Below, in pieces: positions 1 to 64,000 of a stretch of DNA of 64,000 bases. Below the pieces are notes generated by a model. It saw nothing but the letters and a program-made list of their open reading frames with translations, searched no databases and had not been told where the DNA came from. Numbering within the stretch: position 1 is the first letter of the stretch; each line of letters begins with the position of its first letter. Made by a program: the position numbers and the translations under genes. Source of the stretch: Pelosinus fermentans DSM 17108 (GTDB taxonomy: Bacteria; Bacillota; Negativicutes; DSM-13327); the NCBI RefSeq assembly GCF_000271485.2, contig NZ_AKVN02000001.1, positions 314,001-378,000 on the forward strand, read 5' to 3'.

Positions 1-636
1 TTTTTATATAACCAGGATCTACAAAGCCTTGCTACCCGGGAAATCGCTAAAAAACTCACACTTCTTCCCCAAAATCCAGTGGGACCTAATGAGTTGACAG
101 TAGAAGAATTGGTTACATACGGGCGGTTCCCCCATCTCAATCAAGGACAAAAAAGTTCAATAGCTGATCAAAAGGCCATTGAATGGGCTATGGATATTAC
201 TAAAACGATTTCATTTCGGCATCGCGAGCTGGGCAGCTTGTCAGGAGGAGAGCGGCAAAAGGTATGGCTGGCGATGGCATTGGCACAAGAAACTGCAATT
301 CTTCTATTGGATGAACCGACTACCTATTTGGATATGGTGCATCAGTTAGAAGTGCTGAAGATCGTGCAGCAGTTAAATCGTCAGAGACAGTGCACCATTG
401 TGATGGTGCTGCATGATATTAACCACGCAGCCCGTTTTTCTCATGAGATTGTTGCTATGAAGGAGGGGCATATCGTTGCATTGGGCAGCCCTCAGGAAAT
501 GATTACGCCAGAAGTATTAAAACAAGTTTTTTGTATCGATGCCAGGGTGATGCTTGATCCTCGGGATGGAGTACCTGTTTGTTTTAGTTATGATAATCTG
601 CAGACAGAGAAAAAAGCAATAGGAGGAGAGGCATGA
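1..636 (+). CDS. Iron-siderophore ABC transporter ATPase (FecE/FepC type), 5' truncated by window edge
   Basis: The frame is open from base 1, so the true start and the Walker A motif lie outside the window. Visible in order are a Q-loop (LLPQ), the ABC signature LSGGERQ (about 238-258), Walker B with LLLDEPT, and the switch His in VLHD. These define the nucleotide-binding subunit of an importer. The spacing and the YGRFPH segment after the Q-loop are typical of FecE/FepC/BtuD proteins for ferric siderophores or cobalamin. It ends in an ATGA overlap with a siderophore-esterase-like gene, which favours iron. The membrane permeases and binding protein should lie upstream, outside the window. 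Confidence 0.92.
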   Translation, partial: FLYNQDLQSLATREIAKKLTLLPQNPVGPNELTVEELVTYGRFPHLNQGQKSSIADQKAIEWAMDITKTISFRHRELGSLSGGERQKVWLAMALAQETAILLLDEPTTYLDMVHQLEVLKIVQQLNRQRQCTIVMVLHDINHAARFSHEIVAMKEGHIVALGSPQEMITPEVLKQVFCIDARVMLDPRDGVPVCFSYDNLQTEKKAIGGEA

Positions 637-1394
637 AGGGAACGCTGATTCTTACCGCTTTTATGAGCAGCGAAATCTGTATTTATCTGCCGCCATCCTA
701 TGATATGCATGAGGAGCATTTTCCCGTTGTTTATCTGCATGATGGGGGTTACCTGTTTCGCGACTGTCTGAGTGAGTTAGAAGAAATGATGATTGAAAAA
801 GAACTGCGGGAGTTTATCTTTGTAGGTATTAAACCGGATAATCGCAATGATGAGTATAGTCCTTGGTTTGCGAAAGCGATAACAGCAGGATTTTCTGACT
901 TTGGCGGTCAGGGAGCCCAGTATCTTGCTTTTTTGGTAAAGGAGCTGAAACCGTACATAGATGAGAAGTATCGTACGATAAGGAATCCGGAAAATACAGC
1001 AATTGCAGGTGCATCTTTAGGGGGATTGATTTCGATGTACGCGGCGTACCTGTATCCCGGGGTTTTTGGCAGGATTGCCTCGATCTCAGGCTCTTTTTGG
1101 TATGCAGGATTTATTGCGTTTATGCGTTCAGCAGATATTGTACATCTCGGGCGCAGGATTTACATGGACGTTGGATCATTAGAGGGGACGAGAAAAGATA
1201 ACGAGCAAAGAAACATGGTCGCAAAGAATCAAGAAGCGTATGGGATTTTATTAGATAAAGGGTTTTCTCGGGAATACTGCCAATTTGTTACCCACGAAGG
1301 TGGGGACCATGGGCACTCCTTCTTTCTGAAGCGATTCCCAACAGCATTACAATGGCTATTTCCCATAAAGATGATCAGCTGCTCTAGAAGATAG
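633..1394 (+). CDS. Siderophore esterase-like alpha/beta hydrolase
   Basis: This 253-residue protein is of the esterase D/enterochelin esterase type (Fes, IroE, BesA group). It has an HDGGYLF oxyanion-hole segment near residue 37, a nucleophile elbow GASLGG with Ser128, and a C-terminal HEGGDHGHSF carrying the likely catalytic His. No signal peptide is visible, so it probably acts in the cytoplasm and hydrolyses imported ferric tri-ester siderophore to release iron. Translational coupling (ATGA) to a FecE-type ATPase supports this. The substrate cannot be read from the sequence. A strong terminator overlaps its stop codon. Confidence 0.82.
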   Translation: MKGTLILTAFMSSEICIYLPPSYDMHEEHFPVVYLHDGGYLFRDCLSELEEMMIEKELREFIFVGIKPDNRNDEYSPWFAKAITAGFSDFGGQGAQYLAFLVKELKPYIDEKYRTIRNPENTAIAGASLGGLISMYAAYLYPGVFGRIASISGSFWYAGFIAFMRSADIVHLGRRIYMDVGSLEGTRKDNEQRNMVAKNQEAYGILLDKGFSREYCQFVTHEGGDHGHSFFLKRFPTALQWLFPIKMISCSRR

Positions 1395-1411
1395 AGCAGC
1401 TGATCATTTTA
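1371..1411 (+). terminator. Rho-independent terminator overlapping the esterase stop
   Basis: A perfect 15-bp stem (1371-1385 with 1393-1407) has a 7-base loop and is followed by TTTT. The left arm is inside the last codons of the esterase gene. Confidence 0.85.
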
Positions 1412-1422
1412 TTGTTTCCACC

Positions 1423-1588
1423 CGTGGCACACAAAGGAGAACACAAAAAATATAAATAAAATCCTTTGTGTACTTTGCGAAAGAGAGCCGGGAAAGAATG
1501 ATTGAACCGCAGAGACGCAAAGCGCGCAAAGAGGGATTCTTTAATCCTATTAATTATTTCTCTGTGTTCTCTGCGCCTCTGCGGTTCT
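1423..1588. repeat. Two dispersed palindromic repeat units (family A)
   Basis: The segment 1423-1479 nearly matches 6530-6593: GGCACACAAAGGAGAACAC, an A-rich centre, then CCTTTGTGT and CTTTGCG. The segment 1504-1588 is a long imperfect palindrome with outer arms GAACCGCAGAGACGCA and TGCGCCTCTGCGGTTC. The copy at 6508-6603 has the same architecture. This is non-coding, REP-like dispersed DNA between convergent genes. Confidence 0.75.
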
Positions 1589-1605
1589 AATGTGTTTTAT
1601 ATATT

Positions 1606-2487
1606 TTAAAGGACGCATAAGGATTTTCTTAAGAAAGTGAAAAGCTTTTCTTCAGCTACGCCAAAGGTGCTTCTTTCAGAGCTGCGCAAAAATCCAACTT
1701 CTAGATCCAGATTCAAATCTTGTACTATTTTTACTGCGGTACCAGCAGGAGCTGGTGTGACGGTGGCTGCGGGAACCAGGGCAATGCCATGATTTGCTTG
1801 GACATAATACTTAAGTGCAGCTAAACTGTTGATTTCAAGTGTTGAGTAAGAAGTGCCTATTTTTTGTAATAGAATCGATAGTTTTTTTCGAAAAACACAT
1901 TCTCGGGAGGTAACTAGAAATCGCTCGCCTTTTAAATCCTGTATCGTGATATCTTGTTTTACTGCAAGGGGATTCATGGAAGGAACCAGCAATACAAGAG
2001 GCTCAGAAAATAAAGGCTCAAACGTTAAGCCAGAGCTGGTTGACGGTACAGAAGAGATAGCAAAGTCGATTTCGCCTTTTAGAGTCAGTTCCGTTAAAGT
2101 GCATGTATTTCCAATTTGAATTGATATTTGTACTTTTGGATGGCATTCCATGAAGGCAGCCAAAATATTAGGCAATCGATAACTTGCAGCAGGTTCTATA
2201 GCACCTATTAAAATGGAGCCGGATTCTCCGAGGGTGATATCACTCATAGTACTTTGTAATTGATCGACATCTCGCAGGATATGGGCGGATTGTTCGCTGC
2301 AGATTCTTCCTGCTTCTGTCAGGCGAAAGCTTTTCCCCCGTTCAAATAAGGTAACTCCCAAATCTCGCTCTAATTTTTGAATTTGCATCGTTACAGTGGA
2401 TTGTGCATAGCGAAGCTCTTGGGCGGCTTGCTGGAAACTCCCCAGTTTTACAATCGTTAGGAATGTTTTGAGTCCTCGTAGATCCAT
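1606..2487 (-). CDS. LysR-family transcriptional regulator
   Basis: The protein has 293 residues from the ATG that gives the canonical MDLRGLKTFL start; an upstream in-frame GTG at 2499 lacks a spaced ribosome site. The N-terminal winged HTH (about 1-60) contains FQQAAQELRYAQSTVTMQIQKLE and the LFERG wing, followed by a LysR substrate-binding domain. It is transcribed away from the 4Fe-4S protein gene at 2642. The short intergenic region holds a TCAAT-ATA-ATTGA palindrome (2515-2527) that could be the operator. The inducer is unknown. Confidence 0.9.
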   Translation of the reverse strand: MDLRGLKTFLTIVKLGSFQQAAQELRYAQSTVTMQIQKLERDLGVTLFERGKSFRLTEAGRICSEQSAHILRDVDQLQSTMSDITLGESGSILIGAIEPAASYRLPNILAAFMECHPKVQISIQIGNTCTLTELTLKGEIDFAISSVPSTSSGLTFEPLFSEPLVLLVPSMNPLAVKQDITIQDLKGERFLVTSRECVFRKKLSILLQKIGTSYSTLEINSLAALKYYVQANHGIALVPAATVTPAPAGTAVKIVQDLNLDLEVGFLRSSERSTFGVAEEKLFTFLRKSLCVL

Positions 2488-2641
2488 AGTTGTTATCACT
2501 CCAATTGTTATAGTTCAATATAATTGATATAATGATTCTCTTATTTCAATTATACAGAATTAAGGAGATATAGTACAATAAAATTAGAAAATTACCATTG
2601 GTTTTAGGTGACGCAATGTATTGGGGATGGGGGAATGATGT

Positions 2642-3445
2642 ATGACAGGAATAACATTACAGGGGATACAAGATGCTGCGTGGTCCTTCACAAAGGATAG
2701 TCCGCTGAATACGATTGCAGAGTTAGATTCGCTGCAGCTTTTTGATGCACCGCTGATTGCGGCAGCAGATGCTTTTGACCCATTATTTGCAAAGTTAAAA
2801 GAAAATGAGGTTGTAGGCCCACAGCATCGAATGCCCCAAGAGTGGTTAGAAGGTGCCAAGTCGGTTATATCTTATTTTCTGCCTTTCACGAAAAGAGTCC
2901 GTGAAGCGAATCGAAAATTAGGGCTAGCTGCTCGGGAATGGATGTATGGACGCTATGAAGGAGAGCAGTTCAATAACTCTTTGAGGAACTATTTAGTGCA
3001 CTTTATTAAGGATTCTGGAATGCGAGCTGTTGCTCCCGGTCTGGATTCTCGTTTTAGTGTGGTGAATCGCCGCAGTAATTGGTCAGAGCGACATGTTGCT
3101 TTTGTAGCTGGTTTAGGAACCTTCAGCCTGAATCGATCATTAATTACCGCCCATGGTTCCGCCGGCAGGATTGGCAGTATCATTGTAGATGCTGCCATTG
3201 ATCCTACTGAGCGGCAGTATACTGGAATTGATGAGCATTGCACAAAATGCGGTGCTTGTATCTTGCGCTGCCCTCCGTTGGCGATCAATGAGCAAGGTAA
3301 GGATAATGCAGTTTGCTCAGATTACCTTGACCGTGTATTGGCGCGCTATCGTCCCAGATACGGCTGTGGAAAATGCCAGACGGCTGTGCCTTGTGAAGCG
3401 AGTATTCCTCGCATACAAGTAAGTTCTATGTCTGTAAATAGATAA
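2642..3445 (+). CDS. 4Fe-4S double-cluster protein (epoxyqueuosine-reductase-like iron-sulfur protein)
   Basis: This 267-residue protein has a C-terminal pair of ferredoxin-type motifs: CTKCGACILRC around residues 200-212, and a partly degenerate second set CGKC...PC near 240-250. The preceding domain resembles the QueG-related region (KSVISYFLPF, NRRSNWSERHVAFVAGLGTFSLNRSLIT). It lacks the HEAT-repeat extension of true QueG, so it is best called a QueG-like 4Fe-4S protein of unknown function. It is divergent from a LysR gene that probably controls it, and it ends before a strong terminator at 3521. Confidence 0.8.
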   Translation: MTGITLQGIQDAAWSFTKDSPLNTIAELDSLQLFDAPLIAAADAFDPLFAKLKENEVVGPQHRMPQEWLEGAKSVISYFLPFTKRVREANRKLGLAAREWMYGRYEGEQFNNSLRNYLVHFIKDSGMRAVAPGLDSRFSVVNRRSNWSERHVAFVAGLGTFSLNRSLITAHGSAGRIGSIIVDAAIDPTERQYTGIDEHCTKCGACILRCPPLAINEQGKDNAVCSDYLDRVLARYRPRYGCGKCQTAVPCEASIPRIQVSSMSVNR

Positions 3446-3520
3446 TAATAAATCAATAGCACTATTAATGGCAAATCCTAATGTTAGACAATCAGTTAAA
3501 CAACAGCAATAACTTTATAA

Positions 3521-3561
3521 AAAAATCAATGAACCGCGAAAAGCGGTTCATTGATTTTTTT
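3521..3561 (+). terminator. Rho-independent terminator
   Basis: The stem AATCAATGAACCGC / GCGGTTCATTGATT has a GAAAA loop and a T-run. It closes the 4Fe-4S protein transcript. Confidence 0.9.
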
Positions 3562-3610
3562 ATATAATTGGTTTAATTGCATATGGTCAAATAGAGTTCA
3601 AAGAAATCCT

Positions 3611-3618
3611 TTCGATAT
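3611..3618 (+). promoter_or_regulatory. Possible sigma-28-like -10 element
   Basis: TTCGATAT, 58 bases before the flagellin-like gene, resembles the flagellar sigma -10 GCCGATAA. No clean TAAA -35 sits 15 bases upstream (AATA is at about 16), so this is only suggestive. Confidence 0.3.
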
Positions 3619-3675
3619 AAAATACAGGATAGGAAAAAGTTTTACCTTCTCACGAGGGGTTAGGAGTGAGTACCA

Positions 3676-5331
3676 ATGAGAATTAATAGCGCAATTGTGG
3701 AAACGAATAAGGCAGCGAGTCAGAAAGATAATGTATCAAAGAAGAAGCCTCTATCACTTGTTCCTAATATAGAGACAAGTTCCTCAAACTATGAAGATGC
3801 TGTCAAGGTTGAAATGTCTGAAGATACAAAGAATAAGGCTGATATACCGGTGCAAACATTGAAAAATATGCAAAATGGTGTATCCTTGCTGCAAGCTGCG
3901 GATCAAGATTTAGATAAAATTCGCAGCATGCTTGAGCGAGGGAAAGAATTAGCAGCTCAAGCGGCTGATTCTCAAGACGAAGCTGAAAAGGAAAGGTTTC
4001 AAAACGAAATTAATAGTATAAATCATGATATTGACAGCTATAATACCACTTATTCATCAGATCCGAATAATGAAGAGGTTATAACAGCTTTAAAAAGTGA
4101 TTGGTTAGAAGTAGCGGAAGATGTCATTAAGGAGCGCTATGGATTAGTTGGCGATGGAGCAGAATTGCAGATCGTGCTGGATGAAGATTCTGTACCTTAT
4201 CTTGCTGCGATCATGTACAATTATGACAAAGATGGGAAAGCAATTAACCAGACCATGCATATTGCCGTAAAAAGTGCACTTCCAGCTGCTTTGCCCAATG
4301 GGGGAAGAGACCCGGGGCAGTACGACGATCGCGTTGTTACTCATGAGATGGTTCATGTACTCATGGGACGGACAATGAACTTTCAAGCGATGCCTAACTG
4401 GTTTAAAGAAGGAACTGCGGAATTCATCCATGGTCCTAACGAGAGGGTGGTCCTTGATTTAAAGCGCAGTGGTGGAGGTATGAAAGGTGCAACAGCGCTT
4501 CAGGATGCTTTGGGTGATGGGACCAATCATTCCTGGGCGAATACGAGTTTACATTATTCGGCAGCATCCATGGCAGTACGTTATTTACATACGAAGATAA
4601 AAGAAGATGGCTATAGCGGCGGCATAAAAGATTTGCTGACGGATCTAAAGTCCAACCCAACGGAAAGCCTTGATCAAGCGTTGAACAATGTCTCTCGTTA
4701 TTCTAATGTGAAGGCTTTTGTTAATGATTATGTTAAAAATGGGAATGGGGCTGCATTTATCTATAATCTTGATACAGCGGGTGAATTTAGAGCCTCTCTG
4801 GCTGGAGGAGATACGGGAGCTATTGGAGGATCTACTGTTGATGGCGGTCCCATTCAGACGGCAGAATCGGTAATTCCTGATATCAACCATCCTACGGATA
4901 CACCGCTGGAAAACTTCCGTGTCATTTGGCCAACCCGCAGGGAAGATCAAATTCCATATCAGGACAATAAAGCTGCTATGATTGAAAGCAGTAGGGGAAA
5001 TTACACACAGTTTAAAGTAGATAGCAAGGCTCTTGGTACGGATCAAGTGGATTTTATTAACCATCCTGATGCAGCCAGCAGAATTTTTGATGAGGCGATA
5101 TCCTATGTTACCGATAAGCAAGCGCAGCTTGAGGATATAAGAAATAAATTAAAAAATCAAGAGAGTGTGACAGCTGAAAAGATCAATTCTTCGGGGATAA
5201 CAGATTCTCATATGGTCAAAAAGGAGATGGAACAAGTAAAAACCAGTCTGGGTGATGCAAATGCTGGAATTGTGTCGAAGATAGCAAAGCTACAGCCTGA
5301 AAGAGTATTGCAGCTGCTGAAAAGCAGTTAG
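3676..5331 (+). CDS. Flagellin-like metalloprotease (flagellinolysin-type)
   Basis: The protein has 551 residues. It opens with MRIN, as flagellins do, and residues about 65-120 resemble the flagellin D1 helix (MQNGVSLLQAADQDLDKI, MLERGKELAAQAADS). Residues about 464-551 resemble the flagellin C-terminal helices and end with PERVLQLL. Between them lies a zinc metalloprotease domain with HEMVH at 223-227 and a candidate third ligand Glu249 in WFKEGTAEFIHG, a gluzincin-like arrangement. This is the layout of flagellinolysins, proteolytic flagellins with a peptidase in the hypervariable region. The first 60 residues diverge strongly from ordinary flagellin, so filament assembly is uncertain. No flagellar gene is nearby. 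It has a good ribosome site and is probably monocistronic. Confidence 0.8.
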   Translation: MRINSAIVETNKAASQKDNVSKKKPLSLVPNIETSSSNYEDAVKVEMSEDTKNKADIPVQTLKNMQNGVSLLQAADQDLDKIRSMLERGKELAAQAADSQDEAEKERFQNEINSINHDIDSYNTTYSSDPNNEEVITALKSDWLEVAEDVIKERYGLVGDGAELQIVLDEDSVPYLAAIMYNYDKDGKAINQTMHIAVKSALPAALPNGGRDPGQYDDRVVTHEMVHVLMGRTMNFQAMPNWFKEGTAEFIHGPNERVVLDLKRSGGGMKGATALQDALGDGTNHSWANTSLHYSAASMAVRYLHTKIKEDGYSGGIKDLLTDLKSNPTESLDQALNNVSRYSNVKAFVNDYVKNGNGAAFIYNLDTAGEFRASLAGGDTGAIGGSTVDGGPIQTAESVIPDINHPTDTPLENFRVIWPTRREDQIPYQDNKAAMIESSRGNYTQFKVDSKALGTDQVDFINHPDAASRIFDEAISYVTDKQAQLEDIRNKLKNQESVTAEKINSSGITDSHMVKKEMEQVKTSLGDANAGIVSKIAKLQPERVLQLLKSS

Positions 5332-5351
5332 GAAAAAAAAGGATAAATAGT

Positions 5352-5425
5352 AACTCCTGCAAGGAATGATCTTGCAGGAGTTTGTATGTAAAATGAGAAA
5401 TAGAATAAAATAGAAATAGAGATTT
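5352..5425 (+). repeat. TGCAGGAGTTT hairpin repeat, copy 1 (family B)
   Basis: The hairpin AACTCCTGCAAG / CTTGCAGGAGTT is followed by a T-rich, then A-rich tail. The same hairpin and tail recur at 21334, 31016 and 37871, with the hairpin alone at 33275. Here it can also terminate the flagellin-like gene. Confidence 0.75.
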
Positions 5426-5474
5426 TATGGTTGTTCTTCGGGGATACAATACATGATAGTAGGAGGAGATCGAT

Positions 5475-6083
5475 ATGGCTTTACCATTACGTATTATTTT
5501 TGATTTTTCTTGTCCATACTGCTACATTGCATGGGGATTTGTTCAAAAGCTAAAAGAGACAATTGATCTGGCTGATGACTGGGTTGGCTGGGAAATACAT
5601 CCGGATCTTCCGAAAGGCGGCCGGATGATCCAAGATGTCGTGCCTGGTATTGTATTTAGTGAAAGAGTGGAGAAACTGAATGCCCTTGGTGAACCAGCTG
5701 GTCTTGTACCGGGAAATAAGCTGTTGGTACCGAATACGCGGCTGGCTTTGCAGGGATTGGAATTTGCCCGCGACAACGGTAAGGTGCAGGAGTGGGTTGC
5801 CGAGGTTTATAAAACCAGCTATGTGTTAGATCAAAATATCGGTGATATAGAGGTGCTAATCGGCATTGCTCGTCAGATTGGTCTGGATATAGCAGCATTT
5901 GAGCAGGCAGTGGCAAGTGAACGCTATCTTCCAATATTGCTGAAAGCGGATCAGGAATGTATGGACAAGCAGCTGGAATGGGTTCCGACTATCTTTAGCG
6001 GGACAGAAAAGGTATTAGAAGGAGCCTTGACTTACGAAGTTTTTGAAAAGACACTAGTGGCCATGTCAGCTTTAAAACGGTAG
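5475..6083 (+). CDS. DsbA-family thioredoxin-fold oxidoreductase (FrnE-like)
   Basis: This 202-residue cytoplasmic protein has no signal peptide. The CPYC redox motif is at residues 13-16 after an IIFDFS strand, and the cis-Pro region is near EWVPTIF at about 170. The helical insertion places it in the DSBA-like/2-hydroxychromene-2-carboxylate isomerase group (FrnE/YwbO-like). The likely role is cytosolic thiol-disulfide exchange or glutathione-independent isomerisation. It has a strong AGGAGG ribosome site. It may share a transcript with the CGGC protein 60 bases downstream. Confidence 0.85.
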   Translation: MALPLRIIFDFSCPYCYIAWGFVQKLKETIDLADDWVGWEIHPDLPKGGRMIQDVVPGIVFSERVEKLNALGEPAGLVPGNKLLVPNTRLALQGLEFARDNGKVQEWVAEVYKTSYVLDQNIGDIEVLIGIARQIGLDIAAFEQAVASERYLPILLKADQECMDKQLEWVPTIFSGTEKVLEGALTYEVFEKTLVAMSALKR

Positions 6084-6143
6084 ATCGAGTTATTTCGATA
6101 GATATGGAAAGGCGTTTCGAAAATGTAAAAATGAAGGTGAACC

Positions 6144-6488
6144 ATGAAAGTTGCTATATTAGTCAGAGAAGAAACCATGAAGCGCTGTACTGGTAAAGGT
6201 TGCCTTAATGCCTTTTTTCAAAGAAAGGATGCTTTTGCCGGATACGAGGGCGATATTGAGCTGATTACTTTTTCTCATGCTGACGGTGATATTGATCATA
6301 AGATTGAGACGATGATCAAAAATGGCGTAGATGTGGTGCATTTGTCTACCTGTATGCGGGGGAAAGCCCCTAATTATGAAGTATTGGCAAAGCGCCTAAG
6401 CGAGCATTTTGATGTCGTAGGATATACCCATGGATCAAAAGAAGGCAAGGGGCAAGAGACGATCATTATGAAGAAAGTTACGAAGTAA
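6144..6488 (+). CDS. CGGC-domain protein
   Basis: This 114-residue protein matches the CGGC-domain family (putative metal-binding). Cys15 and Cys20 lie in the motif CTGKGC near the N terminus, a second region has HLSTCMRG, and the protein ends with a short GYTHG-containing segment. The family is small, cytosolic and of unknown function, with conserved Cys residues suggesting metal or redox chemistry. It follows the DsbA-like gene on the same strand. Confidence 0.75.
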   Translation: MKVAILVREETMKRCTGKGCLNAFFQRKDAFAGYEGDIELITFSHADGDIDHKIETMIKNGVDVVHLSTCMRGKAPNYEVLAKRLSEHFDVVGYTHGSKEGKGQETIIMKKVTK

Positions 6489-6507
6489 AGAAAATATAAG
6501 ATTTTAT

Positions 6508-6606
6508 GAACCACAAAGGCGCAATGCCGCTACCCGCGGCACACAAAGGAGAACACAAAAAATATAATAAAACCCTTTGTGTCCTTTGCGTCTTTGTGGT
6601 TCATTT
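6508..6606. repeat. Dispersed palindromic repeat (family A), second locus
   Basis: Outer arms GAACCACAAAGGCGCA and TGCGTCTTTGTGGTTC form an imperfect palindrome of about 100 bases, ending in a T-run that may terminate transcription. The inner part is nearly identical to 1423-1479. It makes the upstream in-frame start (6579) of the MATE frame unlikely to be real. Confidence 0.8.
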
Positions 6607-6701
6607 TTTTATTGCAGGGAATTTTGACAATCTCACAGTTTTCTGATAGGATAAACAAATTGTATTTGGAATCCTGTTTGTGTTGCATGGGGGGAATGGC
6701 T

Positions 6702-8027
6702 GTGAGTCAGTTATCGTTATTTAAGCTTGCCTGGCCGATATTTTTGGAATTATTTCTGATTACGTTGGTAGGGTTTGTAAATGTATTTATATTAAGCAAG
6801 TATGACAGTGTTGCTGCAGCAGCTGTGGAAGCTACGATTCAAATTTTATGGAATTTTTTTCTGGTATTTGCCATCATTTCCATGGGAACCTCGGTTTTAG
6901 TGGCGCAGAATGTAGGGGCCAAACGACCGGAAGAAATTGATAAAGTGGCTGCTGTATCCCTGCTGTTTAATGCGATTTTAGGCGGGATAGCCAGTTTGGT
7001 GCTAGTCATTGGCGGAAAAAAGATGTTGATGTTTATGGGAATTGCTGATAATTTATTATCCTACGCTCATACCTACTTGCTCTTAGCAGGTGGTTTTATT
7101 TTTTTTGACGCGATGCTGTCGTCGGCTGATGCCATACTGAAAGGATTTGGGAGAACCAAGCAGTGCCTTGCGATAACCGCTTTTATGAATGTTTTAAATT
7201 TGATTGGATCTGTAGTACTAGGACTTGGAGTGGCAGGAATTCCGGCGATGGGGGTTTACGGCGTTGGGATTGCGGCTGTTTGCAGTAAAGGAATTGCAGT
7301 GTGTTCTGCCTTGGTATATTTATTTACTAAGCTGCTTAAGCTCGATATCCTGCGTCATTTACTTCAATTTCCTAAGACCCAGTTGAAACAGTTATTGAAG
7401 ATTGGCTTTCCCGCTGCAATGGAAAACATGTCTTATAACATGAGTCAGACGGTGCTTATGACCATCATTATTGTCCATTTGGGAGCCGATGCATATATTA
7501 CCCGCACCTATGCCTGGTCCATTATTAAGATGGCCTTTCTATTTTCCTTAGCTATTGGGCAAGCCAATATTATTATGATCGGACAATTAGTGGGTGCCAG
7601 GAAATTTGAAGAAGCAGAGAAAGCTGGAATGCATAATTTTTTGGTCGCCTTTGCTTCGGCCTGGATCATTGGAGGTATGTTGTTTGTATTTAGGTATCAA
7701 CTTATTGGGATCTTCACCACAGATGCAAAGATTATTGCTCTTGGTGCTCTGATCTTTGCAATTGATGCTCTTTTAGAGCCGGGACGAACGTTTAATATTG
7801 TCTTTATTTATGGTTTGCGGGGCGCTGGAGATGTCAATTTTCCTGTGATCGTTGCCATACTTTCCATGTGGTCTGTTACCATTGGGCTAGGTTACTATCT
7901 GGGAGTCATTTTGGGATTTGGTCTGCCGGCAATTTGGGCTCTGATGCTTGTCGATGAATGGCTGCGCGGAATGTGTATGTTATGGCGCTGGAAAAGCGGT
8001 GCATGGAAGACCAAGATTATGGTATAA
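6702..8027 (+). CDS. MATE-family multidrug efflux transporter
   Basis: This integral membrane protein of about 441 residues has roughly 12 hydrophobic segments in two MatE halves (LAWPIFLELFLITLVGFVNVFIL... and IGFPAAMENMSYNMSQTVLM...). It exports cationic drugs or metabolites using Na+ or H+. I chose GTG 6702 because a GGGGGG ribosome site lies 7 bases upstream; ATG 6687 and ATG 6696 lack proper spacing, and the 6579 start falls inside a repeat. The 3' end overlaps the convergent gene at 8017 by 11 bases. Confidence 0.88.
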   Translation: MSQLSLFKLAWPIFLELFLITLVGFVNVFILSKYDSVAAAAVEATIQILWNFFLVFAIISMGTSVLVAQNVGAKRPEEIDKVAAVSLLFNAILGGIASLVLVIGGKKMLMFMGIADNLLSYAHTYLLLAGGFIFFDAMLSSADAILKGFGRTKQCLAITAFMNVLNLIGSVVLGLGVAGIPAMGVYGVGIAAVCSKGIAVCSALVYLFTKLLKLDILRHLLQFPKTQLKQLLKIGFPAAMENMSYNMSQTVLMTIIIVHLGADAYITRTYAWSIIKMAFLFSLAIGQANIIMIGQLVGARKFEEAEKAGMHNFLVAFASAWIIGGMLFVFRYQLIGIFTTDAKIIALGALIFAIDALLEPGRTFNIVFIYGLRGAGDVNFPVIVAILSMWSVTIGLGYYLGVILGFGLPAIWALMLVDEWLRGMCMLWRWKSGAWKTKIMV

Positions 8028-8820
8028 GGAACTTAGCGGTATCCTCCAGTTTCAGCGGAGATTTTTTGGGGAGACTGCCGAATTCTGTCATGTATTTCCA
8101 GTAACGTTTTGGCATATGGCTCATGCGGCATTTAGGGTTGTGACGGCCCTGTATTTCGATGGTATCGTAGAAGAGCTGCCATAGCTCCCGGTAGGATTGT
8201 TCTTGTTCATCCGGTTCAGGAAGCTCAAGATCTTCAATTGGAATTATGGCAGATTGGTAAGGCTGGTAAACCAATGCCATGCCATGGGTTTTATCATAGA
8301 TTAAAAAACGCTCTTCTGGATAACGTTCACTAAAATGCTGGGTCATCAGCGGCAGTACGTAATTTTTTGGCTCTATTTGGGCAACCAGAATATTGTTGAA
8401 GATGGAAAATCGTACAAATCCTTTCAACAGGTGACTTTCGTTATCTAAATGTTTCACAGCCTTAAACAGGGTATTAACTGTGTCATCGGTCAACATACCC
8501 ATTATGGATCGTCCATAGCGATAACCTAAACGCAGGAATAGAAGAATGTACAACTCTTTTTTTTCAGCACAGGTTAGGAAGGCGCGTCGTATGAAATTCA
8601 GAGCATCGCATCCCATTTTCTCCGGGATGGAAGCCAGTACTCGGCTTGATTTTTCCATGTCAGTCCTAATTTCTTTAGCGGCAAAGAGAAATGTCTGGGA
8701 GGCGTCCGGCAGGATGATTTCTGTCGGAATTTCTTTTTTATCATAGCTCTCAAATACGCAGCAGAGCAGCCCGTCAAAGCTTCCGTCATAACGATAAATC
8801 AGATTGGACTGGTCAAACAT
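8017..8820 (-). CDS. TIGR03915/DUF4130 putative DNA repair protein
   Basis: This 267-residue protein matches the DUF4130 family: it starts with YRYDGSFDGLLCCVFESYD and ends with a PKRYWKYMTEF segment. The family is almost always encoded beside the radical SAM protein TIGR03916, as here with a 22-base overlap, and is predicted to act with it in DNA modification or repair. The two share the promoter upstream of 10136. Biochemistry is not established. Confidence 0.85.
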   Translation of the reverse strand: MFDQSNLIYRYDGSFDGLLCCVFESYDKKEIPTEIILPDASQTFLFAAKEIRTDMEKSSRVLASIPEKMGCDALNFIRRAFLTCAEKKELYILLFLRLGYRYGRSIMGMLTDDTVNTLFKAVKHLDNESHLLKGFVRFSIFNNILVAQIEPKNYVLPLMTQHFSERYPEERFLIYDKTHGMALVYQPYQSAIIPIEDLELPEPDEQEQSYRELWQLFYDTIEIQGRHNPKCRMSHMPKRYWKYMTEFGSLPKKSPLKLEDTAKFLIP

Positions 8821-10136
8821 CTTTGAAGATCCTCCTGTGGGTATCCAGATAATATCATGGGTGGCTGTTCAAAAAGAGAGAGCTGCTTATTCTGTGATTG
8901 AAGTGGAAAACTCTGGTGATACATACCTAAGGTTTTTTCTGACATTAAAGACTGCAGTACTTTATCCTGGGTAATTTTTAAGCTGCCTGTGGCTTTACCG
9001 CCGCAAGTAATAAAATACTGTGCCCGCTTTAGTACAACTCCCAGTTTCTTTAGATCATTAAATTGGAGGGTTGCTGAGCGGCGGGCAATTACAATTCGTT
9101 TGGCGCTGTTTACGCCAATGCCGGGCACCCGCAGCAAGTCACTGTAGGGTGCCCGGTTTATATTTATAGGAAAGAAATCCATATGATGGAGTGCCCAATT
9201 GCATTTTGGGTCTAAAAAGGGATTAAAACTTTGGTGCTGCTGATCCAGGAGCTCATTTGCCGTGAAACCGTAAAATCGAAGCAGCCAATCCGCTTGATAA
9301 AGCCTATGTTCCCGCCAAAGAGGCGGAGTTGTATCTAAGGTGGGCAGCAGGACGTTTTCGGCTACAGGCATATAGGCAGAAAAAAATACCCGCTTTAACT
9401 TATATTTTTTATAAAGACCTTCTGTTAAATTCAAGATCTGAAAATCAGTATCTGGCGTAGCGCCGATAATCATTTGAGTACTCTGACCGGCAGGAACAAA
9501 CTTTGGTGCATGGCGATATTTTATGATATCTGTAGAATTTTCTTGGATGCGATTTTGAATGTATTTCATAGGTGCTAAAATAGAATGCTTAGACTTGTCC
9601 GGTGCCAGCAGCTGCAGACTACTCTGGGAAGGCAGTTCAATATTTACACTCATGCGATCAGTCAGCATGCCCAACCGGGCAATGAGACCGCTGTCTGTTC
9701 CAGGAATGGCTTTTGCATGGATGTATCCAAAAAATCGGTATTCCTCTCGCAGGATGCGCAGTGCCTCAATCATTTGCTCGGTGGTATAGTCCGGATTTTT
9801 CAGTACGCCGGAACTTAAAAAAAGCCCTTCAATATAATTGCGTCGATAAAAATTGATGGTCAGTTCTGCCAATTCCCGTGGTGTAAAAGACGCTCGTGGA
9901 GTGTCATTTGACTTACGGTTTACACAGTATTTACAATCATAGGCGCATACGTTGGTCATCAGTACCTTTAATAGTGAGATGCACCGACCGTCTCCTGAGA
10001 AGCTGTGGCAGATGCCGCTGGCCGCTGCACTGCCAATTCCTCCGGCGGACGCCTTTTTATTCACTCCGCTGGAGGTGCAGGCCACATCATATTTGGCTGC
10101 GTCGGTCAAAATTTTCAGCTTGTCAAAAACATCCAT
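8799..10136 (-). CDS. Putative DNA modification/repair radical SAM protein (TIGR03916)
   Basis: The protein has about 445 residues. The radical SAM cluster motif CAYDCKYC (C-x3-C-x2-C) is near residue 70. A helix-hairpin-helix DNA-binding element is near the C-terminal third (INRAPYSDLLRVPGIGVNSAKRIVIARR). This matches the radical SAM partner of DUF4130 proteins. ATG 10136 is preferred: AAGGAG lies 9 bases upstream, while the ATG six bases earlier is too close. A LexA-like box sits in its promoter region. Confidence 0.88.
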   Translation of the reverse strand: MDVFDKLKILTDAAKYDVACTSSGVNKKASAGGIGSAAASGICHSFSGDGRCISLLKVLMTNVCAYDCKYCVNRKSNDTPRASFTPRELAELTINFYRRNYIEGLFLSSGVLKNPDYTTEQMIEALRILREEYRFFGYIHAKAIPGTDSGLIARLGMLTDRMSVNIELPSQSSLQLLAPDKSKHSILAPMKYIQNRIQENSTDIIKYRHAPKFVPAGQSTQMIIGATPDTDFQILNLTEGLYKKYKLKRVFFSAYMPVAENVLLPTLDTTPPLWREHRLYQADWLLRFYGFTANELLDQQHQSFNPFLDPKCNWALHHMDFFPININRAPYSDLLRVPGIGVNSAKRIVIARRSATLQFNDLKKLGVVLKRAQYFITCGGKATGSLKITQDKVLQSLMSEKTLGMYHQSFPLQSQNKQLSLFEQPPMILSGYPQEDLQRCLTSPI

Positions 10137-10173
10137 GTGCATTAACTCCTTTATGTATCTTCATTATATTGTA

Positions 10174-10185
10174 GAACATATGTTT
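10174..10185. promoter_or_regulatory. LexA-like SOS box upstream of the radical SAM repair pair
   Basis: GAACATATGTTT differs by one base from the Gram-positive LexA core GAACATATGTTC. It lies 38 bases upstream of the start at 10136. On the minus strand it is just upstream of a TATAAT, so it would block RNA polymerase. SOS control is inference. Confidence 0.6.
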
Positions 10186-10291
10186 GGTTTATGCAAAGGA
10201 ATTTTTAACCATCTAAATACGACCTATTCTGTGCTTTTTTCTTACGAGTTGAATATAGTACCATGTAGAGACTTTTAATGGAGTGATTTGC

Positions 10292-11107
10292 ATGGGATAT
10301 TTTATTGAAGTTGAGCCAAACATAAATCTTTATGTGGAAGATGTCAACCCGGGAAGCAGTAAGACCATTGTATTTATACATGGTTGGCCTGCTAATCATA
10401 GAATGTTTGAGTATCAATTTGACCAGCTCCCGGCAATGGGCTATCGTTGCATTGGAATTGATCTTAGAGGATTCGGCAATTCGGATAAGCCTTGGGGAGG
10501 CTATGACTATGATCAATCCGCAGATGATATTCGATGTGTGGTTGAAGCCCTTGGTTTAGAAGACTTTGTACTTGGAGGACATTCTACAGGGGGAGGCATT
10601 GTGATTCGCTATATGGCCCGCCACAATGGCTATGGGGTAGCGAAGCTTGCTCTTTTTGCAGCTGCAGCTCCCAGCCTGATTCAACGTCCATATTTTCCTC
10701 ATGGGTTAAAGAAAGAAGACGTAGATAAAATCATTCAAGATACACTGGATGATCGTCCCAAAATGCTTAGGGGCTTTGGAGACATGTTTTTCTTTCAGTA
10801 CGTAACCCAGCCTTTTTCGGACTGGTTCTTTCAATTAGGATTACAAGCGGCAGGCTGGTCTACCGCTGCAGTTGCGAATTCGTGGCTGGATGAAGAAAGG
10901 CTCTTTTCTGATCTTGAAACCATATGTGTTCCTACATTAATTCTTCATGGCATTCACGATAAAGTTTGTCTGTTTCCATTGGCTATTGCACAACATGAAG
11001 GAATTAGAAACTCTAAACTTGTACCCTTCAAATACAGCGGTCACGGATTGTTCTATGACCAGCGGGATAAATTCAATAAAGAATTGGTGCAGTTTATGGA
11101 GGAATGA
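10292..11107 (+). CDS. Alpha/beta hydrolase (chloroperoxidase/haloalkane-dehalogenase-like)
   Basis: The protein has 271 residues from ATG 10292, with GGAG eight bases upstream. It has the oxyanion strand FIHGWPANHRMFEYQ, nucleophile elbow GGHSTGGG with Ser as nucleophile, acid in LHGIHDKV, and His in YSGHGLFYD. This is the fold of non-haem peroxidase/esterase-type hydrolases. It is cytosolic and monocistronic, ending at the terminator at 11145. The substrate is unknown. Confidence 0.85.
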   Translation: MGYFIEVEPNINLYVEDVNPGSSKTIVFIHGWPANHRMFEYQFDQLPAMGYRCIGIDLRGFGNSDKPWGGYDYDQSADDIRCVVEALGLEDFVLGGHSTGGGIVIRYMARHNGYGVAKLALFAAAAPSLIQRPYFPHGLKKEDVDKIIQDTLDDRPKMLRGFGDMFFFQYVTQPFSDWFFQLGLQAAGWSTAAVANSWLDEERLFSDLETICVPTLILHGIHDKVCLFPLAIAQHEGIRNSKLVPFKYSGHGLFYDQRDKFNKELVQFMEE

Positions 11108-11144
11108 AATCTGTTAGCATTTAAATAGACAGCTGTGAATATGT

Positions 11145-11179
11145 AATGCCCCTTGGTCAGTGATTGACCAAGGGGCATT
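11145..11179. terminator. Bidirectional terminator
   Basis: The perfect stem AATGCCCCTTGGTCA / TGACCAAGGGGCATT lies between the convergent hydrolase and fumarylacetoacetase-family genes. Confidence 0.85.
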
Positions 11180-11192
11180 GACTAGTAGTCCA

Positions 11193-12107
11193 CTAGCCTA
11201 CGGTGTTGATTAATGTTCCCAGACCGGTAATTGATAGTTCCAGTTTGTCTCCAGGCTTCAAAAATACAGGAGGTGTTGAATAGGCTCCAACGCCGGCGGG
11301 GGTGCCGGTAGAGATAATATCTCCGGGTTCAAGAGTAATACCAGAGGAAATCGTACTGATAAGTGTTGGAATATCAAAAATTAGAGAATTCGTGTTAGCA
11401 TGCTGTCTTAGCTCGCCGTTTACCTTTAATGTTACTGTTAGGTCATTGACTGAAGGAACAGAAGTCTTGTGAACAAGGAAGGGACCCATTGGTGCTGTGG
11501 TATCAAGACTTTTGCCACGAAACCACTGCTGGTGACGCTTTTGTAAATCCCGTGCCGTCACATCATTAAGAATGGTATAGCCAAATACATAGTCCATTGC
11601 CTCTTCTTTGCTAACATAGGAAGCCTTCTTCCCAATGATTACAGCCAGTTCTACTTCATAGTCCAAAGCATTTGTAACTTGGCTATGACTGTTAATGATG
11701 TCGCCAGGGCCAATTACCGTAGTGGGAGCCTTGGTAAAGATAACTGGATATTTAGGGATAGCTACACTCGGGTCGGCGCTTGTGTCACCCTCCATAGCAT
11801 GTTCGGCATAGTTTTTGCCAATGCAGAAAATATTTTTGGCAGGACGAGGAATTGGCGCTACAATCCGGATGTTGTCCGGTGACAGCAGAAATGGAAGATC
11901 GCTTTGTGCTTCTACTGATTTCACGATCGACTTGACTCGCTGTAAAGCTAATTCACCTTGCTGAATAAGAGAGAGTAGCGTAGTCGGCAATATGGTTTCA
12001 CCATAAAAATGATGCTCGGCGGCCAGCAGAGGAATGATCTGTTTTTGGTCTGCTGTCAAGAGGCCGATTTCTTCTTGACCGTTAGATTGATATGTTAAAA
12101 AATGCAT
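11193..12107 (-). CDS. Fumarylacetoacetate hydrolase-family protein
   Basis: The protein has 304 residues from ATG 12107, with GAGGAGG nine bases upstream; the longer frame to 12176 has no ribosome site. It has an N-terminal MHFLTYQSNGQEEIGLL domain, then the FAH fold with CIGKNYAEHA, the metal ligands in DYEVELAVIIGK, and the catalytic-lid motif GYTILNDVTARDLQ. The GTPAGVG loop is near the C terminus. The family includes 2-hydroxyhepta-2,4-diene-1,7-dioate isomerases, acylpyruvases and oxaloacetate decarboxylases. It is monocistronic and the substrate is unassigned. Confidence 0.88.
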   Translation of the reverse strand: MHFLTYQSNGQEEIGLLTADQKQIIPLLAAEHHFYGETILPTTLLSLIQQGELALQRVKSIVKSVEAQSDLPFLLSPDNIRIVAPIPRPAKNIFCIGKNYAEHAMEGDTSADPSVAIPKYPVIFTKAPTTVIGPGDIINSHSQVTNALDYEVELAVIIGKKASYVSKEEAMDYVFGYTILNDVTARDLQKRHQQWFRGKSLDTTAPMGPFLVHKTSVPSVNDLTVTLKVNGELRQHANTNSLIFDIPTLISTISSGITLEPGDIISTGTPAGVGAYSTPPVFLKPGDKLELSITGLGTLINTVG

Positions 12108-12375
12108 GCAAGTATCCCTCCTCTTAAAAAAATAGTATACAAAATTTAACATAATCCCATTTTGCAGTTTTGTCAATCACTATATGAGAAAAATCTAAAA
12201 CGTTATTCTCATTATTAGGGAAATATTTCATAGTAAAGCAGCTCTGGTAAAATAAAGGCTTTTGTATGCTCGGGGAATAGAGGCTTCACCTTTGTCCCTG
12301 ACGAAGCTTTATAGATAGTAAGTATGAATAAGTAGAGTGGTTTTTTAGGGAAATTTATGGAGGGGGATTTTTAAT

Positions 12376-13386
12376 ATGAAAATTGCTATCATTTCACCAA
12401 TTGCATGGAGGACGCCGCCGAGGCATTATGGTCCTTGGGAGAGAGTCGTTTCCTTATTGGCAGAGGGGCTTGTGAAAGAGGGGATTGATGTAACACTCTA
12501 TGCTACTGGCGATTCATTAACCAGTGCGAAGCTTCGTAGTGTGTGCAAAGCGCCCTATGAAGAAGACAAAGAACTGGATGCAAAAGTTTGGGAATCTTTG
12601 CATATATCCCAAATCATGGAGCAGGCAGATGAATTTGACATCATACATAACAATTATGATTTTTTGCCTCTGACCTATAGCGGTCTTATAAAAACACCTG
12701 TTATAACAACGATACATGGATTTTCTTCGCCTAAAATTATGCCTGTGTATAGAAAATATAACAAAAAAACTCACTATGTCTCTATTAGTAATGCGGACCG
12801 GCATGAGGATCTGGATTATATAAGGACTGTATACCATGGCATTGACATCGAAAAATTCACATTAAACAAAGAACAGGGCAATTATTTAGTTTACTTTGGA
12901 AGAATACATAAGGACAAGGGAACTTGGGAGGCAATACAAGTTGCTAAAAGAGCAAAAATGAAGCTGGTTATTGCTGGAATTATACAGGATAAGTCTTATT
13001 ACGAAAATGACGTAGAGCCATATCTTAATGACGACGTATGTTACATTGGCTCCGTAGGTCCTGAAGAAAGAAATAATGTTCTGGGTAATGCATATGCATT
13101 GCTGCATCCCATTCATTTTAATGAACCTTTTGGTCTTAGTATTGTGGAATCAATGGCATGCGGAACACCTGTCCTTGCATTTAATAAAGGTTCTATGCCC
13201 GAAATTATTCAGGATGGTATGAATGGGTTTATTGTGTCTGATGTGGAGGAAATGGCTGAGAAGATTAAAGATATCAGAAATATTTCACGGGAAGACTGCC
13301 GCAAAACGGTTGAATGCAAATTTACACAGGAGAAAATGGTAAAACAATATATTGAGGTTTACAAAGAAATATTAAAAAAATTATAG
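12376..13386 (+). CDS. Glycosyltransferase family 4
   Basis: This 336-residue GT-B protein has an N-terminal acceptor domain (IAIISPIAWRTPPRHYGPWERVV) and a C-terminal nucleotide-sugar domain with the GT4 E-x7-E motif in NEPFGLSIVESMACGTPVLAF. The FGRIHKDKGTWEAI hinge is typical of mannosyl- and glucosyltransferases of this family. No membrane segment is present. It lies first in a cluster with GH130, another GT4 and ManC, so GDP-mannose is the likely donor (inference). A separate promoter follows at 13575, so it may be its own transcript. Confidence 0.88.
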   Translation: MKIAIISPIAWRTPPRHYGPWERVVSLLAEGLVKEGIDVTLYATGDSLTSAKLRSVCKAPYEEDKELDAKVWESLHISQIMEQADEFDIIHNNYDFLPLTYSGLIKTPVITTIHGFSSPKIMPVYRKYNKKTHYVSISNADRHEDLDYIRTVYHGIDIEKFTLNKEQGNYLVYFGRIHKDKGTWEAIQVAKRAKMKLVIAGIIQDKSYYENDVEPYLNDDVCYIGSVGPEERNNVLGNAYALLHPIHFNEPFGLSIVESMACGTPVLAFNKGSMPEIIQDGMNGFIVSDVEEMAEKIKDIRNISREDCRKTVECKFTQEKMVKQYIEVYKEILKKL

Positions 13387-13574
13387 TTAATAAGGAATCC
13401 TATTAAAATCGAAATATCATCTTGGTATGTCTGCCAGGATATAATAATGAATGAAAAGCTCTTGGGCATTACAAATAGAGGATTGATTTATGCATGTGCC
13501 CGGGCATAAACCAGAAGATTGTCAAAAAATGTTCAATAGAAATGGATGATTGTTTATTCAGGAAAAACGATTAT
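13387..13574. other. Intergenic, short inverted repeats only
   Basis: No gene is visible. The only structure is TTTATGC...GCATAAA (13487-13510) enclosing the palindrome TGCCCGGGCA. It has no T-run, so it is not a classical terminator. Confidence 0.5.
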
Positions 13575-13603
13575 TTGACGGAAATAATTATTTGTAGTAT
13601 AAT
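13575..13603 (+). promoter_or_regulatory. Sigma-A promoter for the GH130 gene
   Basis: TTGACG (13575-13580), a 17-base spacer, and TATAAT (13598-13603). It defines a leader of roughly 140 bases before the GH130 start. Confidence 0.75.
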
Positions 13604-13611
13604 AAAGTATA

Positions 13612-13748
13612 AATCGTTTGAACCTACTGTCTGACGATTGGGAACAATACTATATTGTGTTTTAACCGCCACGGGATATACAGACTGGGTGTGAGATCTC
13701 ACACTTGCCGGCAACGCGCCGAATATCCAAACGTAGGGGGTTTTTTTT
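13612..13748 (+). promoter_or_regulatory. Structured 5' leader of the GH130 gene, possible new cis-regulatory RNA
   Basis: Nested elements are visible: an outer stem GGATAT (13673-13679 area) with ATATCC (about 13725), an inner hairpin from the perfect palindrome GTGTGAGATCTCACAC (13689-13704), and a small GGC/GCC hairpin. In addition, CGTTTG and CCTAC near 13616-13626 can each pair with the overlapping CAAACG/GTAGG near 13729-13738, which would be mutually exclusive. A GGGGG-T8 stretch abuts the ATG. It matches no riboswitch class I recognise. Confidence 0.45.
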
Positions 13749-14759
13749 ATGGATAAAAATTGGTTTGGGACTCAGTTGAAAAACGACAATCATACATTTA
13801 AAGAACTGTTTAAGCGGCATCCAAAGAATCCGATTTTGACAGCGAAAGATTGGCCCTATCCTGCACATTCAGTATTCAATCCAGCAGCCACTATGTTTCA
13901 CGGTAAAGTATTGCTGCTGGCTCGTGTAGAGGATCGGCGAGGTTTTTCCCACCTGACTAAGGCGATTAGTGATGATGGAGTCAGCAATTGGCAAATTGAC
14001 AGAGTGCCAACGCTGGAAGCAGATCCGCTAAACTATCCGGAGGAACGGTGGGGAATTGAAGATCCTAGGATTACTTGGCTTGCTGAGCTGAATAAGTGGG
14101 CGATAACCTATACTGCTTTCTCTCGTCATGGACCACTTGTAGCAATGGCACTGACCAATGACTTTATTACGTTTGAGAGGATCGGACCGCTCATGCCGCC
14201 GGAAGATAAAGATGCCGCACTTTTTCCTCGCCGAATACAGGGAAAATGGGCCCTGATTCATCGTCCGGTTACTACTAATTATGTGCCAGGATCTCACATT
14301 TGGTTATCCTATTCGGATAGTAACTTTACCCATTGGGGAGATCGTCAGGTGGTAATGCATGCCCGTCGAGGTGGTTGGTGGGATGGTGGGAAAATTGGTC
14401 TTGCAGCGCCACCTATTGAGACTGCTGAAGGCTGGATACTTGTGTATCACGGAGTGCGCCAAACCGCTTCTGGTTCGATTTACCGAATCGGTCTGGCATT
14501 ACTGGATCTGGATAATCCGGCAAAGGTATTGCACCGCACTGATGAATGGGTCTTTGGACCAACGGAAGGGTATGAACGGGAGGGGGACGTTGATGACGTC
14601 GTTTTTCCAAGTGGCTGGGTGCTGGACGATAAGACCGGATTGCTTAACATGTACTATGGAGGGGCCGATTCTTGTATTGCCCTGGCTACTGCCAGCATAG
14701 GGGATTTGCTGGAATATGTTAAAACGTGTCCAGAGCCCTTAGATGAAGCACTTTATTAG
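13749..14759 (+). CDS. GH130 beta-mannoside phosphorylase-like glycosidase
   Basis: The 336 residues form a five-bladed beta-propeller of the GH130 type: NPILTAKDWPYPAHSVFNPAA start, LLARVEDRRG blade motif, and catalytic-Asp motif GIEDPRIT (Asp105). The ALFPRRIQGKWALIHRP, GWWDGGKIGLAAPPI and LVYHGV motifs follow. GH130 enzymes phosphorolyse beta-1,4- or beta-1,2-mannosides to mannose-1-phosphate; some members are hydrolases. The Arg/His phosphate-binding segments look intact, favouring phosphorylase. There is no signal peptide. The gene lies between GT4 genes and upstream of manC, which would reuse the mannose-1-phosphate. Confidence 0.85.
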   Translation: MDKNWFGTQLKNDNHTFKELFKRHPKNPILTAKDWPYPAHSVFNPAATMFHGKVLLLARVEDRRGFSHLTKAISDDGVSNWQIDRVPTLEADPLNYPEERWGIEDPRITWLAELNKWAITYTAFSRHGPLVAMALTNDFITFERIGPLMPPEDKDAALFPRRIQGKWALIHRPVTTNYVPGSHIWLSYSDSNFTHWGDRQVVMHARRGGWWDGGKIGLAAPPIETAEGWILVYHGVRQTASGSIYRIGLALLDLDNPAKVLHRTDEWVFGPTEGYEREGDVDDVVFPSGWVLDDKTGLLNMYYGGADSCIALATASIGDLLEYVKTCPEPLDEALY

Positions 14760-14868
14760 TCAGAGGCGATGCCAAAATCAGACGTTGCTCTTTCAATTAG
14801 ATACGTAAGCTGAAAATAAAAAGACTATAACATGTGACCATGAGTCTTAAAGAAAGGAAGAAAATAAA

Positions 14869-14913
14869 ATGAATTTTATAAAAAAATTACTGATTTTCAC
14901 GGGTGAAATATGA
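14869..14913 (+). CDS. 14-codon upstream ORF overlapping the next gene
   Basis: MNFIKKLLIFTGEI has an AAGGAAG ribosome site eight bases upstream. Its TGA overlaps the next ATG as ATGA. It may be a translational-coupling leader or the relic of a longer N terminus. Its expression is not shown. Confidence 0.35.
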   Translation: MNFIKKLLIFTGEI

Positions 14914-15254
14914 GACTATATCACTTTACAACAGAAGAAAATTTGGAACAAATATTAGAGCACGGCTGCCTTAACCAGTCAGGTGGAGGTGTTGTATGGC
15001 TAACGAAGAACAAGGAACTAGAAGCCCAGGAATGGTCTGGGGGAAATAATGCTACCATCCGAATCAGCGTGTCACTTCTTAACATATCCCATTTTGGCAA
15101 GAACGCGCCGCCGCAGAAATTAGTACAAGGTGCAAAGGATTGGTATACAACGTGTAAGCCGATTCCGCAGAAACTATGGATTGATGTTGAATCTCTCAGA
15201 AAAGGTCATTGGGGGATTCATAAAGGACTAAGCTATAAAAACAGAAAAATGTAA
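14910..15254 (+). CDS. Small protein with ADP-ribosyltransferase-like N-terminal motif, function unknown
   Basis: This 114-residue protein starts MRLYHFTTEENLEQILEHG, a pattern shared by DarT-like and RNA 2'-phosphotransferase-like ART folds (YH...NL..IL..G). A VVWLT strand follows. No catalytic Glu motif can be assigned confidently. It is co-oriented with the mannose cluster but need not be functionally related. It lacks a strong ribosome site of its own and is probably coupled to the 14-codon ORF just before it. Confidence 0.6.
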   Translation: MRLYHFTTEENLEQILEHGCLNQSGGGVVWLTKNKELEAQEWSGGNNATIRISVSLLNISHFGKNAPPQKLVQGAKDWYTTCKPIPQKLWIDVESLRKGHWGIHKGLSYKNRKM

Positions 15255-15265
15255 TGGCTGATAAT

Positions 15266-15330
15266 GGTCATCAACAGTGGATCTAGAAGACATCTAAAGG
15301 TGTTTTAAATTGCTGGTGATGACCTTTTTT
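15266..15330 (+). terminator. Rho-independent terminator
   Basis: GGTCATCA-CAG pairs with CTG-TGATGACC across a long loop, followed by TTTTTT. Confidence 0.65.
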
Positions 15331-15482
15331 GCTAAGATGAGCGCACAATGGTGGTTTGCACCTTGTTAAGGTTTGGCACAATCCAAGTTAGAAAAGTGGA
15401 TTGATGAACCTAAGCAGCGTAAATCGATAAGATGCAGCTAAACACCTAAAGAGGGCTGCTCAAAAAGAAGGAGATAAAGAAA

Positions 15483-16697
15483 ATGGTTAGGGAAAATAGA
15501 ATAAAACATATTGGTTTTTTAAGCACATATCCTCCTAGAGAATGTGGTTTAGCCACATTTACAGAAGATCTAGTAACTGAAATTGCTAAAATGGGACTCA
15601 TACGTCCAAGTGTCATTGCAGTAGTGGATAAGAAAGAGTGTGAGAATTCCCGAATAAAATATAGATTGAGCCAGCACGATCGTACAAGTTATTTGATGAC
15701 AGCATCATGGGCCAATGATAATTTGGATCTTTTAGTTATTGAACATGAATATGGGATTTTTGGCGGTGAATGCGGCGAATACATCATTGATTTAGCAAAG
15801 GGGCTGAAAATTCCTTTCATTATTACGACACACACTGTGTTGTTAGAACCGTCATCGAAACAACGAACTGTTCTCAGAGATCTGGGAAGACTTAGCACAA
15901 AGGTAGTAACGATGGCGAAAAGTTCTATGCCCATATTGGCTGGAACCTACGGCATTGAGTCAGAAAAACTTTTGTTTATACCTCACGGAGTTCCTAATAT
16001 GCAGGTCGAGTCAAGGGGAAAATTAAAAATGGATTACGGCTTGCGAAATAAGGAAATCATCAGCAGCTTCGGACTCATTAGTCCAGCCAAGGGTTTGGAA
16101 TATGGAATTGAAGCGGTGGCCAAGGTCGTCCCGGATTATGAAAATCTGATGTATCTGATTCTTGGTAAAACTCATCCATGTGTCAAAGAAAGCATGGGTG
16201 AAACATACAGGCAGAGTCTGATGGATCTGGCACAAAGCCTTGGAGTACAGAATAACATTCGATTTATTGATAAGTACCTGACAAAAAAAGAAGTGATTAC
16301 CTATCTTCAAATGTCTGATATGTATCTGACACCCTATTTGTCTAAAGAACAGGCAGTCAGCGGAACATTGGCATATGCTATGGGGCGCGGAAGGGTAATT
16401 GTATCGACTCCATATCGCTATGCCGAGGAAATGTTAGGTGACGGTCGTGGAATGCTTAGTAAATTTAAAGATTCAGAATCGATGGCATCATGCATTCGAA
16501 CCGTGCTTGGCAATCCAACTGAGAAAAAAGAAATGGAAATGAAGACAATGGCAGTTGGTCGAACAATGAAGTGGTCTACTGTTGCGGATCAATATGCTGA
16601 ATTATGCATGAATATCATTGGATCAGCTCGTCCGCTGCAACTCAAAGCTCAAGCCCACCTTACTGTAATTGAGCGCAATGGAATGAGGGCAATATAA
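15483..16697 (+). CDS. Glycosyltransferase family 4
   Basis: The protein has 404 residues and a GT-B fold. The N-terminal motif GFLSTYPPRECGLATFTEDL is characteristic of a GT4 subgroup often paired with a six-hairpin protein, and an HEYGIFGGECG acceptor-side motif follows. The donor domain has FGLISPAKGLEYGIEAV and TPYLSKEQAVSGTLAYAMGRGRVIVSTPY in place of the usual E-x7-E region. It overlaps the next gene by one base (TAATG). The cluster context suggests mannosyl transfer; the linkage is unknown. Confidence 0.87.
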   Translation: MVRENRIKHIGFLSTYPPRECGLATFTEDLVTEIAKMGLIRPSVIAVVDKKECENSRIKYRLSQHDRTSYLMTASWANDNLDLLVIEHEYGIFGGECGEYIIDLAKGLKIPFIITTHTVLLEPSSKQRTVLRDLGRLSTKVVTMAKSSMPILAGTYGIESEKLLFIPHGVPNMQVESRGKLKMDYGLRNKEIISSFGLISPAKGLEYGIEAVAKVVPDYENLMYLILGKTHPCVKESMGETYRQSLMDLAQSLGVQNNIRFIDKYLTKKEVITYLQMSDMYLTPYLSKEQAVSGTLAYAMGRGRVIVSTPYRYAEEMLGDGRGMLSKFKDSESMASCIRTVLGNPTEKKEMEMKTMAVGRTMKWSTVADQYAELCMNIIGSARPLQLKAQAHLTVIERNGMRAI

Positions 16698-17842
16698 TGA
16701 CCCAATTCGGCAATGTTCTTGACGATGCGCACATTTTTAGGATGACCGATGACACAGGTATGTTTCAGCATACACGCTACAATGTTCCTGATTTGGATAA
16801 GGGGTATACAACTGATGACAATGCCCGGGCATTAATTATGGCAGTGATGCTCTATGAAAATAAAAGAAAGTCGGAATATCTTGTATTAATCTACCGTTAC
16901 TTAGCATTCATCTTGTATGCCCAGAATGAAAACGGTCATTTTCGGAATTTCATGACCTATAATCGACAATTTACCGAAACTCAAGGATCAGAAGAATGTT
17001 TTGGACGTTGTATCTGGGCTTTAGGGTATACATTGGCTTCGTCTGTGATGCCCCGCGGGATTAAGGAGGCATGTACCAGTGCTGTCAGCCGCGCATTGCC
17101 GCAGATCTCTTCTCTAAAGCATCTGCGAGGGCAGGCATATACACTCATTGGTCTTGGCTTTATCGATGGGGCTAAGAGTGATGACCTTATCCTTACATTC
17201 GCCGATTCCATTGCTCGTTCCTTTGAATGGTGCGCAGGCGAAAAGGACTGGTACTGGTTTGAAAACAGCCTTACTTACGATAATGCGGTACTGCCTTGGG
17301 CTATGTTCGTGGCTTTCCACAAAACAGGACAAGAACGGTTTCTCTCCATCGCACGTAAAAGTATAGAATTTCTTGATAATGATGCCTTCCGAGATGGATT
17401 TTTCCGACCCGTAGGTTGTAGAGGATGGTGGATTCGGGGCGGTGAGCCTGCATTATTTGATCAACAGCCTGTCGAGGCATCCATGTCCACGCTGGCTCAC
17501 TTGGCTGCCTATGAGGTCACTGGCGATGAATCCATGTTAGAGTTGGCAAAGAGGAGTTTTGCCTGGTATTTGGGCGAGAACTCCCGCCAGGAAAGTCTGA
17601 TTGATGCTGAAACCGGTGGTTGTTATGATGGTATTATGGTTGATGGGCTAAACCGCAACCAAGGTGCCGAAAGTATTGTTGGGTATGCAATCGCTAACCT
17701 GGCATTGGAAAATGCAGCATCAGCACCATTGGGGATTCATAACCGTTTTTTACAAAATAAAGAAGAAGCATCCCCGCAATCTAATTGGAGAAAATTGGGG
17801 AAAGTTATTTTACCTTCATGGCGTCAAGCCAATCGCAAATAA
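16697..17842 (+). CDS. Six-hairpin (alpha/alpha) glycosidase-like protein
   Basis: The 381 residues have repeated helical hairpins and conserved QHTRYNVPDLDKGYTTDDNARAL, ECFGRCIWALGY, DWYWFENSLTYDNAVLPWA and RGGEPALFDQQPVEAS motifs. This is an alpha/alpha toroid like GH88/GH105/GH127-type proteins. Databases often name relatives glycosyltransferase because of fusion to a GT4 such as the preceding gene. Acid residues in DDNAR and FDQQPVE are candidate catalytic groups. It is translationally coupled to the GT4, so the two probably work on one glycan. It has no signal peptide. Confidence 0.75.
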   Translation: MTQFGNVLDDAHIFRMTDDTGMFQHTRYNVPDLDKGYTTDDNARALIMAVMLYENKRKSEYLVLIYRYLAFILYAQNENGHFRNFMTYNRQFTETQGSEECFGRCIWALGYTLASSVMPRGIKEACTSAVSRALPQISSLKHLRGQAYTLIGLGFIDGAKSDDLILTFADSIARSFEWCAGEKDWYWFENSLTYDNAVLPWAMFVAFHKTGQERFLSIARKSIEFLDNDAFRDGFFRPVGCRGWWIRGGEPALFDQQPVEASMSTLAHLAAYEVTGDESMLELAKRSFAWYLGENSRQESLIDAETGGCYDGIMVDGLNRNQGAESIVGYAIANLALENAASAPLGIHNRFLQNKEEASPQSNWRKLGKVILPSWRQANRK

Positions 17843-17886
17843 AGGATTTTGGACGGTATTCAGTATAAAAAGGAATTGATGATCCT

Positions 17887-19269
17887 ATGAAAGTTATTAT
17901 TCTCGCCGGTGGCGGAGGTAGTCGATTATTTCCTCTTTCCCGTACTCTGTTTCCTAAACAATTTTTAAAACTCAATGGTGAAGAGTCGCTGCTTGCCCAG
18001 ACTATAACCCGATTTTTGCCTATGGTCAAACCTTCTGACATGGTAGTAGTGACCAATCAGGAATATGTTCATCATGTCCGGACAGAACTCATCCTGGCTA
18101 AGGCTCAGGGAGCTCATATCCTGCTGGAGCCGATGGCACGAAATACGGCGCCGGCAGTGGCATTCGCGGCACAATACTGCCTCGAAGATTTGGGCTGTCA
18201 GCCCAATGAAATACTGTATGTAACACCTTCTGATCACATTATCCGCCCGATAGAGACGTTTACAGCAAATGTTCGCCAGGCCATTGGATTAGCGAATATG
18301 GACAAGATTGTGACTCTTGGTATACAGCCCAATCATCCGGAAACGGGTTATGGCTATATGCAGGCAGGTACACCCTTTAGCGGTGGTTTTGCCGTTCAAT
18401 CCTTTCGGGAAAAGCCGGATTTAAAAACAGCAGAAGAATATCTGGCTGCTGGCAACTACTACTGGAACTCAGGTATGTTTGCATTTACGATTCAGTGTTT
18501 TATGGAGGAACTAGCAGCGTATCAGTCCGATATTTACGAGCTGGTCCAAAGTGGTTTGGAGGGAATGAAAGAGAATTTTACTCTAATGCCCAACATCTCT
18601 ATTGACTATGCAATTGCTGAGAAATCTCAAAAGATGGTAATGCTGCCGATTACGGCGGAATGGAATGATATCGGTTCATGGGATGCAATCTATGACGTGC
18701 TGGATAAGGATTTGGATGGCAATGCAGTAAAAGGGGACTGTATTCCGATTGAATGCTCAAATACCCTGATACTGGGACATAGTCGTCTAATTGCCGGCAT
18801 CGGTCTTGAGGATATTTTGGTAGTAGAGACAGACGATGTTATCGTTGTTGCTAAAAAAGGCGAATCTCAAAAGGTCAAGGATCTGGTTTGTGAACTAAAG
18901 GAGAAGGGGAGGATTGAGGCAGACCAGCATACAACCGTTTATCGACCCTGGGGCTTCTATACCGTACTTGGTTCTGGTCCAGGGTACAAAATGAAAAAGA
19001 TTGTTGTGAATCCCGGTGAAATCTTAAGTCTGCAAATGCATTATCATCGTAGTGAGCATTGGATTGTTATTGGCGGTACGGCAAAGGTCACTATTGGTGT
19101 TTTAGAACAAATGGTACATGAAAATGAGAGCGTTTTCGTGCCCCAAACCACCAACCATCGCCTTGAAAATCCCGGAAGACTGCCTCTTCAGATTATCGAA
19201 GTACAAAACGGCAGCTATCTGGGTGAAGATGATATTGTTCGTTTTGATGATCGATATGGGAGGTCATGA
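17887..19269 (+). CDS. manC: Mannose-1-phosphate guanylyltransferase / mannose-6-phosphate isomerase
   Basis: This 460-residue bifunctional type II enzyme carries the GDP-mannose pyrophosphorylase motif LAGGGGSRLFPLSR near the N terminus and the FREKPD sugar-binding motif. The C-terminal cupin isomerase domain has YRPWGFYTVL, the metal/His region LQMHYHRSEHWIVIGG and ENESVFVP. It makes GDP-mannose from mannose-1-phosphate and interconverts mannose-6-phosphate and fructose-6-phosphate. It follows the six-hairpin gene by 44 bases, supplying donor for the two GT4 enzymes and reusing mannose-1-phosphate from GH130. Confidence 0.95.
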   Translation: MKVIILAGGGGSRLFPLSRTLFPKQFLKLNGEESLLAQTITRFLPMVKPSDMVVVTNQEYVHHVRTELILAKAQGAHILLEPMARNTAPAVAFAAQYCLEDLGCQPNEILYVTPSDHIIRPIETFTANVRQAIGLANMDKIVTLGIQPNHPETGYGYMQAGTPFSGGFAVQSFREKPDLKTAEEYLAAGNYYWNSGMFAFTIQCFMEELAAYQSDIYELVQSGLEGMKENFTLMPNISIDYAIAEKSQKMVMLPITAEWNDIGSWDAIYDVLDKDLDGNAVKGDCIPIECSNTLILGHSRLIAGIGLEDILVVETDDVIVVAKKGESQKVKDLVCELKEKGRIEADQHTTVYRPWGFYTVLGSGPGYKMKKIVVNPGEILSLQMHYHRSEHWIVIGGTAKVTIGVLEQMVHENESVFVPQTTNHRLENPGRLPLQIIEVQNGSYLGEDDIVRFDDRYGRS

Positions 19270-19424
19270 ACTGTAGAAAAAGAGTGATTGGATACTGTCA
19301 CTAAGGGATACGAAGGAAATAGAGAAAATATACTGCATTTTATTTAACATCTGAATTTCTAATATGACATATAGTTGTCTCATTGCTTCTTTATAATTAA
19401 GGAAAAGGCATGGGAGAGATAAAA

Positions 19425-19715
19425 ATGATTATAAACAATTTACTTCTTAAACTAAAAGACAGAGACCGTGAAAACATCGATAAGGCTAGAGATGTTTTGC
19501 TGAGCATGCAAGGGAAAATCGAATATCTTCATGATTTGAAAGTAGAAACAAATATTCGCCATGGAGCATCGTCTTATGACATCATATTGATTACTCAATT
19601 TGCATCTATGGAAGATTTTGATGCGTATCTGGTTCATCCAGTCCATATGGAAGTATCCACATACATCGCAGGTGTATTGGAAACCGGAGCAGCTGTATGT
19701 TATGAAAAGAAATAA
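19425..19715 (+). CDS. Dabb-family stress-response A/B barrel protein
   Basis: The protein has 96 residues from ATG 19425 (GGGAGAG upstream), giving the usual MIINNLLLKLKD start; an ATG at 19410 is also possible. It has the ferredoxin-like A/B barrel with HP.H...... near the C terminus (YLVHPVHMEVSTYI). Dabb proteins are small dimers, some enzymes (for example olivetolic-acid-cyclase relatives), most of unknown role. It is monocistronic between manC and the thiamine locus. Confidence 0.85.
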   Translation: MIINNLLLKLKDRDRENIDKARDVLLSMQGKIEYLHDLKVETNIRHGASSYDIILITQFASMEDFDAYLVHPVHMEVSTYIAGVLETGAAVCYEKK

Positions 19716-19762
19716 ATAAAAAAGTAATCAAAAACAAAATCGAAAAAAAGAGGCTGGCTTGC

Positions 19763-19809
19763 AAAGCCCCCGCAATATCCCCAAGAGGGTATATATTGCG
19801 GGGGCTTTA
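19763..19809 (+). terminator. Terminator-like hairpin
   Basis: A perfect 16-bp stem AAAGCCCCCGCAATAT / ATATTGCGGGGGCTTT with a 14-base loop. The T-run is short. Confidence 0.65.
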
Positions 19810-19908
19810 CTATATAGATGATTTTTTTGAATAAAGAATATATAATATAAATCATAGGATAAGATTGCTTTTAAAGATGTGAAGATAGAGATTCAGGAGA
19901 TTGATGGA

Positions 19909-20649
19909 ATGAAGAACCTTTTGGTACTGCCACAATTACGATGTTCCTTTGAAAAAGAACTGCCGGATACACAAGTGTTGCTTGTCGCCGGGGGAAGGAA
20001 ACCAGCATCTGACTGGCTGATTCAGGCCGCTGACCAGTTTCCTGTTTGGTGTGTAGATAGCGGTATTGATAGTTGTTACGCGAATCACATTATTCCCGAG
20101 CGGCTCATTGGTGATGGTGATAGTGCCACATCCCAGGGATGGGCCTGGGGGGAGAGCTTGGGAATCCCTGTGGAGGTCTATCCGGCAGAAAAGAATTTGA
20201 CGGATTTACAACTGGCATTACAACGGGTGGGAGTGGTTCATGGACATGCGGCAGTCACTGTAACTGGCGTATGGGGAGGCCGCTTCGATCATACCTTTAG
20301 TAATATTCATTCATTAAAGGGCTGTGAGGATTTTGGAATACGGGGCTGCTGCGCTGCAGATGAAGAAGAGGTACTGATCTTATTAAAAGGTAAGGATTCT
20401 GTATGCATAGAAACTGCTGCGCCTCCAGAAATAATTTCGTTACTCCCATTATCTCCGGAATGTACGGATGTATCGATTGAGGGGGTTCACTGGCCTTTAG
20501 CCAATGTTACATTGCATAATGCCCTGCCTTATGCTGTCAGTAATCGTCCCCGTGAAATGAACAGGGAATTTCGCGTTTCGATAGGAACAGGTTGGCTAGG
20601 GATCTATTTATGCTGGAATGGAGATGAGTGTTATGGAAGCAGCTTTTAG
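19909..20649 (+). CDS. thiN: Thiamine pyrophosphokinase
   Basis: The protein has 246 residues from ATG 19909, with AGGAG nine bases upstream. It has an N-terminal catalytic domain with GDGDS, KNLTDLQLAL (Mg/ATP site) and GGRFDHTFSNIHSL. The C-terminal beta domain has GVHWPLANVTL and the thiamine-binding AVSN motif. It phosphorylates thiamine to thiamine diphosphate using ATP. The next gene, a thiamine transporter, starts inside its 3' end, so this is a salvage operon. I see no TPP riboswitch upstream. Confidence 0.9.
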   Translation: MKNLLVLPQLRCSFEKELPDTQVLLVAGGRKPASDWLIQAADQFPVWCVDSGIDSCYANHIIPERLIGDGDSATSQGWAWGESLGIPVEVYPAEKNLTDLQLALQRVGVVHGHAAVTVTGVWGGRFDHTFSNIHSLKGCEDFGIRGCCAADEEEVLILLKGKDSVCIETAAPPEIISLLPLSPECTDVSIEGVHWPLANVTLHNALPYAVSNRPREMNREFRVSIGTGWLGIYLCWNGDECYGSSF

Positions 20650-21285
20650 TAAGAATATAGCAATGATAGTTGCGCAGCCTGCCAGTGTTTTTGCCTTAGC
20701 AGCTATGGTGGCATTGATACTCGCTTTTGCATACATAAAAAAAATAAAAATAAATACGCCGATGATGGTTCATATTAGTTTAATGCTTGCATTGACCGTC
20801 ATTTTGCATACTTTCCGTTTGTACCACATGCCTCAGGGGGCAGTGTAACCTTCGGAGCAATGATTCCTCTTTTACTGATTGCTTTTCGCTATGGACCGGT
20901 TGTCGGATATCTGGCGGGATTTACCTATGGTCTGCTTAATCTACTTCAAGATCCTTATATCCTGCATCCTGTTCAAGTCCTTTTTGATTATCCCCTGCCA
21001 TATATGGCACTTGGTCTGGCAGGCTATTTTAAAGATCGAATGCTGCTGGGAGCCATTGTTGGCAGCTGTGGTCGATTTATTTGCCATTTTATATCTGGGG
21101 TAGTTTTCTTTGCCAGCTACGCCCCGCCTGGAACATCACCCTATTGGTATTCCTTGGTGTTTAATGCCACCTATCTTTTACCGGAGTTGATGATTTGCCT
21201 GCTGATCTTACGTGTACTGCCAGTGAAGCGTTTGCTGTTTCAAATGAGAAATAGTGAAAATTATATGTCAGGCTATGGACGGTGA
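20633..21285 (+). pseudogene. thiT: Thiamine ECF-transporter S component (ThiT), frameshifted
   Basis: Two frames together make one ThiT-like membrane protein: 20633-20848 ends HTFRLYHMPQGAV, and the next frame resumes in the +1 sense through SVTFGAMIPLLLIAFRYG and DPYILHPVQVLFDYPLPYMALGL. One missing G in the run 20836-20840 (five G instead of six) breaks the conserved GGSVTFG motif. Restoring it gives an uninterrupted protein of about 217 residues with six membrane segments. It is either a true inactivating or phase-variable frameshift or a sequencing error. The gene is coupled to thiN; the shared ECF module (EcfA, A', T) is not in the window. Confidence 0.85.
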
Positions 21286-21333
21286 AGGTTAACCAGATCG
21301 TGGCAAAGTGTTGATTCTTAATAGAAATAATTC

Positions 21334-21400
21334 ATTCCTGCAAGAACTCTAAAGAGAACTTGCAGGAATTTTGTATATTAATGGGAAATTAAGAAAGAAA
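21334..21400 (+). repeat. TGCAGGAGTTT hairpin repeat, copy 2 (family B)
   Basis: ATTCCTGCAAG pairs with CTTGCAGGAAT, followed by the family tail TTTTGT...GGGAAATTAAGAAA. It lies between thiT and the kinase gene and could terminate the thiamine operon. Confidence 0.75.
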
Positions 21401-21532
21401 AGCAGTGATTGTACTATCTATTTACTTCTGCGTTACCAAATGGGTTACACAATCGAAGCGGGATCATTATGTAGTAAGTTGGGAGATCCTTGCATGTCAG
21501 CCATATATGGGTATTGAGGAGTTGGTTGTTCT

Positions 21533-22888
21533 GTGAACATAGCAAAGAGCGAAACCAAAGAATTATTGGCAGCTCTAAAAATTACTTTGCCAATTATTCA
21601 GGAACTTCTTCCATTGGATATTATGTTTGGTATTACTGACCAGGAAAAATTTATTTACTATTTGCCTGGCAAAGAGATTGATATAAAACTTCCCCTGGGA
21701 GCGCCTATACCGCAGAGTGCAGGTTTTAGGAAAGTGCTAGAAACAGGGCAGGCTTCCAGCATTAATGTGGAGAAGGAAGCATATGGGGTAGCTTTTAAGT
21801 CAAATTCTCTCCCGATAAAGGATAAAGATGGAAATATCACTGGTGTCATTGCAATGGGGATCAGTCTGCTGAATCAAGAGATTATTAGCCAGGCAGCTCA
21901 GGCCTTGGATGGATTTTTTTCATTAGATAATCAATTGCATTTTTCATATGCAAATAAAGTGGCTGTGGAGTATGTTTCCAGATATGCATCTCTAAAGCTA
22001 GCGCAGCAGCTGGTCGGTAAATACATATGGGATATTATCCCCAAAACCCCGATATTCTTTGAGAATATAACGAAAGTGAAAAAAACAAGAACTCCTGTGC
22101 ACATTGAAATTTTTTCTCAATTCGGACAGCAGTGGATGAGTGTGAACATCTATCCGTTATCGGATGGAGGATTAACTGTTTACTTTCGTAATATCGATGA
22201 GCAAAAAAGAATTCAGCGGGAAATGGCTCGACTCGAACAGCTGCATTTAGTAGGGGAAATGGCAGCCGGTATATCACACGAAATCAGAAATCCTATGACT
22301 ACGGTTCGCGGGTATTTGCAAATGCTTAAGGTAAAGGATCGGCTCCTTGACTTTAGTGAGCAGTTTGATCTGATGATTGAAGAATTAGATCGGGCCAATC
22401 AAATCATCTCAGAATTTTTATCTTTGGCTAACAATAAAATCGTTGTGCGCAAACCCATCAATTTGGTGGAACTTATTAAAGCAATATTACCATTGATTGA
22501 ATCGGATGCCCGTCTTTTAGGACAAAATGTACAAACCCAGCTGCAAAAAATTCCAATGGCTTTGTTAGATCCAAGAGAAATTCGTCAGTTAATATTAAAT
22601 CTGGTACGTAATGCTTTTGAATCCATGGAATCAGGAGGTACTCTAACCATTCGGGTATATAAAAAAAATGATAACATCGTATTTGCTGTACAAGATGAGG
22701 GATCTGGAATTCCAGAGGAGATACGACCCAAACTGGGAACTCCATTTCTTACTACAAAGGAAAAGGGAACTGGTCTTGGTCTTGCGACGTGTTATAGTAT
22801 TGCAAAAAGGCATGATGCTGCGATTGACTTCATTACAGGCGATTCAGGAACTACTTTTTATTTGTATATAAAAGAGTATGAAGGATAA
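21533..22888 (+). CDS. PAS-domain sensor histidine kinase (orphan, KinB/sporulation-kinase-like)
   Basis: The protein has 451 residues from GTG 21533 (GAGGAG upstream). The N-terminal region (about 1-120) looks like a small-molecule sensor; a PAS domain (about 125-225) follows. The HisKA phosphoacceptor motif HEIRNP has His249, and the HATPase motifs are NLVRNAFESM, DEGSGIP and GTGLGLAT. It has no membrane segment, so it is a soluble kinase. No response regulator lies nearby. Orphan soluble PAS kinases of this layout in spore-forming relatives often feed the Spo0A phosphorelay; that link is inference. Confidence 0.88.
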   Translation: MNIAKSETKELLAALKITLPIIQELLPLDIMFGITDQEKFIYYLPGKEIDIKLPLGAPIPQSAGFRKVLETGQASSINVEKEAYGVAFKSNSLPIKDKDGNITGVIAMGISLLNQEIISQAAQALDGFFSLDNQLHFSYANKVAVEYVSRYASLKLAQQLVGKYIWDIIPKTPIFFENITKVKKTRTPVHIEIFSQFGQQWMSVNIYPLSDGGLTVYFRNIDEQKRIQREMARLEQLHLVGEMAAGISHEIRNPMTTVRGYLQMLKVKDRLLDFSEQFDLMIEELDRANQIISEFLSLANNKIVVRKPINLVELIKAILPLIESDARLLGQNVQTQLQKIPMALLDPREIRQLILNLVRNAFESMESGGTLTIRVYKKNDNIVFAVQDEGSGIPEEIRPKLGTPFLTTKEKGTGLGLATCYSIAKRHDAAIDFITGDSGTTFYLYIKEYEG

Positions 22889-22942
22889 CGATGTACTGCT
22901 TTCAATGAGTGCTTAATCAGATATCTTGCTGAAAGAGAAGAC

Positions 22943-24073
22943 TTAATTGGCGTCTTGTGGCACCACTGTAATCGGATCACCATTTTTTATATCGTCCATG
23001 TTGCTTGTTATGATCATACTTTGCTGTGGAAGATCAGAGGTGATTTCTGTGAAATCGCCAATGGTTTCTCCAATGCTGATTTCTTGCAGGAGTACTTTTT
23101 CATTGACGGCGAGATAGATGAGATTTCGGCCCTGATCATCTTGAAATATTGATGCTTTAGGAACTGCAGGCACGGGAGCTGTTTTTCCGGTATCGATATG
23201 AATGGCAACGGACATACCAAATGTAAGCAACCCATTTGGATTAGCAGCAAGTTTCATATGAGCAAGATAGGCAGAGACTTCTTCTGCTTCAATTCGAGGA
23301 TAGATGCTGGAAATCTGGCCTCCCACCCTTTGGTCAGATACTTCTATCGCAGCTGGTGTGCCAAGATGAACTAAATACAGATCGTTTTGATTCAGAGGAA
23401 TGACAACCTCTACTTCTTGACCGCTTCCTAAGGAAAGCAGCTGTTGACCAGCTTGTACTGCTTTTCCAGAAGACGAGGATAAACCAGTCACGATGCCGTC
23501 GATTGGTGCGTTGATTGTGGCAGAGCCGTTTATAATAGCGCTGGAAGGCGGCATTGCATTTTGGGTGCCGGATAAATTTTCTTTTGCTTCCTGCAAACGA
23601 GCAGCAGCAGTCTCCACCTGTCGTCGTGGAATCGCTCCTAATTCGAATAATTTTTGTAAGCGGTTATATTCTTTTAGGGCATTATCATAATTGCTTTGTG
23701 TTTGCTCAGAAGGCCCTTCTGTAATTTGCTCGACCACTGATGCTGAAGATGCCTGGATCTTAAGCAGAGGCTGGCCTGCCTTGACTGCTTGGCCCTCTGC
23801 AACGTATAGTTCACTCAGAAGACCAGAAAAGTCTGCCGTAATCGGAGTGGATGTGGCATGTTCGACAGAACCCGTTCGAATGATTTGTACCGGCTTATTT
23901 ATACTGCCTAAGGGTACGGCAGTGAGGTGAATTGGCTCTTGAGGAACCCTGTGCTCATTCCAGAGTGAAAATGGGAACAGGTTATTATGACTGGCGGCTA
24001 ACAGTAGTGCCACGGCAAATGAAAGTGCGGTTAGCAGAACGGCAAGGGGATATTGCTGGATTAATTTTTTCAC
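22943..24073 (-). CDS. HlyD-type membrane fusion (periplasmic adaptor) protein
   Basis: This 376-residue protein has an N-terminal membrane anchor (about 9-28), a split lipoyl domain (VEHATSTPITADFSGLLSELYV... and INAPIDGIVTGLSSSSGKAVQAGQQLL) and an alpha-hairpin (about 120-175). A beta-barrel and membrane-proximal domain follow. It would link an inner-membrane RND or ABC pump to an outer-membrane channel, fitting a diderm Negativicute. No pump gene is adjacent, which is unusual. It is divergent from the M23 peptidase gene. Confidence 0.87.
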   Translation of the reverse strand: MKKLIQQYPLAVLLTALSFAVALLLAASHNNLFPFSLWNEHRVPQEPIHLTAVPLGSINKPVQIIRTGSVEHATSTPITADFSGLLSELYVAEGQAVKAGQPLLKIQASSASVVEQITEGPSEQTQSNYDNALKEYNRLQKLFELGAIPRRQVETAAARLQEAKENLSGTQNAMPPSSAIINGSATINAPIDGIVTGLSSSSGKAVQAGQQLLSLGSGQEVEVVIPLNQNDLYLVHLGTPAAIEVSDQRVGGQISSIYPRIEAEEVSAYLAHMKLAANPNGLLTFGMSVAIHIDTGKTAPVPAVPKASIFQDDQGRNLIYLAVNEKVLLQEISIGETIGDFTEITSDLPQQSMIITSNMDDIKNGDPITVVPQDAN

Positions 24074-24300
24074 CTATATTTCCTCCAATAATGATACAGT
24101 AGTAGTTACTATGTTCTCACTTTTCACTTTTTACGTCAAGTTTTGATAAAAAAGTGAATTTAATTGCAGGATAGGACAGTAAAAAAGATGGATTTCCGGT
24201 ATAATGTAGGGTAGAGTGGTTGAATATTGTTTGTGACCATACTTACTGCAGCCAGAATGTTGTGGCGGCTATATTTATTTAAAGGAGGAGATATATCGTA

Positions 24301-24939
24301 ATGCATATTTCGAATGAAGTTCATGATACGCAAAAAGCAGGCAACCAGTGGATGAAGTTTATCTCTGTCCGATGGATTGTTTCCTCCATGTGCGTACTTA
24401 GCATATTTTTGATAATCCTTTTTGCAAACTATCATCAAAGCATTAGTGCTGGCAGTCGTATAATCCCTGAACCGGAGCCGATTCTCCATAGAGATAATGG
24501 ACAGGTATTAGAGATTGAAAAGATGGCGAGAACTATGGATCAGCTAGCGACAAAGCCTTCTATTTGGCCAACTAGCGGAGAAGTTACCTCTGGTTTTGGC
24601 TGGCGTAATTCGCCTATGGGCGGCGGAGGTGAATTGCATCCGGGAATAGATATTGCCAACAGTATGGGGGCACCTGTCGTTGCAGCAGCTGATGGTGTGG
24701 TTGTACAGAGCGGAGCAGCTGGGGGTTATGGCAATATGGTGCAGATTGATCATGGCAATGGCATTTCGACTATTTATGGGCATAATTCCCGCATTATAGT
24801 AAGCGCCGGTCAAAGTGTGAGAAAAGGTCAGGTTGTTTCTTATGTGGGCAGCACAGGGAAAAGTACTGGTCCTCATCTTCATTATGAAGTCAGAGTAAAT
24901 GGGAATGCGGTGGACCCGATTGGCTTTATGGTTCAATAG
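24301..24939 (+). CDS. M23-family (LytM) peptidase, membrane anchored
   Basis: The protein has 212 residues. A single membrane segment near residues 22-42 (VSSMCVLSIFLIILFA) is followed by a linker and a C-terminal M23 domain with zinc ligands in HPGIDIA and HLHYEV and the GFGWRNSPMGGGGELH signature. It cleaves or binds peptidoglycan cross-bridges outside the cytoplasmic membrane. It is monocistronic, with a strong AAAGGAGGAG ribosome site and a terminator at 24955. All active-site residues are present, so it is likely active rather than an EnvC-type scaffold. Confidence 0.88.
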   Translation: MHISNEVHDTQKAGNQWMKFISVRWIVSSMCVLSIFLIILFANYHQSISAGSRIIPEPEPILHRDNGQVLEIEKMARTMDQLATKPSIWPTSGEVTSGFGWRNSPMGGGGELHPGIDIANSMGAPVVAAADGVVVQSGAAGGYGNMVQIDHGNGISTIYGHNSRIIVSAGQSVRKGQVVSYVGSTGKSTGPHLHYEVRVNGNAVDPIGFMVQ

Positions 24940-24954
24940 TCATGGGATAACGAT

Positions 24955-24995
24955 AAAATCATGGAAGAAGGCTTAAGCCTTCCTCCATGATTTTT
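24955..24995. terminator. Bidirectional terminator
   Basis: AATCATGGA-GAAGGCTT pairs with AAGCCTTC-TCCATGATT, followed by TTTTT. It separates convergent M23 and TauE/SafE genes. Confidence 0.85.
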
Positions 24996-25009
24996 ATTCT
25001 TAGTTTTAG

Positions 25010-25774
25010 TTAATGTAAAATATCCCACATTTGTTTTCCTATTAACAAGGTTGTCATTGAGATGAATAATGGTTTTATATACGTAGTGCCTTTGGCAATT
25101 GCAAACCGAGAACCTGTAATTGCACCAAAAATCATTGCGATCCCCATGCTGATACCATAGACATAATTGACGGAACCGAATAGCAGAAAGGTTGAGACTG
25201 CACCAAGATTGCTCGCTAGGTTCAAGGCTTTGGCATTTCCCGCAGCCACCACAAAATCAAAACCCAGCATTAAAAATGCAAAGATTAGAAATGATCCTGC
25301 TCCCGGTCCGAAAAATCCGTCATAAAAACCCAGCAGGAAAGCAGCACAAGCTCCTAAGATGCCGACCCTTTTACTAATGCCTTTATAAGTAGACTGTTCT
25401 CCCCAATCCTTTTTGAAAATCGTATAGATGGCTACTAAAATCAGCATAACGATAACCAATGGTTTTAAGAATTCCGGCGGAATCAGCCGCACCGTATAGG
25501 CTCCTAATATAGAGCCAAACAGAGATAAGGGGAAAAGATATTTCACTAATCCAAGATCCATCTTACCGGAACGCAGAAAGGAGATACTGCTGGTACTGGA
25601 ACAGCAGATGGAGGCAAGTTTGTTAGTCCCCAATACAACACTGGGAGGCAGCCCTGTCATCAGCAGTGCTGGCATGGATATTAAACCGCCGCCGCCAACA
25701 ACCGAGTCGATAAAAGCAGCGATAAAACCTGCTCCTAATAAAAAACTAAGCATTTCTAAGCTAATATGATCCAT
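25010..25774 (-). CDS. TauE/SafE-family sulfite/organosulfur exporter
   Basis: This 254-residue membrane protein has about eight hydrophobic segments and the duplicated family motif: SVVGGGGLISMPALL with LGTNKLAS in the first half, and FYDGFFGPGAGSFLIFA with GNAKALNLASN in the second. Members export sulfite, sulfoacetate or related anions. ATG 25774 has GGAGGG nine bases upstream. It probably shares a transcript with the small membrane protein gene 30 bases upstream. The substrate is not evident. Confidence 0.88.
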   Translation of the reverse strand: MDHISLEMLSFLLGAGFIAAFIDSVVGGGGLISMPALLMTGLPPSVVLGTNKLASICCSSTSSISFLRSGKMDLGLVKYLFPLSLFGSILGAYTVRLIPPEFLKPLVIVMLILVAIYTIFKKDWGEQSTYKGISKRVGILGACAAFLLGFYDGFFGPGAGSFLIFAFLMLGFDFVVAAGNAKALNLASNLGAVSTFLLFGSVNYVYGISMGIAMIFGAITGSRFAIAKGTTYIKPLFISMTTLLIGKQMWDILH

Positions 25775-25803
25775 AAGCATTACCCTCCGATTTTTACTAT
25801 ACG

Positions 25804-25977
25804 TTATTCATGTCTTCTATGCCTTATCTTATAGCGCAGCCAACGTTCACAATCTGTCCATATGGCAACAATCATAAAACCGCCAATAAAAAGCCGCCAC
25901 CAATTCAGACCGCTGTAAAATTGGTCAATGCATAAAAATAAAACGATAATTGTGCATACAAAACTGCAAGCTCGCAT
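25804..25977 (-). CDS. Small membrane protein, function unknown
   Basis: From ATG 25977 (GGGGGG upstream) the protein is 57 residues, MRACSFVCTIIVLFLCIDQF..., with two hydrophobic helices and a basic C-terminal tail ending RHRRHE. It is unrecognised. It is immediately upstream of, and co-directional with, the TauE/SafE exporter. Confidence 0.6.
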   Translation of the reverse strand: MRACSFVCTIIVLFLCIDQFYSGLNWWRLFIGGFMIVAIWTDCERWLRYKIRHRRHE

Positions 25978-26117
25978 GGCTTTGCCCCCCTTATTCTGCA
26001 CAACCTTATTGGGTGCTGTCTCTTGAATTTATTATAGTCAGTGCGTATACTTAAAGTAAAACAAATAAAATTCATTAATAATATGCAAAAAACTAATATT
26101 TACTTAAAGGGGCAAAA

Positions 26118-27020
26118 ATGAATATTGATGACATTCAAGCATTTTTAGCAGTTGTCTCTAATCAGAGTTTGACAAAGGCTGCTGAAATACTTCACCTATC
26201 TCAGTCTTCTGTGAGCCATCGCCTCAAGAACCTGGAACAAGAACTGGATCTGGTTCTGATTGAACGCGGGAAGGGATTAAAAACCATCTCTCTTACTCCT
26301 GCGGGTGAAGATTTCATTCCAGTTGCGGAAAAGTGGATTCAATTGTTATTAGAAACTCAATCATTAAAAGCACATACTCGGTTGTCGTTAGCAATTGGTG
26401 CAGTTGACAGCGTAAATACTCATGTGCTGCCCAATATTTATCAGCAGATCATCCAACAGCACCCTGCCATGCGCTTACATATCTATACTCAAAATTCAAC
26501 AGATCTTTATACATTAATTGAACAGCGTACGATCGATATTGCTTTTGTTTTGCATGAGAGAATCATAAAGAACATCGAATTAGCTCCCTTTTTTGCAGAG
26601 CCTATGGTTGTTGTCCGCTTGGCTTTGCCAGAACATTTAGGGGCTCCCAATATCGACCCCGAACAGTTAAATCCCCGTGATGAATTGTATCATGAATGGT
26701 TTCCGGCTTATCAGATCTGGCATAATAAATGGTGGGACCCTTTCCAGTCATCTCATATTCAGGTAAGCAACGGCCCTATGGTTTTACCTCTTCTTAGAAC
26801 ACCAAAGCAATGGGCCATTGTTCCATTATCCATCGCTCAATCCACGGCAGCAGCTAACACCTATACCATCCAAAGATTGAGTGATCCTCCCCCTGACCGA
26901 ATCTGTTATAAGCTCACCCATAAATTTGCGAAATCCAGAACAAGAGAAGCAATAACCATTTTTGATGCCTTTGCGGCAGAAATATTCAAAGAAGCGGATT
27001 ACCTGATAAAATATACCTGA
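26118..27020 (+). CDS. LysR-family transcriptional regulator
   Basis: The protein has 300 residues, with the N-terminal winged HTH FLAVVSNQSLTKAAEILHLSQSSVSHRLKNLE and the LIERGKG wing, then an effector-binding domain. It is encoded 20 bases upstream of and in the same direction as the diaminopimelate dehydrogenase gene. That suggests an operon rather than the usual divergent layout. It is also divergent from the small membrane protein/TauE pair, so either unit may be its target. The effector is unknown. Confidence 0.88.
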   Translation: MNIDDIQAFLAVVSNQSLTKAAEILHLSQSSVSHRLKNLEQELDLVLIERGKGLKTISLTPAGEDFIPVAEKWIQLLLETQSLKAHTRLSLAIGAVDSVNTHVLPNIYQQIIQQHPAMRLHIYTQNSTDLYTLIEQRTIDIAFVLHERIIKNIELAPFFAEPMVVVRLALPEHLGAPNIDPEQLNPRDELYHEWFPAYQIWHNKWWDPFQSSHIQVSNGPMVLPLLRTPKQWAIVPLSIAQSTAAANTYTIQRLSDPPPDRICYKLTHKFAKSRTREAITIFDAFAAEIFKEADYLIKYT

Positions 27021-27039
27021 TAATGGGAGGTACTTGAAG

Positions 27040-28014
27040 ATGCAAAAAATACGTATTGGTATTGTAGGTTATGGAAATCTGGGCAGAGGTGTGGAATTAG
27101 CGATTGGTAATAATCCAGATATGGAACTTGTGGCCGTTTTTTCACGCCGCAGCCTCCCAGGGACAAAAAGCGGCGTACCTGTCTTCTCTATAAGGGATGC
27201 TGCCGCCTATAAAGGAAAAATCGATGTGATGCTGCTGTGTGGCGGATCGGCAACGGACCTGATAGAACAAGGTCCGCTGATTGCTTCCCTTTTTAATACT
27301 GTGGATAGTTTTGATACTCATGCCAAGATTAACGATTATTTTGCTTCCATGAATACGATTGCTGAGAATTCAGGGACCGTTGCAACCATCTCCGTCGGCT
27401 GGGACCCCGGTCTCTTTTCACTAAACCGGCTTCTAGCCAGTTCAGTCTTACCTAATGGAACAAACCATACATTCTGGGGTAAAGGGGTAAGTCAAGGTCA
27501 TTCCGATGCCATTCGTCGCATTGCCGGTGTAAAAGATGCAAAACAATATACCGTCCCTAAAGAACAGGTAATTGCCTCCCTGCGGGCAGGGGAGACTCTA
27601 GATGTCAGTTCCACCACAGCCCATACCCGTGAATGCTATGTTGTAGCCAAGCCAGGTGCAGATCTTGATGACATTACAAAAGAGATTAAAACTATGCCCC
27701 ATTATTTTGAAGGATATGAAACCCATGTTACGTTTATATCGGAAGAAGAACTCCAAGCTGAGCACGCAGGCTATCCCCATGGTGGTTTTGTTTTCCGTAC
27801 CGGTTCCACCAGTCCAAATACCAACCATGTTATGGAGTTTGCCCTTAAACTGGACAGCAATCCTGAATTTACTTCCAGCGTTCTCGTAGCCTATGCCCGG
27901 GCGACTTTCCGCTTAGCCCAAAAGGGCAGCACAGGTGCCTTTACTGTATTTGATATTCCCTTTGGCTTGTTATCGCCGAAGTCAGGTGAAGAGTTGCGGG
28001 CCACAATGCTTTAA
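27040..28014 (+). CDS. ddh: meso-diaminopimelate dehydrogenase
   Basis: The protein has 324 residues from ATG 27040, with GGGAGG nine bases upstream. It has the N-terminal Rossmann motif GIVGYGNLGRGVE, then substrate-pocket motifs DSFDTHAKI, SVGWDPGLFSLNR, FWGKGVSQGHSDAIRRI and TSPNTNHVMEFALKL characteristic of Ddh. It reductively aminates L-2-amino-6-oxopimelate to meso-DAP with NADPH, a one-step route to the cell-wall and lysine precursor. It ends at a terminator at 28034. Confidence 0.95.
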   Translation: MQKIRIGIVGYGNLGRGVELAIGNNPDMELVAVFSRRSLPGTKSGVPVFSIRDAAAYKGKIDVMLLCGGSATDLIEQGPLIASLFNTVDSFDTHAKINDYFASMNTIAENSGTVATISVGWDPGLFSLNRLLASSVLPNGTNHTFWGKGVSQGHSDAIRRIAGVKDAKQYTVPKEQVIASLRAGETLDVSSTTAHTRECYVVAKPGADLDDITKEIKTMPHYFEGYETHVTFISEEELQAEHAGYPHGGFVFRTGSTSPNTNHVMEFALKLDSNPEFTSSVLVAYARATFRLAQKGSTGAFTVFDIPFGLLSPKSGEELRATML

Positions 28015-28033
28015 TAAGTAGTTAAATAGGATC

Positions 28034-28072
28034 AAAAGGGACAGGTTGAAAAAATTCAATCTGTCCCTTTTG
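28034..28072 (+). terminator. Rho-independent terminator
   Basis: AAAAGGGACAG / CTGTCCCTTTT stem, 16-base loop, T-rich end. Confidence 0.75.
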
Positions 28073-28104
28073 TTGAATCCTGTTGAGATGAGCCAGTGAA
28101 AAAA

Positions 28105-28150
28105 TTGACAAATAAAATGATCTAGTGTATTATTTAACTAATACACTAGA
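28105..28150 (+). promoter_or_regulatory. Sigma-A promoter with overlapping GntR/YtrA operator
   Basis: TTGACA (28105-28110), 17-base spacer, TATTAT (28128-28133). A perfect 12-bp inverted repeat TCTAGTGTATTA / TAATACACTAGA (28121-28150) covers the -10. It resembles the GTGTA...TACAC operators of YtrA-type regulators and is probably autoregulatory. Confidence 0.8.
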
Positions 28151-28182
28151 TTGGAGATGTAGCAAGCTAAGGAGATGAAGGT

Positions 28183-28560
28183 ATGGATTTAGAATTTGAT
28201 GATAAGATGCCCATATATCTACAAATTATGGACCACATAAAAATGGATATTGCTACAGAAAAGTTAAAAGCAAATGATAAATTGCCTTCAGTACGGGAAA
28301 TGGCAACGATGTTAAAGGTAAATCCCAATACCCTGCAAAGAGCCTATCAAGAACTTGAAAGACTTGGAATTGTCTATACTCAAAGGGGCATGGGAACATT
28401 TGTGGGGGAGCGAAAGCATATGATAGATGATTTGAAACAGGAAATGGCAAAGGAAGTTATCGATTCTTTTATCCTGCGAATGAAACGTCTGGGGTTTAGC
28501 GAGGAAGAGATCATTGCGAGTATTTCTAAAAAAATAACAGAGGTGAACAAGCATGTATAA
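28183..28560 (+). CDS. GntR-family regulator, YtrA subfamily
   Basis: This 125-residue protein has a winged HTH (MPIYLQIMDHIKMDIATEKL... PSVREMATMLKVNPNTLQRAYQELE, RGMGTFVG) with only a short C-terminal dimerisation helix, the YtrA layout. Such regulators repress their own ABC transporter operon, usually relieved by cell-envelope-active compounds. It overlaps the ATPase gene by eight bases. The promoter carries an inverted repeat over the -10. Confidence 0.9.
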   Translation: MDLEFDDKMPIYLQIMDHIKMDIATEKLKANDKLPSVREMATMLKVNPNTLQRAYQELERLGIVYTQRGMGTFVGERKHMIDDLKQEMAKEVIDSFILRMKRLGFSEEEIIASISKKITEVNKHV

Positions 28561-29248
28561 TGTATTGGAAGCTGAAAACTTATGTAAATCCTATTTAAAT
28601 AAACGAGCATTGCAAGGAGCAAATTTAACGATACAAAAAGGAAAAATCCTGGGCCTTCTTGGTCCGAATGGCAGTGGAAAAACTACGTTTTTAAAAATAG
28701 CAGCAGGCATATTGCATCCTTCCTCTGGAAAACTGCTTATAGATGGCCAAAAACCTGGGGTGTATACAAAGTCTATCGTTTCGTATCTTCCTGACACGGA
28801 ATATTTATTCAAATGGATGAAAATAAAAGATGCGGTTCAATATTTTAAGGATTTTTACTCGGACTTTGATGAAAAGAAAGCCTTTGCGCTGCTGGAGTTT
28901 ATGAAACTAGATGCCAATAGCAGTGTTAAGAGTCTGTCAAAGGGCATGAAAGAAAAATTAAAACTAACCTTAGTGCTTTCCCGGAAGGCTAAGCTGTATA
29001 TAATGGATGAGCCCCTTGGCGGAGTAGATCCTACTGCCCGAGAAAAAATATTAGATGCTATCATCAATAATTTTAGTGAAAACAGCTCCATGATTATTAC
29101 GACCCATCTTGTAAATGATATTGAACGAATTTTTGATGAGGTGGCATTTATCTCCGACGGAGAAATTGTGCTGCAAGGGAATGCAGAAGAATTGCGATTG
29201 AACAAGAATAAATCCATTGATGAATTGTACAGGGAGGTGTTTCAATAA
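28553..29248 (+). CDS. ABC transporter ATP-binding protein (YtrB-like)
   Basis: The protein has 231 residues with Walker A GPNGSGKTT, signature SLSKGMKEKLKL, Walker B LYIMDEPLGGVD and H-loop TTHLV. The relatively short spacing and KGMK signature are typical of ABC-2-type exporters in GntR-linked operons (YtrB/BcrA type). It partners with the membrane protein encoded next, whose start codon overlaps its stop (TAATG). Confidence 0.92.
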   Translation: MYNVLEAENLCKSYLNKRALQGANLTIQKGKILGLLGPNGSGKTTFLKIAAGILHPSSGKLLIDGQKPGVYTKSIVSYLPDTEYLFKWMKIKDAVQYFKDFYSDFDEKKAFALLEFMKLDANSSVKSLSKGMKEKLKLTLVLSRKAKLYIMDEPLGGVDPTAREKILDAIINNFSENSSMIITTHLVNDIERIFDEVAFISDGEIVLQGNAEELRLNKNKSIDELYREVFQ

Positions 29249-29952
29249 TGTTTCATCTTATAAAATATGAACTAAGAGGAAAGTTGTTAACCATACTGGG
29301 TATTTGCCTAACAGTTATAATCGGAAATCTCTTCTTAATGACCAAGGTAGACTCCTGGCAAATTGGAGCACCTGTCCTATCTGGTTTCTTAGGGGGCGGT
29401 GCCCTGGTCGTTATATGCATAGCTTCGTTAACATTGATGAGTGATTATCTGTATGATGACCAAGGGTATCTGCTATTTACACTTCCCCAGTCCGGTGTCT
29501 CAATCATGGCATCCAGACTGATTACCGCTGTGATTCAAATCAGCATTGTTATGATTGTGTCCGTGTCTATGTTTTGTTTACTTGATCAAGGAAGATTACT
29601 TAATGCTATTTTGCAGCAAGTTGAAATACATGAATTACTGTTTTTTATCCTGATGCATCTATGGACTATCGTTTCAACATTAACATTTATGTACTTTTGT
29701 ATGGTTGTTGGAAGAATCGCCTTGAAAGGGAAAAAGGTAGGGAAAATAGGTTCTTTCATTATTTTCTTTCTGCTAAGTATAGCAAGAACAGGGCTATCGG
29801 TGGCAATCGCAAATCTCTTTCCCCAGATGGTGCAAATTCATTCTGTCACGATCATGACAATGAATGTTGGAAGCATGATATTTGATATTATTACCTTTGG
29901 GATATTATTTATGGCTACTTCCTATCTTTTAGAGCATAAGGTAGATCTGTAA
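29248..29952 (+). CDS. ABC-2-type membrane permease
   Basis: This 234-residue protein has six hydrophobic segments (LLTILGICLTVIIGNLFL, GGGALVVICIASLTLM, LITAVIQISIVMIVSVSMF and others). The DDQGYLLFTLPQSG loop after the second helix is typical of permeases in YtrA-type operons. It is the transmembrane partner of the preceding ATPase. The likely role is export or sensing of envelope-active compounds; the substrate is unknown. Confidence 0.85.
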   Translation: MFHLIKYELRGKLLTILGICLTVIIGNLFLMTKVDSWQIGAPVLSGFLGGGALVVICIASLTLMSDYLYDDQGYLLFTLPQSGVSIMASRLITAVIQISIVMIVSVSMFCLLDQGRLLNAILQQVEIHELLFFILMHLWTIVSTLTFMYFCMVVGRIALKGKKVGKIGSFIIFFLLSIARTGLSVAIANLFPQMVQIHSVTIMTMNVGSMIFDIITFGILFMATSYLLEHKVDL

Positions 29953-30070
29953 GGGGGCATTGATAAGGAGCATTGGCAATAGTATATCGGGGAATATTTT
30001 TTAGAAGAATTATTATTGACAAAATACCTTTATTACCTCTATAATAAATTATAACTCAATAAAGCCTCCT

Positions 30071-30208
30071 GCAAAGGGGAGTAGCTAAATACAGGTAAGC
30101 CGTCAATACGAGTGCAGACTCCGGCTTTCTGGCAATGCAAGTTGTATGCGAGACCTTTGCCTATGAGAAGAGCAATTAAATTGTCTCTTCCGTGGGCGGG
30201 GTCTTTTT
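30071..30208 (+). promoter_or_regulatory. yybP-ykoY manganese riboswitch with terminator
   Basis: The aptamer has the class-defining segments GCAAAGGGGAGTAGC (30071-30085), CCGGCTTTCTGGCAATGCAAG and GCGAGACCTTTGCC (30148-30161); GCAAAGG and CCTTTGC form P1. The 3' strand GAGACC-GCC can instead pair with GGC-GGGGTCTT (about 30195-30205) followed by T-run, making a terminator. Mn2+ binding would stabilise P1 and allow transcription of the TerC gene. Confidence 0.92.
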
Positions 30209-30233
30209 TGATGTACAAAAGGGAGGGATAGGA

Positions 30234-30992
30234 ATGGATGTTACAATCGTAGTAGAGTATGCTTGGATGTTTGTGATTCTCATTTTCTTGGAAGGGATTT
30301 TGGCGGCTGACAATGCCTGCGTTCTGGGAGTTATGGTTAAACATTTACCGGTTGAAGAACGTAAGAGAGCTTTGATGTACGGGTTGGCAGGAGCATTTGT
30401 TTTTCGCGCGGCATCTTTGTTCGCAATATCGATGCTGATCGAATGGTGGCAGCTGCAAGCGGTAGGAGCGCTTTATTTGATCTTCCTAAGCCTCAATCAT
30501 ATATATAAAGCTGTTGCATGCAGCAATGGAGGAAACGTTAAGTCGGCTGCTGGGGAGGGATCAGGTTTTTGGAATACTGTGATAAAGGTGGAAATGGCAG
30601 ATATTGCTTTTGCAGCAGACTCCATTCTTGCAGCAGTGGCATTGGCAGTTAGTTTGCCGAAAACTACACTGCCAAGCATTGGAGGACTCGACGGCGGACA
30701 TTTTATGGTGGTTTTTGCTGGCGGATTTGTTGGTCTGGTGATCATGCGCTTTGCGGCCCAGTGGTTTGTGGATATCCTGCTTCGTAAGCCGGGTCTGGAA
30801 ACCGCAGCGTATCTGTTGGTCGGCTGGGTAGGTGTTAAGCTGGCTGTTTATACGCTGTCACATCCGGGAGTTGCATGGCTGGATGCAGGATTTTCTGGTT
30901 CAGTAGAATGGAAGCTTATTTTCTGGAGTGGATTTCTCCTGATTTGTCTTGGCGGCTGGTTTTTCTCAAAGCCGGTAGAGGTGAAAGAATAA
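30234..30992 (+). CDS. TerC/YkoY-family membrane protein, probable manganese exporter
   Basis: The protein has 252 residues from ATG 30234 (GGGAGG seven bases upstream), with about seven hydrophobic segments. The metal-site motifs are FLEGILAADNACVLG near the N terminus and EMADIAFAADSILAAVAL in the middle; both Asp-containing repeats are conserved. TerC-family proteins under yybP-ykoY control (YkoY, YceF, MntP-like function) export or load Mn2+. The riboswitch directly upstream makes this assignment strong. Confidence 0.92.
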   Translation: MDVTIVVEYAWMFVILIFLEGILAADNACVLGVMVKHLPVEERKRALMYGLAGAFVFRAASLFAISMLIEWWQLQAVGALYLIFLSLNHIYKAVACSNGGNVKSAAGEGSGFWNTVIKVEMADIAFAADSILAAVALAVSLPKTTLPSIGGLDGGHFMVVFAGGFVGLVIMRFAAQWFVDILLRKPGLETAAYLLVGWVGVKLAVYTLSHPGVAWLDAGFSGSVEWKLIFWSGFLLICLGGWFFSKPVEVKE

Positions 30993-31015
30993 AGAGAATG
31001 GGTCAAAAATCGATG

Positions 31016-31085
31016 AAACTCCTGCAAAATCGGAAGATTTTGCAGGAGTTTGTACAGTATGGGCAAATAAGTAAAAATTATAATA
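31016..31085 (+). repeat. TGCAGGAGTTT hairpin repeat, copy 3 (family B)
   Basis: AAACTCCTGCAAAATC pairs with GATTTTGCAGGAGTTT, followed by the tail TGT...GGGCAAATAAGTAAAAA. It probably also terminates the TerC transcript. Confidence 0.78.
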
Positions 31086-31165
31086 CCGCCTTCTCCATTC
31101 GACAAAATTTGACTATTGATAAAGGTATAATTAACACGGAATAAATAAGTAAATGGAGTGGAATT

Positions 31166-31780
31166 ATGAAAAAAATATCGATTATCGCAATTCTATGTCT
31201 TTTTGTAATGTCAATGACCGCCATTGTGTCTGCTGAAGAGATGACTACTCCGCAACACACACACAACGATGCTGCTCAAGCCGCTGCTAAGACATCCTAT
31301 CGCCTCGCTATCGTTCCTTATATTAACTCTACAGAAGAAAACAAAGGCTACATACAAGAAATTGTGTATGGTAAATATACGGAAAACTATTCCAGAAAAA
31401 ATTTTCAAATCATTCCCCTGGAAGAGGTACAAAAGGCTCTAAATAGTACGGGCTATGATATTTCAAATCAGGAGCTTGCTGAAAAAGATATCTTAGCTTC
31501 TGTTGCGAAGGAAACGAATGCGGATTATGTGATTGCCATGGAGATATCACAATTAATAACTACAAGACATATGAGTTTTTTTCAAGCTAAAGTAGTAACA
31601 AAAGCAAAACTGCGTTACAAATTTTATAACGCAGAAAAGGATAAAGTCTCTTCATTCCAAGTGACGGGACTGTCGGAAAATAAAACGGTGTTTGGAGATG
31701 TTGGATACAAAGATCCAATTACAAAGGCGTTAAACCAGGCAATGGATGATGCCAATGAAAAAATAAAGAGTTACTTATAA
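31166..31780 (+). CDS. Secreted protein of unknown function (TolB/CsgG-like N-terminal fold suspected)
   Basis: The 204 residues start with a clear Sec signal peptide (about 1-23, cleavage after VSA). The mature part begins with a His/Thr-rich stretch, then YRLAIVPYINSTEENKGYIQEIV and a DYVIAMEISQL strand. This pattern of a small conserved beta-alpha unit that computes on a named cofactor-free scaffold is seen in TolB-N/CsgG-like periplasmic proteins; the similarity is weak. It is monocistronic with its own terminator. Confidence 0.6.
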   Translation: MKKISIIAILCLFVMSMTAIVSAEEMTTPQHTHNDAAQAAAKTSYRLAIVPYINSTEENKGYIQEIVYGKYTENYSRKNFQIIPLEEVQKALNSTGYDISNQELAEKDILASVAKETNADYVIAMEISQLITTRHMSFFQAKVVTKAKLRYKFYNAEKDKVSSFQVTGLSENKTVFGDVGYKDPITKALNQAMDDANEKIKSYL

Positions 31781-31791
31781 GAGTTTAATTC

Positions 31792-31826
31792 ATCCCGATT
31801 GGCAAAATTGCTGATCGGGATTTTTA
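31792..31826 (+). terminator. Rho-independent terminator
   Basis: ATCCCGAT / ATCGGGAT stem, 14-base loop, TTTT. Confidence 0.8.
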
Positions 31827-31945
31827 TATTTCCTCGGAAATTTCCCTGATAAATTAAGAAATCAAATCAATCATGTTATAATGGAGTAAGATCTGTAAAT
31901 ATTTTTATTAGTATTTATAGAGAAGATAACGAGGAAGGTGGAGCA

Positions 31946-33256
31946 ATGAACGTAGATATTAAAGAAGCCGTGAAGCAGATGGAGGAGCAAATTATTGCTT
32001 GGAGAAGAGATTTTCACCGATATCCGGAGGCGGCCTGGACTGAGTTTCGTACCGCTGACAGAGTGGTGAAAGTATTGAACAGTTTTGGTTATGATGTTCA
32101 ATATGGTAGTAAGGTTGTTGAAGAGGCTGCTATGATGGGGGTGCCGACTCAGGATGTTCTTGAAAACAGTTCAAAGAGGGCAATCGAAGAAGGCGCAGAC
32201 AGTACAGTGGTTGAGAGTATGGCAGGTGGAAAAACGGGTGTCGTTGGCACACTATATACTGGTCGTCCCGGTCCTATAGTGGCGCTGCGTTTTGATATGG
32301 ATGCTAATGATGTGCAGGAAAAAACAGATGAGAAGCATCGACCTTGGCAAGAAGGATTTGCTTCACTTCATACAGGTGTTATGCATGCTTGTGGCCATGA
32401 CGGACATACAGCTGTTGGACTGGGAGTGGCAAAAATCTTACAAGAACAAAAAGCCAATCTTTGTGGAACCGTCAAACTGATTTTTCAGCCGGCTGAAGAA
32501 GGGGTGCGAGGAGCCAAAGCAATGGTTGAAGCTGGAGTCGTTGATGATGTTGATTATTTATTTGGTATGCATTTAGGTTTTTTGGCTGGGAGCAGTGAGC
32601 GCTTCATTTGTGGTACTGACGGTTTTTTAGCTACTACAAAATTTGATGCTCATTTTTCTGGCGTGCCGGCCCATGCCGGAGCAGCACCCCATGAGGGACG
32701 CAATGCATTGCTTGCTGCCGCTCAGGCTGCCATCAGCCTGCATGGGATTCCCCGTCATGCTGCTGGTGTATCGCGCATTAATGTTGGAGTATTAGAAGCA
32801 GGCAGCGGGCGCAATGTTATTGCTGATAAAGCGGTTTTAAAACTGGAAACTCGCGGCGAAACTTCAGCGATAAATTGCTTTATGCAGGAAGAGGCTCTGC
32901 GAATCATTCACGGAGCTGCTGCCATACAAGGCGTAACTGTGACCATTCGTGAAATGGGTGGAGCTTCCGGCGGTCAAAGTGATACTGCAATTGCAAAGCG
33001 CTTGCGGCAAGCTGCAGAGGCTTCGGGTTTATTCGCTGTGATTGAGGATCGTGGCAGTTTGGGAGCCAGCGAGGATTTTACATGCTTTTTAGAGCGGGTT
33101 CAAGAACGCGGCGGACAAGGCGGATATGCCATGGTCGGAATTAATCGAGCTGCCGGGCATCATGACGGGGCATTTGATTTTGATGAAGCTGCCTTATCAA
33201 ATGCTGTGACGGTCTTGACATTAGCGGTATCGGATCTTTTGCAAAAAACACGTTGA
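31946..33256 (+). CDS. M20 amidohydrolase, p-aminobenzoyl-glutamate hydrolase subunit A-like
   Basis: The 436 residues match AbgA length. Metal-binding motifs of the M20D family are present: MHACGHDGHTA (Cys/His), PAEEGVRGAKAMVE (Glu pair), FGMHLGF, and SLGASEDFTCF near the C terminus. The dimerisation lid has HAGAAPHEGRNALLAA. It removes amide-linked acyl or aminobenzoyl groups from glutamate or amino acids. No AbgB or AbgT partner is nearby, so it may act on other N-acyl amino acids. A family B hairpin terminates it. Confidence 0.87.
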   Translation: MNVDIKEAVKQMEEQIIAWRRDFHRYPEAAWTEFRTADRVVKVLNSFGYDVQYGSKVVEEAAMMGVPTQDVLENSSKRAIEEGADSTVVESMAGGKTGVVGTLYTGRPGPIVALRFDMDANDVQEKTDEKHRPWQEGFASLHTGVMHACGHDGHTAVGLGVAKILQEQKANLCGTVKLIFQPAEEGVRGAKAMVEAGVVDDVDYLFGMHLGFLAGSSERFICGTDGFLATTKFDAHFSGVPAHAGAAPHEGRNALLAAAQAAISLHGIPRHAAGVSRINVGVLEAGSGRNVIADKAVLKLETRGETSAINCFMQEEALRIIHGAAAIQGVTVTIREMGGASGGQSDTAIAKRLRQAAEASGLFAVIEDRGSLGASEDFTCFLERVQERGGQGGYAMVGINRAAGHHDGAFDFDEAALSNAVTVLTLAVSDLLQKTR

Positions 33257-33274
33257 GTGAATAGATGAATTAGT

Positions 33275-33314
33275 AAACTCCTGCAGGGACTTTAAAGCCT
33301 TGCAGGAGTTTTTT
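33275..33314. repeat. TGCAGGAGTTT hairpin repeat, copy 4 (hairpin only), terminator
   Basis: AAACTCCTGCAGG pairs with CTTGCAGGAGTTT and a T-run follows. It lacks the tail of the other copies. It separates the convergent AbgA-like and EamA genes. Confidence 0.78.
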
Positions 33315-33332
33315 ATCACTATTCATGTACCG

Positions 33333-34349
33333 TTAAATTTTTCTGCTTGATAGAACATTGCCTAAGGAGATGGCATTCTTTTGATTGGTGATATATACAC
33401 CTATGATGACAAATAAGCCGCCTAAAACAATAGATAGAGTCAGTTTATCATCAAAAATCATTATACCTGCCAGTGTAGCCATAATTGGATTAAAATAGCT
33501 GAAGATTGCTGTTTTTACGGCACCAATTTTTGCGATTCCCAGATACCAGATGAAGTATGAATAAACGGAGCAAAAAATAGCTAAATATGCTGAGGCTAAA
33601 AGGGTAGCACGGCTAACTGTGGGAAGTTGCTGCAACAATGTTGTTTCGGCTAGTACTGTTGGAACAATTGCAAATGGCAGTAATAGAATGGTTCCAAAGA
33701 TGTGAATATAAGCCATTGCGATAAATGGACTATACTTTTCTAACACTGTTTTACCTTTAAGAGTAAACCAGGCCCAAACGAGTGCATTTAGAACCAGTAA
33801 ACCATCTCCTAGGAGGGTCTTTTGGTGGAATATGCTGCCAAATTCTCCTTGGCTTATGACTAGCAGAACACCGAAAAAAGCAATACTTATTCCTAACCTG
33901 CTGCGAGTAGTCACTTTTTCTTTTTTGGTAATAATGCAGAATAAAGCAGCAAAGACCGGGGTAGTTGCCATAATCAGACCAGCATTTGTACTGGTTGTAT
34001 ATTGCAAACCTGTATAATGAATATAGAAAAATGAAGTAATAGCCAAAAAGCCTAGCAGGAAGAACTGAGGTATATCTTTTTTATCAATGCAGCTAGTTCC
34101 TTTTTTAAGCAAAAGAATGAGAGTAAATACTAAAGACGCAATTACAAACCGTAAAATAACCAGGTTCAAAGGAAGGAAGTCACGCATTCCAATTTTAGCT
34201 GCAACATAGGATGTTCCAAGAAATATAGGTACAGTCATTAAAAGCAGATATATATTATGAAATTTTTTCCAAGGAGAAGGTTTAGTACATGCAATTCCTT
34301 TAATGTTAAAGTTGTTATAAAGAGTAGTTTGCTCATTCAATACAATCAC
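33333..34349 (-). CDS. EamA/DMT-family metabolite exporter
   Basis: This protein of up to 338 residues has ten hydrophobic helices in two EamA repeats (FLGTSYVAAKIGMRDFLPLNLVILRF... and LVLNALVWAWFTLKGKTV...). It exports amino acids, nucleosides or other small metabolites. GTG 34349 sits against GGGAG; TTG 34340 is better spaced, so the start is uncertain by three codons. It is divergent from a LysR regulator, the usual arrangement for regulator and target exporter. Confidence 0.85.
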   Translation of the reverse strand: MIVLNEQTTLYNNFNIKGIACTKPSPWKKFHNIYLLLMTVPIFLGTSYVAAKIGMRDFLPLNLVILRFVIASLVFTLILLLKKGTSCIDKKDIPQFFLLGFLAITSFFYIHYTGLQYTTSTNAGLIMATTPVFAALFCIITKKEKVTTRSRLGISIAFFGVLLVISQGEFGSIFHQKTLLGDGLLVLNALVWAWFTLKGKTVLEKYSPFIAMAYIHIFGTILLLPFAIVPTVLAETTLLQQLPTVSRATLLASAYLAIFCSVYSYFIWYLGIAKIGAVKTAIFSYFNPIMATLAGIMIFDDKLTLSIVLGGLFVIIGVYITNQKNAISLGNVLSSRKI

Positions 34350-34462
34350 TCCCAGTCTTTACTAATCATATTTGTTGCAATTATAGCATGACGCGAACTA
34401 TAATAAAATTATTAATATAATATACGTCCTATACTGAAAATATATAGCACGAGGTGAGAAAA

Positions 34463-35344
34463 ATGGATATTCGGGATATGAAAAACTTTTATGCCATCGT
34501 TGAGGAAGGAAATATCAGCAATGCAGCGAAGCGGCTTAATATAGCGCAGCCACCCCTTAGTAAGCAGATGAAACAGTTAGAAGATAATCTTGGAGTCCAA
34601 TTGTTTGAGCGCGGAAGTCGTAGAATAAGGCTGACAGAAGCAGGGGAGTTATTACGGGAACGGGTAGAACAAATATTAGGTTTAGTTGATGGTACAATTA
34701 AAGAAATTACAGAGTTGAATTCAGGGTTAGTCGGTGCGCTTTCAATCGGTACGGTGAGTACATCGGGAGCTACATTGCTTCCAAATCTGCTGCATCAGTT
34801 TCATAACTTATATCCGAAGGTTACATTCCAGCTATGGGAAGGGGATGGTAATCGAATTTTAGAACTGCTAAATAATCGGGTCATTGAAATTGGCATTATA
34901 CGTGCTCCCTTTGATCTAGAAATATATGAATCAATCACTTTGCCCGATGAGCCATTAGTAATTGCGATGAAAAGAGATGGATATTCTTGTGGTGATGATC
35001 CTGAAAAAATTCGGTTGATTGAGCTTGTTAACCAACCATTAATTATTCCGCTAAGGTGGAAAGCTATGTTCGTTGAATGGTGCAGAAAAGCCGGGTTTAA
35101 GCCAAATATTGTATGTATAAGTGATGGGATTTTACTCAATATAATATGGACAAAGCTAGGAATTGGTATGGCCTTAGTGCCAAAATCTACCCAGGAACTT
35201 ATTTCTGATTCAGAGCTGATGTATAAAACCATTGTAGAACCCAGCGTATCAACGAAAACAGTAATTGTCTGGTCGAGAAATCACAAATTGTCTGCTAGCA
35301 GTAAGCACTTCTTGGATTTGTTAAAAGCTACCCTTCTCAAGTAA
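34463..35344 (+). CDS. LysR-family transcriptional regulator
   Basis: The protein has 293 residues from ATG 34463 (GAGGTGAGAA upstream). The HTH is FYAIVEEGNISNAAKRLNIAQPPLSKQMKQLE with the LFERGSR wing, then an effector domain with the SIGTVSTSG start typical of CbbR/CysL-type proteins. It is divergent from the EamA exporter and probably activates it. The 113-base region between them is AT-rich with AATAAAATTATT-type dyads (34400-34425). Confidence 0.9.
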   Translation: MDIRDMKNFYAIVEEGNISNAAKRLNIAQPPLSKQMKQLEDNLGVQLFERGSRRIRLTEAGELLRERVEQILGLVDGTIKEITELNSGLVGALSIGTVSTSGATLLPNLLHQFHNLYPKVTFQLWEGDGNRILELLNNRVIEIGIIRAPFDLEIYESITLPDEPLVIAMKRDGYSCGDDPEKIRLIELVNQPLIIPLRWKAMFVEWCRKAGFKPNIVCISDGILLNIIWTKLGIGMALVPKSTQELISDSELMYKTIVEPSVSTKTVIVWSRNHKLSASSKHFLDLLKATLLK

Positions 35345-35348
35345 TACA

Positions 35349-35447
35349 GAGCCCATTGCATGGGGCGGCCCCATTGTTATGAATACGCGGGAAGAGCTGC
35401 AGCAGGCTTTTCGAGAAATTGACAACGGAACTTTTATCAAGAAATAA
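35349..35447 (+). pseudogene. Pirin-family C-terminal remnant
   Basis: The frame reads EPIAWGGPIVMNTREELQQA and then FREIDNGTFIKK before TAA, matching the conserved C terminus of pirins (GPFVMNT.EEI.QA). There is no start codon or upstream homology; the LysR stop is only five bases away. About 90 percent of a pirin gene is missing, so it is a deletion scar. Confidence 0.75.
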
Positions 35448-35472
35448 TACAGCACCTAAAAGAGTAATAAAT

Positions 35473-35510
35473 AGCCCGAAAGTTTTCTGAGACAGAAAAC
35501 TTTCGGGCTT
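35473..35510. terminator. Bidirectional terminator
   Basis: AGCCCGAAAGTTTTCTG pairs perfectly with CAGAAAACTTTCGGGCT, 3-base loop. It serves the pirin remnant side and the convergent pbuX. Confidence 0.85.
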
Positions 35511-35531
35511 ATATTTCTAGCAAATGTTAAT

Positions 35532-36821
35532 TTAATGGTCAAATTTAGTCGGCATCTTTTTGTGCCCCATATTCAGGATGATGTTTAAAATAACAGCTGT
35601 TAACGCACCTGTTACAATTCCATTTTCAAAGAACATTTTTAGCAGCGGCGGAAATTTAACAAAGAGATTGGGTACGACAGTGACTCCTAAACCTAAAGCA
35701 ACAGAGCAGGCAATCACCAGTAAATTTTCATTGCTGGCGAAATCAACTTTACTGAGCATTTTAATTCCTGAGGCAACGACGATTCCAAACATGGCAATCA
35801 TGGCTCCACCCAGTACTGAATTTGGAATAATCATTGCTAATGCTGCGAATTTAGGTATCAGTCCTAAAAGTATAAGCATAAAACCAGCAACAATGGTTAC
35901 ATTAGTCGTCTTAGAATGGGAAAGCTGTACGAGGCCGACATTTTGGGAGAATGTTGTATAAGGAAAAGAATTAAAAATACCTCCCAGGATTACAGCAATT
36001 CCTTCGGCTCGATAGCCGCGAGTCAGGTCGGTTTCTGTTATTTTCTTGCCGCAAATCTCACCTAGTGCCATGAAAACTCCTGTCGATTCAATCATGCTGA
36101 CAATTGCAACAACAATCATGGTGATAATTGCACTTGGTTCAAAAGTGGGCATTCCGAAATAAAAGGGAGTGATCATATTAAACCATGAAGCCTGGGCAAC
36201 ACTGCTGAAGGAAACATTGCCCATAATTGCGGCGACAATGGTTCCGGCAATTAATCCCAGTAAGACGGAAATAGAACGGATAAATCCTGTGGTAAAGCGA
36301 TTTAATAATATGATAAATAATAGCACGCCAAACGCGAGAGTAAAGTTGGATAAAGAACCAAAATCTGCACTTCCTACACCGCCGGCCACATTGTTAATGG
36401 CGACTGGAACCAATGTAATGCCGATAATCGTAACGACAGAACCCGTCACAACAGGCGGGAAGAACGTAACCAGTTTTGAAAAGTAATTTGCGATGAGTAC
36501 GACGAAAAGACCGGAGCATATGATGGAGCCATACATGGCCGTCATGCCATACTGGCTTCCAATACTAATCATGGGGAAGACAGCTGTAAAGGTACAACCA
36601 AGTACAACCGGCAAACCAATTCCAGAGAAAGGATTTCGCCATGCTTGCAGCAAAGTGGCAAGACCGGAAGTTAGTAAATCTGCTGCAATAATATAACCCA
36701 TTTGTTCAAAATTTAATTTAAGAGCGCCGCCAACAATAAGGGGAACGATAATTGCACCAGCATACATGGCAAGCACATGTTGAGTGCCAAGCAAATACGT
36801 TTTCCCAGCAGAGTTTTTCAT
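35532..36821 (-). CDS. pbuX: Xanthine permease
   Basis: This 429-residue nucleobase-ascorbate transporter has about 14 hydrophobic segments. The N-terminal GTQHVLAMYAGAIIVPLIVG motif and GLPVVLGCTFTAV match bacterial xanthine/uric acid permeases (NCS2). VGLVQLSHSKTTNV is the conserved substrate motif region. It is cotranscribed with xpt (24-base gap) from the guanine-riboswitch promoter. Confidence 0.93.
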   Translation of the reverse strand: MKNSAGKTYLLGTQHVLAMYAGAIIVPLIVGGALKLNFEQMGYIIAADLLTSGLATLLQAWRNPFSGIGLPVVLGCTFTAVFPMISIGSQYGMTAMYGSIICSGLFVVLIANYFSKLVTFFPPVVTGSVVTIIGITLVPVAINNVAGGVGSADFGSLSNFTLAFGVLLFIILLNRFTTGFIRSISVLLGLIAGTIVAAIMGNVSFSSVAQASWFNMITPFYFGMPTFEPSAIITMIVVAIVSMIESTGVFMALGEICGKKITETDLTRGYRAEGIAVILGGIFNSFPYTTFSQNVGLVQLSHSKTTNVTIVAGFMLILLGLIPKFAALAMIIPNSVLGGAMIAMFGIVVASGIKMLSKVDFASNENLLVIACSVALGLGVTVVPNLFVKFPPLLKMFFENGIVTGALTAVILNIILNMGHKKMPTKFDH

Positions 36822-36845
36822 ACATAATCCTCCTAGTGATACTGA

Positions 36846-37433
<588 letters not shown>

Positions 37434-37439
37434 TTAAAA

Positions 37440-37698
37440 TAAAAAAAGCCCTGATAGGGAATCTCCGCGTTGTAGAAAATGAGCGAAAATTCCCCATCAG
37501 GACTTTTATCCTTGGGTGTGGTGTATGATCACCTGTATCATTGGAGCACGACTGCGAATGAAAGTTACCAATAAGTAAAGAAGCTTAACAGTAAATTTGA
37601 ACAGGCAGCGTAGACCTTAGATACACTTTCACTCGTAGACAGGCAATTTACGGCTGCCGGTAGAAACTTCTGGGCCATATCCCCAAAATTATACGAGA
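37440..37698 (-). promoter_or_regulatory. Guanine riboswitch controlling xpt-pbuX
   Basis: On the minus strand the aptamer spans 37698 to 37630: P1 CTCGTA/TACGAG, conserved core ATGG-CCC-AGAAGTTTCTACCGGCAGCCGTAAATTGCC. The nucleotide just 5' of the P1 3' strand is C, which in this class selects guanine rather than adenine. Downstream, a long hairpin (37440-37508) GTCCTGAT-GGGAAT / ATTCCC-ATCAGG followed by T7 is the terminator formed when guanine is bound. Confidence 0.94.
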
Positions 37699-37870
37699 CT
37701 ATTTACATGTGGTTTATTGTAGCAGTCTCAAATCCCATTGTCAATAAAGAGTAACGCTTATTTTGTCGAAAAAACGTATATTTCTAATATTTAACTTTCT
37801 TCCCTTCTACAATCTTTACAATCTTTACAATCATTTTGCTTATCAACTGTATTCGTCATCATAAGACAAT

Positions 37871-37940
37871 AAATTCCTGTAAAAACCCTAATAAAAACTT
37901 GCAGGAATTTTGTCTTCTAATTGTAAATAAGGTAAAATAG
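37871..37940 (+). repeat. TGCAGGAGTTT hairpin repeat, copy 5 (family B)
   Basis: AAATTCCTGTAAAA pairs imperfectly with ACTTGCAGGAATTT, with the family tail TTGT...TTGTAAATAAGGTAAAATAG. It lies between the divergent xpt leader and dmsA-like genes. Confidence 0.72.
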
Positions 37941-38019
37941 TTATTACTTTTACTAAAGAACCACCAAACTCTATGTGGTTGGATCTATGTGCAAAAATGT
38001 AATTAAGGGAGCAAGAGAT

Positions 38020-40287
38020 ATGACGGATACAACATTCCAAGAAGAAACCATTATACGGACATCAGGCTCCCATAATTGCGGCGGTCGCTGCATTGTTAAA
38101 GCTCATGTAAAAGACGGACGCATTGTTCGTATTACCAGTGATGATGAACGTCCCGATACGGATAAAAGACCCCAATTGCGTGGCTGCCTTCGCTGCCGGG
38201 CCTACAGGAGCTATTTGTATCATGAGGACCGGCTGAAGTATCCGATGAAGCGAATTGGTAAACGGGGAGAAGGTCTATTTGAACGTATTTCCTGGGAAGA
38301 AGCCTTAGATACGATTGCAGATCATACGAAACGAATTATGGCTGAGTACGGTCCAGAGGCCATTTATCTTTCCTACGCAACAGGCAATGCCGGGAAAACG
38401 TCGGAACAGGTCTGGATGAGACGGCTGCTGGCACTCTATGGAGGCTATTTAGATTACTATGGAACCTATAGCTCAGCTTGTACCAACGCCGCAACCCCAT
38501 ATACATATGGGACTGTCAATAGTGGCAGCAGCCGAGAAGATTGGGTTAATTCGAAGCTTATCATTCTGATGGGATTTAACCCGGCTGCAACCATTCATGG
38601 AACGAATACAGCCTATTATCTAAAAAAGGCTAAGGAAGCCGGGGCAAAAATTATTTGCATTGATCCTCTGTATTCAGATACCGCTGTTGCTCTGGCTGAT
38701 CAATGGATACCCATTCGCCCTACCACCGATAGTGCTCTTTTGGATGCAATGGCCTATGTGATCATTACAGAAAATCTGCAGGATCAGGTATTCTTGGATA
38801 CCTATTGTCTCGGTTTTGATGAGGATCATATGCCGGAAGGTATTCCAGCGGGAAACTCATACAAAAGCTATATTCTTGGTACGGGTACAGATCAGGTTCC
38901 TAAAACCCCTGCCTGGGCGGAAAGATCAACAGGCATTCCAAGGGAGATCATTATTCAGCTGGCTAGGGAATATGCCCTGAATAAACCGGGTGCGCTCATC
39001 CAGGGATTTGGACCCCAGCGCCATGCCTATGGCGAACAGCCGCCCCGCAGTGGGGCGGCCCTTGCTGCAATGACAGGAAACATTGGCATAAAAGGCGGCT
39101 GGGCTTCTGGCTGCGGTTCACCATGCCGCAAACAGTATGTTGGTTCGATTCCTATCAATAACCCCTGCAAAGCAGCAATCTCCATGTACATGTGGCCGCT
39201 GGCAATTCAAAAAGGGACTGAACTAGGGAAAAGAGAGGGAGTCCGGGGTGTTGATAAGCTGTCAGCCAACATTAAGCTAATATTTAATCTCGCCGGTAAC
39301 TGCCTCATCAATCAGCATTCTGATACGAATGGAACGGCAGAACTGTTAGGCGATGAAAATTTAGCTCAATTTATTGTAGTCAGTGATCATTTTCTTACAA
39401 GCAGCGCGAAATTTGCCGATATCTTGCTGCCGGGTGATAATTTCATGGAGCGGGAAGATATTGTATTACCCTGGTCTGCCGGTGATTATGTATTGTTTAT
39501 GAATAAGGCAGTGGATACGGTTTATGAATGCCGAAACGGATATGACTGGATCAGGGATTTAGCTGAAAGATTGGAACTTACAGCTGAATTTACCCAAGGA
39601 AAAACGCTGGAAGACTGGCTGCGTTTTATTGTCGATGAAACCCGCAAAGAAAATCCTGGTTTTCCCTCCTATGAAGAATTTAAAGAAAAAGGTGTATATG
39701 ACTGGGAGTATGAGGAACCTGCAATTGCCTTTAAGGAGCAGATTGAAGATCCCCGGCACCATCCATTTCCCACCCCTTCCGGGAAAATCGAATTTTTCTC
39801 ATCACGCTTATGGGAATTGGATAAGCCTGCTGAAGTGCCTGCCATTCCCAAATATATTCCCGCCTGGGAAGGACCGGAAGATCCTCTGCGGGGCACGTAT
39901 CCGCTGCAATGTATTGGTCATCATACCAAACGGCGTGTGCATTCCATGTTTGATAATAATGACTGGATGGAGGAGGCAGAAGCACAAGTCTTTTGGATTA
40001 GCATATATGATGCAAAAAAGCGCGGCATAAAAAATGGTGAAAGGGTTTGTATCTATAATACCCGGGGTAAAGTCATACTCACCGCTAAAGTCACTCCCCG
40101 CATTATGCCCGGGGTGATTTCGATACCCCAGGGGGGCTGGTGGTCACCGGATAAGGAGGGGACCGACCAACGCGGCTGCATCAATACATTAACCAAATAC
40201 CAGCCGACGCCACTGGCTTTTGCGAATCCTCAGCATACCAACCTGGTTGAAGTGGCGAAACTGGATCAAATGGAGGCAGAGAAATGA
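38020..40287 (+). CDS. DMSO-reductase-family molybdopterin oxidoreductase, catalytic subunit
   Basis: The protein has 755 residues from ATG 38020 (GGGAGC upstream). The N-terminal 4Fe-4S motif has NCGGRC and a downstream LRGCLRC. The Mo-ligand region is YYGTYSSACTNAATPYTYG, with Ser as predicted ligand as in DmsA. Pterin-binding domains and the C-terminal RRVHSMFDN region follow. It would reduce an S- or N-oxide. No twin-arginine signal is present in any in-frame extension, so it should be cytoplasmic, unlike classic DmsA. ATGA overlap with dmsB; no membrane-anchor gene follows. Confidence 0.9.
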   Translation: MTDTTFQEETIIRTSGSHNCGGRCIVKAHVKDGRIVRITSDDERPDTDKRPQLRGCLRCRAYRSYLYHEDRLKYPMKRIGKRGEGLFERISWEEALDTIADHTKRIMAEYGPEAIYLSYATGNAGKTSEQVWMRRLLALYGGYLDYYGTYSSACTNAATPYTYGTVNSGSSREDWVNSKLIILMGFNPAATIHGTNTAYYLKKAKEAGAKIICIDPLYSDTAVALADQWIPIRPTTDSALLDAMAYVIITENLQDQVFLDTYCLGFDEDHMPEGIPAGNSYKSYILGTGTDQVPKTPAWAERSTGIPREIIIQLAREYALNKPGALIQGFGPQRHAYGEQPPRSGAALAAMTGNIGIKGGWASGCGSPCRKQYVGSIPINNPCKAAISMYMWPLAIQKGTELGKREGVRGVDKLSANIKLIFNLAGNCLINQHSDTNGTAELLGDENLAQFIVVSDHFLTSSAKFADILLPGDNFMEREDIVLPWSAGDYVLFMNKAVDTVYECRNGYDWIRDLAERLELTAEFTQGKTLEDWLRFIVDETRKENPGFPSYEEFKEKGVYDWEYEEPAIAFKEQIEDPRHHPFPTPSGKIEFFSSRLWELDKPAEVPAIPKYIPAWEGPEDPLRGTYPLQCIGHHTKRRVHSMFDNNDWMEEAEAQVFWISIYDAKKRGIKNGERVCIYNTRGKVILTAKVTPRIMPGVISIPQGGWWSPDKEGTDQRGCINTLTKYQPTPLAFANPQHTNLVEVAKLDQMEAEK

Positions 40288-40865
40288 GCAAGCAGATCGC
40301 ATTTTATGTTGAGCAAAAACATTGTATGGGCTGCAGTGCCTGCCAAATTGCCTGCAAAGATAAGCATAATCTGCCTCTCGGTCAGAATTTTAGACAAATT
40401 CATGCCTATGAAGGCGGCGATTTTACCATTTCCGGCAATGTTGTTTATCAAAATACCTATGCCTATTGGATACCGGTTAGCTGCAATCATTGTGTAGATG
40501 CTCCTTGCATTGCCGTGTGTCCAAGTAAAGCGATATTCAAAAGACAAGAAGATGGATTGGTGCTGATTAACGAAAAGAGCTGTATTGGCTGCCGCCGTTG
40601 TTTTGCAGTTTGTCCTTATCAGGCACCACAGTTTGATGCTGCCAACGGTAAGATGAAGAAATGTGACTTCTGCCAGGATCTCTTGCAGCAAGGAACCGCG
40701 CCGGCTTGTGTTTCAGCCTGCCCTATGCGTGTGCTGGGATATGGCGAGCTCAGTGAATTACAGAAAAAGTATGGTGATACCAGCTGGGTAAAGGGACTGC
40801 CCAATACAGCAAAAATCAAACCAGCCTGGGTCCTGGTACCCCACCGTGATGCAGTCGATGTATGA
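40284..40865 (+). CDS. 4Fe-4S electron-transfer subunit (DmsB-like)
   Basis: The 193 residues contain four Cys clusters: CMGCSACQIAC, CNHCVDAPCIAVC, CIGCRRCFAVC and CDFCQD...CVSAC, the four-cubane layout of DmsB/NrfC/PhsB proteins. It passes electrons to the preceding molybdenum subunit. No DmsC follows; a terminator at 40910 ends the operon. The electron donor must be soluble or encoded elsewhere. Confidence 0.92.
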   Translation: MSKQIAFYVEQKHCMGCSACQIACKDKHNLPLGQNFRQIHAYEGGDFTISGNVVYQNTYAYWIPVSCNHCVDAPCIAVCPSKAIFKRQEDGLVLINEKSCIGCRRCFAVCPYQAPQFDAANGKMKKCDFCQDLLQQGTAPACVSACPMRVLGYGELSELQKKYGDTSWVKGLPNTAKIKPAWVLVPHRDAVDV

Positions 40866-40909
40866 TCGATATATTGGAAAGGACTGAAAAAACGAAAAAG
40901 GGCAGAAAA

Positions 40910-40945
40910 AATAGGGCTTGGCATATTGCCAAGCCCTATTTTTTG
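40910..40945. terminator. Bidirectional terminator
   Basis: AATAGGGCTTGGCA / TGCCAAGCCCTATT with a TAT loop and T-run, between convergent dmsB-like and MFS genes. Confidence 0.88.
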
Positions 40946-40954
40946 CTATAACTG

Positions 40955-42292
40955 CTATACAATTACAGTAGTATCAACTTTATTGGCAGCTTCTACGGGT
41001 TTATGAGTTGTAATTAGTTTTTTTGGTATAGCAATTGTTAATAGGGTAGTGAGAAGTGCCCAGCAGGCTAAAAAGTACATGCCACCCGATGTAGAGTTAG
41101 TAAGGTCCTTTAAGTAGCCTACAACGTAGGGACCAGCAAAGCCGCCTAAATTGCCGATGGAATTTATCATGGCAATACCAACAGCTGCAGTTCCTTCTGA
41201 TAGAAAAGCACTTGGCAATGTCCAGAAACTTCCTGCAAAACTGTAAATACCAATAATACTCACAATAATCCATAGCATAGACCAGAAAATATCAGTGGTC
41301 ATTGTAAGGGCAATTAAACCAACAAATGCGCTGGAGATCGGTAAGCCGATATGATAACGCCGTTCCATGGTTTTATCTGAATGGCGAGCGACTAAAATCA
41401 TAGCGATCACACCGAAGATATAAGGGATTGTTGAGATCAGTCCAACTTGTGTATTGGTCAGTGTTTTCGATAATGCCTTAATGATTTGGGGCATCCACAT
41501 ACTAAGACCATACATGGTGCTAACATAACCGAAAAAGATAATGGAAAGATGCCAGACACGAAGATCCTTAAGCGCTTCCCATTTAGAAATTTTAATTTTA
41601 GCAAGCTTGGCTTCATGTTCGTTTTTCAGTTCCGTTAAAAGCCATTCTTTTTCTTCTTTTGTTAAGAATTTGGCTTGTTCAGGGCGGTCAATCAGATAAT
41701 AAAGCGTTGTGATGCCGAGAATGACGGCTGGAATGCCTTCCAGAATAAACAGCCAGCGCCAGCCAGCCATCTGCAGCCATTGAATATTGTCCATAATCCA
41801 TGTGGATATAGGTCCTACTAAAATGTTATTGAATGCCATGCCTGTCATAAAGATGGCGATTGTTCTCGCTAGATGTCTCGCTGGGAACCAATAGGTCATG
41901 TAAAGAATCATTCCAGGATAAAATCCGGCTTCGGCAACTCCAAGGAGTACTCTTAGTATTCCAAATTGAGTTGCATCTTGAACAAAACCAGTAAAAACAG
42001 TAACGAGTCCCCAGGTAAAAAGAATTCGAGCCATCCAAATCCGGGCACCGACCTTGTGCATAATTACGTTGCTTGGAATTTCAAAAAAGAAATAAGCAAT
42101 AAAAAATATACCTGCGATGGTACCGAAAGCCGTGGAGGAGATAGCGAGCGCTTTATTCATTTCAAGTGCTGCAAAACTAATATTGACCCGATCCATCATT
42201 GCTACAATGTATAGTAAAAAAATATAGGGAACAATTCTCCAACGCAATTTTGCCATTAAACGTTCTTCATCAAAAAGTAAATTATTTATCAT
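40955..42292 (-). CDS. MFS transporter, anion:cation symporter family (sugar acid/aromatic acid type)
   Basis: This 445-residue protein has twelve hydrophobic segments and the ACS-family signature MMDRVNISFAALEMNKAL after helix 1, plus the cytoplasmic loop GARIWMARILFTWG. The family imports phthalate, tartrate, sugar acids or hydroxyphenylacetate with H+. It is divergent from the transketolase operon, and each side carries a TCAAACGTCT operator. A shared substrate for both units is therefore likely. Confidence 0.9.
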   Translation of the reverse strand: MINNLLFDEERLMAKLRWRIVPYIFLLYIVAMMDRVNISFAALEMNKALAISSTAFGTIAGIFFIAYFFFEIPSNVIMHKVGARIWMARILFTWGLVTVFTGFVQDATQFGILRVLLGVAEAGFYPGMILYMTYWFPARHLARTIAIFMTGMAFNNILVGPISTWIMDNIQWLQMAGWRWLFILEGIPAVILGITTLYYLIDRPEQAKFLTKEEKEWLLTELKNEHEAKLAKIKISKWEALKDLRVWHLSIIFFGYVSTMYGLSMWMPQIIKALSKTLTNTQVGLISTIPYIFGVIAMILVARHSDKTMERRYHIGLPISSAFVGLIALTMTTDIFWSMLWIIVSIIGIYSFAGSFWTLPSAFLSEGTAAVGIAMINSIGNLGGFAGPYVVGYLKDLTNSTSGGMYFLACWALLTTLLTIAIPKKLITTHKPVEAANKVDTTVIV

Positions 42293-42701
42293 ACATGGCA
42301 GCCTCCTGACTATTTTTTAATCCGAGGTATTTTACATTGACTAAGTGAGAATCGTTAAAGCCCCCTTTCACATAAAGATCAAACATCAAACGTCTAATGA
42401 ATATTCTAATTATAGAATGAGGAGAAATGACCTGTCAATATAATAAACAGAAAATTTTATATATTAAGAATTAAAAAAATACAATATAAATATTATAGTT
42501 AATAACATAGGTGAGCGCTGTTAGTTCCACTAAAATGATTGCTTACAATGGCAGATAGCAAGCTAACAAAAATAATATTAAATATTTTGAAAATATATTG
42601 ACAAAAAGAAAAATGATATGCTAATCTTAATTTAAACATCAAACGTCTGACGTCTTATGATTGCAAAGAGGTTAATAATATAACAAGGAGTGGGTAAATA
42701 C
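42293..42701. promoter_or_regulatory. Divergent regulatory region with paired GntR-type operators
   Basis: TCAAACGTCTAA (42386-42397) lies before the MFS gene and TCAAACGTCTGA (42639-42650) before the transketolase genes, each within a longer AAACATCAAACGTCT match. TCA-ACGT-TGA is a near-palindrome. A candidate promoter TTGACA (42598-42603) with TAATCT 18 bases on (42622-42627) is just upstream of the second site. The FadR-type regulator at 45523 is the obvious candidate ligand-responsive repressor. The central part (about 42400-42590) is AT-rich and holds nothing else I recognise. Confidence 0.7.
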
Positions 42702-43535
42702 ATGCTTAAAAACGACAATAATATTGATTTACAATCCAAAGCGAATCAATTACGGTTGGATGTAGTCCAAATGGTGCATAGGGCAAAAGACGGACATCCA
42801 GGTCCAGCTCTTTCCATAGCGGATATCATAGCTGTTTTATATTTTAAAGAATTAAAGATTGATGCAAACAATCCTCAGTGGGAAGATCGCGATCGTTTTA
42901 TTCTTTCCAAAGGTCATGCCTGCACCGTACTATATGCAGCACTGGCAAGGAGCGGATTCTTCTCAATTGACGAATGCAGAGGACTTAGAAGTTTGGGCAG
43001 TATGCTGCAGGGTCATCCCGATATGAACAAGACCCCAGGTATTGACATGACCTCCGGCTCCCTGGGAAATGGCTTATCTCTTGGAGTAGGTATAGCATTA
43101 GCAGCAAAATATCGTAAAAAGTCGTATACCACTTATGTTGTAATGGGGGATGGAGAAATCCAAGAAGGAATTGTATGGGAAGCTGCCATGTGCGCCAGTA
43201 AATATCAATTAAATAATTTAATTTTATTTATTGATAGTAATGGGTGGCAGAGCGGGGACAGTATTGAACAGGTAAGTGGTCTCTTACCAATTCTGCCTAA
43301 GTGGCAAGCTTTTAACTGGCATTGCCAAACCATTGATGGACATGATTTTACACAAATTATAAATGCCATTGATCAGGCAAAAAAGAGCCCGCAGCCCTCC
43401 GTTATTATCGCAGATACTGTCAAGGGTAAGGGTCTTGCTTATATGGAAAATGATAATTCTTGGCATAAACGAGTTCCTGATGACGAACAACTTACCATTG
43501 CATTAAAAACATTAGGCGGTGATGTAAATGAGTAA
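42702..43535 (+). CDS. Transketolase, N-terminal (thiamine-diphosphate) subunit
   Basis: The protein has 277 residues from ATG 42702. It has the transketolase motif GHPGPALSIADI and SKGHACTVLYAAL, then the ThDP/Mg motif GDGEIQEGIVWEAA ending in NSNGWQ. It matches the larger-half subunit of split transketolases (also seen as AptA). The C-terminal half is encoded next with an eight-base overlap. Together they transfer a two-carbon ketol unit. The cluster context suggests a sugar or sugar-acid phosphate rather than the housekeeping pentose pathway. Confidence 0.9.
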   Translation: MLKNDNNIDLQSKANQLRLDVVQMVHRAKDGHPGPALSIADIIAVLYFKELKIDANNPQWEDRDRFILSKGHACTVLYAALARSGFFSIDECRGLRSLGSMLQGHPDMNKTPGIDMTSGSLGNGLSLGVGIALAAKYRKKSYTTYVVMGDGEIQEGIVWEAAMCASKYQLNNLILFIDSNGWQSGDSIEQVSGLLPILPKWQAFNWHCQTIDGHDFTQIINAIDQAKKSPQPSVIIADTVKGKGLAYMENDNSWHKRVPDDEQLTIALKTLGGDVNE

Positions 43536-44472
43536 TTATAAAGGAACAAGAGAAGCTTTTTCCCAAGCGTTAATTGATCTGGCGCAAGAGGACGATCGAT
43601 TCGTATTTGTATCTGCCGATTCGCTAAAAGCCATGAGAGCTACGGCTTTTGCAGAAAAATTTCCTGACAGATACATTGAAGTCGGCATTGCAGAGCAGAA
43701 TGCTGTTGCTGTTGCTGCTGGACTTGCTAGCTGCGGTCTTATTCCTTATGTCGGCACATATGGCGGTTTTATTACGATGAGAGCATGTGAACAATTGCGA
43801 ACCTTTGTTGCTTATCCCGGTTTACATGTGAATTTTATCGGTATAAACGGCGGCGTTTTTGGCGGTGAGCGTGAAGGCGTTACCCATCAGTTCTTTGAGG
43901 ATTTGGGCATTGTCCGAAGTATTCCAGGCATTACAGTAGTTGCCCCTGCGGATGCTCATCAAGTTTACCAGGCAGTCAAAGCTATTTCAAAGATTGACGG
44001 TCCTGTTTATTTAAGAGCAGGCAGTGGACGGGAGCATGTCGTCTATGATCAAGAGACACCTTTTGAGCTGGGAAAAATTAGAGTGTTAGGTAAGTATGGA
44101 AATCATGCTGCACTCTTTGCCAATGGCTTTATTTTATACAGAGCGATTGAAGCAGCCAAACGTCTCAATGAACAAGGAATTCAGGTTACATTAGTCGATG
44201 TTCATACCTTAAAACCCATTGATGTAGAGGGAATTACGGCTATTTTGCAGGACTGCGGTGCTGCCGTTACCGTTGAAGATCACAATATCATCGGGGGACT
44301 TGGGGATGCTATTTCCAAAGTGAGTACAGAACATTGCCCTGTACGTATTGAACGAGTGGGTCTGCAAGATATTTTCCCAAGCTCTGGCCCTGCTGAAGAA
44401 GTAGCCGATTATTATGGAATGTCGGTCAATCATATTGTGGATGCTGTCAAAAAAGTCTTACAAAGAAAGTAA
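43528..44472 (+). CDS. Transketolase, C-terminal (pyrimidine-binding) subunit
   Basis: The 314 residues include the Pyr-domain motif EVGIAEQNAVAVAAGLA with the catalytic Glu that activates ThDP, and GGVFGGEREGVTHQFFEDLGIVRSIPG, then the C-terminal regulatory domain (VEDHNIIGGLGDAI). It pairs with the preceding subunit. Its last codons run to within 13 bases of the next gene, so the three genes form one operon. Confidence 0.92.
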   Translation: MSNYKGTREAFSQALIDLAQEDDRFVFVSADSLKAMRATAFAEKFPDRYIEVGIAEQNAVAVAAGLASCGLIPYVGTYGGFITMRACEQLRTFVAYPGLHVNFIGINGGVFGGEREGVTHQFFEDLGIVRSIPGITVVAPADAHQVYQAVKAISKIDGPVYLRAGSGREHVVYDQETPFELGKIRVLGKYGNHAALFANGFILYRAIEAAKRLNEQGIQVTLVDVHTLKPIDVEGITAILQDCGAAVTVEDHNIIGGLGDAISKVSTEHCPVRIERVGLQDIFPSSGPAEEVADYYGMSVNHIVDAVKKVLQRK

Positions 44473-44485
44473 AGGGGATGTGGAT

Positions 44486-45349
44486 GTGAATAAAAAACTG
44501 GTTGTAAGTGTAATCGGTGCAGGCGGAAAAATGGGTACTCGAGTGACCAATAACTTAATAAAGCACCCTGATACAATTGAATTATATTATTGCGAGAACT
44601 CGGAGTTTGGGATAAAAGCCATCAAAGAGCGGGGGGTTGATGTTACCCCTGCTGAAGTTGCAGTACCCATAAGCGATATTGTTGTTCTAGCTGTTCCTGA
44701 TAAAATTATTTATGATGTTTCTGTTGGTATCGTGAAGATGATGGCGGCTAATAAAAGTTTAATTATTTTAGATCCAGCAGCAGCAGTGGCTAAAGAATTG
44801 GCTTTACGGGATGATTGTACTTTTGTTGTCACTCATCCCTGCCATCCTTCCTATTTCTTAGACCAGGACACCTATGAGGCAAGACATGACTATTTTGGCG
44901 GAATTGCTGGGAAACAGGACATTGTGATTGGCAAAATTCAAGGTTCTGAGGAAAACTTCACGAAAGCCAGAATGGTGAGCGAAATCATGTTTGCACCTGT
45001 TGTAAATAGTTATGTTATGGGGATTCGAGATATTGCTTTTTTAGAACCAACTTTAGTGGAAATTTTAGGAGCAACAACCTTATATGCAATGGCAGAAACG
45101 GTTAAAGAGGCGGAACGACGCGGCATTCCAAGAGCCGCTGCCGAATCCTTTCTGGCTGGTCATGTATATAATCTTTCGGCTAATTTCCTCGGCAAGTTGG
45201 GCAATACGAAGGTTTCAGATGCCTGTCTTGTTGCAATTGATCTTGGCAATCGACTGGTACTTCGAGATGACTGGAAAAGAATTTGGGATGATGAAGTCTT
45301 AGATAATGTGATCGCGACTATGCTTCACCCCCATGATCCCCAAATTTAG
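44486..45349 (+). CDS. 6-phosphogluconate-dehydrogenase-like oxidoreductase, ApnO-like
   Basis: The protein has 287 residues from GTG 44486 (AAGGGG eight bases upstream). It has the Rossmann motif VSVIGAGGKMGTRV, VLAVPDKIIYDV, and THPCHPSYFLDQDTYEARHDYFGG, then an all-helical PGDH-type C-terminal domain. The family includes D-apionate oxidoisomerase (ApnO), which acts on a branched sugar acid. Here it sits with a split transketolase, as in apiose/apionate catabolism, but no kinase or isomerase is present. The exact substrate is unproven. Confidence 0.75.
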   Translation: MNKKLVVSVIGAGGKMGTRVTNNLIKHPDTIELYYCENSEFGIKAIKERGVDVTPAEVAVPISDIVVLAVPDKIIYDVSVGIVKMMAANKSLIILDPAAAVAKELALRDDCTFVVTHPCHPSYFLDQDTYEARHDYFGGIAGKQDIVIGKIQGSEENFTKARMVSEIMFAPVVNSYVMGIRDIAFLEPTLVEILGATTLYAMAETVKEAERRGIPRAAAESFLAGHVYNLSANFLGKLGNTKVSDACLVAIDLGNRLVLRDDWKRIWDDEVLDNVIATMLHPHDPQI

Positions 45350-45522
45350 ATGAAATATGTGATTGTCTTGTATAGAGATAATCACATATTTTCATTCATT
45401 GAAGGTCTTTTTATTTATTGTCATTATCTGTTTGCTAAAAATAACAAATAAACTAATAAAATGTTATAATATAGGAAATATTGATACATGTTTAATTAAG
45501 CGGACAGAGGGGTAGATACAAG

Positions 45523-46263
45523 GTGAACGTAAAGCAAAATAATGAATTTGATTTTTCAATATTGTTAACGCCGAAGCCAAATGAATCATCTGTTGATTAT
45601 GTTATAAATAATATTAAGGAATTGCTGTTAACTAAAAAAATAATACCTGGCGACAGGCTGCCTCCTGAAATGGAACTGGCTAAGTTATTATCTGTTAGCA
45701 GAGGGTCTATTCGAGAAGCAATGAAGATACTGGCCGCTTTTGGTATAATTGAAATAAGACGCGGCGACGGTACGTATGTGTCCTCTGATATTGAAGGTAA
45801 AGTTTTATTTGATCCTCTGTTGTTTAGTTTTATACTTTCTCAGCCAGAATTTGAAGAGTTAAAAGAATTACGCCTGCTATTAGAGAAAGATGTCATTCGC
45901 CTTGTAATAAAAAATGCCAATGATGATGATGTTCAAGCCTTGCGAAAGTGTTATGAAATCATGGAAGTTCTTAAAAATAATAATGAGCAAATGTATGACA
46001 AGGTTTTAGAATGTGACTTGGAATTTCATCGTATTCTTGGTAAAATCACAAGAAATAAACTGTTAGAAAAAATATATAATTTTGTGATGGAGTATTTCAA
46101 ACCGTTTATTGCACAAAGTATTCGGAAACATACGTATTTTAGTTTGGAATCGAAGCAAACCCATAAGAATATTTTAGAAGCCATTGAAAAAAGGGACTTT
46201 GTTACGGCAGAAAAAGCTGTGGAAGACTCGGTTGAAGTATGGAAAAATCTTATTTTTAAATAA
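45523..46263 (+). CDS. FadR-subfamily GntR regulator
   Basis: The protein has 246 residues from GTG 45523 (GAGGGG upstream). The N-terminal winged HTH is IIPGDRLPPEMELAKLLSVSRGSIREAMKILAAFGIIEIRRGDGTYV. The C-terminal FCD domain has metal-ligand-like Asp and His residues (ECDLEFHRILGKI, SKQTHKNILEAI). FCD proteins bind carboxylates, often sugar acids, through a bound metal. It follows the sugar-acid operon with its own promoter region. It is the best candidate for the TCAAACGTCT operators. Confidence 0.9.
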   Translation: MNVKQNNEFDFSILLTPKPNESSVDYVINNIKELLLTKKIIPGDRLPPEMELAKLLSVSRGSIREAMKILAAFGIIEIRRGDGTYVSSDIEGKVLFDPLLFSFILSQPEFEELKELRLLLEKDVIRLVIKNANDDDVQALRKCYEIMEVLKNNNEQMYDKVLECDLEFHRILGKITRNKLLEKIYNFVMEYFKPFIAQSIRKHTYFSLESKQTHKNILEAIEKRDFVTAEKAVEDSVEVWKNLIFK

Positions 46264-46273
46264 AGGTGAAGCA

Positions 46274-46330
46274 ATGAAAATTGGTCAATATGATGCAGTC
46301 ATTCAGGAAGCTGCGACATCCGGAGAATAA
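46274..46330 (+). CDS. 18-codon ORF after the GntR gene
   Basis: MKIGQYDAVIQEAATSGE has AAAGGTGAAG upstream, then TAA, then a terminator at 46333. It may be a coupled micropeptide or the remains of a deleted downstream gene. No homology is recognised. Confidence 0.3.
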   Translation: MKIGQYDAVIQEAATSGE

Positions 46331-46332
46331 AT

Positions 46333-46367
46333 AGAAAAAAGGGATCATTTTTGATCCCTTTTTTCTA
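46333..46367 (+). terminator. Rho-independent terminator
   Basis: AGAAAAAAGGGATCA / TGATCCCTTTTTTCT with a 4-base loop. Confidence 0.88.
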
Positions 46368-46473
46368 TTTATTTAAATAAGGTTTTCATGTAAATCATTT
46401 ACTATCGATTTAATTATAATTTATGGGTTATGGCGGGGGAGCAGGATAAGGTAAGAATATTGATTGATAGGGT

Positions 46474-46505
46474 TACAGCATTATACGTAACCGCACAATG
46501 CTGTA
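46474..46505. promoter_or_regulatory. Inverted repeat, probable sigma-54 activator (UAS) site
   Basis: TACAGCATT (46474-46482) pairs with AATGCTGTA (46497-46505). It lies about 80-110 bases upstream of a consensus sigma-54 promoter, the usual enhancer distance. The rest of 46380-46674 holds no gene. Confidence 0.6.
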
Positions 46506-46582
46506 CGGTTCGGTTGTCCTGATCGGTTCATTGCAGTAAAGATTCTAAAGACTTCATTGCACATATACACGGATTATGAGGA

Positions 46583-46599
46583 TGGCACGTTTATTGCAT
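46583..46599 (+). promoter_or_regulatory. Sigma-54 (-24/-12) promoter
   Basis: TGGCACGTTTATTGCAT matches the sigma-54 consensus TGGCACG-N4-TTGCA exactly, with GG at 46584-46585 and GC at 46596-46597 (10-base interval). The start of transcription should be near 46609, 65 bases before the YggT gene. Confidence 0.9.
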
Positions 46600-46674
46600 A
46601 GTTATTATATAGATGGAAGATAACTTCCAGCGTGAATCGTGAATATAGTAAGATAACCAAAATGGGAGGAAAAA

Positions 46675-47022
46675 ATGGAAAATAACAGAGTTTACAGATC
46701 TAATGAGAATAACGTGGTATTTAGAAGAATCGTGTATTATATACTCGGTGTATTTGAGGCTCTTTTTGCCTTTCGACTTATTTTCAAACTCCTTGGGGCA
46801 AATCCTGAGAGTGCCTTTGTGTCATTTATTTATACTATTTCAGGAAATTTCCTGGCCCCCTTCAGTGGTATTTTTAGAGCTGCGGTAAATAAAGGGATTG
46901 AAACGCAGTCGGTTCTGGAGCCTACTACCATTATAGCTATGGTTGTTTATGTGTTTATTGGCTATGGAATAGTAAGGTTAGTTAAAATTTACGAAAGCTC
47001 TAAAACGAGAAGATTACAATGA
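46675..47022 (+). CDS. YggT-family membrane protein
   Basis: The 115 residues have two hydrophobic helices (about 19-45 and 85-105) and the YggT pattern IVYYILGVFEALFAFRLIFKLLGANPES with ISGNFLAPFSGIFR. YggT proteins are small membrane proteins with roles in osmotic stress or cell division in other bacteria. It is first gene under the sigma-54 promoter, with a GGGAGG ribosome site. Operon with the next small peptide is likely (42-base gap). Confidence 0.85.
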   Translation: MENNRVYRSNENNVVFRRIVYYILGVFEALFAFRLIFKLLGANPESAFVSFIYTISGNFLAPFSGIFRAAVNKGIETQSVLEPTTIIAMVVYVFIGYGIVRLVKIYESSKTRRLQ

Positions 47023-47064
47023 AGGCTTAATCAATGAAGCATTAAGAAAACAAAGAGGTGACTT

Positions 47065-47172
47065 ATGGATAATGAGATAAAAGGATGGCGTAATTATCCA
47101 ATTGTAATTTTTACTGGCGTACTAGTACTATATACTGTCAGTAATTCAATTATTACACTATTTAATTTGTAA
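47065..47172 (+). CDS. 35-residue single-pass membrane peptide
   Basis: MDNEIKGWRNYPIVIFTGVL continues through one hydrophobic helix to FNL. AAGAGGTG is eight bases upstream, so translation is likely. It is unrecognised. It lies in the sigma-54 transcript after the YggT gene. Confidence 0.6.
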   Translation: MDNEIKGWRNYPIVIFTGVLVLYTVSNSIITLFNL

Positions 47173-47284
47173 GTATAAGTGGGTATATCTTTAATAGACA
47201 GTAATTTATTCAATTGGAAAGTTGTCACATCTCTGTAACATGTTGGTGTTATAATTAGAACAAGGAATTAAGGAGTGGATTTTA

Positions 47285-47665
47285 ATGAAAAACGTAGTTA
47301 AAAAAATAGTTGTTTTTTCAATGGTAGGTATGATGCAAATCGGTTTTGGTGCCTCAGTAATAGAAGCCTCATCGCTGCATAATAATGGTCCGCAGCGGAT
47401 AGCGCAATTAGATAATAGAGATCGTCACAATAATGATAAGCAGCGTGATAATGATAGGCAGCGCGATAATGATAGACAGCGTGATCATGATAGACGGGAG
47501 CGTGAAGAAAACGAACGGCATGAAAAAGAAATGCGGCGACGTGATCATGAGAATGACCGGGACTGGAATGATCGAAAAGAGAGAGAAAATCAACGTCATG
47601 AAAATACGAGAAATGAAATTGCAGCAGGCTTGATTGGAATCTTGATTGGCACGCAAATTAAATAA
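47285..47665 (+). CDS. Secreted Asp/Arg-rich repeat protein, function unknown
   Basis: The 126 residues have a signal peptide (about 1-28, MKNVVKKIVVFSMVGMMQIGF...). A middle section of tandem DNDRQR units and other D/R/E/H/N repeats (about 42-110) follows, then a short hydrophobic glycine-rich C terminus AAGLIGILIGTQ. The repeats are tandem at DNA level, so copy number may vary. The highly charged form suggests an envelope-bound, possibly cation- or polymer-binding protein. It is separated from the membrane peptide by 112 bases and may be in the sigma-54 operon or have its own promoter. Confidence 0.65.
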   Translation: MKNVVKKIVVFSMVGMMQIGFGASVIEASSLHNNGPQRIAQLDNRDRHNNDKQRDNDRQRDNDRQRDHDRREREENERHEKEMRRRDHENDRDWNDRKERENQRHENTRNEIAAGLIGILIGTQIK

Positions 47666-47692
47666 AATAATAATTCCTCTGGCAAAACAGAT

Positions 47693-47750
47693 ATACTCCC
47701 TTTATAGAAGACAGTTAAAATAATAACTGTTTCTATGAAGGGAGTATTTT
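47693..47750. terminator. Long hairpin terminator
   Basis: ATACTCCCTTTATAGAAGACAGTT pairs with AACTGTTTCTATGAAGGGAGTAT (one or two mismatches), 8-base loop, TTTT. Confidence 0.75.
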
Positions 47751-47751
47751 C

Positions 47752-47988
47752 ATGGGGAGAAACGGTAAGATTCCAATAGAAGAAAAAGTGAGTTCGATTG
47801 AAAAATATCTGAATGCCATCAATGAATTTTTCGATGCAGCTCTTTTAGCAGGGAGGACTTTATCTGGGGAGCACGGAATTAGCATAACAAAACGACCTCA
47901 TATTGCCAAGGCTTTAGGTGAAGCAGGGATCTACGCTGAAAATGGTCAAGATCCTAAAGGCCTTCTTAATCCAAGGAAGATTTGGTAG
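47752..47988 (+). pseudogene. Truncated FAD-linked oxidase (GlcD) C terminus
   Basis: The 78 residues contain the C-terminal FAD-oxidase signature: FDAALLAGRTLSGEHGIS, KRPHIAKALGEAG, DPKGLLNPRKIW. About 390 N-terminal residues (PCMH-type FAD domain) are missing. GGGAG lies before the ATG, so a fragment could still be made, but the enzyme cannot be complete. It is followed by a DcuC-type transporter. Confidence 0.82.
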
Positions 47989-48022
47989 GGGGATCATGAG
48001 ATGAAAATAGGAGGTGTAATTC

Positions 48023-49282
48023 ATGATTTGGATTGGTATTTTAATTGTAGCTTTAACATTTCTTGCTATCATCAGACGTTATGAAACCAGGCTGGTTCTA
48101 TTTGTAGCTGGCGTGGCAATGGCTTTAGTTGTTGGCAAGCCTTTAGTAGCAATAGATGCTTTCGCGAAAACAATGGTTAGCGGAGGGCTTGTAACAACGA
48201 TCTGTACAGTGATGGGCTTTTCTTATGTAATGAAACTAACTGGCTGTGATAGTCATCTGGTAAACTTATTAACGAGTTTACTAAAGCAAGCTAAGTTTAT
48301 CCTGATACCAGGAGCGGTTATCGTAACATGGATCATTAATATTGCTTTACCGAGTACCGCTGGCTGTGCTGCCGCTGTTGGCGCCGTATTAATACCTACA
48401 TTGATCGTATCTGGCGTACACCCTGCGATGGCTGCAGCTTGTGTCATGTCTGGTACGATTGGCAGTGTCATGAGTCCTGGTCTTGCACATAATCCATTTG
48501 TGGCAAAATTAGCCAATGTTGATGTGATGACAGTGATTGCTGGTCATACTATTCCTGCCCTTATTTCTCTTGCTGTTGCAGCAACAATGCTAACGATTGT
48601 TTGTCATTTGCGAAAAGAAGGTGCCAGTGCTGAGAGATCTACTGAAATTGCTAGTGGTGGTGAAAAATTTAAGGTTAACGTTGTAAAAGCTGTAGTTCCT
48701 GTCATTCCTCTGGTCTTGTTGGTACTAGGGAGCAAAATGGTTGCTCTGATTCCTGAGGTTACAGTTCCCCAAGCTATGATTATAGGTGCCATGCTTGGAT
48801 TTGTCGTAACATGGGGCAATGCACAAGAAATATCCAAAAGCTTTTTTAAGGGCATGGGTGACTCTTATGGAGAAATAGTGGGTATTATCATTGCAGCAGC
48901 TGTGTTCACCCAGGGAATGGATACCATTGGACTTACGGGTGCACTGATTGAAAATATGAAAGAATCACAGGATGTAGCAAGATATGCGGCATCCATCGGT
49001 CCATTTTTTCTCGCAGTTTTAAGTGGATCAGGTGATGCGGCTGCTCTTGCCTTCAATGGTGCAGTTACTCCGCATGCTGCGCAGTTTGGGTTTAAAATTA
49101 CAGATATGGGCTCCCTTGCTACAATATCTGGTGGTTTAGGACGTACAATGTCTCCTGTTGCTGGTGGTGCCATTGTATGTGCAACAATAGCTGGTGTAAA
49201 TCCGATGGAGATCGCTAAACGTACCGCCCCAGGAATGTTTTGTGCCCTTGTTGCTGTCTTAATTGTTTTTTCATTCAACTAA
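48023..49282 (+). CDS. DcuC-family C4-dicarboxylate transporter
   Basis: The 419 residues have about 12 hydrophobic segments. DcuC-type motifs include MGFSYVMKLTGCDSHLV, LPSTAGCAAAVGAVLIPTLI and GSVMSPGLAHNPFVAKLA, repeated in the second half (SGSGDAAALAFNGAVTPHA, RTMSPVAGGAIVCATIAG). It exchanges or effluxes C4-dicarboxylates such as succinate in anaerobic metabolism. The LysR gene following on the same strand may regulate it. AGGAGG precedes the start. Confidence 0.88.
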   Translation: MIWIGILIVALTFLAIIRRYETRLVLFVAGVAMALVVGKPLVAIDAFAKTMVSGGLVTTICTVMGFSYVMKLTGCDSHLVNLLTSLLKQAKFILIPGAVIVTWIINIALPSTAGCAAAVGAVLIPTLIVSGVHPAMAAACVMSGTIGSVMSPGLAHNPFVAKLANVDVMTVIAGHTIPALISLAVAATMLTIVCHLRKEGASAERSTEIASGGEKFKVNVVKAVVPVIPLVLLVLGSKMVALIPEVTVPQAMIIGAMLGFVVTWGNAQEISKSFFKGMGDSYGEIVGIIIAAAVFTQGMDTIGLTGALIENMKESQDVARYAASIGPFFLAVLSGSGDAAALAFNGAVTPHAAQFGFKITDMGSLATISGGLGRTMSPVAGGAIVCATIAGVNPMEIAKRTAPGMFCALVAVLIVFSFN

Positions 49283-49324
49283 TTTGCTGCTTAATCCAAT
49301 GTCGAACATGATTTATCATGGATA

Positions 49325-49376
49325 ACAGGGCTTATTTACCACAATGGCTGTACAAAACGTGGTAAATAAGCCCTGT
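49325..49376 (+). terminator. Terminator-like hairpin
   Basis: A perfect 18-bp stem ACAGGGCTTATTTACCAC / GTGGTAAATAAGCCCTGT with 16-base loop; weak T-run. Confidence 0.65.
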
Positions 49377-49501
49377 AATTATGCTGCCTGTTACATTTTT
49401 TAGTGAGTTGCCATATCATGGAATAGCGATTATAATTGCTTTGAAAAGAGTTACTTATTGCTACGATTTAAGCTTAGAACCTTTTGGTAAAGGAGGTCAA
49501 A

Positions 49502-50449
49502 ATGGAGATACGACATCTGGAATATTTCATAGAGGTAGCGCGGCAAAAGAGTTTTAGTAAAGCGGCTGACCAAATGCATATTTCCCAACCATCAATTAGT
49601 AAAATAATTAAAGAGATTGAGGGCCATTTTGGAGTGGTATTATTTTATCGTACTACAAAGTATGTGGAATTGACTGACGCAGGTGAAATTATTTTGGAAC
49701 AAGCAGAGAATATTGTTTCATCTTTTCAAAATATAAGTGCTAATTTAGTTGGAGGATCTAATTTAAAATCAGGGAAAATACGGATCGGTATTCCGCCAAT
49801 TACGGGTCTGACATCATTTTCCCGCTTATTTGGCCCTTTTAAAAGGGCCTATCCGAATATTAATATACAGCTATTTGAGTTCGGATCGAAGAAAATTGAA
49901 ACTGGCATTTTAGACGGGACACTAGACGTAGGCATAATATGTATTCCACCTAGTGATCAGGAGCTTTATGAAATGATTTGCAGTATCCAAGATCCCCTGC
50001 GGCTCGTCGTCCATCCAGAGCACCCTTTTGCCAAATGTGAAATCATTGACTATGGGAATCTGATCAATGAGTCTTTTGTGCTGTATAGTAATGACTTTAG
50101 TTTAAATGATCTCATTATCGACCGGTGCATGCAAGCCGGTTTTCGCCCTAATGTTATTTTTGAAACGCTGCAGCTTGAACTGATGACCCAACTGGTAGCA
50201 GATCATTTTGGTGTAGCTCTATTGCCAAGTACCGTTTGTCAACACTTGGATGCTAATGCACTGACGTCCCTTCCATTAGCTGACCCGCCAATCTATTTAC
50301 AGTTAGGAGTAGCCTGGAAAAAAGAACGATATGTTTCTCATGCCACAAAAGCATGGCTGCAGTTTGTAAAAGATAAGATCGATTTCGATGATAAAAAACC
50401 TGATATTACGCGGCATCAATGGTTTTGGGATACTGCTGCTCCGTCCTAA
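49502..50449 (+). CDS. LysR-family regulator with an unusual C-terminal tail
   Basis: The protein has 315 residues from ATG 49502 (AAGGAGG upstream). The HTH is FIEVARQKSFSKAADQMHISQPSISKIIKEIE, with the VLFYRTTK wing, then a normal effector domain (IGIPPITGLTSFSRL). It carries about 20 extra residues at the C terminus ending PDITRHQWFWDTAAPS. The same DIT-x-x-QWFWD-x-A tail ends the 47-residue protein encoded 213 bases downstream. It may regulate dcuC upstream. Confidence 0.88.
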   Translation: MEIRHLEYFIEVARQKSFSKAADQMHISQPSISKIIKEIEGHFGVVLFYRTTKYVELTDAGEIILEQAENIVSSFQNISANLVGGSNLKSGKIRIGIPPITGLTSFSRLFGPFKRAYPNINIQLFEFGSKKIETGILDGTLDVGIICIPPSDQELYEMICSIQDPLRLVVHPEHPFAKCEIIDYGNLINESFVLYSNDFSLNDLIIDRCMQAGFRPNVIFETLQLELMTQLVADHFGVALLPSTVCQHLDANALTSLPLADPPIYLQLGVAWKKERYVSHATKAWLQFVKDKIDFDDKKPDITRHQWFWDTAAPS

Positions 50450-50474
50450 ATAAAGACATGAATTTCATGTTTCA

Positions 50475-50490
50475 CCTATGTATACATAGG
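50475..50490. promoter_or_regulatory. 16-bp perfect palindrome
   Basis: CCTATGTATACATAGG lies 26 bases after the LysR stop, flanked by TTTC and GAAA. It could be an operator for the small-protein gene at 50662 or part of a hairpin. Confidence 0.4.
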
Positions 50491-50661
50491 AAATTACACT
50501 AACTCTATCCTGTGATGACTGCTTTTAGGCTACTTATTCCGAATCTAAATGCAATATATGCCGAATCCGTATTTCACTTCCGATTGTAAGAGGAATACAA
50601 TAAGATCAAGGCAAGCGTTATAAGTATGCTAAGCAGCCGACATAGGATTAGGAGGGATATT

Positions 50662-50805
50662 ATGAGCAGTTCAATCGATGCTCTAGATCAGAGAATCTTT
50701 GATAAGCCGGAAGAAGAATCTTCTGCTGAAGTTAAAAAAGATGAAGTGAAAGTTGTGGATATCACACAACAGCAATGGTTTTGGGATCAGGCAGTAATGT
50801 CATAA
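50662..50805 (+). CDS. 47-residue small protein sharing the LysR QWFWD tail
   Basis: AGGAGGGA is seven bases upstream of the ATG, so translation is very likely. The N-terminal part is acidic and lysine-rich (EEESSAEVKKDEVKV), and the end is VDITQQQWFWDQAVMS. The tail matches the C terminus of the LysR protein encoded just upstream; 15 DNA bases are identical there. It has no membrane segment and no recognised family. A terminator at 50852 follows. Confidence 0.6.
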   Translation: MSSSIDALDQRIFDKPEEESSAEVKKDEVKVVDITQQQWFWDQAVMS

Positions 50806-50851
50806 AATCGTTCTTGTTGTATTTGCACTACAAAATAATAGAAATTTTGCA

Positions 50852-50880
50852 GGTTTGGCTCTTTTGCCAAACCTTTTTTC
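50852..50880 (+). terminator. Rho-independent terminator
   Basis: GGTTTGGC / GCCAAACC stem, TCTTTT loop, T6. Confidence 0.82.
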
Positions 50881-50945
50881 TGCTATCCGGGACACGGGGA
50901 CAGGTCCCTTGTCCCAAATGATTTAATCTTCTGCTTTGCATCGAC

Positions 50946-51533
50946 CTAATCCAGCCATTTGACTTTCTTGGTCAAATCCGGATCTTGCCTTGGTCTGGGC
51001 TGAGGAGTAACTGCCGGGTAACCCAATGGAGTAATGGCGACAATTTCTCTAGTTGCAGGGATTTCTAACAAATCCCGCAGATGTTTCTCTTCGTCCAGAG
51101 GACCAGTCATCCAACAACCACCTAATCCGACGGCGACAGCTGCCAACAGCATGTTTTCTATAGCCGCACTAGTGCTTTCCAAATATGCTTTTCGATAAGC
51201 CGGATCGCTGCTGGCTTCGGTTAAAACTACAATTACAATGGGAGCATCTCCGTAGACATTAGCGAATTTTATAAACTCATTGCGTGGCATAAATGCTTTG
51301 TCGGGTGCGGCATCCCAACCTTTTGTATATTCGTCGACGATTTTTCCGTAATTTTCCCCCATTTTAGTTTTCGTATCACCGGATACTACTAAGAACTCCC
51401 AGGGTTGTAAATTTAATGCCGACGGGGCCCAATTGGCAGCATCTAATATTTTGAGTATATCTTCTTTTTTTACCGGGTCTGTCTTATACTTGCGAATGGA
51501 TCTTCGTTTATGTATTACCTCAAAAAATTCCAT
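50946..51533 (-). CDS. Nitroreductase-family FMN oxidoreductase
   Basis: The protein has 195 residues from ATG 51533 (AGGAGTG ten bases upstream). The FMN-binding start VIHKRRSIRKYKTD and NWAPSALNLQPWEFLVVS are typical, with LLAAVAVGLGGCWMTGP near the C terminus. It reduces nitro compounds or quinones with NAD(P)H. It is divergent from an HxlR-type redox/electrophile sensor, which probably regulates it. A second nitroreductase is at 56057. Confidence 0.88.
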   Translation of the reverse strand: MEFFEVIHKRRSIRKYKTDPVKKEDILKILDAANWAPSALNLQPWEFLVVSGDTKTKMGENYGKIVDEYTKGWDAAPDKAFMPRNEFIKFANVYGDAPIVIVVLTEASSDPAYRKAYLESTSAAIENMLLAAVAVGLGGCWMTGPLDEEKHLRDLLEIPATREIVAITPLGYPAVTPQPRPRQDPDLTKKVKWLD

Positions 51534-51576
51534 AATGATTTCACTCCTATTCATTTTTTTTCCTATTTCTTTGAGT

Positions 51577-51652
51577 TCAATAGTATCTTTATATGAATAT
51601 TTTTACAAGTACGCACATTTATATGATATACTACTAAAAACAATACTATTGA
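51577..51652. promoter_or_regulatory. Inverted repeat in nitroreductase/HxlR divergent promoter
   Basis: TCAATAGTAT (51577-51586) and ATACTATTGA (51643-51652) are exact inverse copies 56 bases apart, one near each start. They are likely HxlR operators or half-sites. Confidence 0.55.
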
Positions 51653-51668
51653 GAAGGATACATGAATT

Positions 51669-52007
51669 ATGGCAAAATTTCATTTTCAAGAAGGAACTTG
51701 CCCAGTGCTCGCCGTTCAAAATCTCATTACTGGAAAATGGAAACTTCTGATTTTATGGCAGTTGAGTCAGGGAACGAAACGGTTTAATGAGCTGCAAAAG
51801 CTGCTGCCGGATATTTCACAAGGAATACTTACTCACCAATTGCGGGAATTGGAACAGGATAGACTCGTTCATAGAGAGGTCTATAAGGAAGTACCACCTA
51901 AGGTTGAGTATTCATTAACTGAAATCGGTCAAAGCTTTATACCCGTCTTAAACGTCGTATGCGAATGGGGAACTGTTTATTTAAGCAATATAAAATCCTT
52001 AAAATGA
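51669..52007 (+). CDS. HxlR-family transcriptional regulator
   Basis: The protein has 112 residues. The conserved N-terminal Cys11 in GTCPV is the redox/electrophile-sensing residue in the family (HypR/YodB type). The winged HTH is [40 protein letters not shown]. It is divergent from the nitroreductase gene and probably controls it in response to quinones, aldehydes or nitro compounds. Confidence 0.9.
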
Positions 52008-52252
52008 AAAAATCTGCAATGTAGTCACCCTTCTTGTCTTATGAGAGGATGAAATTATAATTAATGAACAAAATAAAAAATACATACTCAGACTGCCAAT
52101 AGGAGGAGGTTTGAAATCATACTTCGGCATACAAAAGATAATGTTGAATTGATTGGTGAGGCTGCGATGATAATTAATATGTCAAATGCCGCTATGCAAC
52201 AAGAGGCAATCTTCGTTTCTGCGGCTCATTCTATATAAAGTGAGGTTTACAA
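52008..52252. other. Intergenic with an open frame lacking a standard start
   Basis: AGGAGGAGG at 52101 is followed by an open frame (52113-52238) encoding about 40 residues with no ATG, GTG or TTG at usable distance; the first ATG is at 52167. No family is recognised. Confidence 0.4.
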
Positions 52253-53119
52253 ATGCCAAAAAAACAACAAAAACAACGGGTCTGGAAAGAAATACAGCGA
52301 TATATTATCCTGTTTATTGGTTCTGTTATCTACGCTGCTGGTCTGGAAATATTCTTAGTTCCCAACAACGTTATTGATGGTGGTGTGGTTGGTCTTGCGA
52401 TTATGGCTAGTCATCTGACTGGCTTGCCGCTGGGAGTATTCTTAATTACCATAAATATACCGTTCATTTATTTGGGATATAAACAAATTGGTAAAACTTT
52501 TACATTATCAACGATATTTTCTATTATAGTCTTGTCCTATTTCACCAAAATGTTCTTGCCGGTTCCCGGTTTCACAGATGATTTATTTTTAGCGTCAATC
52601 TTCGGCGGTATCATTCTAGGAATCGGTGTAGGACTTATTGTGCGTTATGGCGGTTCATTGGACGGTTCGGAAATTGTAGCTATCTTAATGGACAAGCAAA
52701 GCAGCTTTTCTGTAGGCGAAATTGTCTTGATTATCAACCTGTTTATCTTAAGTGCAGCCGGACTGGTATTTGGCTGGGATCGAGCCATGTATTCCCTGGT
52801 TACATATTTTATCGCTTCGAAAGTAATTGATATCGTCATTGAAGGCTTGGATGAATCAAAAGCTGTTATCATTGTTTCAGATTATTCGGCATCTATTGCC
52901 GAAGCCCTCATGGCCCGTCTGGGCAGGGGTGTGACGATTTTGCACGGAGAAGGTGCCTATAAAGGTGACGAAAAACATATTCTCTACACCGTGATTACCA
53001 GACTCGAGATGGCAAAATTTAAATCACTTGTTTCAGAGATTGATGAGGATGCTTTTATAACGATTAATGATGTGCATGATGTAATGGGTGGCACGTTTAA
53101 AAAGAAAGCCATTCATTAA
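52253..53119 (+). CDS. YitT-family membrane protein
   Basis: The 288 residues have five to six hydrophobic segments forming the DUF161 domain (FLVPNNVIDGGVVGLAIMASHLTGLPLGVFL, GVGLIVRYGGSLDGSEIVAIL). A cytoplasmic C-terminal DUF2179 domain (IVSDYSASIAEALMARLGRGVTILHGEGAY) follows. YitT proteins are common in Firmicutes; the transport substrate is not established. It is monocistronic. Confidence 0.88.
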   Translation: MPKKQQKQRVWKEIQRYIILFIGSVIYAAGLEIFLVPNNVIDGGVVGLAIMASHLTGLPLGVFLITINIPFIYLGYKQIGKTFTLSTIFSIIVLSYFTKMFLPVPGFTDDLFLASIFGGIILGIGVGLIVRYGGSLDGSEIVAILMDKQSSFSVGEIVLIINLFILSAAGLVFGWDRAMYSLVTYFIASKVIDIVIEGLDESKAVIIVSDYSASIAEALMARLGRGVTILHGEGAYKGDEKHILYTVITRLEMAKFKSLVSEIDEDAFITINDVHDVMGGTFKKKAIH

Positions 53120-53128
53120 AAGCAAAAC

Positions 53129-53165
53129 AAGAGGTCAGTACTACTCAGTGTACTGGCCTCTTATT
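53129..53165 (+). terminator. Rho-independent terminator
   Basis: AGAGGTCAGTAC pairs with GTACTGGCCTCT (one G.T), 8-base loop, TATT. Confidence 0.7.
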
Positions 53166-53325
53166 GTGACAACTATGATTTCCTGAAAGTAACTTGTAAC
53201 AGAATGGCTCTTCCCTCAGATAGCATTTGGTGTTATCATCATTAATAACCTACTAAAAAAACTTTACTATTCCTATTCCCAGGCGGGCAGCAACCTCTCG
53301 CCAGTTTCTGCTGTCATTCAAGAGA

Positions 53326-53736
53326 CTATGCATGTAGTTTTTTTTTATCGTGGGCAGCACAGTGCTGCTTAAAGGCCTCTTCAAATTGGATGATTGCCCA
53401 GCCTCGCAGGTTTTGATTATCGTTTTCCATGAGGTATTTCAAAACATCCACCATACGTTTCAAATCGGGATCGAAAATGGTCTCGATTTTTTGCATGTCC
53501 TGAAATGGTTCAATCGTACTATGAAATGTGTCTTCACCTGTTAAAAACCATTCCATGGATTTATTAAAAAACTTTGACAAGGCATATAAAATTGTTGTTT
53601 CAGGAATTCGACCACCAAGGTATTTAGTAAGTGTATGCTTTGAAATACCTAAGTGCTGCGCCACTTGAACTTGCGTATAGCCCTTTTCGTCAATACTTTT
53701 TTTTAATCGATTAGAAAATGTAGAAAAATCGTACAT
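53326..53736 (-). CDS. XRE-family HTH repressor
   Basis: The protein has 136 residues from ATG 53736 (GAAGGA nine bases upstream). The cI-type HTH is EKGYTQVQVAQHLGISKHTLTKYLGGRIPETTILYALSKFF, with a helical C-terminal region of unknown function. It is divergent from a Ner-like gene; the shared promoter has a palindrome covering the sigma-A spacer. The layout is that of a phage-type repressor switch. Confidence 0.85.
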   Translation of the reverse strand: MYDFSTFSNRLKKSIDEKGYTQVQVAQHLGISKHTLTKYLGGRIPETTILYALSKFFNKSMEWFLTGEDTFHSTIEPFQDMQKIETIFDPDLKRMVDVLKYLMENDNQNLRGWAIIQFEEAFKQHCAAHDKKKLHA

Positions 53737-53751
53737 ATGACACATTCCTTC

Positions 53752-53780
53752 TTGACGTTATAGTATGATCGTACTATAAT
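53752..53780 (+). promoter_or_regulatory. Sigma-A promoter with palindromic operator, XRE/Ner switch
   Basis: TTGACG (53752-53757), 17-base spacer, TATAAT (53775-53780), reading towards 53867. The spacer holds TATAGTA-TGATCG-TACTATA (53759-53778), two perfect 7-bp arms, likely the XRE protein's operator. Confidence 0.8.
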
Positions 53781-53866
53781 GAACTTGTATACTTATGGTT
53801 CCTAAAAATTACCACGTTTAACGGACGTGGTGATAGGCGATAAAAAATACTCATGGGGGGAAAACA

Positions 53867-54064
53867 GTGAAACCTAACGAAATTTTGGCAGCGTTACTTT
53901 TGAAAAATCACCGGCCTGTTGAAATTGCAAGGAAATTAAAGATTGGGCGCAGTGCTATCAGCAATGTTATTTATGGACGTTCCAAGAGCCGCAAGGTTCA
54001 AGAAGAAATTGCGGATATTATCGGCAAGACGGTAGAAGAAATATGGCCTGCCATGGCAGCTTGA
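53867..54064 (+). CDS. Ner-like small HTH protein
   Basis: The 65 residues include HRPVEIARKLKIGRSAISNVIYGRSKSRKVQEEIADIIGKTVEEIWP, an HTH with the C-terminal IWP ending like phage Mu Ner and Nlp/SfsB. A good GGGG ribosome site precedes it. It sits under a promoter that the divergent XRE protein probably represses. Its target may be its own promoter, the XRE gene, or the chemoreceptor gene downstream. Confidence 0.75.
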   Translation: MKPNEILAALLLKNHRPVEIARKLKIGRSAISNVIYGRSKSRKVQEEIADIIGKTVEEIWPAMAA

Positions 54065-54227
54065 AAGAAGGGGAAGATTAATACTAAACTAACCCCTATT
54101 GCTCTAAAATATTCGACATTAGTAAACATGTTCCTTCTCACTGTCGATATTTGCGAACATATCTACATATATAGGTGCACAAAAGCAGCAATCCATAGTA
54201 GTTAACATATACGAGGAGATGGAGATC

Positions 54228-55913
54228 ATGAAACTGACAGGAAAAATGGTGGCTTACTTTATTGCAGTGGTATTAGTAGCTTCACTTGGATTTATCTATA
54301 TTATCTACGAAATAAACAAAATTGATAGCATCACTGAAAATTTTAAAACTACCGATCTTCCGAGATTGGCTTTAAGTAATGAAATCGCTCACAATGCTAC
54401 AGGTCAGGTTGCCGCAATGCGGGGTTATTGGATCAGCGGCAACGAACAGATGCTGAAGGAATACAAGAATTTAAGGGATTTGAATACGCAGGCTGAGGAC
54501 GAGCTTATACAAAAGTCCGGCACAGAAGCCGCTAAGCAGTTGGCGACAGAGCTCAGAACATCGAACGAAAAATATACAGCTCTAATAGAGAATGAAATAC
54601 TTCCCCTGCTTCGATCTGGTAATAAAGAGGAAGCGACTCGTGTCATGATGAATGATGTGATACCGGCTACTGAAGCATTGCAAAGCAAGATTAGCGAAGC
54701 GAGATCCTTCCGCAATGCAGCGATTGATCAGTCTCTTGATAATATGCAAAACTCTGTTAAAACCGCCCGGAATACCTCGGTTATAGTTGCTCTTCTGACT
54801 GCAGTATTAGGGGTTGGTATTGGCTTTTTTACCGCCCGCAGCATAGCAAACCCAGTAAAACAAATGGCTCAGGCAGCCGAAAAACTGGCTACTGGCGATT
54901 TAACCATAAATGTACAGCCTCAAACTAAAGATGAAGTCGGGCAATTAGCTGCTGCTTTGGGCACTGCGGTAATCAACCTGCGCGATCTGGTGCTGCAGGT
55001 GGCAACCAATGCCGAGCAGGTTGCCGCTTCATCCGAGGAATTGACGGCTAGCGCCGATCAGTCTGCTCAGGCAGCTAACCAAATCGCAGCTTCCATTACC
55101 GAAGTTGCCAAAGGCGCTGAGGCTTCCAACCAAGCGGCGGACGAAACCGCAGCAATTGTTGAACAAAGCACTGCAAATTTGCATCAAATAGCAGCTAGTA
55201 CTACTCAGGTCACAGCACAATCTGCCGAAGCCGCCAATCAGGCTAGAGCTGGCGGTCAAGCAGTGGCTAAAGCAGTCAATCAAATGGCAGAGATCGAGAA
55301 ATCGGTACAGGCCGTTGCTGGAACTGTGGATAAGCTCAGTTCTCAGTCGCAGCAGATTGGTACTATTGTTGATACTATTGCTGGAATTGCCGGACAGACT
55401 AATCTGCTGGCCCTCAATGCAGCCATTGAGGCTGCCCGCGCAGGCGAGCAGGGGCGGGGTTTTGCAGTTGTAGCTGAGGAAGTACGGAAATTAGCTGAAC
55501 AGTCACAAGAGGCAGCCAAACAGATTGCCTCCCTCATCGGTGAGATTCAGCAAGATACCGCCCAAGCCGTTACAGCGATGAGTGAAGGCTTTCATGAAGT
55601 CAAAGTGGGAACTGAAGTTGTCAATCAGGCAGGAATATCTTTCGGCCAAATCAGTGATCTTGTTGATCAGGTATCTGAACAGATTAGGGAGATTTCAGTT
55701 GCCATTGATCAAATGGCAAGAGGCAGCCAGCAAATGGTAAGTTCCGTTCGAAAAATTGATGATTTCAGTAAAGCCGCCGTCGGTGAAACACAGGCAGCTT
55801 CAGCGGCTACTGAGGAACAGTCAGCATCAATGGAAGAAGTGGCCTCAGCCAGTCAATCCCTGGCTAAACTTGCCGAAGATATGCAAATAGCCGTTCGGCG
55901 ATTTAAATTGTAG
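54228..55913 (+). CDS. Methyl-accepting chemotaxis protein
   Basis: The protein has 561 residues from ATG 54228 (GAGGAG upstream). It has TM1 at about 9-30, a helical four-helix-bundle periplasmic sensor, TM2 at about 186-206, HAMP, and a long cytoplasmic signalling coiled coil with the conserved tip [44 protein letters not shown]. Methylation-site regions flank it. It would relay an unknown small-ligand signal to CheA/CheW. The genome must carry chemotaxis genes elsewhere. Confidence 0.93.
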
Positions 55914-56010
55914 GCTGCCTGATGTCACGGTGATGAAAACGGTGTCTATTACTGCGCAGAAAAATAGTATATTCTAGATGCTGGAGATATCTGGCATGCA
56001 GTAAAGAGAA

Positions 56011-56058
56011 AGCTACCCGTGATCTACTTTAGTAGTAGATGTATGGGTAGCTAATTTT
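56011..56058. terminator. Bidirectional terminator
   Basis: AGCTACCC / GGGTAGCT and an inner ATCTACT / AGTAGAT hairpin, followed by TTTTATT, between convergent MCP and nitroreductase genes. Confidence 0.82.
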
Positions 56059-56587
56059 ATTCACTGGCAGCGAATGTATTATAGAATATGGTTTTGTCTT
56101 TCTCATATCGTTTGTCGTGGTTTGGATTTGGTACTGAAGCTTTATCCGGATAGCCAATGGGCAGTAAAGCAACGGGAACAATAGAAGGGGGTAAGGCAAA
56201 GGTCTTTCGGATTACGGCTGGATCGAAGTGTCCGACCCATGTGCTTCCCAGACCTAAATTAGCCGCTTCTAACATGATGTGAGTTGTGACAATGCTGGCG
56301 TCCACATAGCCGCTGTCGTTGTTGTCATAAGGTCTTTTCCAGCTTGCGGTAGTGTCATAGCCAATAAGCAGCACTAAAGGTGCATTGAAATGATAGGTTG
56401 TGCAGGTTTTCAATTTCCTTAAACTAGCCTCGCTGTTGAGTACAAGAATACGTTGTGGCTGTGCATTGGCTGCAGTTGGCGCAAGGCGGCCGGCTTCTAG
56501 AATGCGGTCCAGCTTGTCGGGCTCTACCTGCTGCTGACTAAATTTTCTAACGGAATATCTTGCTTTTGCCAATTCTAAAAAATCCAT
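56057..56587 (-). CDS. Nitroreductase-family FMN oxidoreductase (second copy)
   Basis: The 176 residues start ARYSVRKFSQQQVEPDKL with AGRLAPTAANAQPQRILVL, the nitroreductase FMN-site pattern, and VTTHIMLEAANLGLGSTWVGHFD near the middle. It is distinct from the copy at 50946 (different length and motifs). It is upstream-adjacent on its strand to the secreted C39-type peptidase gene (22-base gap), so they may be cotranscribed. The substrate is unknown. Confidence 0.87.
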   Translation of the reverse strand: MDFLELAKARYSVRKFSQQQVEPDKLDRILEAGRLAPTAANAQPQRILVLNSEASLRKLKTCTTYHFNAPLVLLIGYDTTASWKRPYDNNDSGYVDASIVTTHIMLEAANLGLGSTWVGHFDPAVIRKTFALPPSIVPVALLPIGYPDKASVPNPNHDKRYEKDKTIFYNTFAASE

Positions 56588-56609
56588 AGTAACGCCTCCA
56601 TTCTATTTT

Positions 56610-57374
56610 TTAGTGAGGTGCTTTCACTGTCAACCATTGTTGTGTTTTTTGACCTTTTGGCAGCATATGGGCATCAAACCACATATAATAAAATTTTTCT
56701 GCTGGATTAACAACATATCCGTCTTGAAGGTGATCTCCTGTATCATAGGGATCTGCCAAAATGAGAACATCATCCGCTGTTGTCAGCGTCCCCATGGTGT
56801 CATAGCCGATAATCACTCTCCAATGTCCGCCCCAATCAATATTTTCCACCATTATAGGAGTATTGTTTTTTAAGTTTGAGATTACAAATTCTTTGAAATC
56901 AGTAATGTCTGCGAAAGTTTTGCCATCCTTCTTATCAGTAGTTAGACTGGATTTAACATCCCAGCCAATGCTCTTAAAGAATGCAGCCATTCCACTTGTA
57001 TCCGTGCCGGTTCCTGGCTTTGTTTTCATTATTTCAGCAATTTTCAGTTCATCCCACTTTGTATTCCCGGAATAATGCAGTACCGTTAATGCAGCCGCAG
57101 GACCGCAAGTAATTTCTGTTGTTTGCTGATAGGTTTTATACTTCGGTAAAATTGTTAATGTATCAGTCGATTTCATATTGAAAAAATCGACAGTTTTGTA
57201 ATAGGGAGAGTCTGTCACATTGCCCAGACCGTTATACGAAGAGGCACCTTCACTAGTAAGGTCATAGCCAGAAGGGTAAGGAATGACACTGCTTTCCGCG
57301 AAAACGGTATTCGCCCCGCTAAAACTAAATCCTAAACAAATAGAAGTAATTAACAAATACAATCGTAGCTTCAC
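56610..57374 (-). CDS. Secreted C39-type (papain-fold) cysteine peptidase
   Basis: The 254 residues have a Sec signal peptide (about 1-27). Catalytic Cys lies in TEITCGPAAALTVLHY (about 88-104), His in GGHWRVIIGYDT (about 193-204), and the acid region in ILADPYDTGD. The order Cys-His-Asp and the phytochelatin-synthase-like spacing fit a bacterial C39-like domain. It would act on extracytoplasmic peptides. No partner ABC exporter or substrate peptide gene was seen nearby. Confidence 0.8.
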   Translation of the reverse strand: MKLRLYLLITSICLGFSFSGANTVFAESSVIPYPSGYDLTSEGASSYNGLGNVTDSPYYKTVDFFNMKSTDTLTILPKYKTYQQTTEITCGPAAALTVLHYSGNTKWDELKIAEIMKTKPGTGTDTSGMAAFFKSIGWDVKSSLTTDKKDGKTFADITDFKEFVISNLKNNTPIMVENIDWGGHWRVIIGYDTMGTLTTADDVLILADPYDTGDHLQDGYVVNPAEKFYYMWFDAHMLPKGQKTQQWLTVKAPH

Positions 57375-57539
57375 GTTACCACTCCATTCTTAAATTCTTC
57401 GCTGCTTACTCTTACATATATAATATAGTATTCTTCGGAAAAAGATAGTATGCACTTTTTAGTCAGATACTACCCAAAGGGATACCTTAAGAAGAAAGAA
57501 GAACCTTAGCAGTCAAAAAAAGATTCTCGCGATCTTCTT

Positions 57540-58514
57540 TTAAAACTCAAACTTAATCGGTCTTAAAAACAAATCGATTAATTTTTCTTTTGGGTCGGCA
57601 TTTTCAAATATCATTTCGTATACAGCATTACAAATGGGAAGTTCCACTTCATATTTTTGTCCTAGATATTGTAATGCTTTTACGGTAGAAACACCTTCCG
57701 CTAATTTATCAAATGGTTCACCAGTTATTAAAGCCTGCCCAAATCTTCTATTGTGGCTGTGCAGGGAAAAGAGGGTTGCCTCATAATCTCCCAGATGGCT
57801 TAATCCATATATCGTTGTATCGTTTCCGCCCATGGCTCTCACAAGGCGTGAAATTTCTCGTGTACCCCTTGCCATAAGTGCACCCTTTAAACTGCTATAG
57901 CATAGTCCATCTAACATTCCTGCAGCGATTCCTATAACATTTTTGGCAGCAGCCCCGATTTCATTCCCAATCAGATCTTGACCATAATAAAATCGTATTA
58001 AAGAGCTGTTAAGGGATTCAACTATTTTTTTTGTTACTTCAATATGATCAGAACCGATAACCATACAATTAGGTATTTCCCTAACAAAATCCTGTACATG
58101 CCCTGGTCCTACCCAAATCCCTATATTGGAACTTATTCCTATTTCCTCGCTGAACACTTGGGATAACCGCTTGCCGGTATTTGCTTCGATACCTTTCATA
58201 CATAAGACAAATATTTTATCTTTTAATCCTTTTTGTAAGCTTATGCTATGTGCAAAGGAGCGCAGTTCCTGAGCGCTAATGGAGATAATAATAATCTCAC
58301 CGAAAGAGACTGCTGCCTCTAAAGAATTACTTAACATGATATCTTGGGGCAAGGTCACATAATCATTCATTCTAGATTCTTTTAATTGTAAATAATGTTT
58401 CGAAGACTCTCTGCCCCATAACATTACCTCATGCCCAACCCGATTTGCATACCAAGCTAGAAATGTTCCCCAACGACCGCATCCTAAAACTGAAATCTTC
58501 ACCTGTATCACCAT
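57540..58514 (-). CDS. NAD(P)-dependent glycerol-3-phosphate dehydrogenase-like protein
   Basis: The 324 residues match GpsA: dinucleotide motif VLGCGRWGTFLAWYA near the N terminus, KDKIFVLCMKGIE, GPGHV near 143, and the catalytic Lys region GAAAKNVIGIAAGML. The C-terminal motif HSHNRRFGQAL follows. It would convert dihydroxyacetone phosphate to sn-glycerol-3-phosphate for lipids. The segment GPGHVQDFVREIPN departs from housekeeping GpsA (GPSHAEEV), so it may be a paralogue with another role. It is divergent from the PrpR-type regulator. Confidence 0.82.
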   Translation of the reverse strand: MVIQVKISVLGCGRWGTFLAWYANRVGHEVMLWGRESSKHYLQLKESRMNDYVTLPQDIMLSNSLEAAVSFGEIIIISISAQELRSFAHSISLQKGLKDKIFVLCMKGIEANTGKRLSQVFSEEIGISSNIGIWVGPGHVQDFVREIPNCMVIGSDHIEVTKKIVESLNSSLIRFYYGQDLIGNEIGAAAKNVIGIAAGMLDGLCYSSLKGALMARGTREISRLVRAMGGNDTTIYGLSHLGDYEATLFSLHSHNRRFGQALITGEPFDKLAEGVSTVKALQYLGQKYEVELPICNAVYEMIFENADPKEKLIDLFLRPIKFEF

Positions 58515-58873
58515 CCTACCATCATTGTCCCAATATTGATATAGTCGCCATTAAGGCGTTGTATTTCTTGTAACTATTCCAGATACTTACCGCTGTTTCC
58601 TGCTATACCAGTGGGAAGACAAAAAATGGAGTGTATATTTTAATGCGTCGATGCACGCCTTTCGGGAGTGAAGCCGTCATCTCATTCCATTGTTTTGAAG
58701 AAATAATGCTATAGTATAAAGGTCTGCAGGATTCAGCATTTTTAAAGAGAAGTTAGGCATGAACATTCGTATTTGAAACGCTTGTAAAAATCGAACCATT
58801 TGTATAACGTTATTTTTATGAATGGAAAAATGGAGAATATGGTGATTAAAAGTATGTTGTTAGAGGTGGCAGA
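58515..58873. other. Intergenic region between divergent gpsA-like and PrpR-type regulator genes
   Basis: No ORF with a ribosome site, no clear hairpin with T-run, and no repeat copy. TATAGTATAA near 58710 is the only promoter-like element. I see nothing else to name in it. Confidence 0.4.
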
Positions 58874-60748
58874 ATGAAGATCCTTATTGTTGTACCTTAT
58901 TTAAGTGTTGCTGAATTTATCAAGACGATTATACAAGAACAAGACGACAAGGAATGGGAATATGAGATTCTTGTGAATATAGGAGTCCGGTCTATTGTCA
59001 GTCAAGATATTAAATCGGATGTTGTGATTGCCAGGGGGGTTACTGCCAGTGCGCTGAAAAGATTCCTGCCGAATACGCCAGTAGTTGATCTTTTAATAAG
59101 CGGTTATGATATCCTGCGCTCTGTTAAGGAGTGCTTAGTTCGCTTTCAGGACCGAAAAATTGGTATAGTAGGCTCTTACGATATGATCTGCGGAGCGAAG
59201 AGCATAGAAAGTATTATGGACATTGAGCTGGTTACTGTTGAGGTAAATAATGAAGACGATGCTGAATTAAGTATAGCGAAACTAAAAGAAGATGGGATTC
59301 AGACAGTAATTGGTGGTGTCATGTCAAGCGATATAGCTCGGCGAATAGGAATGAATAGCTTGTTTATAGAATCCGGCAGAGAAGGCGTTTATTTTGCATT
59401 GCAAGAAGCCAAACGGGTAGCGGCGGTAAGACGGCAGGAACAGGAACGGACAGAGCAGTTTCGGGCAATATTAAATTATTCTGATGAAGGAATCATTGCT
59501 GTAGATACGCAAGGGAAAATTAATTTAATGAATATGGCGGCCATTCATATTACCAGTCTTGATAATGAAGTAATTGGAAGAAACGTTAGAGACCTTTTGC
59601 CGCAGCTTGATTTGGGTAAGGTCTTAGTTACAGGAAAATCCGAAATAGGAGAGGTACAGACAGTAGGTGATCAACAAATAGCAATTAATACGGTACCGAT
59701 TCTTATTGCCGGTGAAACGGTTGGGGTTGTCGCAACATTTAAACCGGTCGGTGCCATTCAAGAACTTGAAGGAAAAATTCGTGAAAAAATACATAACCGC
59801 GGACATGTAGCTAAGCTGAAATTCGAGGATATTTTGGGAAGCAGTAAAGCGATTAAAGAGACTATTTCTGTTGCACGTGAATTTAGTCAAGTGAATTCCA
59901 ATGTTCTTATTGTAGGAGAAACTGGTACCGGTAAAGAGGTATTTGCTCAAAGCATACATAACGGGAGTAACCGCTGCAAAGGACCTTTTGTTGCTGTAAA
60001 CTGTGCAGCCTTGCCGGAAAATTTGTTGGAAAGTGAACTTTTCGGATATGTGGAAGGAGCATTTACCGGGGCATCTCGTGGGGGAAAATTTGGCTTATTT
60101 GAGCTTGCTCATCGTGGTACCATCTTATTGGATGAAGTGTCTGAGATTTCGCCAAAGATGCAGGGGCGATTGCTAAGGGTCCTGCAGGAACGTGAAATTA
60201 TGCGTCTGGGTGGTGATCGAGTGATTCCCATCGATGTTCGCATAATAGCAGCTACCAATAAAGATCTGTATGACCTTGTAAAACAGGGAGTATTCCGTGA
60301 AGATCTATATTATCGTCTTGATATATTACAACTTAGCATTCCAGCCCTGCGGGAGCGTGGAGAAGATATTATGTTATTAATGAACCATTTCTATAAGCGG
60401 TATTGTATAAAGAACAAAAAAGAGTGCAAAAAAATGAACCAGGAGGCTAAAGCCAAACTGCTCCAATATTCTTGGTTAGGCAACGTAAGAGAATTAAAGA
60501 ACATTGCTGAGCGTCTAGCGGTGCTTAGTAAAAACAGTTGTGTTGACCTTCAAGAGGTTGAAGCCGTGCTGCCTAATCGGGAGAAGGCAGCAAAGGATGC
60601 AATTAGAAGCAATGGCAGTTTAGATCGGGAATGCTTATATCGGGCTTTAGAAGAGACCAATTATCATTATGGTAAGGCAGCGGCTAAATTAGGCATAAGT
60701 CGTACCACATTGTGGAAACGTTTAAAACAGTTTGATGAGATCAAGTAG
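58874..60748 (+). CDS. Sigma-54-dependent activator with PrpR-type N-terminal domain
   Basis: The 624 residues have a PrpR-N ligand domain (about 1-190), PAS (about 195-300) and AAA+ (about 320-545) with Walker A GETGTGKE (348-355). The sigma-54 contact loop GAFTGA is at 395-400, and the C-terminal Fis-type HTH at about 590-620 ends RTTLWKRLKQ. PrpR-N domains bind small carboxylates, for example 2-methylcitrate in propionate regulation. The downstream sigma-54 promoter (60896) with a TGAACAAA palindrome 110 bases upstream is the obvious target. Confidence 0.93.
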   Translation: MKILIVVPYLSVAEFIKTIIQEQDDKEWEYEILVNIGVRSIVSQDIKSDVVIARGVTASALKRFLPNTPVVDLLISGYDILRSVKECLVRFQDRKIGIVGSYDMICGAKSIESIMDIELVTVEVNNEDDAELSIAKLKEDGIQTVIGGVMSSDIARRIGMNSLFIESGREGVYFALQEAKRVAAVRRQEQERTEQFRAILNYSDEGIIAVDTQGKINLMNMAAIHITSLDNEVIGRNVRDLLPQLDLGKVLVTGKSEIGEVQTVGDQQIAINTVPILIAGETVGVVATFKPVGAIQELEGKIREKIHNRGHVAKLKFEDILGSSKAIKETISVAREFSQVNSNVLIVGETGTGKEVFAQSIHNGSNRCKGPFVAVNCAALPENLLESELFGYVEGAFTGASRGGKFGLFELAHRGTILLDEVSEISPKMQGRLLRVLQEREIMRLGGDRVIPIDVRIIAATNKDLYDLVKQGVFREDLYYRLDILQLSIPALRERGEDIMLLMNHFYKRYCIKNKKECKKMNQEAKAKLLQYSWLGNVRELKNIAERLAVLSKNSCVDLQEVEAVLPNREKAAKDAIRSNGSLDRECLYRALEETNYHYGKAAAKLGISRTTLWKRLKQFDEIK

Positions 60749-60762
60749 AATGACAAACGTTT

Positions 60763-60788
60763 TGAACAAAATGAACAAATTTTGTTCA
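60763..60788. promoter_or_regulatory. TGAACAAA repeats, probable activator-binding site (UAS)
   Basis: TGAACAAA occurs at 60763-60770 and 60772-60779, and its inverse TTTGTTCA at 60781-60788; the last two form a perfect 17-bp palindrome. They sit about 110-135 bases upstream of the sigma-54 promoter. Confidence 0.75.
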
Positions 60789-60845
60789 GAAAGGGGAAAT
60801 TTGATAAGTGCGAGTAAAAAATAAAAAGTAAAATCTATCCTTACG

Positions 60846-60869
60846 GGCAGGCTAAAAGCCTGCCTTTTA
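60846..60869 (+). terminator. Rho-independent terminator for the regulator gene
   Basis: GGCAGGCT / AGCCTGCC stem, AAA loop, TTTT. Confidence 0.85.
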
Positions 60870-60895
60870 TAATTATTTATTAAATTGATTAAAGA

Positions 60896-60913
60896 TTGGC
60901 ATAATTATTGCAT
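60896..60913 (+). promoter_or_regulatory. Sigma-54 (-24/-12) promoter
   Basis: TTGGCATAATTATTGCAT has GG at 60898-60899 and GC at 60910-60911, the 10-base interval of sigma-54 promoters. A leader of roughly 150 bases follows, with GTTAC...GTAAC and AGC-GAAAA-GCT short stems. Confidence 0.85.
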
Positions 60914-61070
60914 TTTAACAGTTACGGACGAAGGTGTTCTGTAACTAAGCGAAAAGCTAAAGGCGAAGTCGACTCAGATACATTGTGAGGTGAGGATAGC
61001 AAAGGAAGAAGGATTACAGGTTGTGCATTTTTGTAAGATTTTAAATTTATAAAAAATAGGAGTGTTAATC

Positions 61071-62057
61071 ATGAGCGTAATTACGAAAGCAGCTTTATTA
61101 AAAGGACAGCGTGATATTGAATTAATTGAAAAAGAACTAGTTGTGGGAGAGGATGAAGTAATTGTCCGAAATCACCTTATGGGTATCTGCGGATCGGATA
61201 AGAATTTTTATCTTGGACAGCTTCCACCGAAAACGGCAGAATTTCGTCAGGATCCCAAATTTCCTTTCTATCTTGGTCATGAAAGCGGCGGTACAGTTGT
61301 TGAAATTGGCTCGAAGGTACGTGAAGTAAAACCCGGCGACAAAGTCATGTGCTTTGGCTGGAATAATAATTTTGCTGAATACTTCAAAGCTAAGGTTTGG
61401 GAATTGCAGCTCGTTCCTGAAGGGTTGGATATGGATTTAGCAAGTTTAGGAGAACCAATTGCCTGTGGAATGTTCTCAGGCCTTACAACTGGCACCAATA
61501 TTGGTGATACTGTAGTGGTAATGGGTGGTGGATTTGCAGGACAGATTATTGCCCAGTGTGCAAAAAAACAGGGGGCATCCCAAGTTATTGTCGCCGATGT
61601 TGAAGATGGTAAATTGGCAATTGCTAAAAAACTTGGAGCAGATGTAACCATTAATAGCAGAAAAGCAGATGTTGTTAGTTATGTAAAAGACCTTACAGAT
61701 GGAATTGGTGCAGATGTTGTTGTAGAAGCTGCTGGTGTTGAATCTTCTTTTAATGCAGCATCAGAATTAATTAAGCATAATGGCATATTTGTTTTCTATA
61801 GTTGGATGACCAAACCTGTAAACTTGAACATTAGCCGTTGGCATGATGATGGATTGGAATTCCGTAATACTTGTCTTGTCCATCATACTCGTCAGCAGCG
61901 TGAAGTGTGGACTCCTTGGGCATTGCGTCCGGTAGTTAAAAATATTATCGATGTCAAATCATTGATTACTCATGAATTTAAGTTGGATAATATAAAAGAC
62001 GCTTTCGAAACTGCAGTAGAAGACGAGAGTGCCATTAAAGTTGTTTTAAGGCCATAA
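61071..62057 (+). CDS. Zinc-containing MDR alcohol/polyol dehydrogenase
   Basis: The protein has 328 residues from ATG 61071 (AGGAG eight bases upstream). GroES-like domain with catalytic zinc motif GICGSDKNF and GHESGGTVVEIG, then a Rossmann motif VVMGGGFAGQIIAQCA. The four-Cys structural zinc loop is absent (MCFGWNNNFAEYFK). It oxidises an alcohol or polyol/sugar acid. It lies downstream of the PrpR-type activator and its sigma-54 promoter, and 35 bases before an MFS carrier gene. Confidence 0.88.
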   Translation: MSVITKAALLKGQRDIELIEKELVVGEDEVIVRNHLMGICGSDKNFYLGQLPPKTAEFRQDPKFPFYLGHESGGTVVEIGSKVREVKPGDKVMCFGWNNNFAEYFKAKVWELQLVPEGLDMDLASLGEPIACGMFSGLTTGTNIGDTVVVMGGGFAGQIIAQCAKKQGASQVIVADVEDGKLAIAKKLGADVTINSRKADVVSYVKDLTDGIGADVVVEAAGVESSFNAASELIKHNGIFVFYSWMTKPVNLNISRWHDDGLEFRNTCLVHHTRQQREVWTPWALRPVVKNIIDVKSLITHEFKLDNIKDAFETAVEDESAIKVVLRP

Positions 62058-62092
62058 GTCATGCCAGACTATGCAATAAAGGAGAAATACGA

Positions 62093-63403
62093 ATGGAAAA
62101 GCCAACTAAAACGCGGTATTGGGTATTGTTTATTGTATGTATACTTTATTTTATAACCTATGTGGATCGGGTTAATATTTCAGTAGCAGCTCCACTTATT
62201 ATGAAAGAATTTAATATTAGCAAGGTTGAGCTTGGGGTTGTCTTTGCCGCCTTTTCCTGGGCGTATTCCATATTCCAAATCCCCGTTGGCATTCTGGGAG
62301 ATAAATACGGCCCGCATAAAGTGTTAACCGTACTCGTTGTTTTGTGGGCGGCTGTGGATGTTATGACGGGTTTAGCCTGGAGTTTTACATCTTTAATTGT
62401 TATCCGTTTTTTATTTGGAATATGCGAATCTGGTGCATTTCCTACGGCCACTCGGGCTTTTTCTCATTGGATTCCTGCAACAGAACGTGGCTTTGTACAA
62501 GGCTTAACTCATGCCTGTTCACGGCTTGGCGGGGCGATTACTCCTATTCTTATGGTAGGGATTATGAGCCAATTTGGCTGGCGTCCAGCCTTTTATTTCG
62601 GGGGCGCTATTGCTCTGGCTTGGGCCATTATTTGGTTCATTTGGTATCGGAATAAACCAGAAGAATTGCAAGCTAAGTGGGGCGGCATTAATCAGGCAGA
62701 AATCGATCTGATTTATCAAGGACAAGTTAAGAAAAAAGTGACTCAAAAATTACCCTTCCGTACACTCATTAAGAGCAAAAATCTTTGGTGCCTGTGCTTA
62801 GCATATATTTGCTATAATTATACACTATGGATTTTCTTAACTTGGCTTCCCACTTACTTGGTGGACGCTCGCGGTTTCGCTATTATGACAATGGGCATAT
62901 TTGCAAGCTTGCCGCTTTTTGCTGGTACCATTGGTGATACGTTAGGGGGCTGGCTATCGGATAAGATTTGGAAACATACTAAAAATGGTAAAATTGCTCG
63001 CCGTGGTGTGGCTATGGCTGGTTTTCTCATTGCAGCCTTTTGTATGATTCCGGGAGCCATGACGGAATCTCAATATCTCTCCGTATTTTTGCTCGCTTGT
63101 GCATTGTTTGGTCTTGAGATGACTGTGGGAGTATTTTGGGCAACCTGTCTTGATATTGGACATGATTATGCAGGTACTGTATCAGCAACAATGAATTCTA
63201 TCGGGGCAATAGGATCAGCAATGACTCCGTTAATCTTTGGCTTTATTGTACAACGTACTGGATCTTGGGTATATCCCTTTATACTTGCTAGCGGGATTCT
63301 TATCATTGGGACGATTCTTTGGACTAAGATCAATCCGGAATTGTCTCTTGTTGAGGAACTTGGACTATTAGATTCAACAGACATCAGTAAAAAGGAAGTA
63401 TAA
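62093..63403 (+). CDS. MFS transporter, anion:cation symporter family
   Basis: The 436 residues have twelve hydrophobic segments and the ACS signature YVDRVNISVAAPLIMKEF after helix 1, plus GDKYGPHKVLTVLVVLW. It resembles hexuronate/galactonate/glucarate carriers. It is in the sigma-54 operon with the zinc dehydrogenase, which suggests uptake of a sugar acid or polyol that the dehydrogenase then oxidises. A terminator at 63450 follows. Confidence 0.9.
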   Translation: MEKPTKTRYWVLFIVCILYFITYVDRVNISVAAPLIMKEFNISKVELGVVFAAFSWAYSIFQIPVGILGDKYGPHKVLTVLVVLWAAVDVMTGLAWSFTSLIVIRFLFGICESGAFPTATRAFSHWIPATERGFVQGLTHACSRLGGAITPILMVGIMSQFGWRPAFYFGGAIALAWAIIWFIWYRNKPEELQAKWGGINQAEIDLIYQGQVKKKVTQKLPFRTLIKSKNLWCLCLAYICYNYTLWIFLTWLPTYLVDARGFAIMTMGIFASLPLFAGTIGDTLGGWLSDKIWKHTKNGKIARRGVAMAGFLIAAFCMIPGAMTESQYLSVFLLACALFGLEMTVGVFWATCLDIGHDYAGTVSATMNSIGAIGSAMTPLIFGFIVQRTGSWVYPFILASGILIIGTILWTKINPELSLVEELGLLDSTDISKKEV

Positions 63404-63449
63404 ATCCAAGTTCTTCTTTTTCTTACCCAGCTAGGTGATCACGACTAGT

Positions 63450-63484
63450 ATAATCCCGGCAGCTTTGACTGCCGGGATTATTTG
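63450..63484 (+). terminator. Rho-independent terminator
   Basis: TAATCCCGGCAG / CTGCCGGGATTA stem, six-base loop, TTTG. Confidence 0.8.
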
Positions 63485-63568
63485 CAGTACATGCAGGGCT
63501 TTTAAGAGGCTTGGCAGAAAGATATAAACATATAGTGGAAAACTAATGCTAGGAGGAGAAAAATAATA

Positions 63569-63904
63569 ATGGATAATAGGCAACCCATTGCTATCCTAAA
63601 TGGTGCTATTATTACAGCAGATGGAGAATATTCCTGCCGAACAATCAGCTTGGAAGAGTGCAAAAAATTGATTCAGTCTGCACCTGAAATTATTTCTGCA
63701 GTAGGGCATAAGGCAACGGCAGAAATAATTACCGACCTTTTAGATAGAGAAGTCGCTTTGAATCGAATTAACTTTCACCAAGAAGCGGGGCAGCAGGCAC
63801 TGGTGTTCAAGCTCAACAGGCGGCCACCTGAGGGAATCATCCTCTCTCGTGATGAAATTGAAGCATTCGGATACCAGTTCCAGTTACTATCCAGGCATTC
63901 GTAA
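63569..63904 (+). CDS. DUF1874-family protein, candidate cyclic-tetra-adenylate ring nuclease
   Basis: This 111-residue protein has the DUF1874 layout (relatives include YddF and the archaeal-virus B116/AcrIII-1). His47 lies in VGHKATAEI, Arg66 in ALNRINF, and Arg85 and Glu88 in NRRPPEG; these match, in type and position, the residues I recall as important in AcrIII-1/Crn2. AGGAGG precedes the start. AcrIII-1-type enzymes cleave cA4 to shut off type III CRISPR signalling. No CRISPR, Csm/Cmr or phage gene is in the window, so it is an orphan copy. Whether it cleaves cA4 is inference. Confidence 0.82.
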   Translation: MDNRQPIAILNGAIITADGEYSCRTISLEECKKLIQSAPEIISAVGHKATAEIITDLLDREVALNRINFHQEAGQQALVFKLNRRPPEGIILSRDEIEAFGYQFQLLSRHS

Positions 63905-64000
63905 CAGACCAAAAACAGCTCTTTTGATTGCCTACATAGATACTTTCACTTTTTGTTGCTATAAATCAAATGAAATTTAAATTCTTTTATTCGATGATAT

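What the first reader, a model, noticed from the sequence alone, without database searches (positions are those of the whole stretch)
3676..5331. Orphan, divergent flagellinolysin outside any flagellar cluster
Flagellin-like helices at both ends flank an HEMVH zinc protease with Glu249 as candidate third ligand. Proteolytic flagellins are known, but this one has a degenerate first 60 residues and no flagellar gene nearby. It may be a minor filament subunit or a repurposed secreted protease using the flagellar export route.
Basis: partly seen in the sequence, partly recalled or inferred. Interest (0 to 1): 0.75.

Follow-up and report, generated by a model that had tools for sequence, protein, structure and literature searches.

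The report
Flagellin-derived protease lacking filament core
A protein-cutting enzyme that evolved from a flagellum building block has lost the parts needed to build a flagellum but kept its active site and a short tail that could still admit it to the flagellar export channel, so it may now work as a freely released enzyme.

Summary
The ORF at 3676-5331 (+, 551 aa) is real: 323 bits on NCBI's flagellinolysin model (cut-off 205), over 600 kb from the flagellin of a flagellated, Pelosinus-like genome. It belongs to one well-supported clade (100/100) of 11 relatives in five Negativicutes families. The nearest relatives outside the clade have full D0, so the loss looks derived. The N-terminal D1 helix survives in 10 of 11, and so do V and L of a C-terminal VLxLL tail, the FliS-docking end of ordinary flagellins (profile support for the tail is moderate: 7 of 10). 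A perfect sigma-28-like promoter, present before 21 of 31 flagellin genes, precedes 0 of 11; 8 of 11 have 11-bp direct repeats instead. One member (G020) has lost both flagellin ends. Best reading: a former proteolytic flagellin turned non-filament protease, probably exported by the flagellar type III route with FliS. Loss of D0 is shown; export and release are inferred.

The parts
3676..5331 (+). CDS, 551 aa: D0-less flagellinolysin-type zinc peptidase
   Evidence: orthologues
3586..3618 (+). 11-bp direct repeat (GTCAAA-N5-TTCAAA at 3586-3602) followed by TTTCGATAT at 3610-3618; candidate regulator/promoter box
   Evidence: read; 8 of 11 orphans with at most 2 mismatches (motif noticed in the same sequences first, so post hoc)
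3676..3813 (+). residues 1-46: degenerate former N-terminal D0
   Evidence: 4.3 bits against canonical minimum 74.6; pLDDT under 50
3814..4038 (+). residues 47-121: N-terminal D1 helices
   Evidence: (33.1 bits)
4072..4890 (+). residues 133-405: zinc peptidase domain
4342..4356 (+). HEMVH (residues 223-227)
   Evidence: H, E, H invariant in 30 of 30 peptidase rows
4408..4410 (+). Glu245, probable third zinc ligand (with Ala248 as hydrophobic basement)
   Evidence: invariant in 30 of 30; Glu249 in 27 of 30; spacing as in PMC5595980
5065..5199 (+). residues 464-508: predicted C-terminal D1 helix
   Evidence: but the C-terminal D1 sequence profile does not match (-1.8 bits)
5200..5292 (+). residues 509-539: degenerate former C-terminal D0
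   Evidence: 4.4 bits against canonical minimum 71.2; Flagellin_C no hit
5293..5322 (+). residues 540-549, QPERVLQLLK: retained flagellin C-terminal tail (FliS-docking end in ordinary flagellins)
   Evidence: alignments; 9.5 bits
5354..5380 (+). terminator-like inverted repeat after the gene, also present at the empty sites of G004 and G007
   Evidence: sequence read; not scored by the terminator scan

Best explanation
A proteolytic flagellin in an ancestor of this Negativicutes clade lost both halves of D0, the part that forms the filament core. It kept its zinc peptidase, an N-terminal D1 stalk and, in most members, the last ten residues that on ordinary flagellins dock to the chaperone FliS. 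Proposed working: the gene is expressed outside the sigma-28 flagellin programme; FliS recognises the VLxLL tail; FlhA accepts the complex; the chain passes through the flagellar type III channel and, unable to polymerise, is released as a soluble metal-dependent endopeptidase. Shown: ancestry, loss of recognisable D0 in one clade, conserved active-site motif, purifying selection, no perfect sigma-28-like promoter. Inferred: FliS binding, export route, release, enzymatic activity.
For: Flagellinolysin model 323 bits. Eleven relatives in one clade, 100/100; nearest outside relatives have full D0, orphans still one clade at 100/99 with them added. N-terminal D0 -1.1 to 5.1 bits against at least 74.6; main N-terminal D1 9.2-33.4 bits in 10 of 11. 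No displaced D0 in six frames at any of 11 genes. Active-site residues invariant; peptidase dN/dS 0.035-0.084 in the three Pelosinus pairs. Tail: V544 and L547 in 10 of 10, L545 in 9, L548 in 8 of the orphans that have a C-terminus; equivalents of B. subtilis V299, L300, L302, L303, where V299D and L300E leave almost no filaments (PMC6070490); C. jejuni FliS needs the last ten residues of FlaA, and secretion of non-structural FlaC needs FliS (PMC5466977). No perfect sigma-28-like site: 0 of 11 against 21 of 31 flagellins. No Sec-like stretch. FlhA in 10 of 11 carriers, a flagellin in 11 of 11, FliS in the own genome.
Against: No direct evidence of export or FliS binding. The tail signal is modest: only 7 of 10 tails exceed the shuffled 95% point of 2.9 bits and one exceeds the shuffled maximum; Fisher p 0.03; tail dN/dS is 0.74 in G313-G315. 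G020 lacks the tail altogether yet keeps the peptidase. The N-terminal region that ordinarily carries a flagellin export signal is itself degenerate. FlhA is common in the class anyway (236 of 380). 5 of 11 orphans have a one-mismatch sigma-28-like site, a level that shuffles reach in 43%.
Confidence: 0.5

Rival explanations
1. The protein has left the flagellar route. The D1 and tail remnants are inherited relics, and it acts in the cytoplasm, after lysis or sporulation, or leaves by an unknown path.
For: G020 has lost both flagellin ends and keeps the active site (no Pfam hit at E<=0.001); no perfect sigma-28-like promoter; tail conservation modest; residues 461-535 diverge fast (dN/dS up to 0.48 in Pelosinus).
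Against: V544/L547 kept in 10 of 10 orphans with a C-terminus; D1 dN/dS 0.125-0.135 in Pelosinus; carriers are flagellated. A free cytoplasmic broad protease would be unusual (own knowledge).
Confidence: 0.3
2. Minor subunit of the filament, or a protein of its base or tip, held by D1 contacts without D0.
For: D1 fold predicted (Z 16.0 to 9hpz); known flagellinolysins are filament subunits (C. haemolyticum, PMC5595980); VLxLL tail kept.
Against: Both D0 halves unrecognisable; model residues 1-57 of low confidence without helix before 49; no perfect sigma-28-like promoter. D0 is described as the major driver of self-polymerisation (PMC7643111, passage).
Confidence: 0.13
3. A decaying gene without function.
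For: Patchy presence (3 of 8 Pelosinus-genus genomes held); clean absence in G004 and a short possible remnant in G007; fast-changing flagellin ends.
Against: Intact ORFs at all 11 loci; three Pelosinus copies of the same length; peptidase dN/dS 0.035-0.084 there; the invariant columns of A1 lie, but for one, in residues 139-419.
Confidence: 0.04

Closest known systems
Flagellinolysin (FlaMP, NF033876), e.g. Clostridium haemolyticum FliA(H) (PMC5595980, parts 1-3 of 6 read) and Hylemonella gracilis FlaMP (PMC7643111, passages)
   Same: Homologous HExxH...E gluzincin domain between flagellin-derived ends; above NCBI's curated cut-off
   Different: Those have conserved flagellin N and C domains and C. 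haemolyticum's is in the filament; here D0 is unrecognisable at both ends, Flagellin_C does not match, no perfect sigma-28-like promoter, outside flagellar clusters
Campylobacter FlaC, a non-structural flagellin secreted through the flagellum (PMC5466977, passages; PMC4863622, search listing only)
   Same: A flagellin relative proposed to be exported with FliS and not built into the filament
   Different: FlaC carries D0-D1 and largely lacks D2-D3; this protein lacks D0 and keeps an enzyme in the variable region. Secretion is shown for FlaC, only inferred here
Clostridial collagenase (M9) and lugdulysin (M30) peptidase domains
   Same: Predicted peptidase fold close to lugdulysin (7bb8, Z 11.6, 3.7 A, 208 residues); Peptidase_M9 matched by 8 of 11 members at E<=0.01
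   Different: Those domains do not sit between flagellin helices (own knowledge); P0001 is below Pfam's M9 cut-off (14 against 26 bits)

Membership tests
Flagellinolysin (NF033876) | Score over NCBI's curated cut-off for the family model | tested here: met
   P0001 323.2 bits, cut-off 205; G001, G003 and G020 also over it; 11 of 11 match at E<=0.01, bit scores of the other seven not shown
Flagellinolysin (NF033876) | HExxH with a distal Glu ligand and Ala at Glu+3 | tested here: met
   H223, E224, H227, E245, A248 invariant in 30 of 30 rows
Flagellinolysin (NF033876) | Conserved flagellin N- and C-terminal domains around the peptidase | tested here: not met
   D0 unrecognisable at the N end; Flagellin_C no hit; only D1 and the tail remain. 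So: flagellinolysin by descent and peptidase, not a proteolytic flagellin in the full sense
Flagellinolysin (NF033876) | Presence in the assembled filament with proteolytic activity | not testable with these tools
   needs filament proteomics and an assay
Flagellin | Pfam Flagellin_N over cut-off | tested here: inconclusive
   22.5 bits by hmmscan (cut-off 26.6); 27.2 bits in the genome search; only residues 40-126
Flagellin | Pfam Flagellin_C | tested here: not met
   no hit at E<=1; 0 of 11 orphan loci, with a hit elsewhere in 11 of 11 of these genomes
Flagellin | D0 filament core | tested here: not met
   N-terminal D0 -1.1 to 5.1 bits against canonical minimum 74.6; C-terminal D0 at most 5.6 or unscored in 10 of 11, 16.1 in G323, canonical minimum 71.2
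Non-structural secreted flagellin (FlaC type) | FliS- and export-apparatus-dependent release into the medium | not testable with these tools
   only tail residues and the presence of FliS (own genome) and FlhA (10 of 11) genes were checked
Gluzincin metallopeptidase (M9/M30-like) | HExxH-x17-E and matching fold | tested here: met
   lugdulysin Z 11.6 over 208 residues

The most novel reading that the evidence does not exclude
In one clade of Negativicutes a filament protein was converted stepwise into a free secreted enzyme: D0 lost but export tail kept (10 members), then both flagellin ends lost (G020), with transcription moved from the flagellin-type promoter to a response-regulator-type repeat box. 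It would be a natural case of the flagellar channel used to secrete a soluble protease.
Probability: 0.35. Interest if true: 0.7.

Novelty: new variant of a known kind. Interest (0 to 1): 0.55.

Why it matters
Proteolytic flagellins are known as filament enzymes. A clade in which the filament core was lost while peptidase, stalk and chaperone tail remain separates what is needed to polymerise from what is needed to be exported, by natural experiment, and offers a testable candidate for flagellar secretion of a soluble enzyme in environmental bacteria.

Tried and rejected
Sigma-28 profile by expectation-maximisation drifted onto coding sequence of tandem flagellins and was dropped; a fixed consensus with shuffles was used instead.

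Pho-box idea for the upstream repeats: of three pstS-type upstream regions printed (one of G304, two of G323), two carry TTAACA-type repeats, not TTCAAA; the own genome's was not printed because that script showed plus-strand genes only. A phosphate regulon was not adopted. The exact repeat pattern occurs 12 times in the own genome against 5 for the reversed control and pointed to no clear regulon. A longer three-part pattern found nothing in the window; the third element does not keep the 11-bp period.

First AlphaFold model (A1, 11 rows) had mean pLDDT 49.1 and was replaced by the A2 model (63.7). Foldseek gave no match at E<=0.001 for either. Collagenase does not appear among the 50 entries shown by VIA-align, which is no evidence against it.

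Start-codon or frameshift artefact as cause of the missing D0: not supported by a six-frame profile search up to 1.5 kb around the 11 genes; N-terminal D0 at most -0.1 bits, C-terminal D0 plus tail at most 9.9 (G323) and 9.3 (G303), both in the genes' own C-termini. Pseudogene: not supported.

Weak points kept in view: canonical scores come from rows the profiles were built on; P0001 and P0002 N-terminal D0 (4.3, 5.1) exceed the shuffled 95% point (3.6) though not the maximum (15.0); the D1 score of G305 (9.2) is under the shuffled maximum (10.9). G313 and G312 are too close for useful dN/dS (peptidase 0.42 on 10 changes). Two rows with permuted segment order were left out of the tree, and one long-branch row besides. 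For G315 and G303 the upstream tests assumed a later start codon than the longest ORF.

Literature: no paper on D0-less flagellinolysins appeared in the listings of searches. Pelosinus, Sporomusa and Negativicutes do not occur in the main texts of PMC7643111 and PMC5595980. The papers' supplementary species lists could not be read, so Pelosinus may be listed there.

Full report
What is there. The ORF at 3676-5331 (+) codes for 551 aa. The window is G000:C1:314001-378000 of a 5.03-Mb genome. The genus is Pelosinus by relatedness: P. fermentans JBW45 and P. propionicus hold syntenic 551-aa orthologues at 89% and 86% identity. Neighbours read are an esterase, a LysR regulator, an iron-sulphur protein that I take as QueG-like (Pfam only a weak Fer4_9), a DsbA-like protein and a CGGC protein. 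No flagellar gene was recognised among the ORFs of 1-14000, and phmmer with the own flagellin (ORFs of 200 aa or more, E<=1e-8) found no other flagellin in G000:C1:304000-322000 (L043); the rest of the window was not annotated. The own flagellin is at 926.8 kb, a FlgL-like protein at 924.4 kb, FlhA at 2289 kb; FliW and FliS genes lie in the flagellin cluster.

Peptidase. NCBIfam NF033876 matches residues 110-485 at 323.2 bits, cut-off 205. H223, E224, H227, E245, G246 and A248 are invariant in 30 of 30 aligned peptidase rows; E249 in 27 of 30.

Flagellin parts. N-terminal D1 is real: phmmer aligns residues 6-124 with B. subtilis flagellin, and Flagellin_N matches 10 of 11 clade members at E<=0.01. 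Flagellin_C does not match P0001 at E<=1 nor any of the 11 orphan loci, although each of those 11 genomes has a Flagellin_C hit elsewhere (30 matches, all seen).

A clade. Of 380 Negativicutes genomes searched, 61 matched at E<=1e-10: 11 with at least 424 bits (45-89% identity to P0001 in alignment A1), and 50, all of family f11, with at most 76 bits. The 11 are from five families (f1, f12, f23, f30, f33); in the genus 3 of 8 genomes held have it. The peptidase tree of 28 rows puts the 11 on one side of a branch at 100/100. In a draw of 398 genomes of the phylum, two genomes outside the class hold three relatives of 34-37% identity, scoring higher (175-195 bits) than any f11 protein; all three carry N- and C-terminal D0 sequence (read). 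With them added the orphans remain one clade (100/99) beside D0-bearing relatives. A single derived loss of D0 is the simplest reading; the nearest of the three (G569) is a long branch that the program flags, joined at 92/84.

How complete is the loss. Profiles of each flagellin region, from 25 canonical rows (19 flagellinolysins, 6 flagellins), were run on the 11 orphans. N-terminal D0: canonical minimum 74.6 bits, orphans -1.1 to 5.1 (shuffled 95% point 3.6, maximum 15.0). First part of D1: canonical minimum 35.8, orphans at most 0.8. Main N-terminal D1: canonical minimum 102.5, orphans 9.2-33.4 in 10, 0.6 in G020 (shuffled 95% 3.9, maximum 10.9). C-terminal D1: canonical minimum 47.1, orphans at most 3.1. 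C-terminal D0: canonical minimum 71.2, orphans at most 5.6 or unscored in 10, 16.1 in G323 (shuffled maximum 7.2). Last 12 residues: canonical minimum 21.4, orphans 1.7-10.6 in 10, none in G020 (shuffled 95% 2.9, maximum 9.7); 7 of the 10 exceed 2.9. Canonical values are training rows and so flattered. A six-frame search found no displaced D0; a canonical control gave 87.5 and 94.0 bits.

Selection. Nei-Gojobori dN/dS in the three Pelosinus pairs: peptidase 0.035-0.084; residues 1-60 0.12-0.37; D1 0.125-0.135; residues 461-535 0.17-0.48; last 16 residues 0.02-0.12 (few sites). The tail is 0.04-0.22 in the f30 pairs but 0.74 in G313-G315, against the tail idea. The gene is not a pseudogene, and its degenerate N-terminus is still constrained in Pelosinus.

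Structure. The AlphaFold model on 36 rows (mean pLDDT 63.7, pTM 0.53) has well-scored D1 helices and peptidase; residues 1-57 have pLDDT under 50 with no helix before 49, and most of 505-551 is under 50. VIA-align places model residues 46-507 on flagellin D1 (9hpz Z 16.0, 2.7 A, 158 residues; 5gy2, 53-501, Z 15.7, 2.3 A, 146) and 133-375 on the M30 peptidase lugdulysin (Z 11.6, 3.7 A, 208). The tool warns that helical bundles can reach about Z 13 by arrangement alone, and the input alignment contained flagellins, so this supports but does not prove the D1 fold.

The tail. One search aligns residues 465-549 with B. subtilis flagellin 215-304, so V544, L545, L547, L548 correspond to V299, L300, L302, L303. 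V544 and L547 are kept in 10 of the 10 orphans with a C-terminus, L545 in 9, L548 in 8 (Ile in 2). In C. jejuni deletion of the last ten residues of FlaA prevents FliS binding, and FliS is needed for secretion of the non-structural flagellin FlaC (PMC5466977, passages). In B. subtilis FliS wraps the flagellin C-terminus and touches D1, the first 45 residues of flagellin are disordered in that complex, and V299D and L300E show almost no filaments, which the authors read as probably a secretion defect since the proteins are stable (PMC6070490, passages; the sentence on the swarming of V299D is cut in what I saw). So what is kept here is largely what serves export, and what is lost serves polymerisation. 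The statistic is modest: 19 of 36 tail positions match canonical residues against 97 of 276 before it, four representative lineages, Fisher p 0.03.

Regulation and route. A perfect TAA-N15-19-CGATA site lies within 200 bp of 21 of 31 flagellin genes and 7 of 15 canonical flagellinolysins, but 0 of 11 orphans; 5 of 11 orphans have one mismatch, which shuffles reach in 43% (perfect: 3%). Instead 7 of 11 have TTCAAA-N5-TTCAAA with at most one mismatch and G303 with two, 65-118 bp upstream (shuffle P 0-0.017, G303 0.09); the three f23 members lack it. The motif was noticed by eye in the same sequences, so these values are post hoc. An 11-bp direct repeat suggests an OmpR/PhoB-type regulator (own knowledge). 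The first 60 residues show no Sec-like stretch (highest 15-residue Kyte-Doolittle mean -0.05 for P0001, 1.27 for G303; two signal-peptide-like controls 1.84 and 2.65). FlhA is found in 10 of 11 carriers (the miss, G305, is 65% complete), against 236 of 380 in the class. No flagellin ORF was found in the regions taken around the orphans, but in G020 two Flagellin_C hits lie 26-31 kb away on the same contig.

Presence and absence. In G004 the flanking genes adjoin without about window 3431-5340, and tblastn finds no trace; G007 keeps a short stretch resembling the last codons, which would suit loss rather than recent gain, but it is short.

Judgement. A flagellinolysin by descent and peptidase, no longer a flagellin by the D0 and Flagellin_C tests. 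Most likely a soluble protease sent out by the flagellar export apparatus with FliS (0.5); next, a protein that has left the flagellar route (0.3); a minor filament subunit is less likely (0.13). NCBI's model already names the peptidase, so this is a new variant of a known kind.

Noticed in passing
L040:7953-9245 (genome G020): A 430-aa relative with the peptidase motif intact but neither flagellin end recognisable (D1 0.6 bits, no C-terminus, no Pfam hit at E<=0.001); end member of the loss series.
   Followed up: partly
L039:5049-6944 (genome G019), also L069 and L070: Flagellinolysins of family f11 whose variable region is in permuted order: the segment matching model positions 221-321 stands before the one matching 39-218 (L069 and L070 read from alignment A2).
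   Followed up: no
L042:5938-6813 (own genome, C1 about 4794 kb): A separate 291-aa Peptidase_MA_2 protein (66 bits) that cross-matches the flagellinolysin model at 48 bits; a possible relative of the inserted peptidase.
   Followed up: partly
L143 (G004) and L144 (G007) against window 3431-5340: Same-genus genomes with the flanking genes but without this gene; G007 keeps a short stretch resembling its last codons.
   Followed up: partly
L077 and L078 (G313, G312): The orphan gene is flanked by ORFs that look like transposases (read by eye, no family search), which may bear on its patchy distribution.
   Followed up: no
L040 and L079 (G020, G315): The two orphan loci share several neighbour ORFs (an LpxA-like acyltransferase, small secreted proteins, an OmpR-type response regulator), read by eye.
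   Followed up: no
window 3586-3618 and upstream of 7 other orphans: 11-bp direct repeats TTCAAA-N5-TTCAAA before the gene; regulator unknown.
   Followed up: partly
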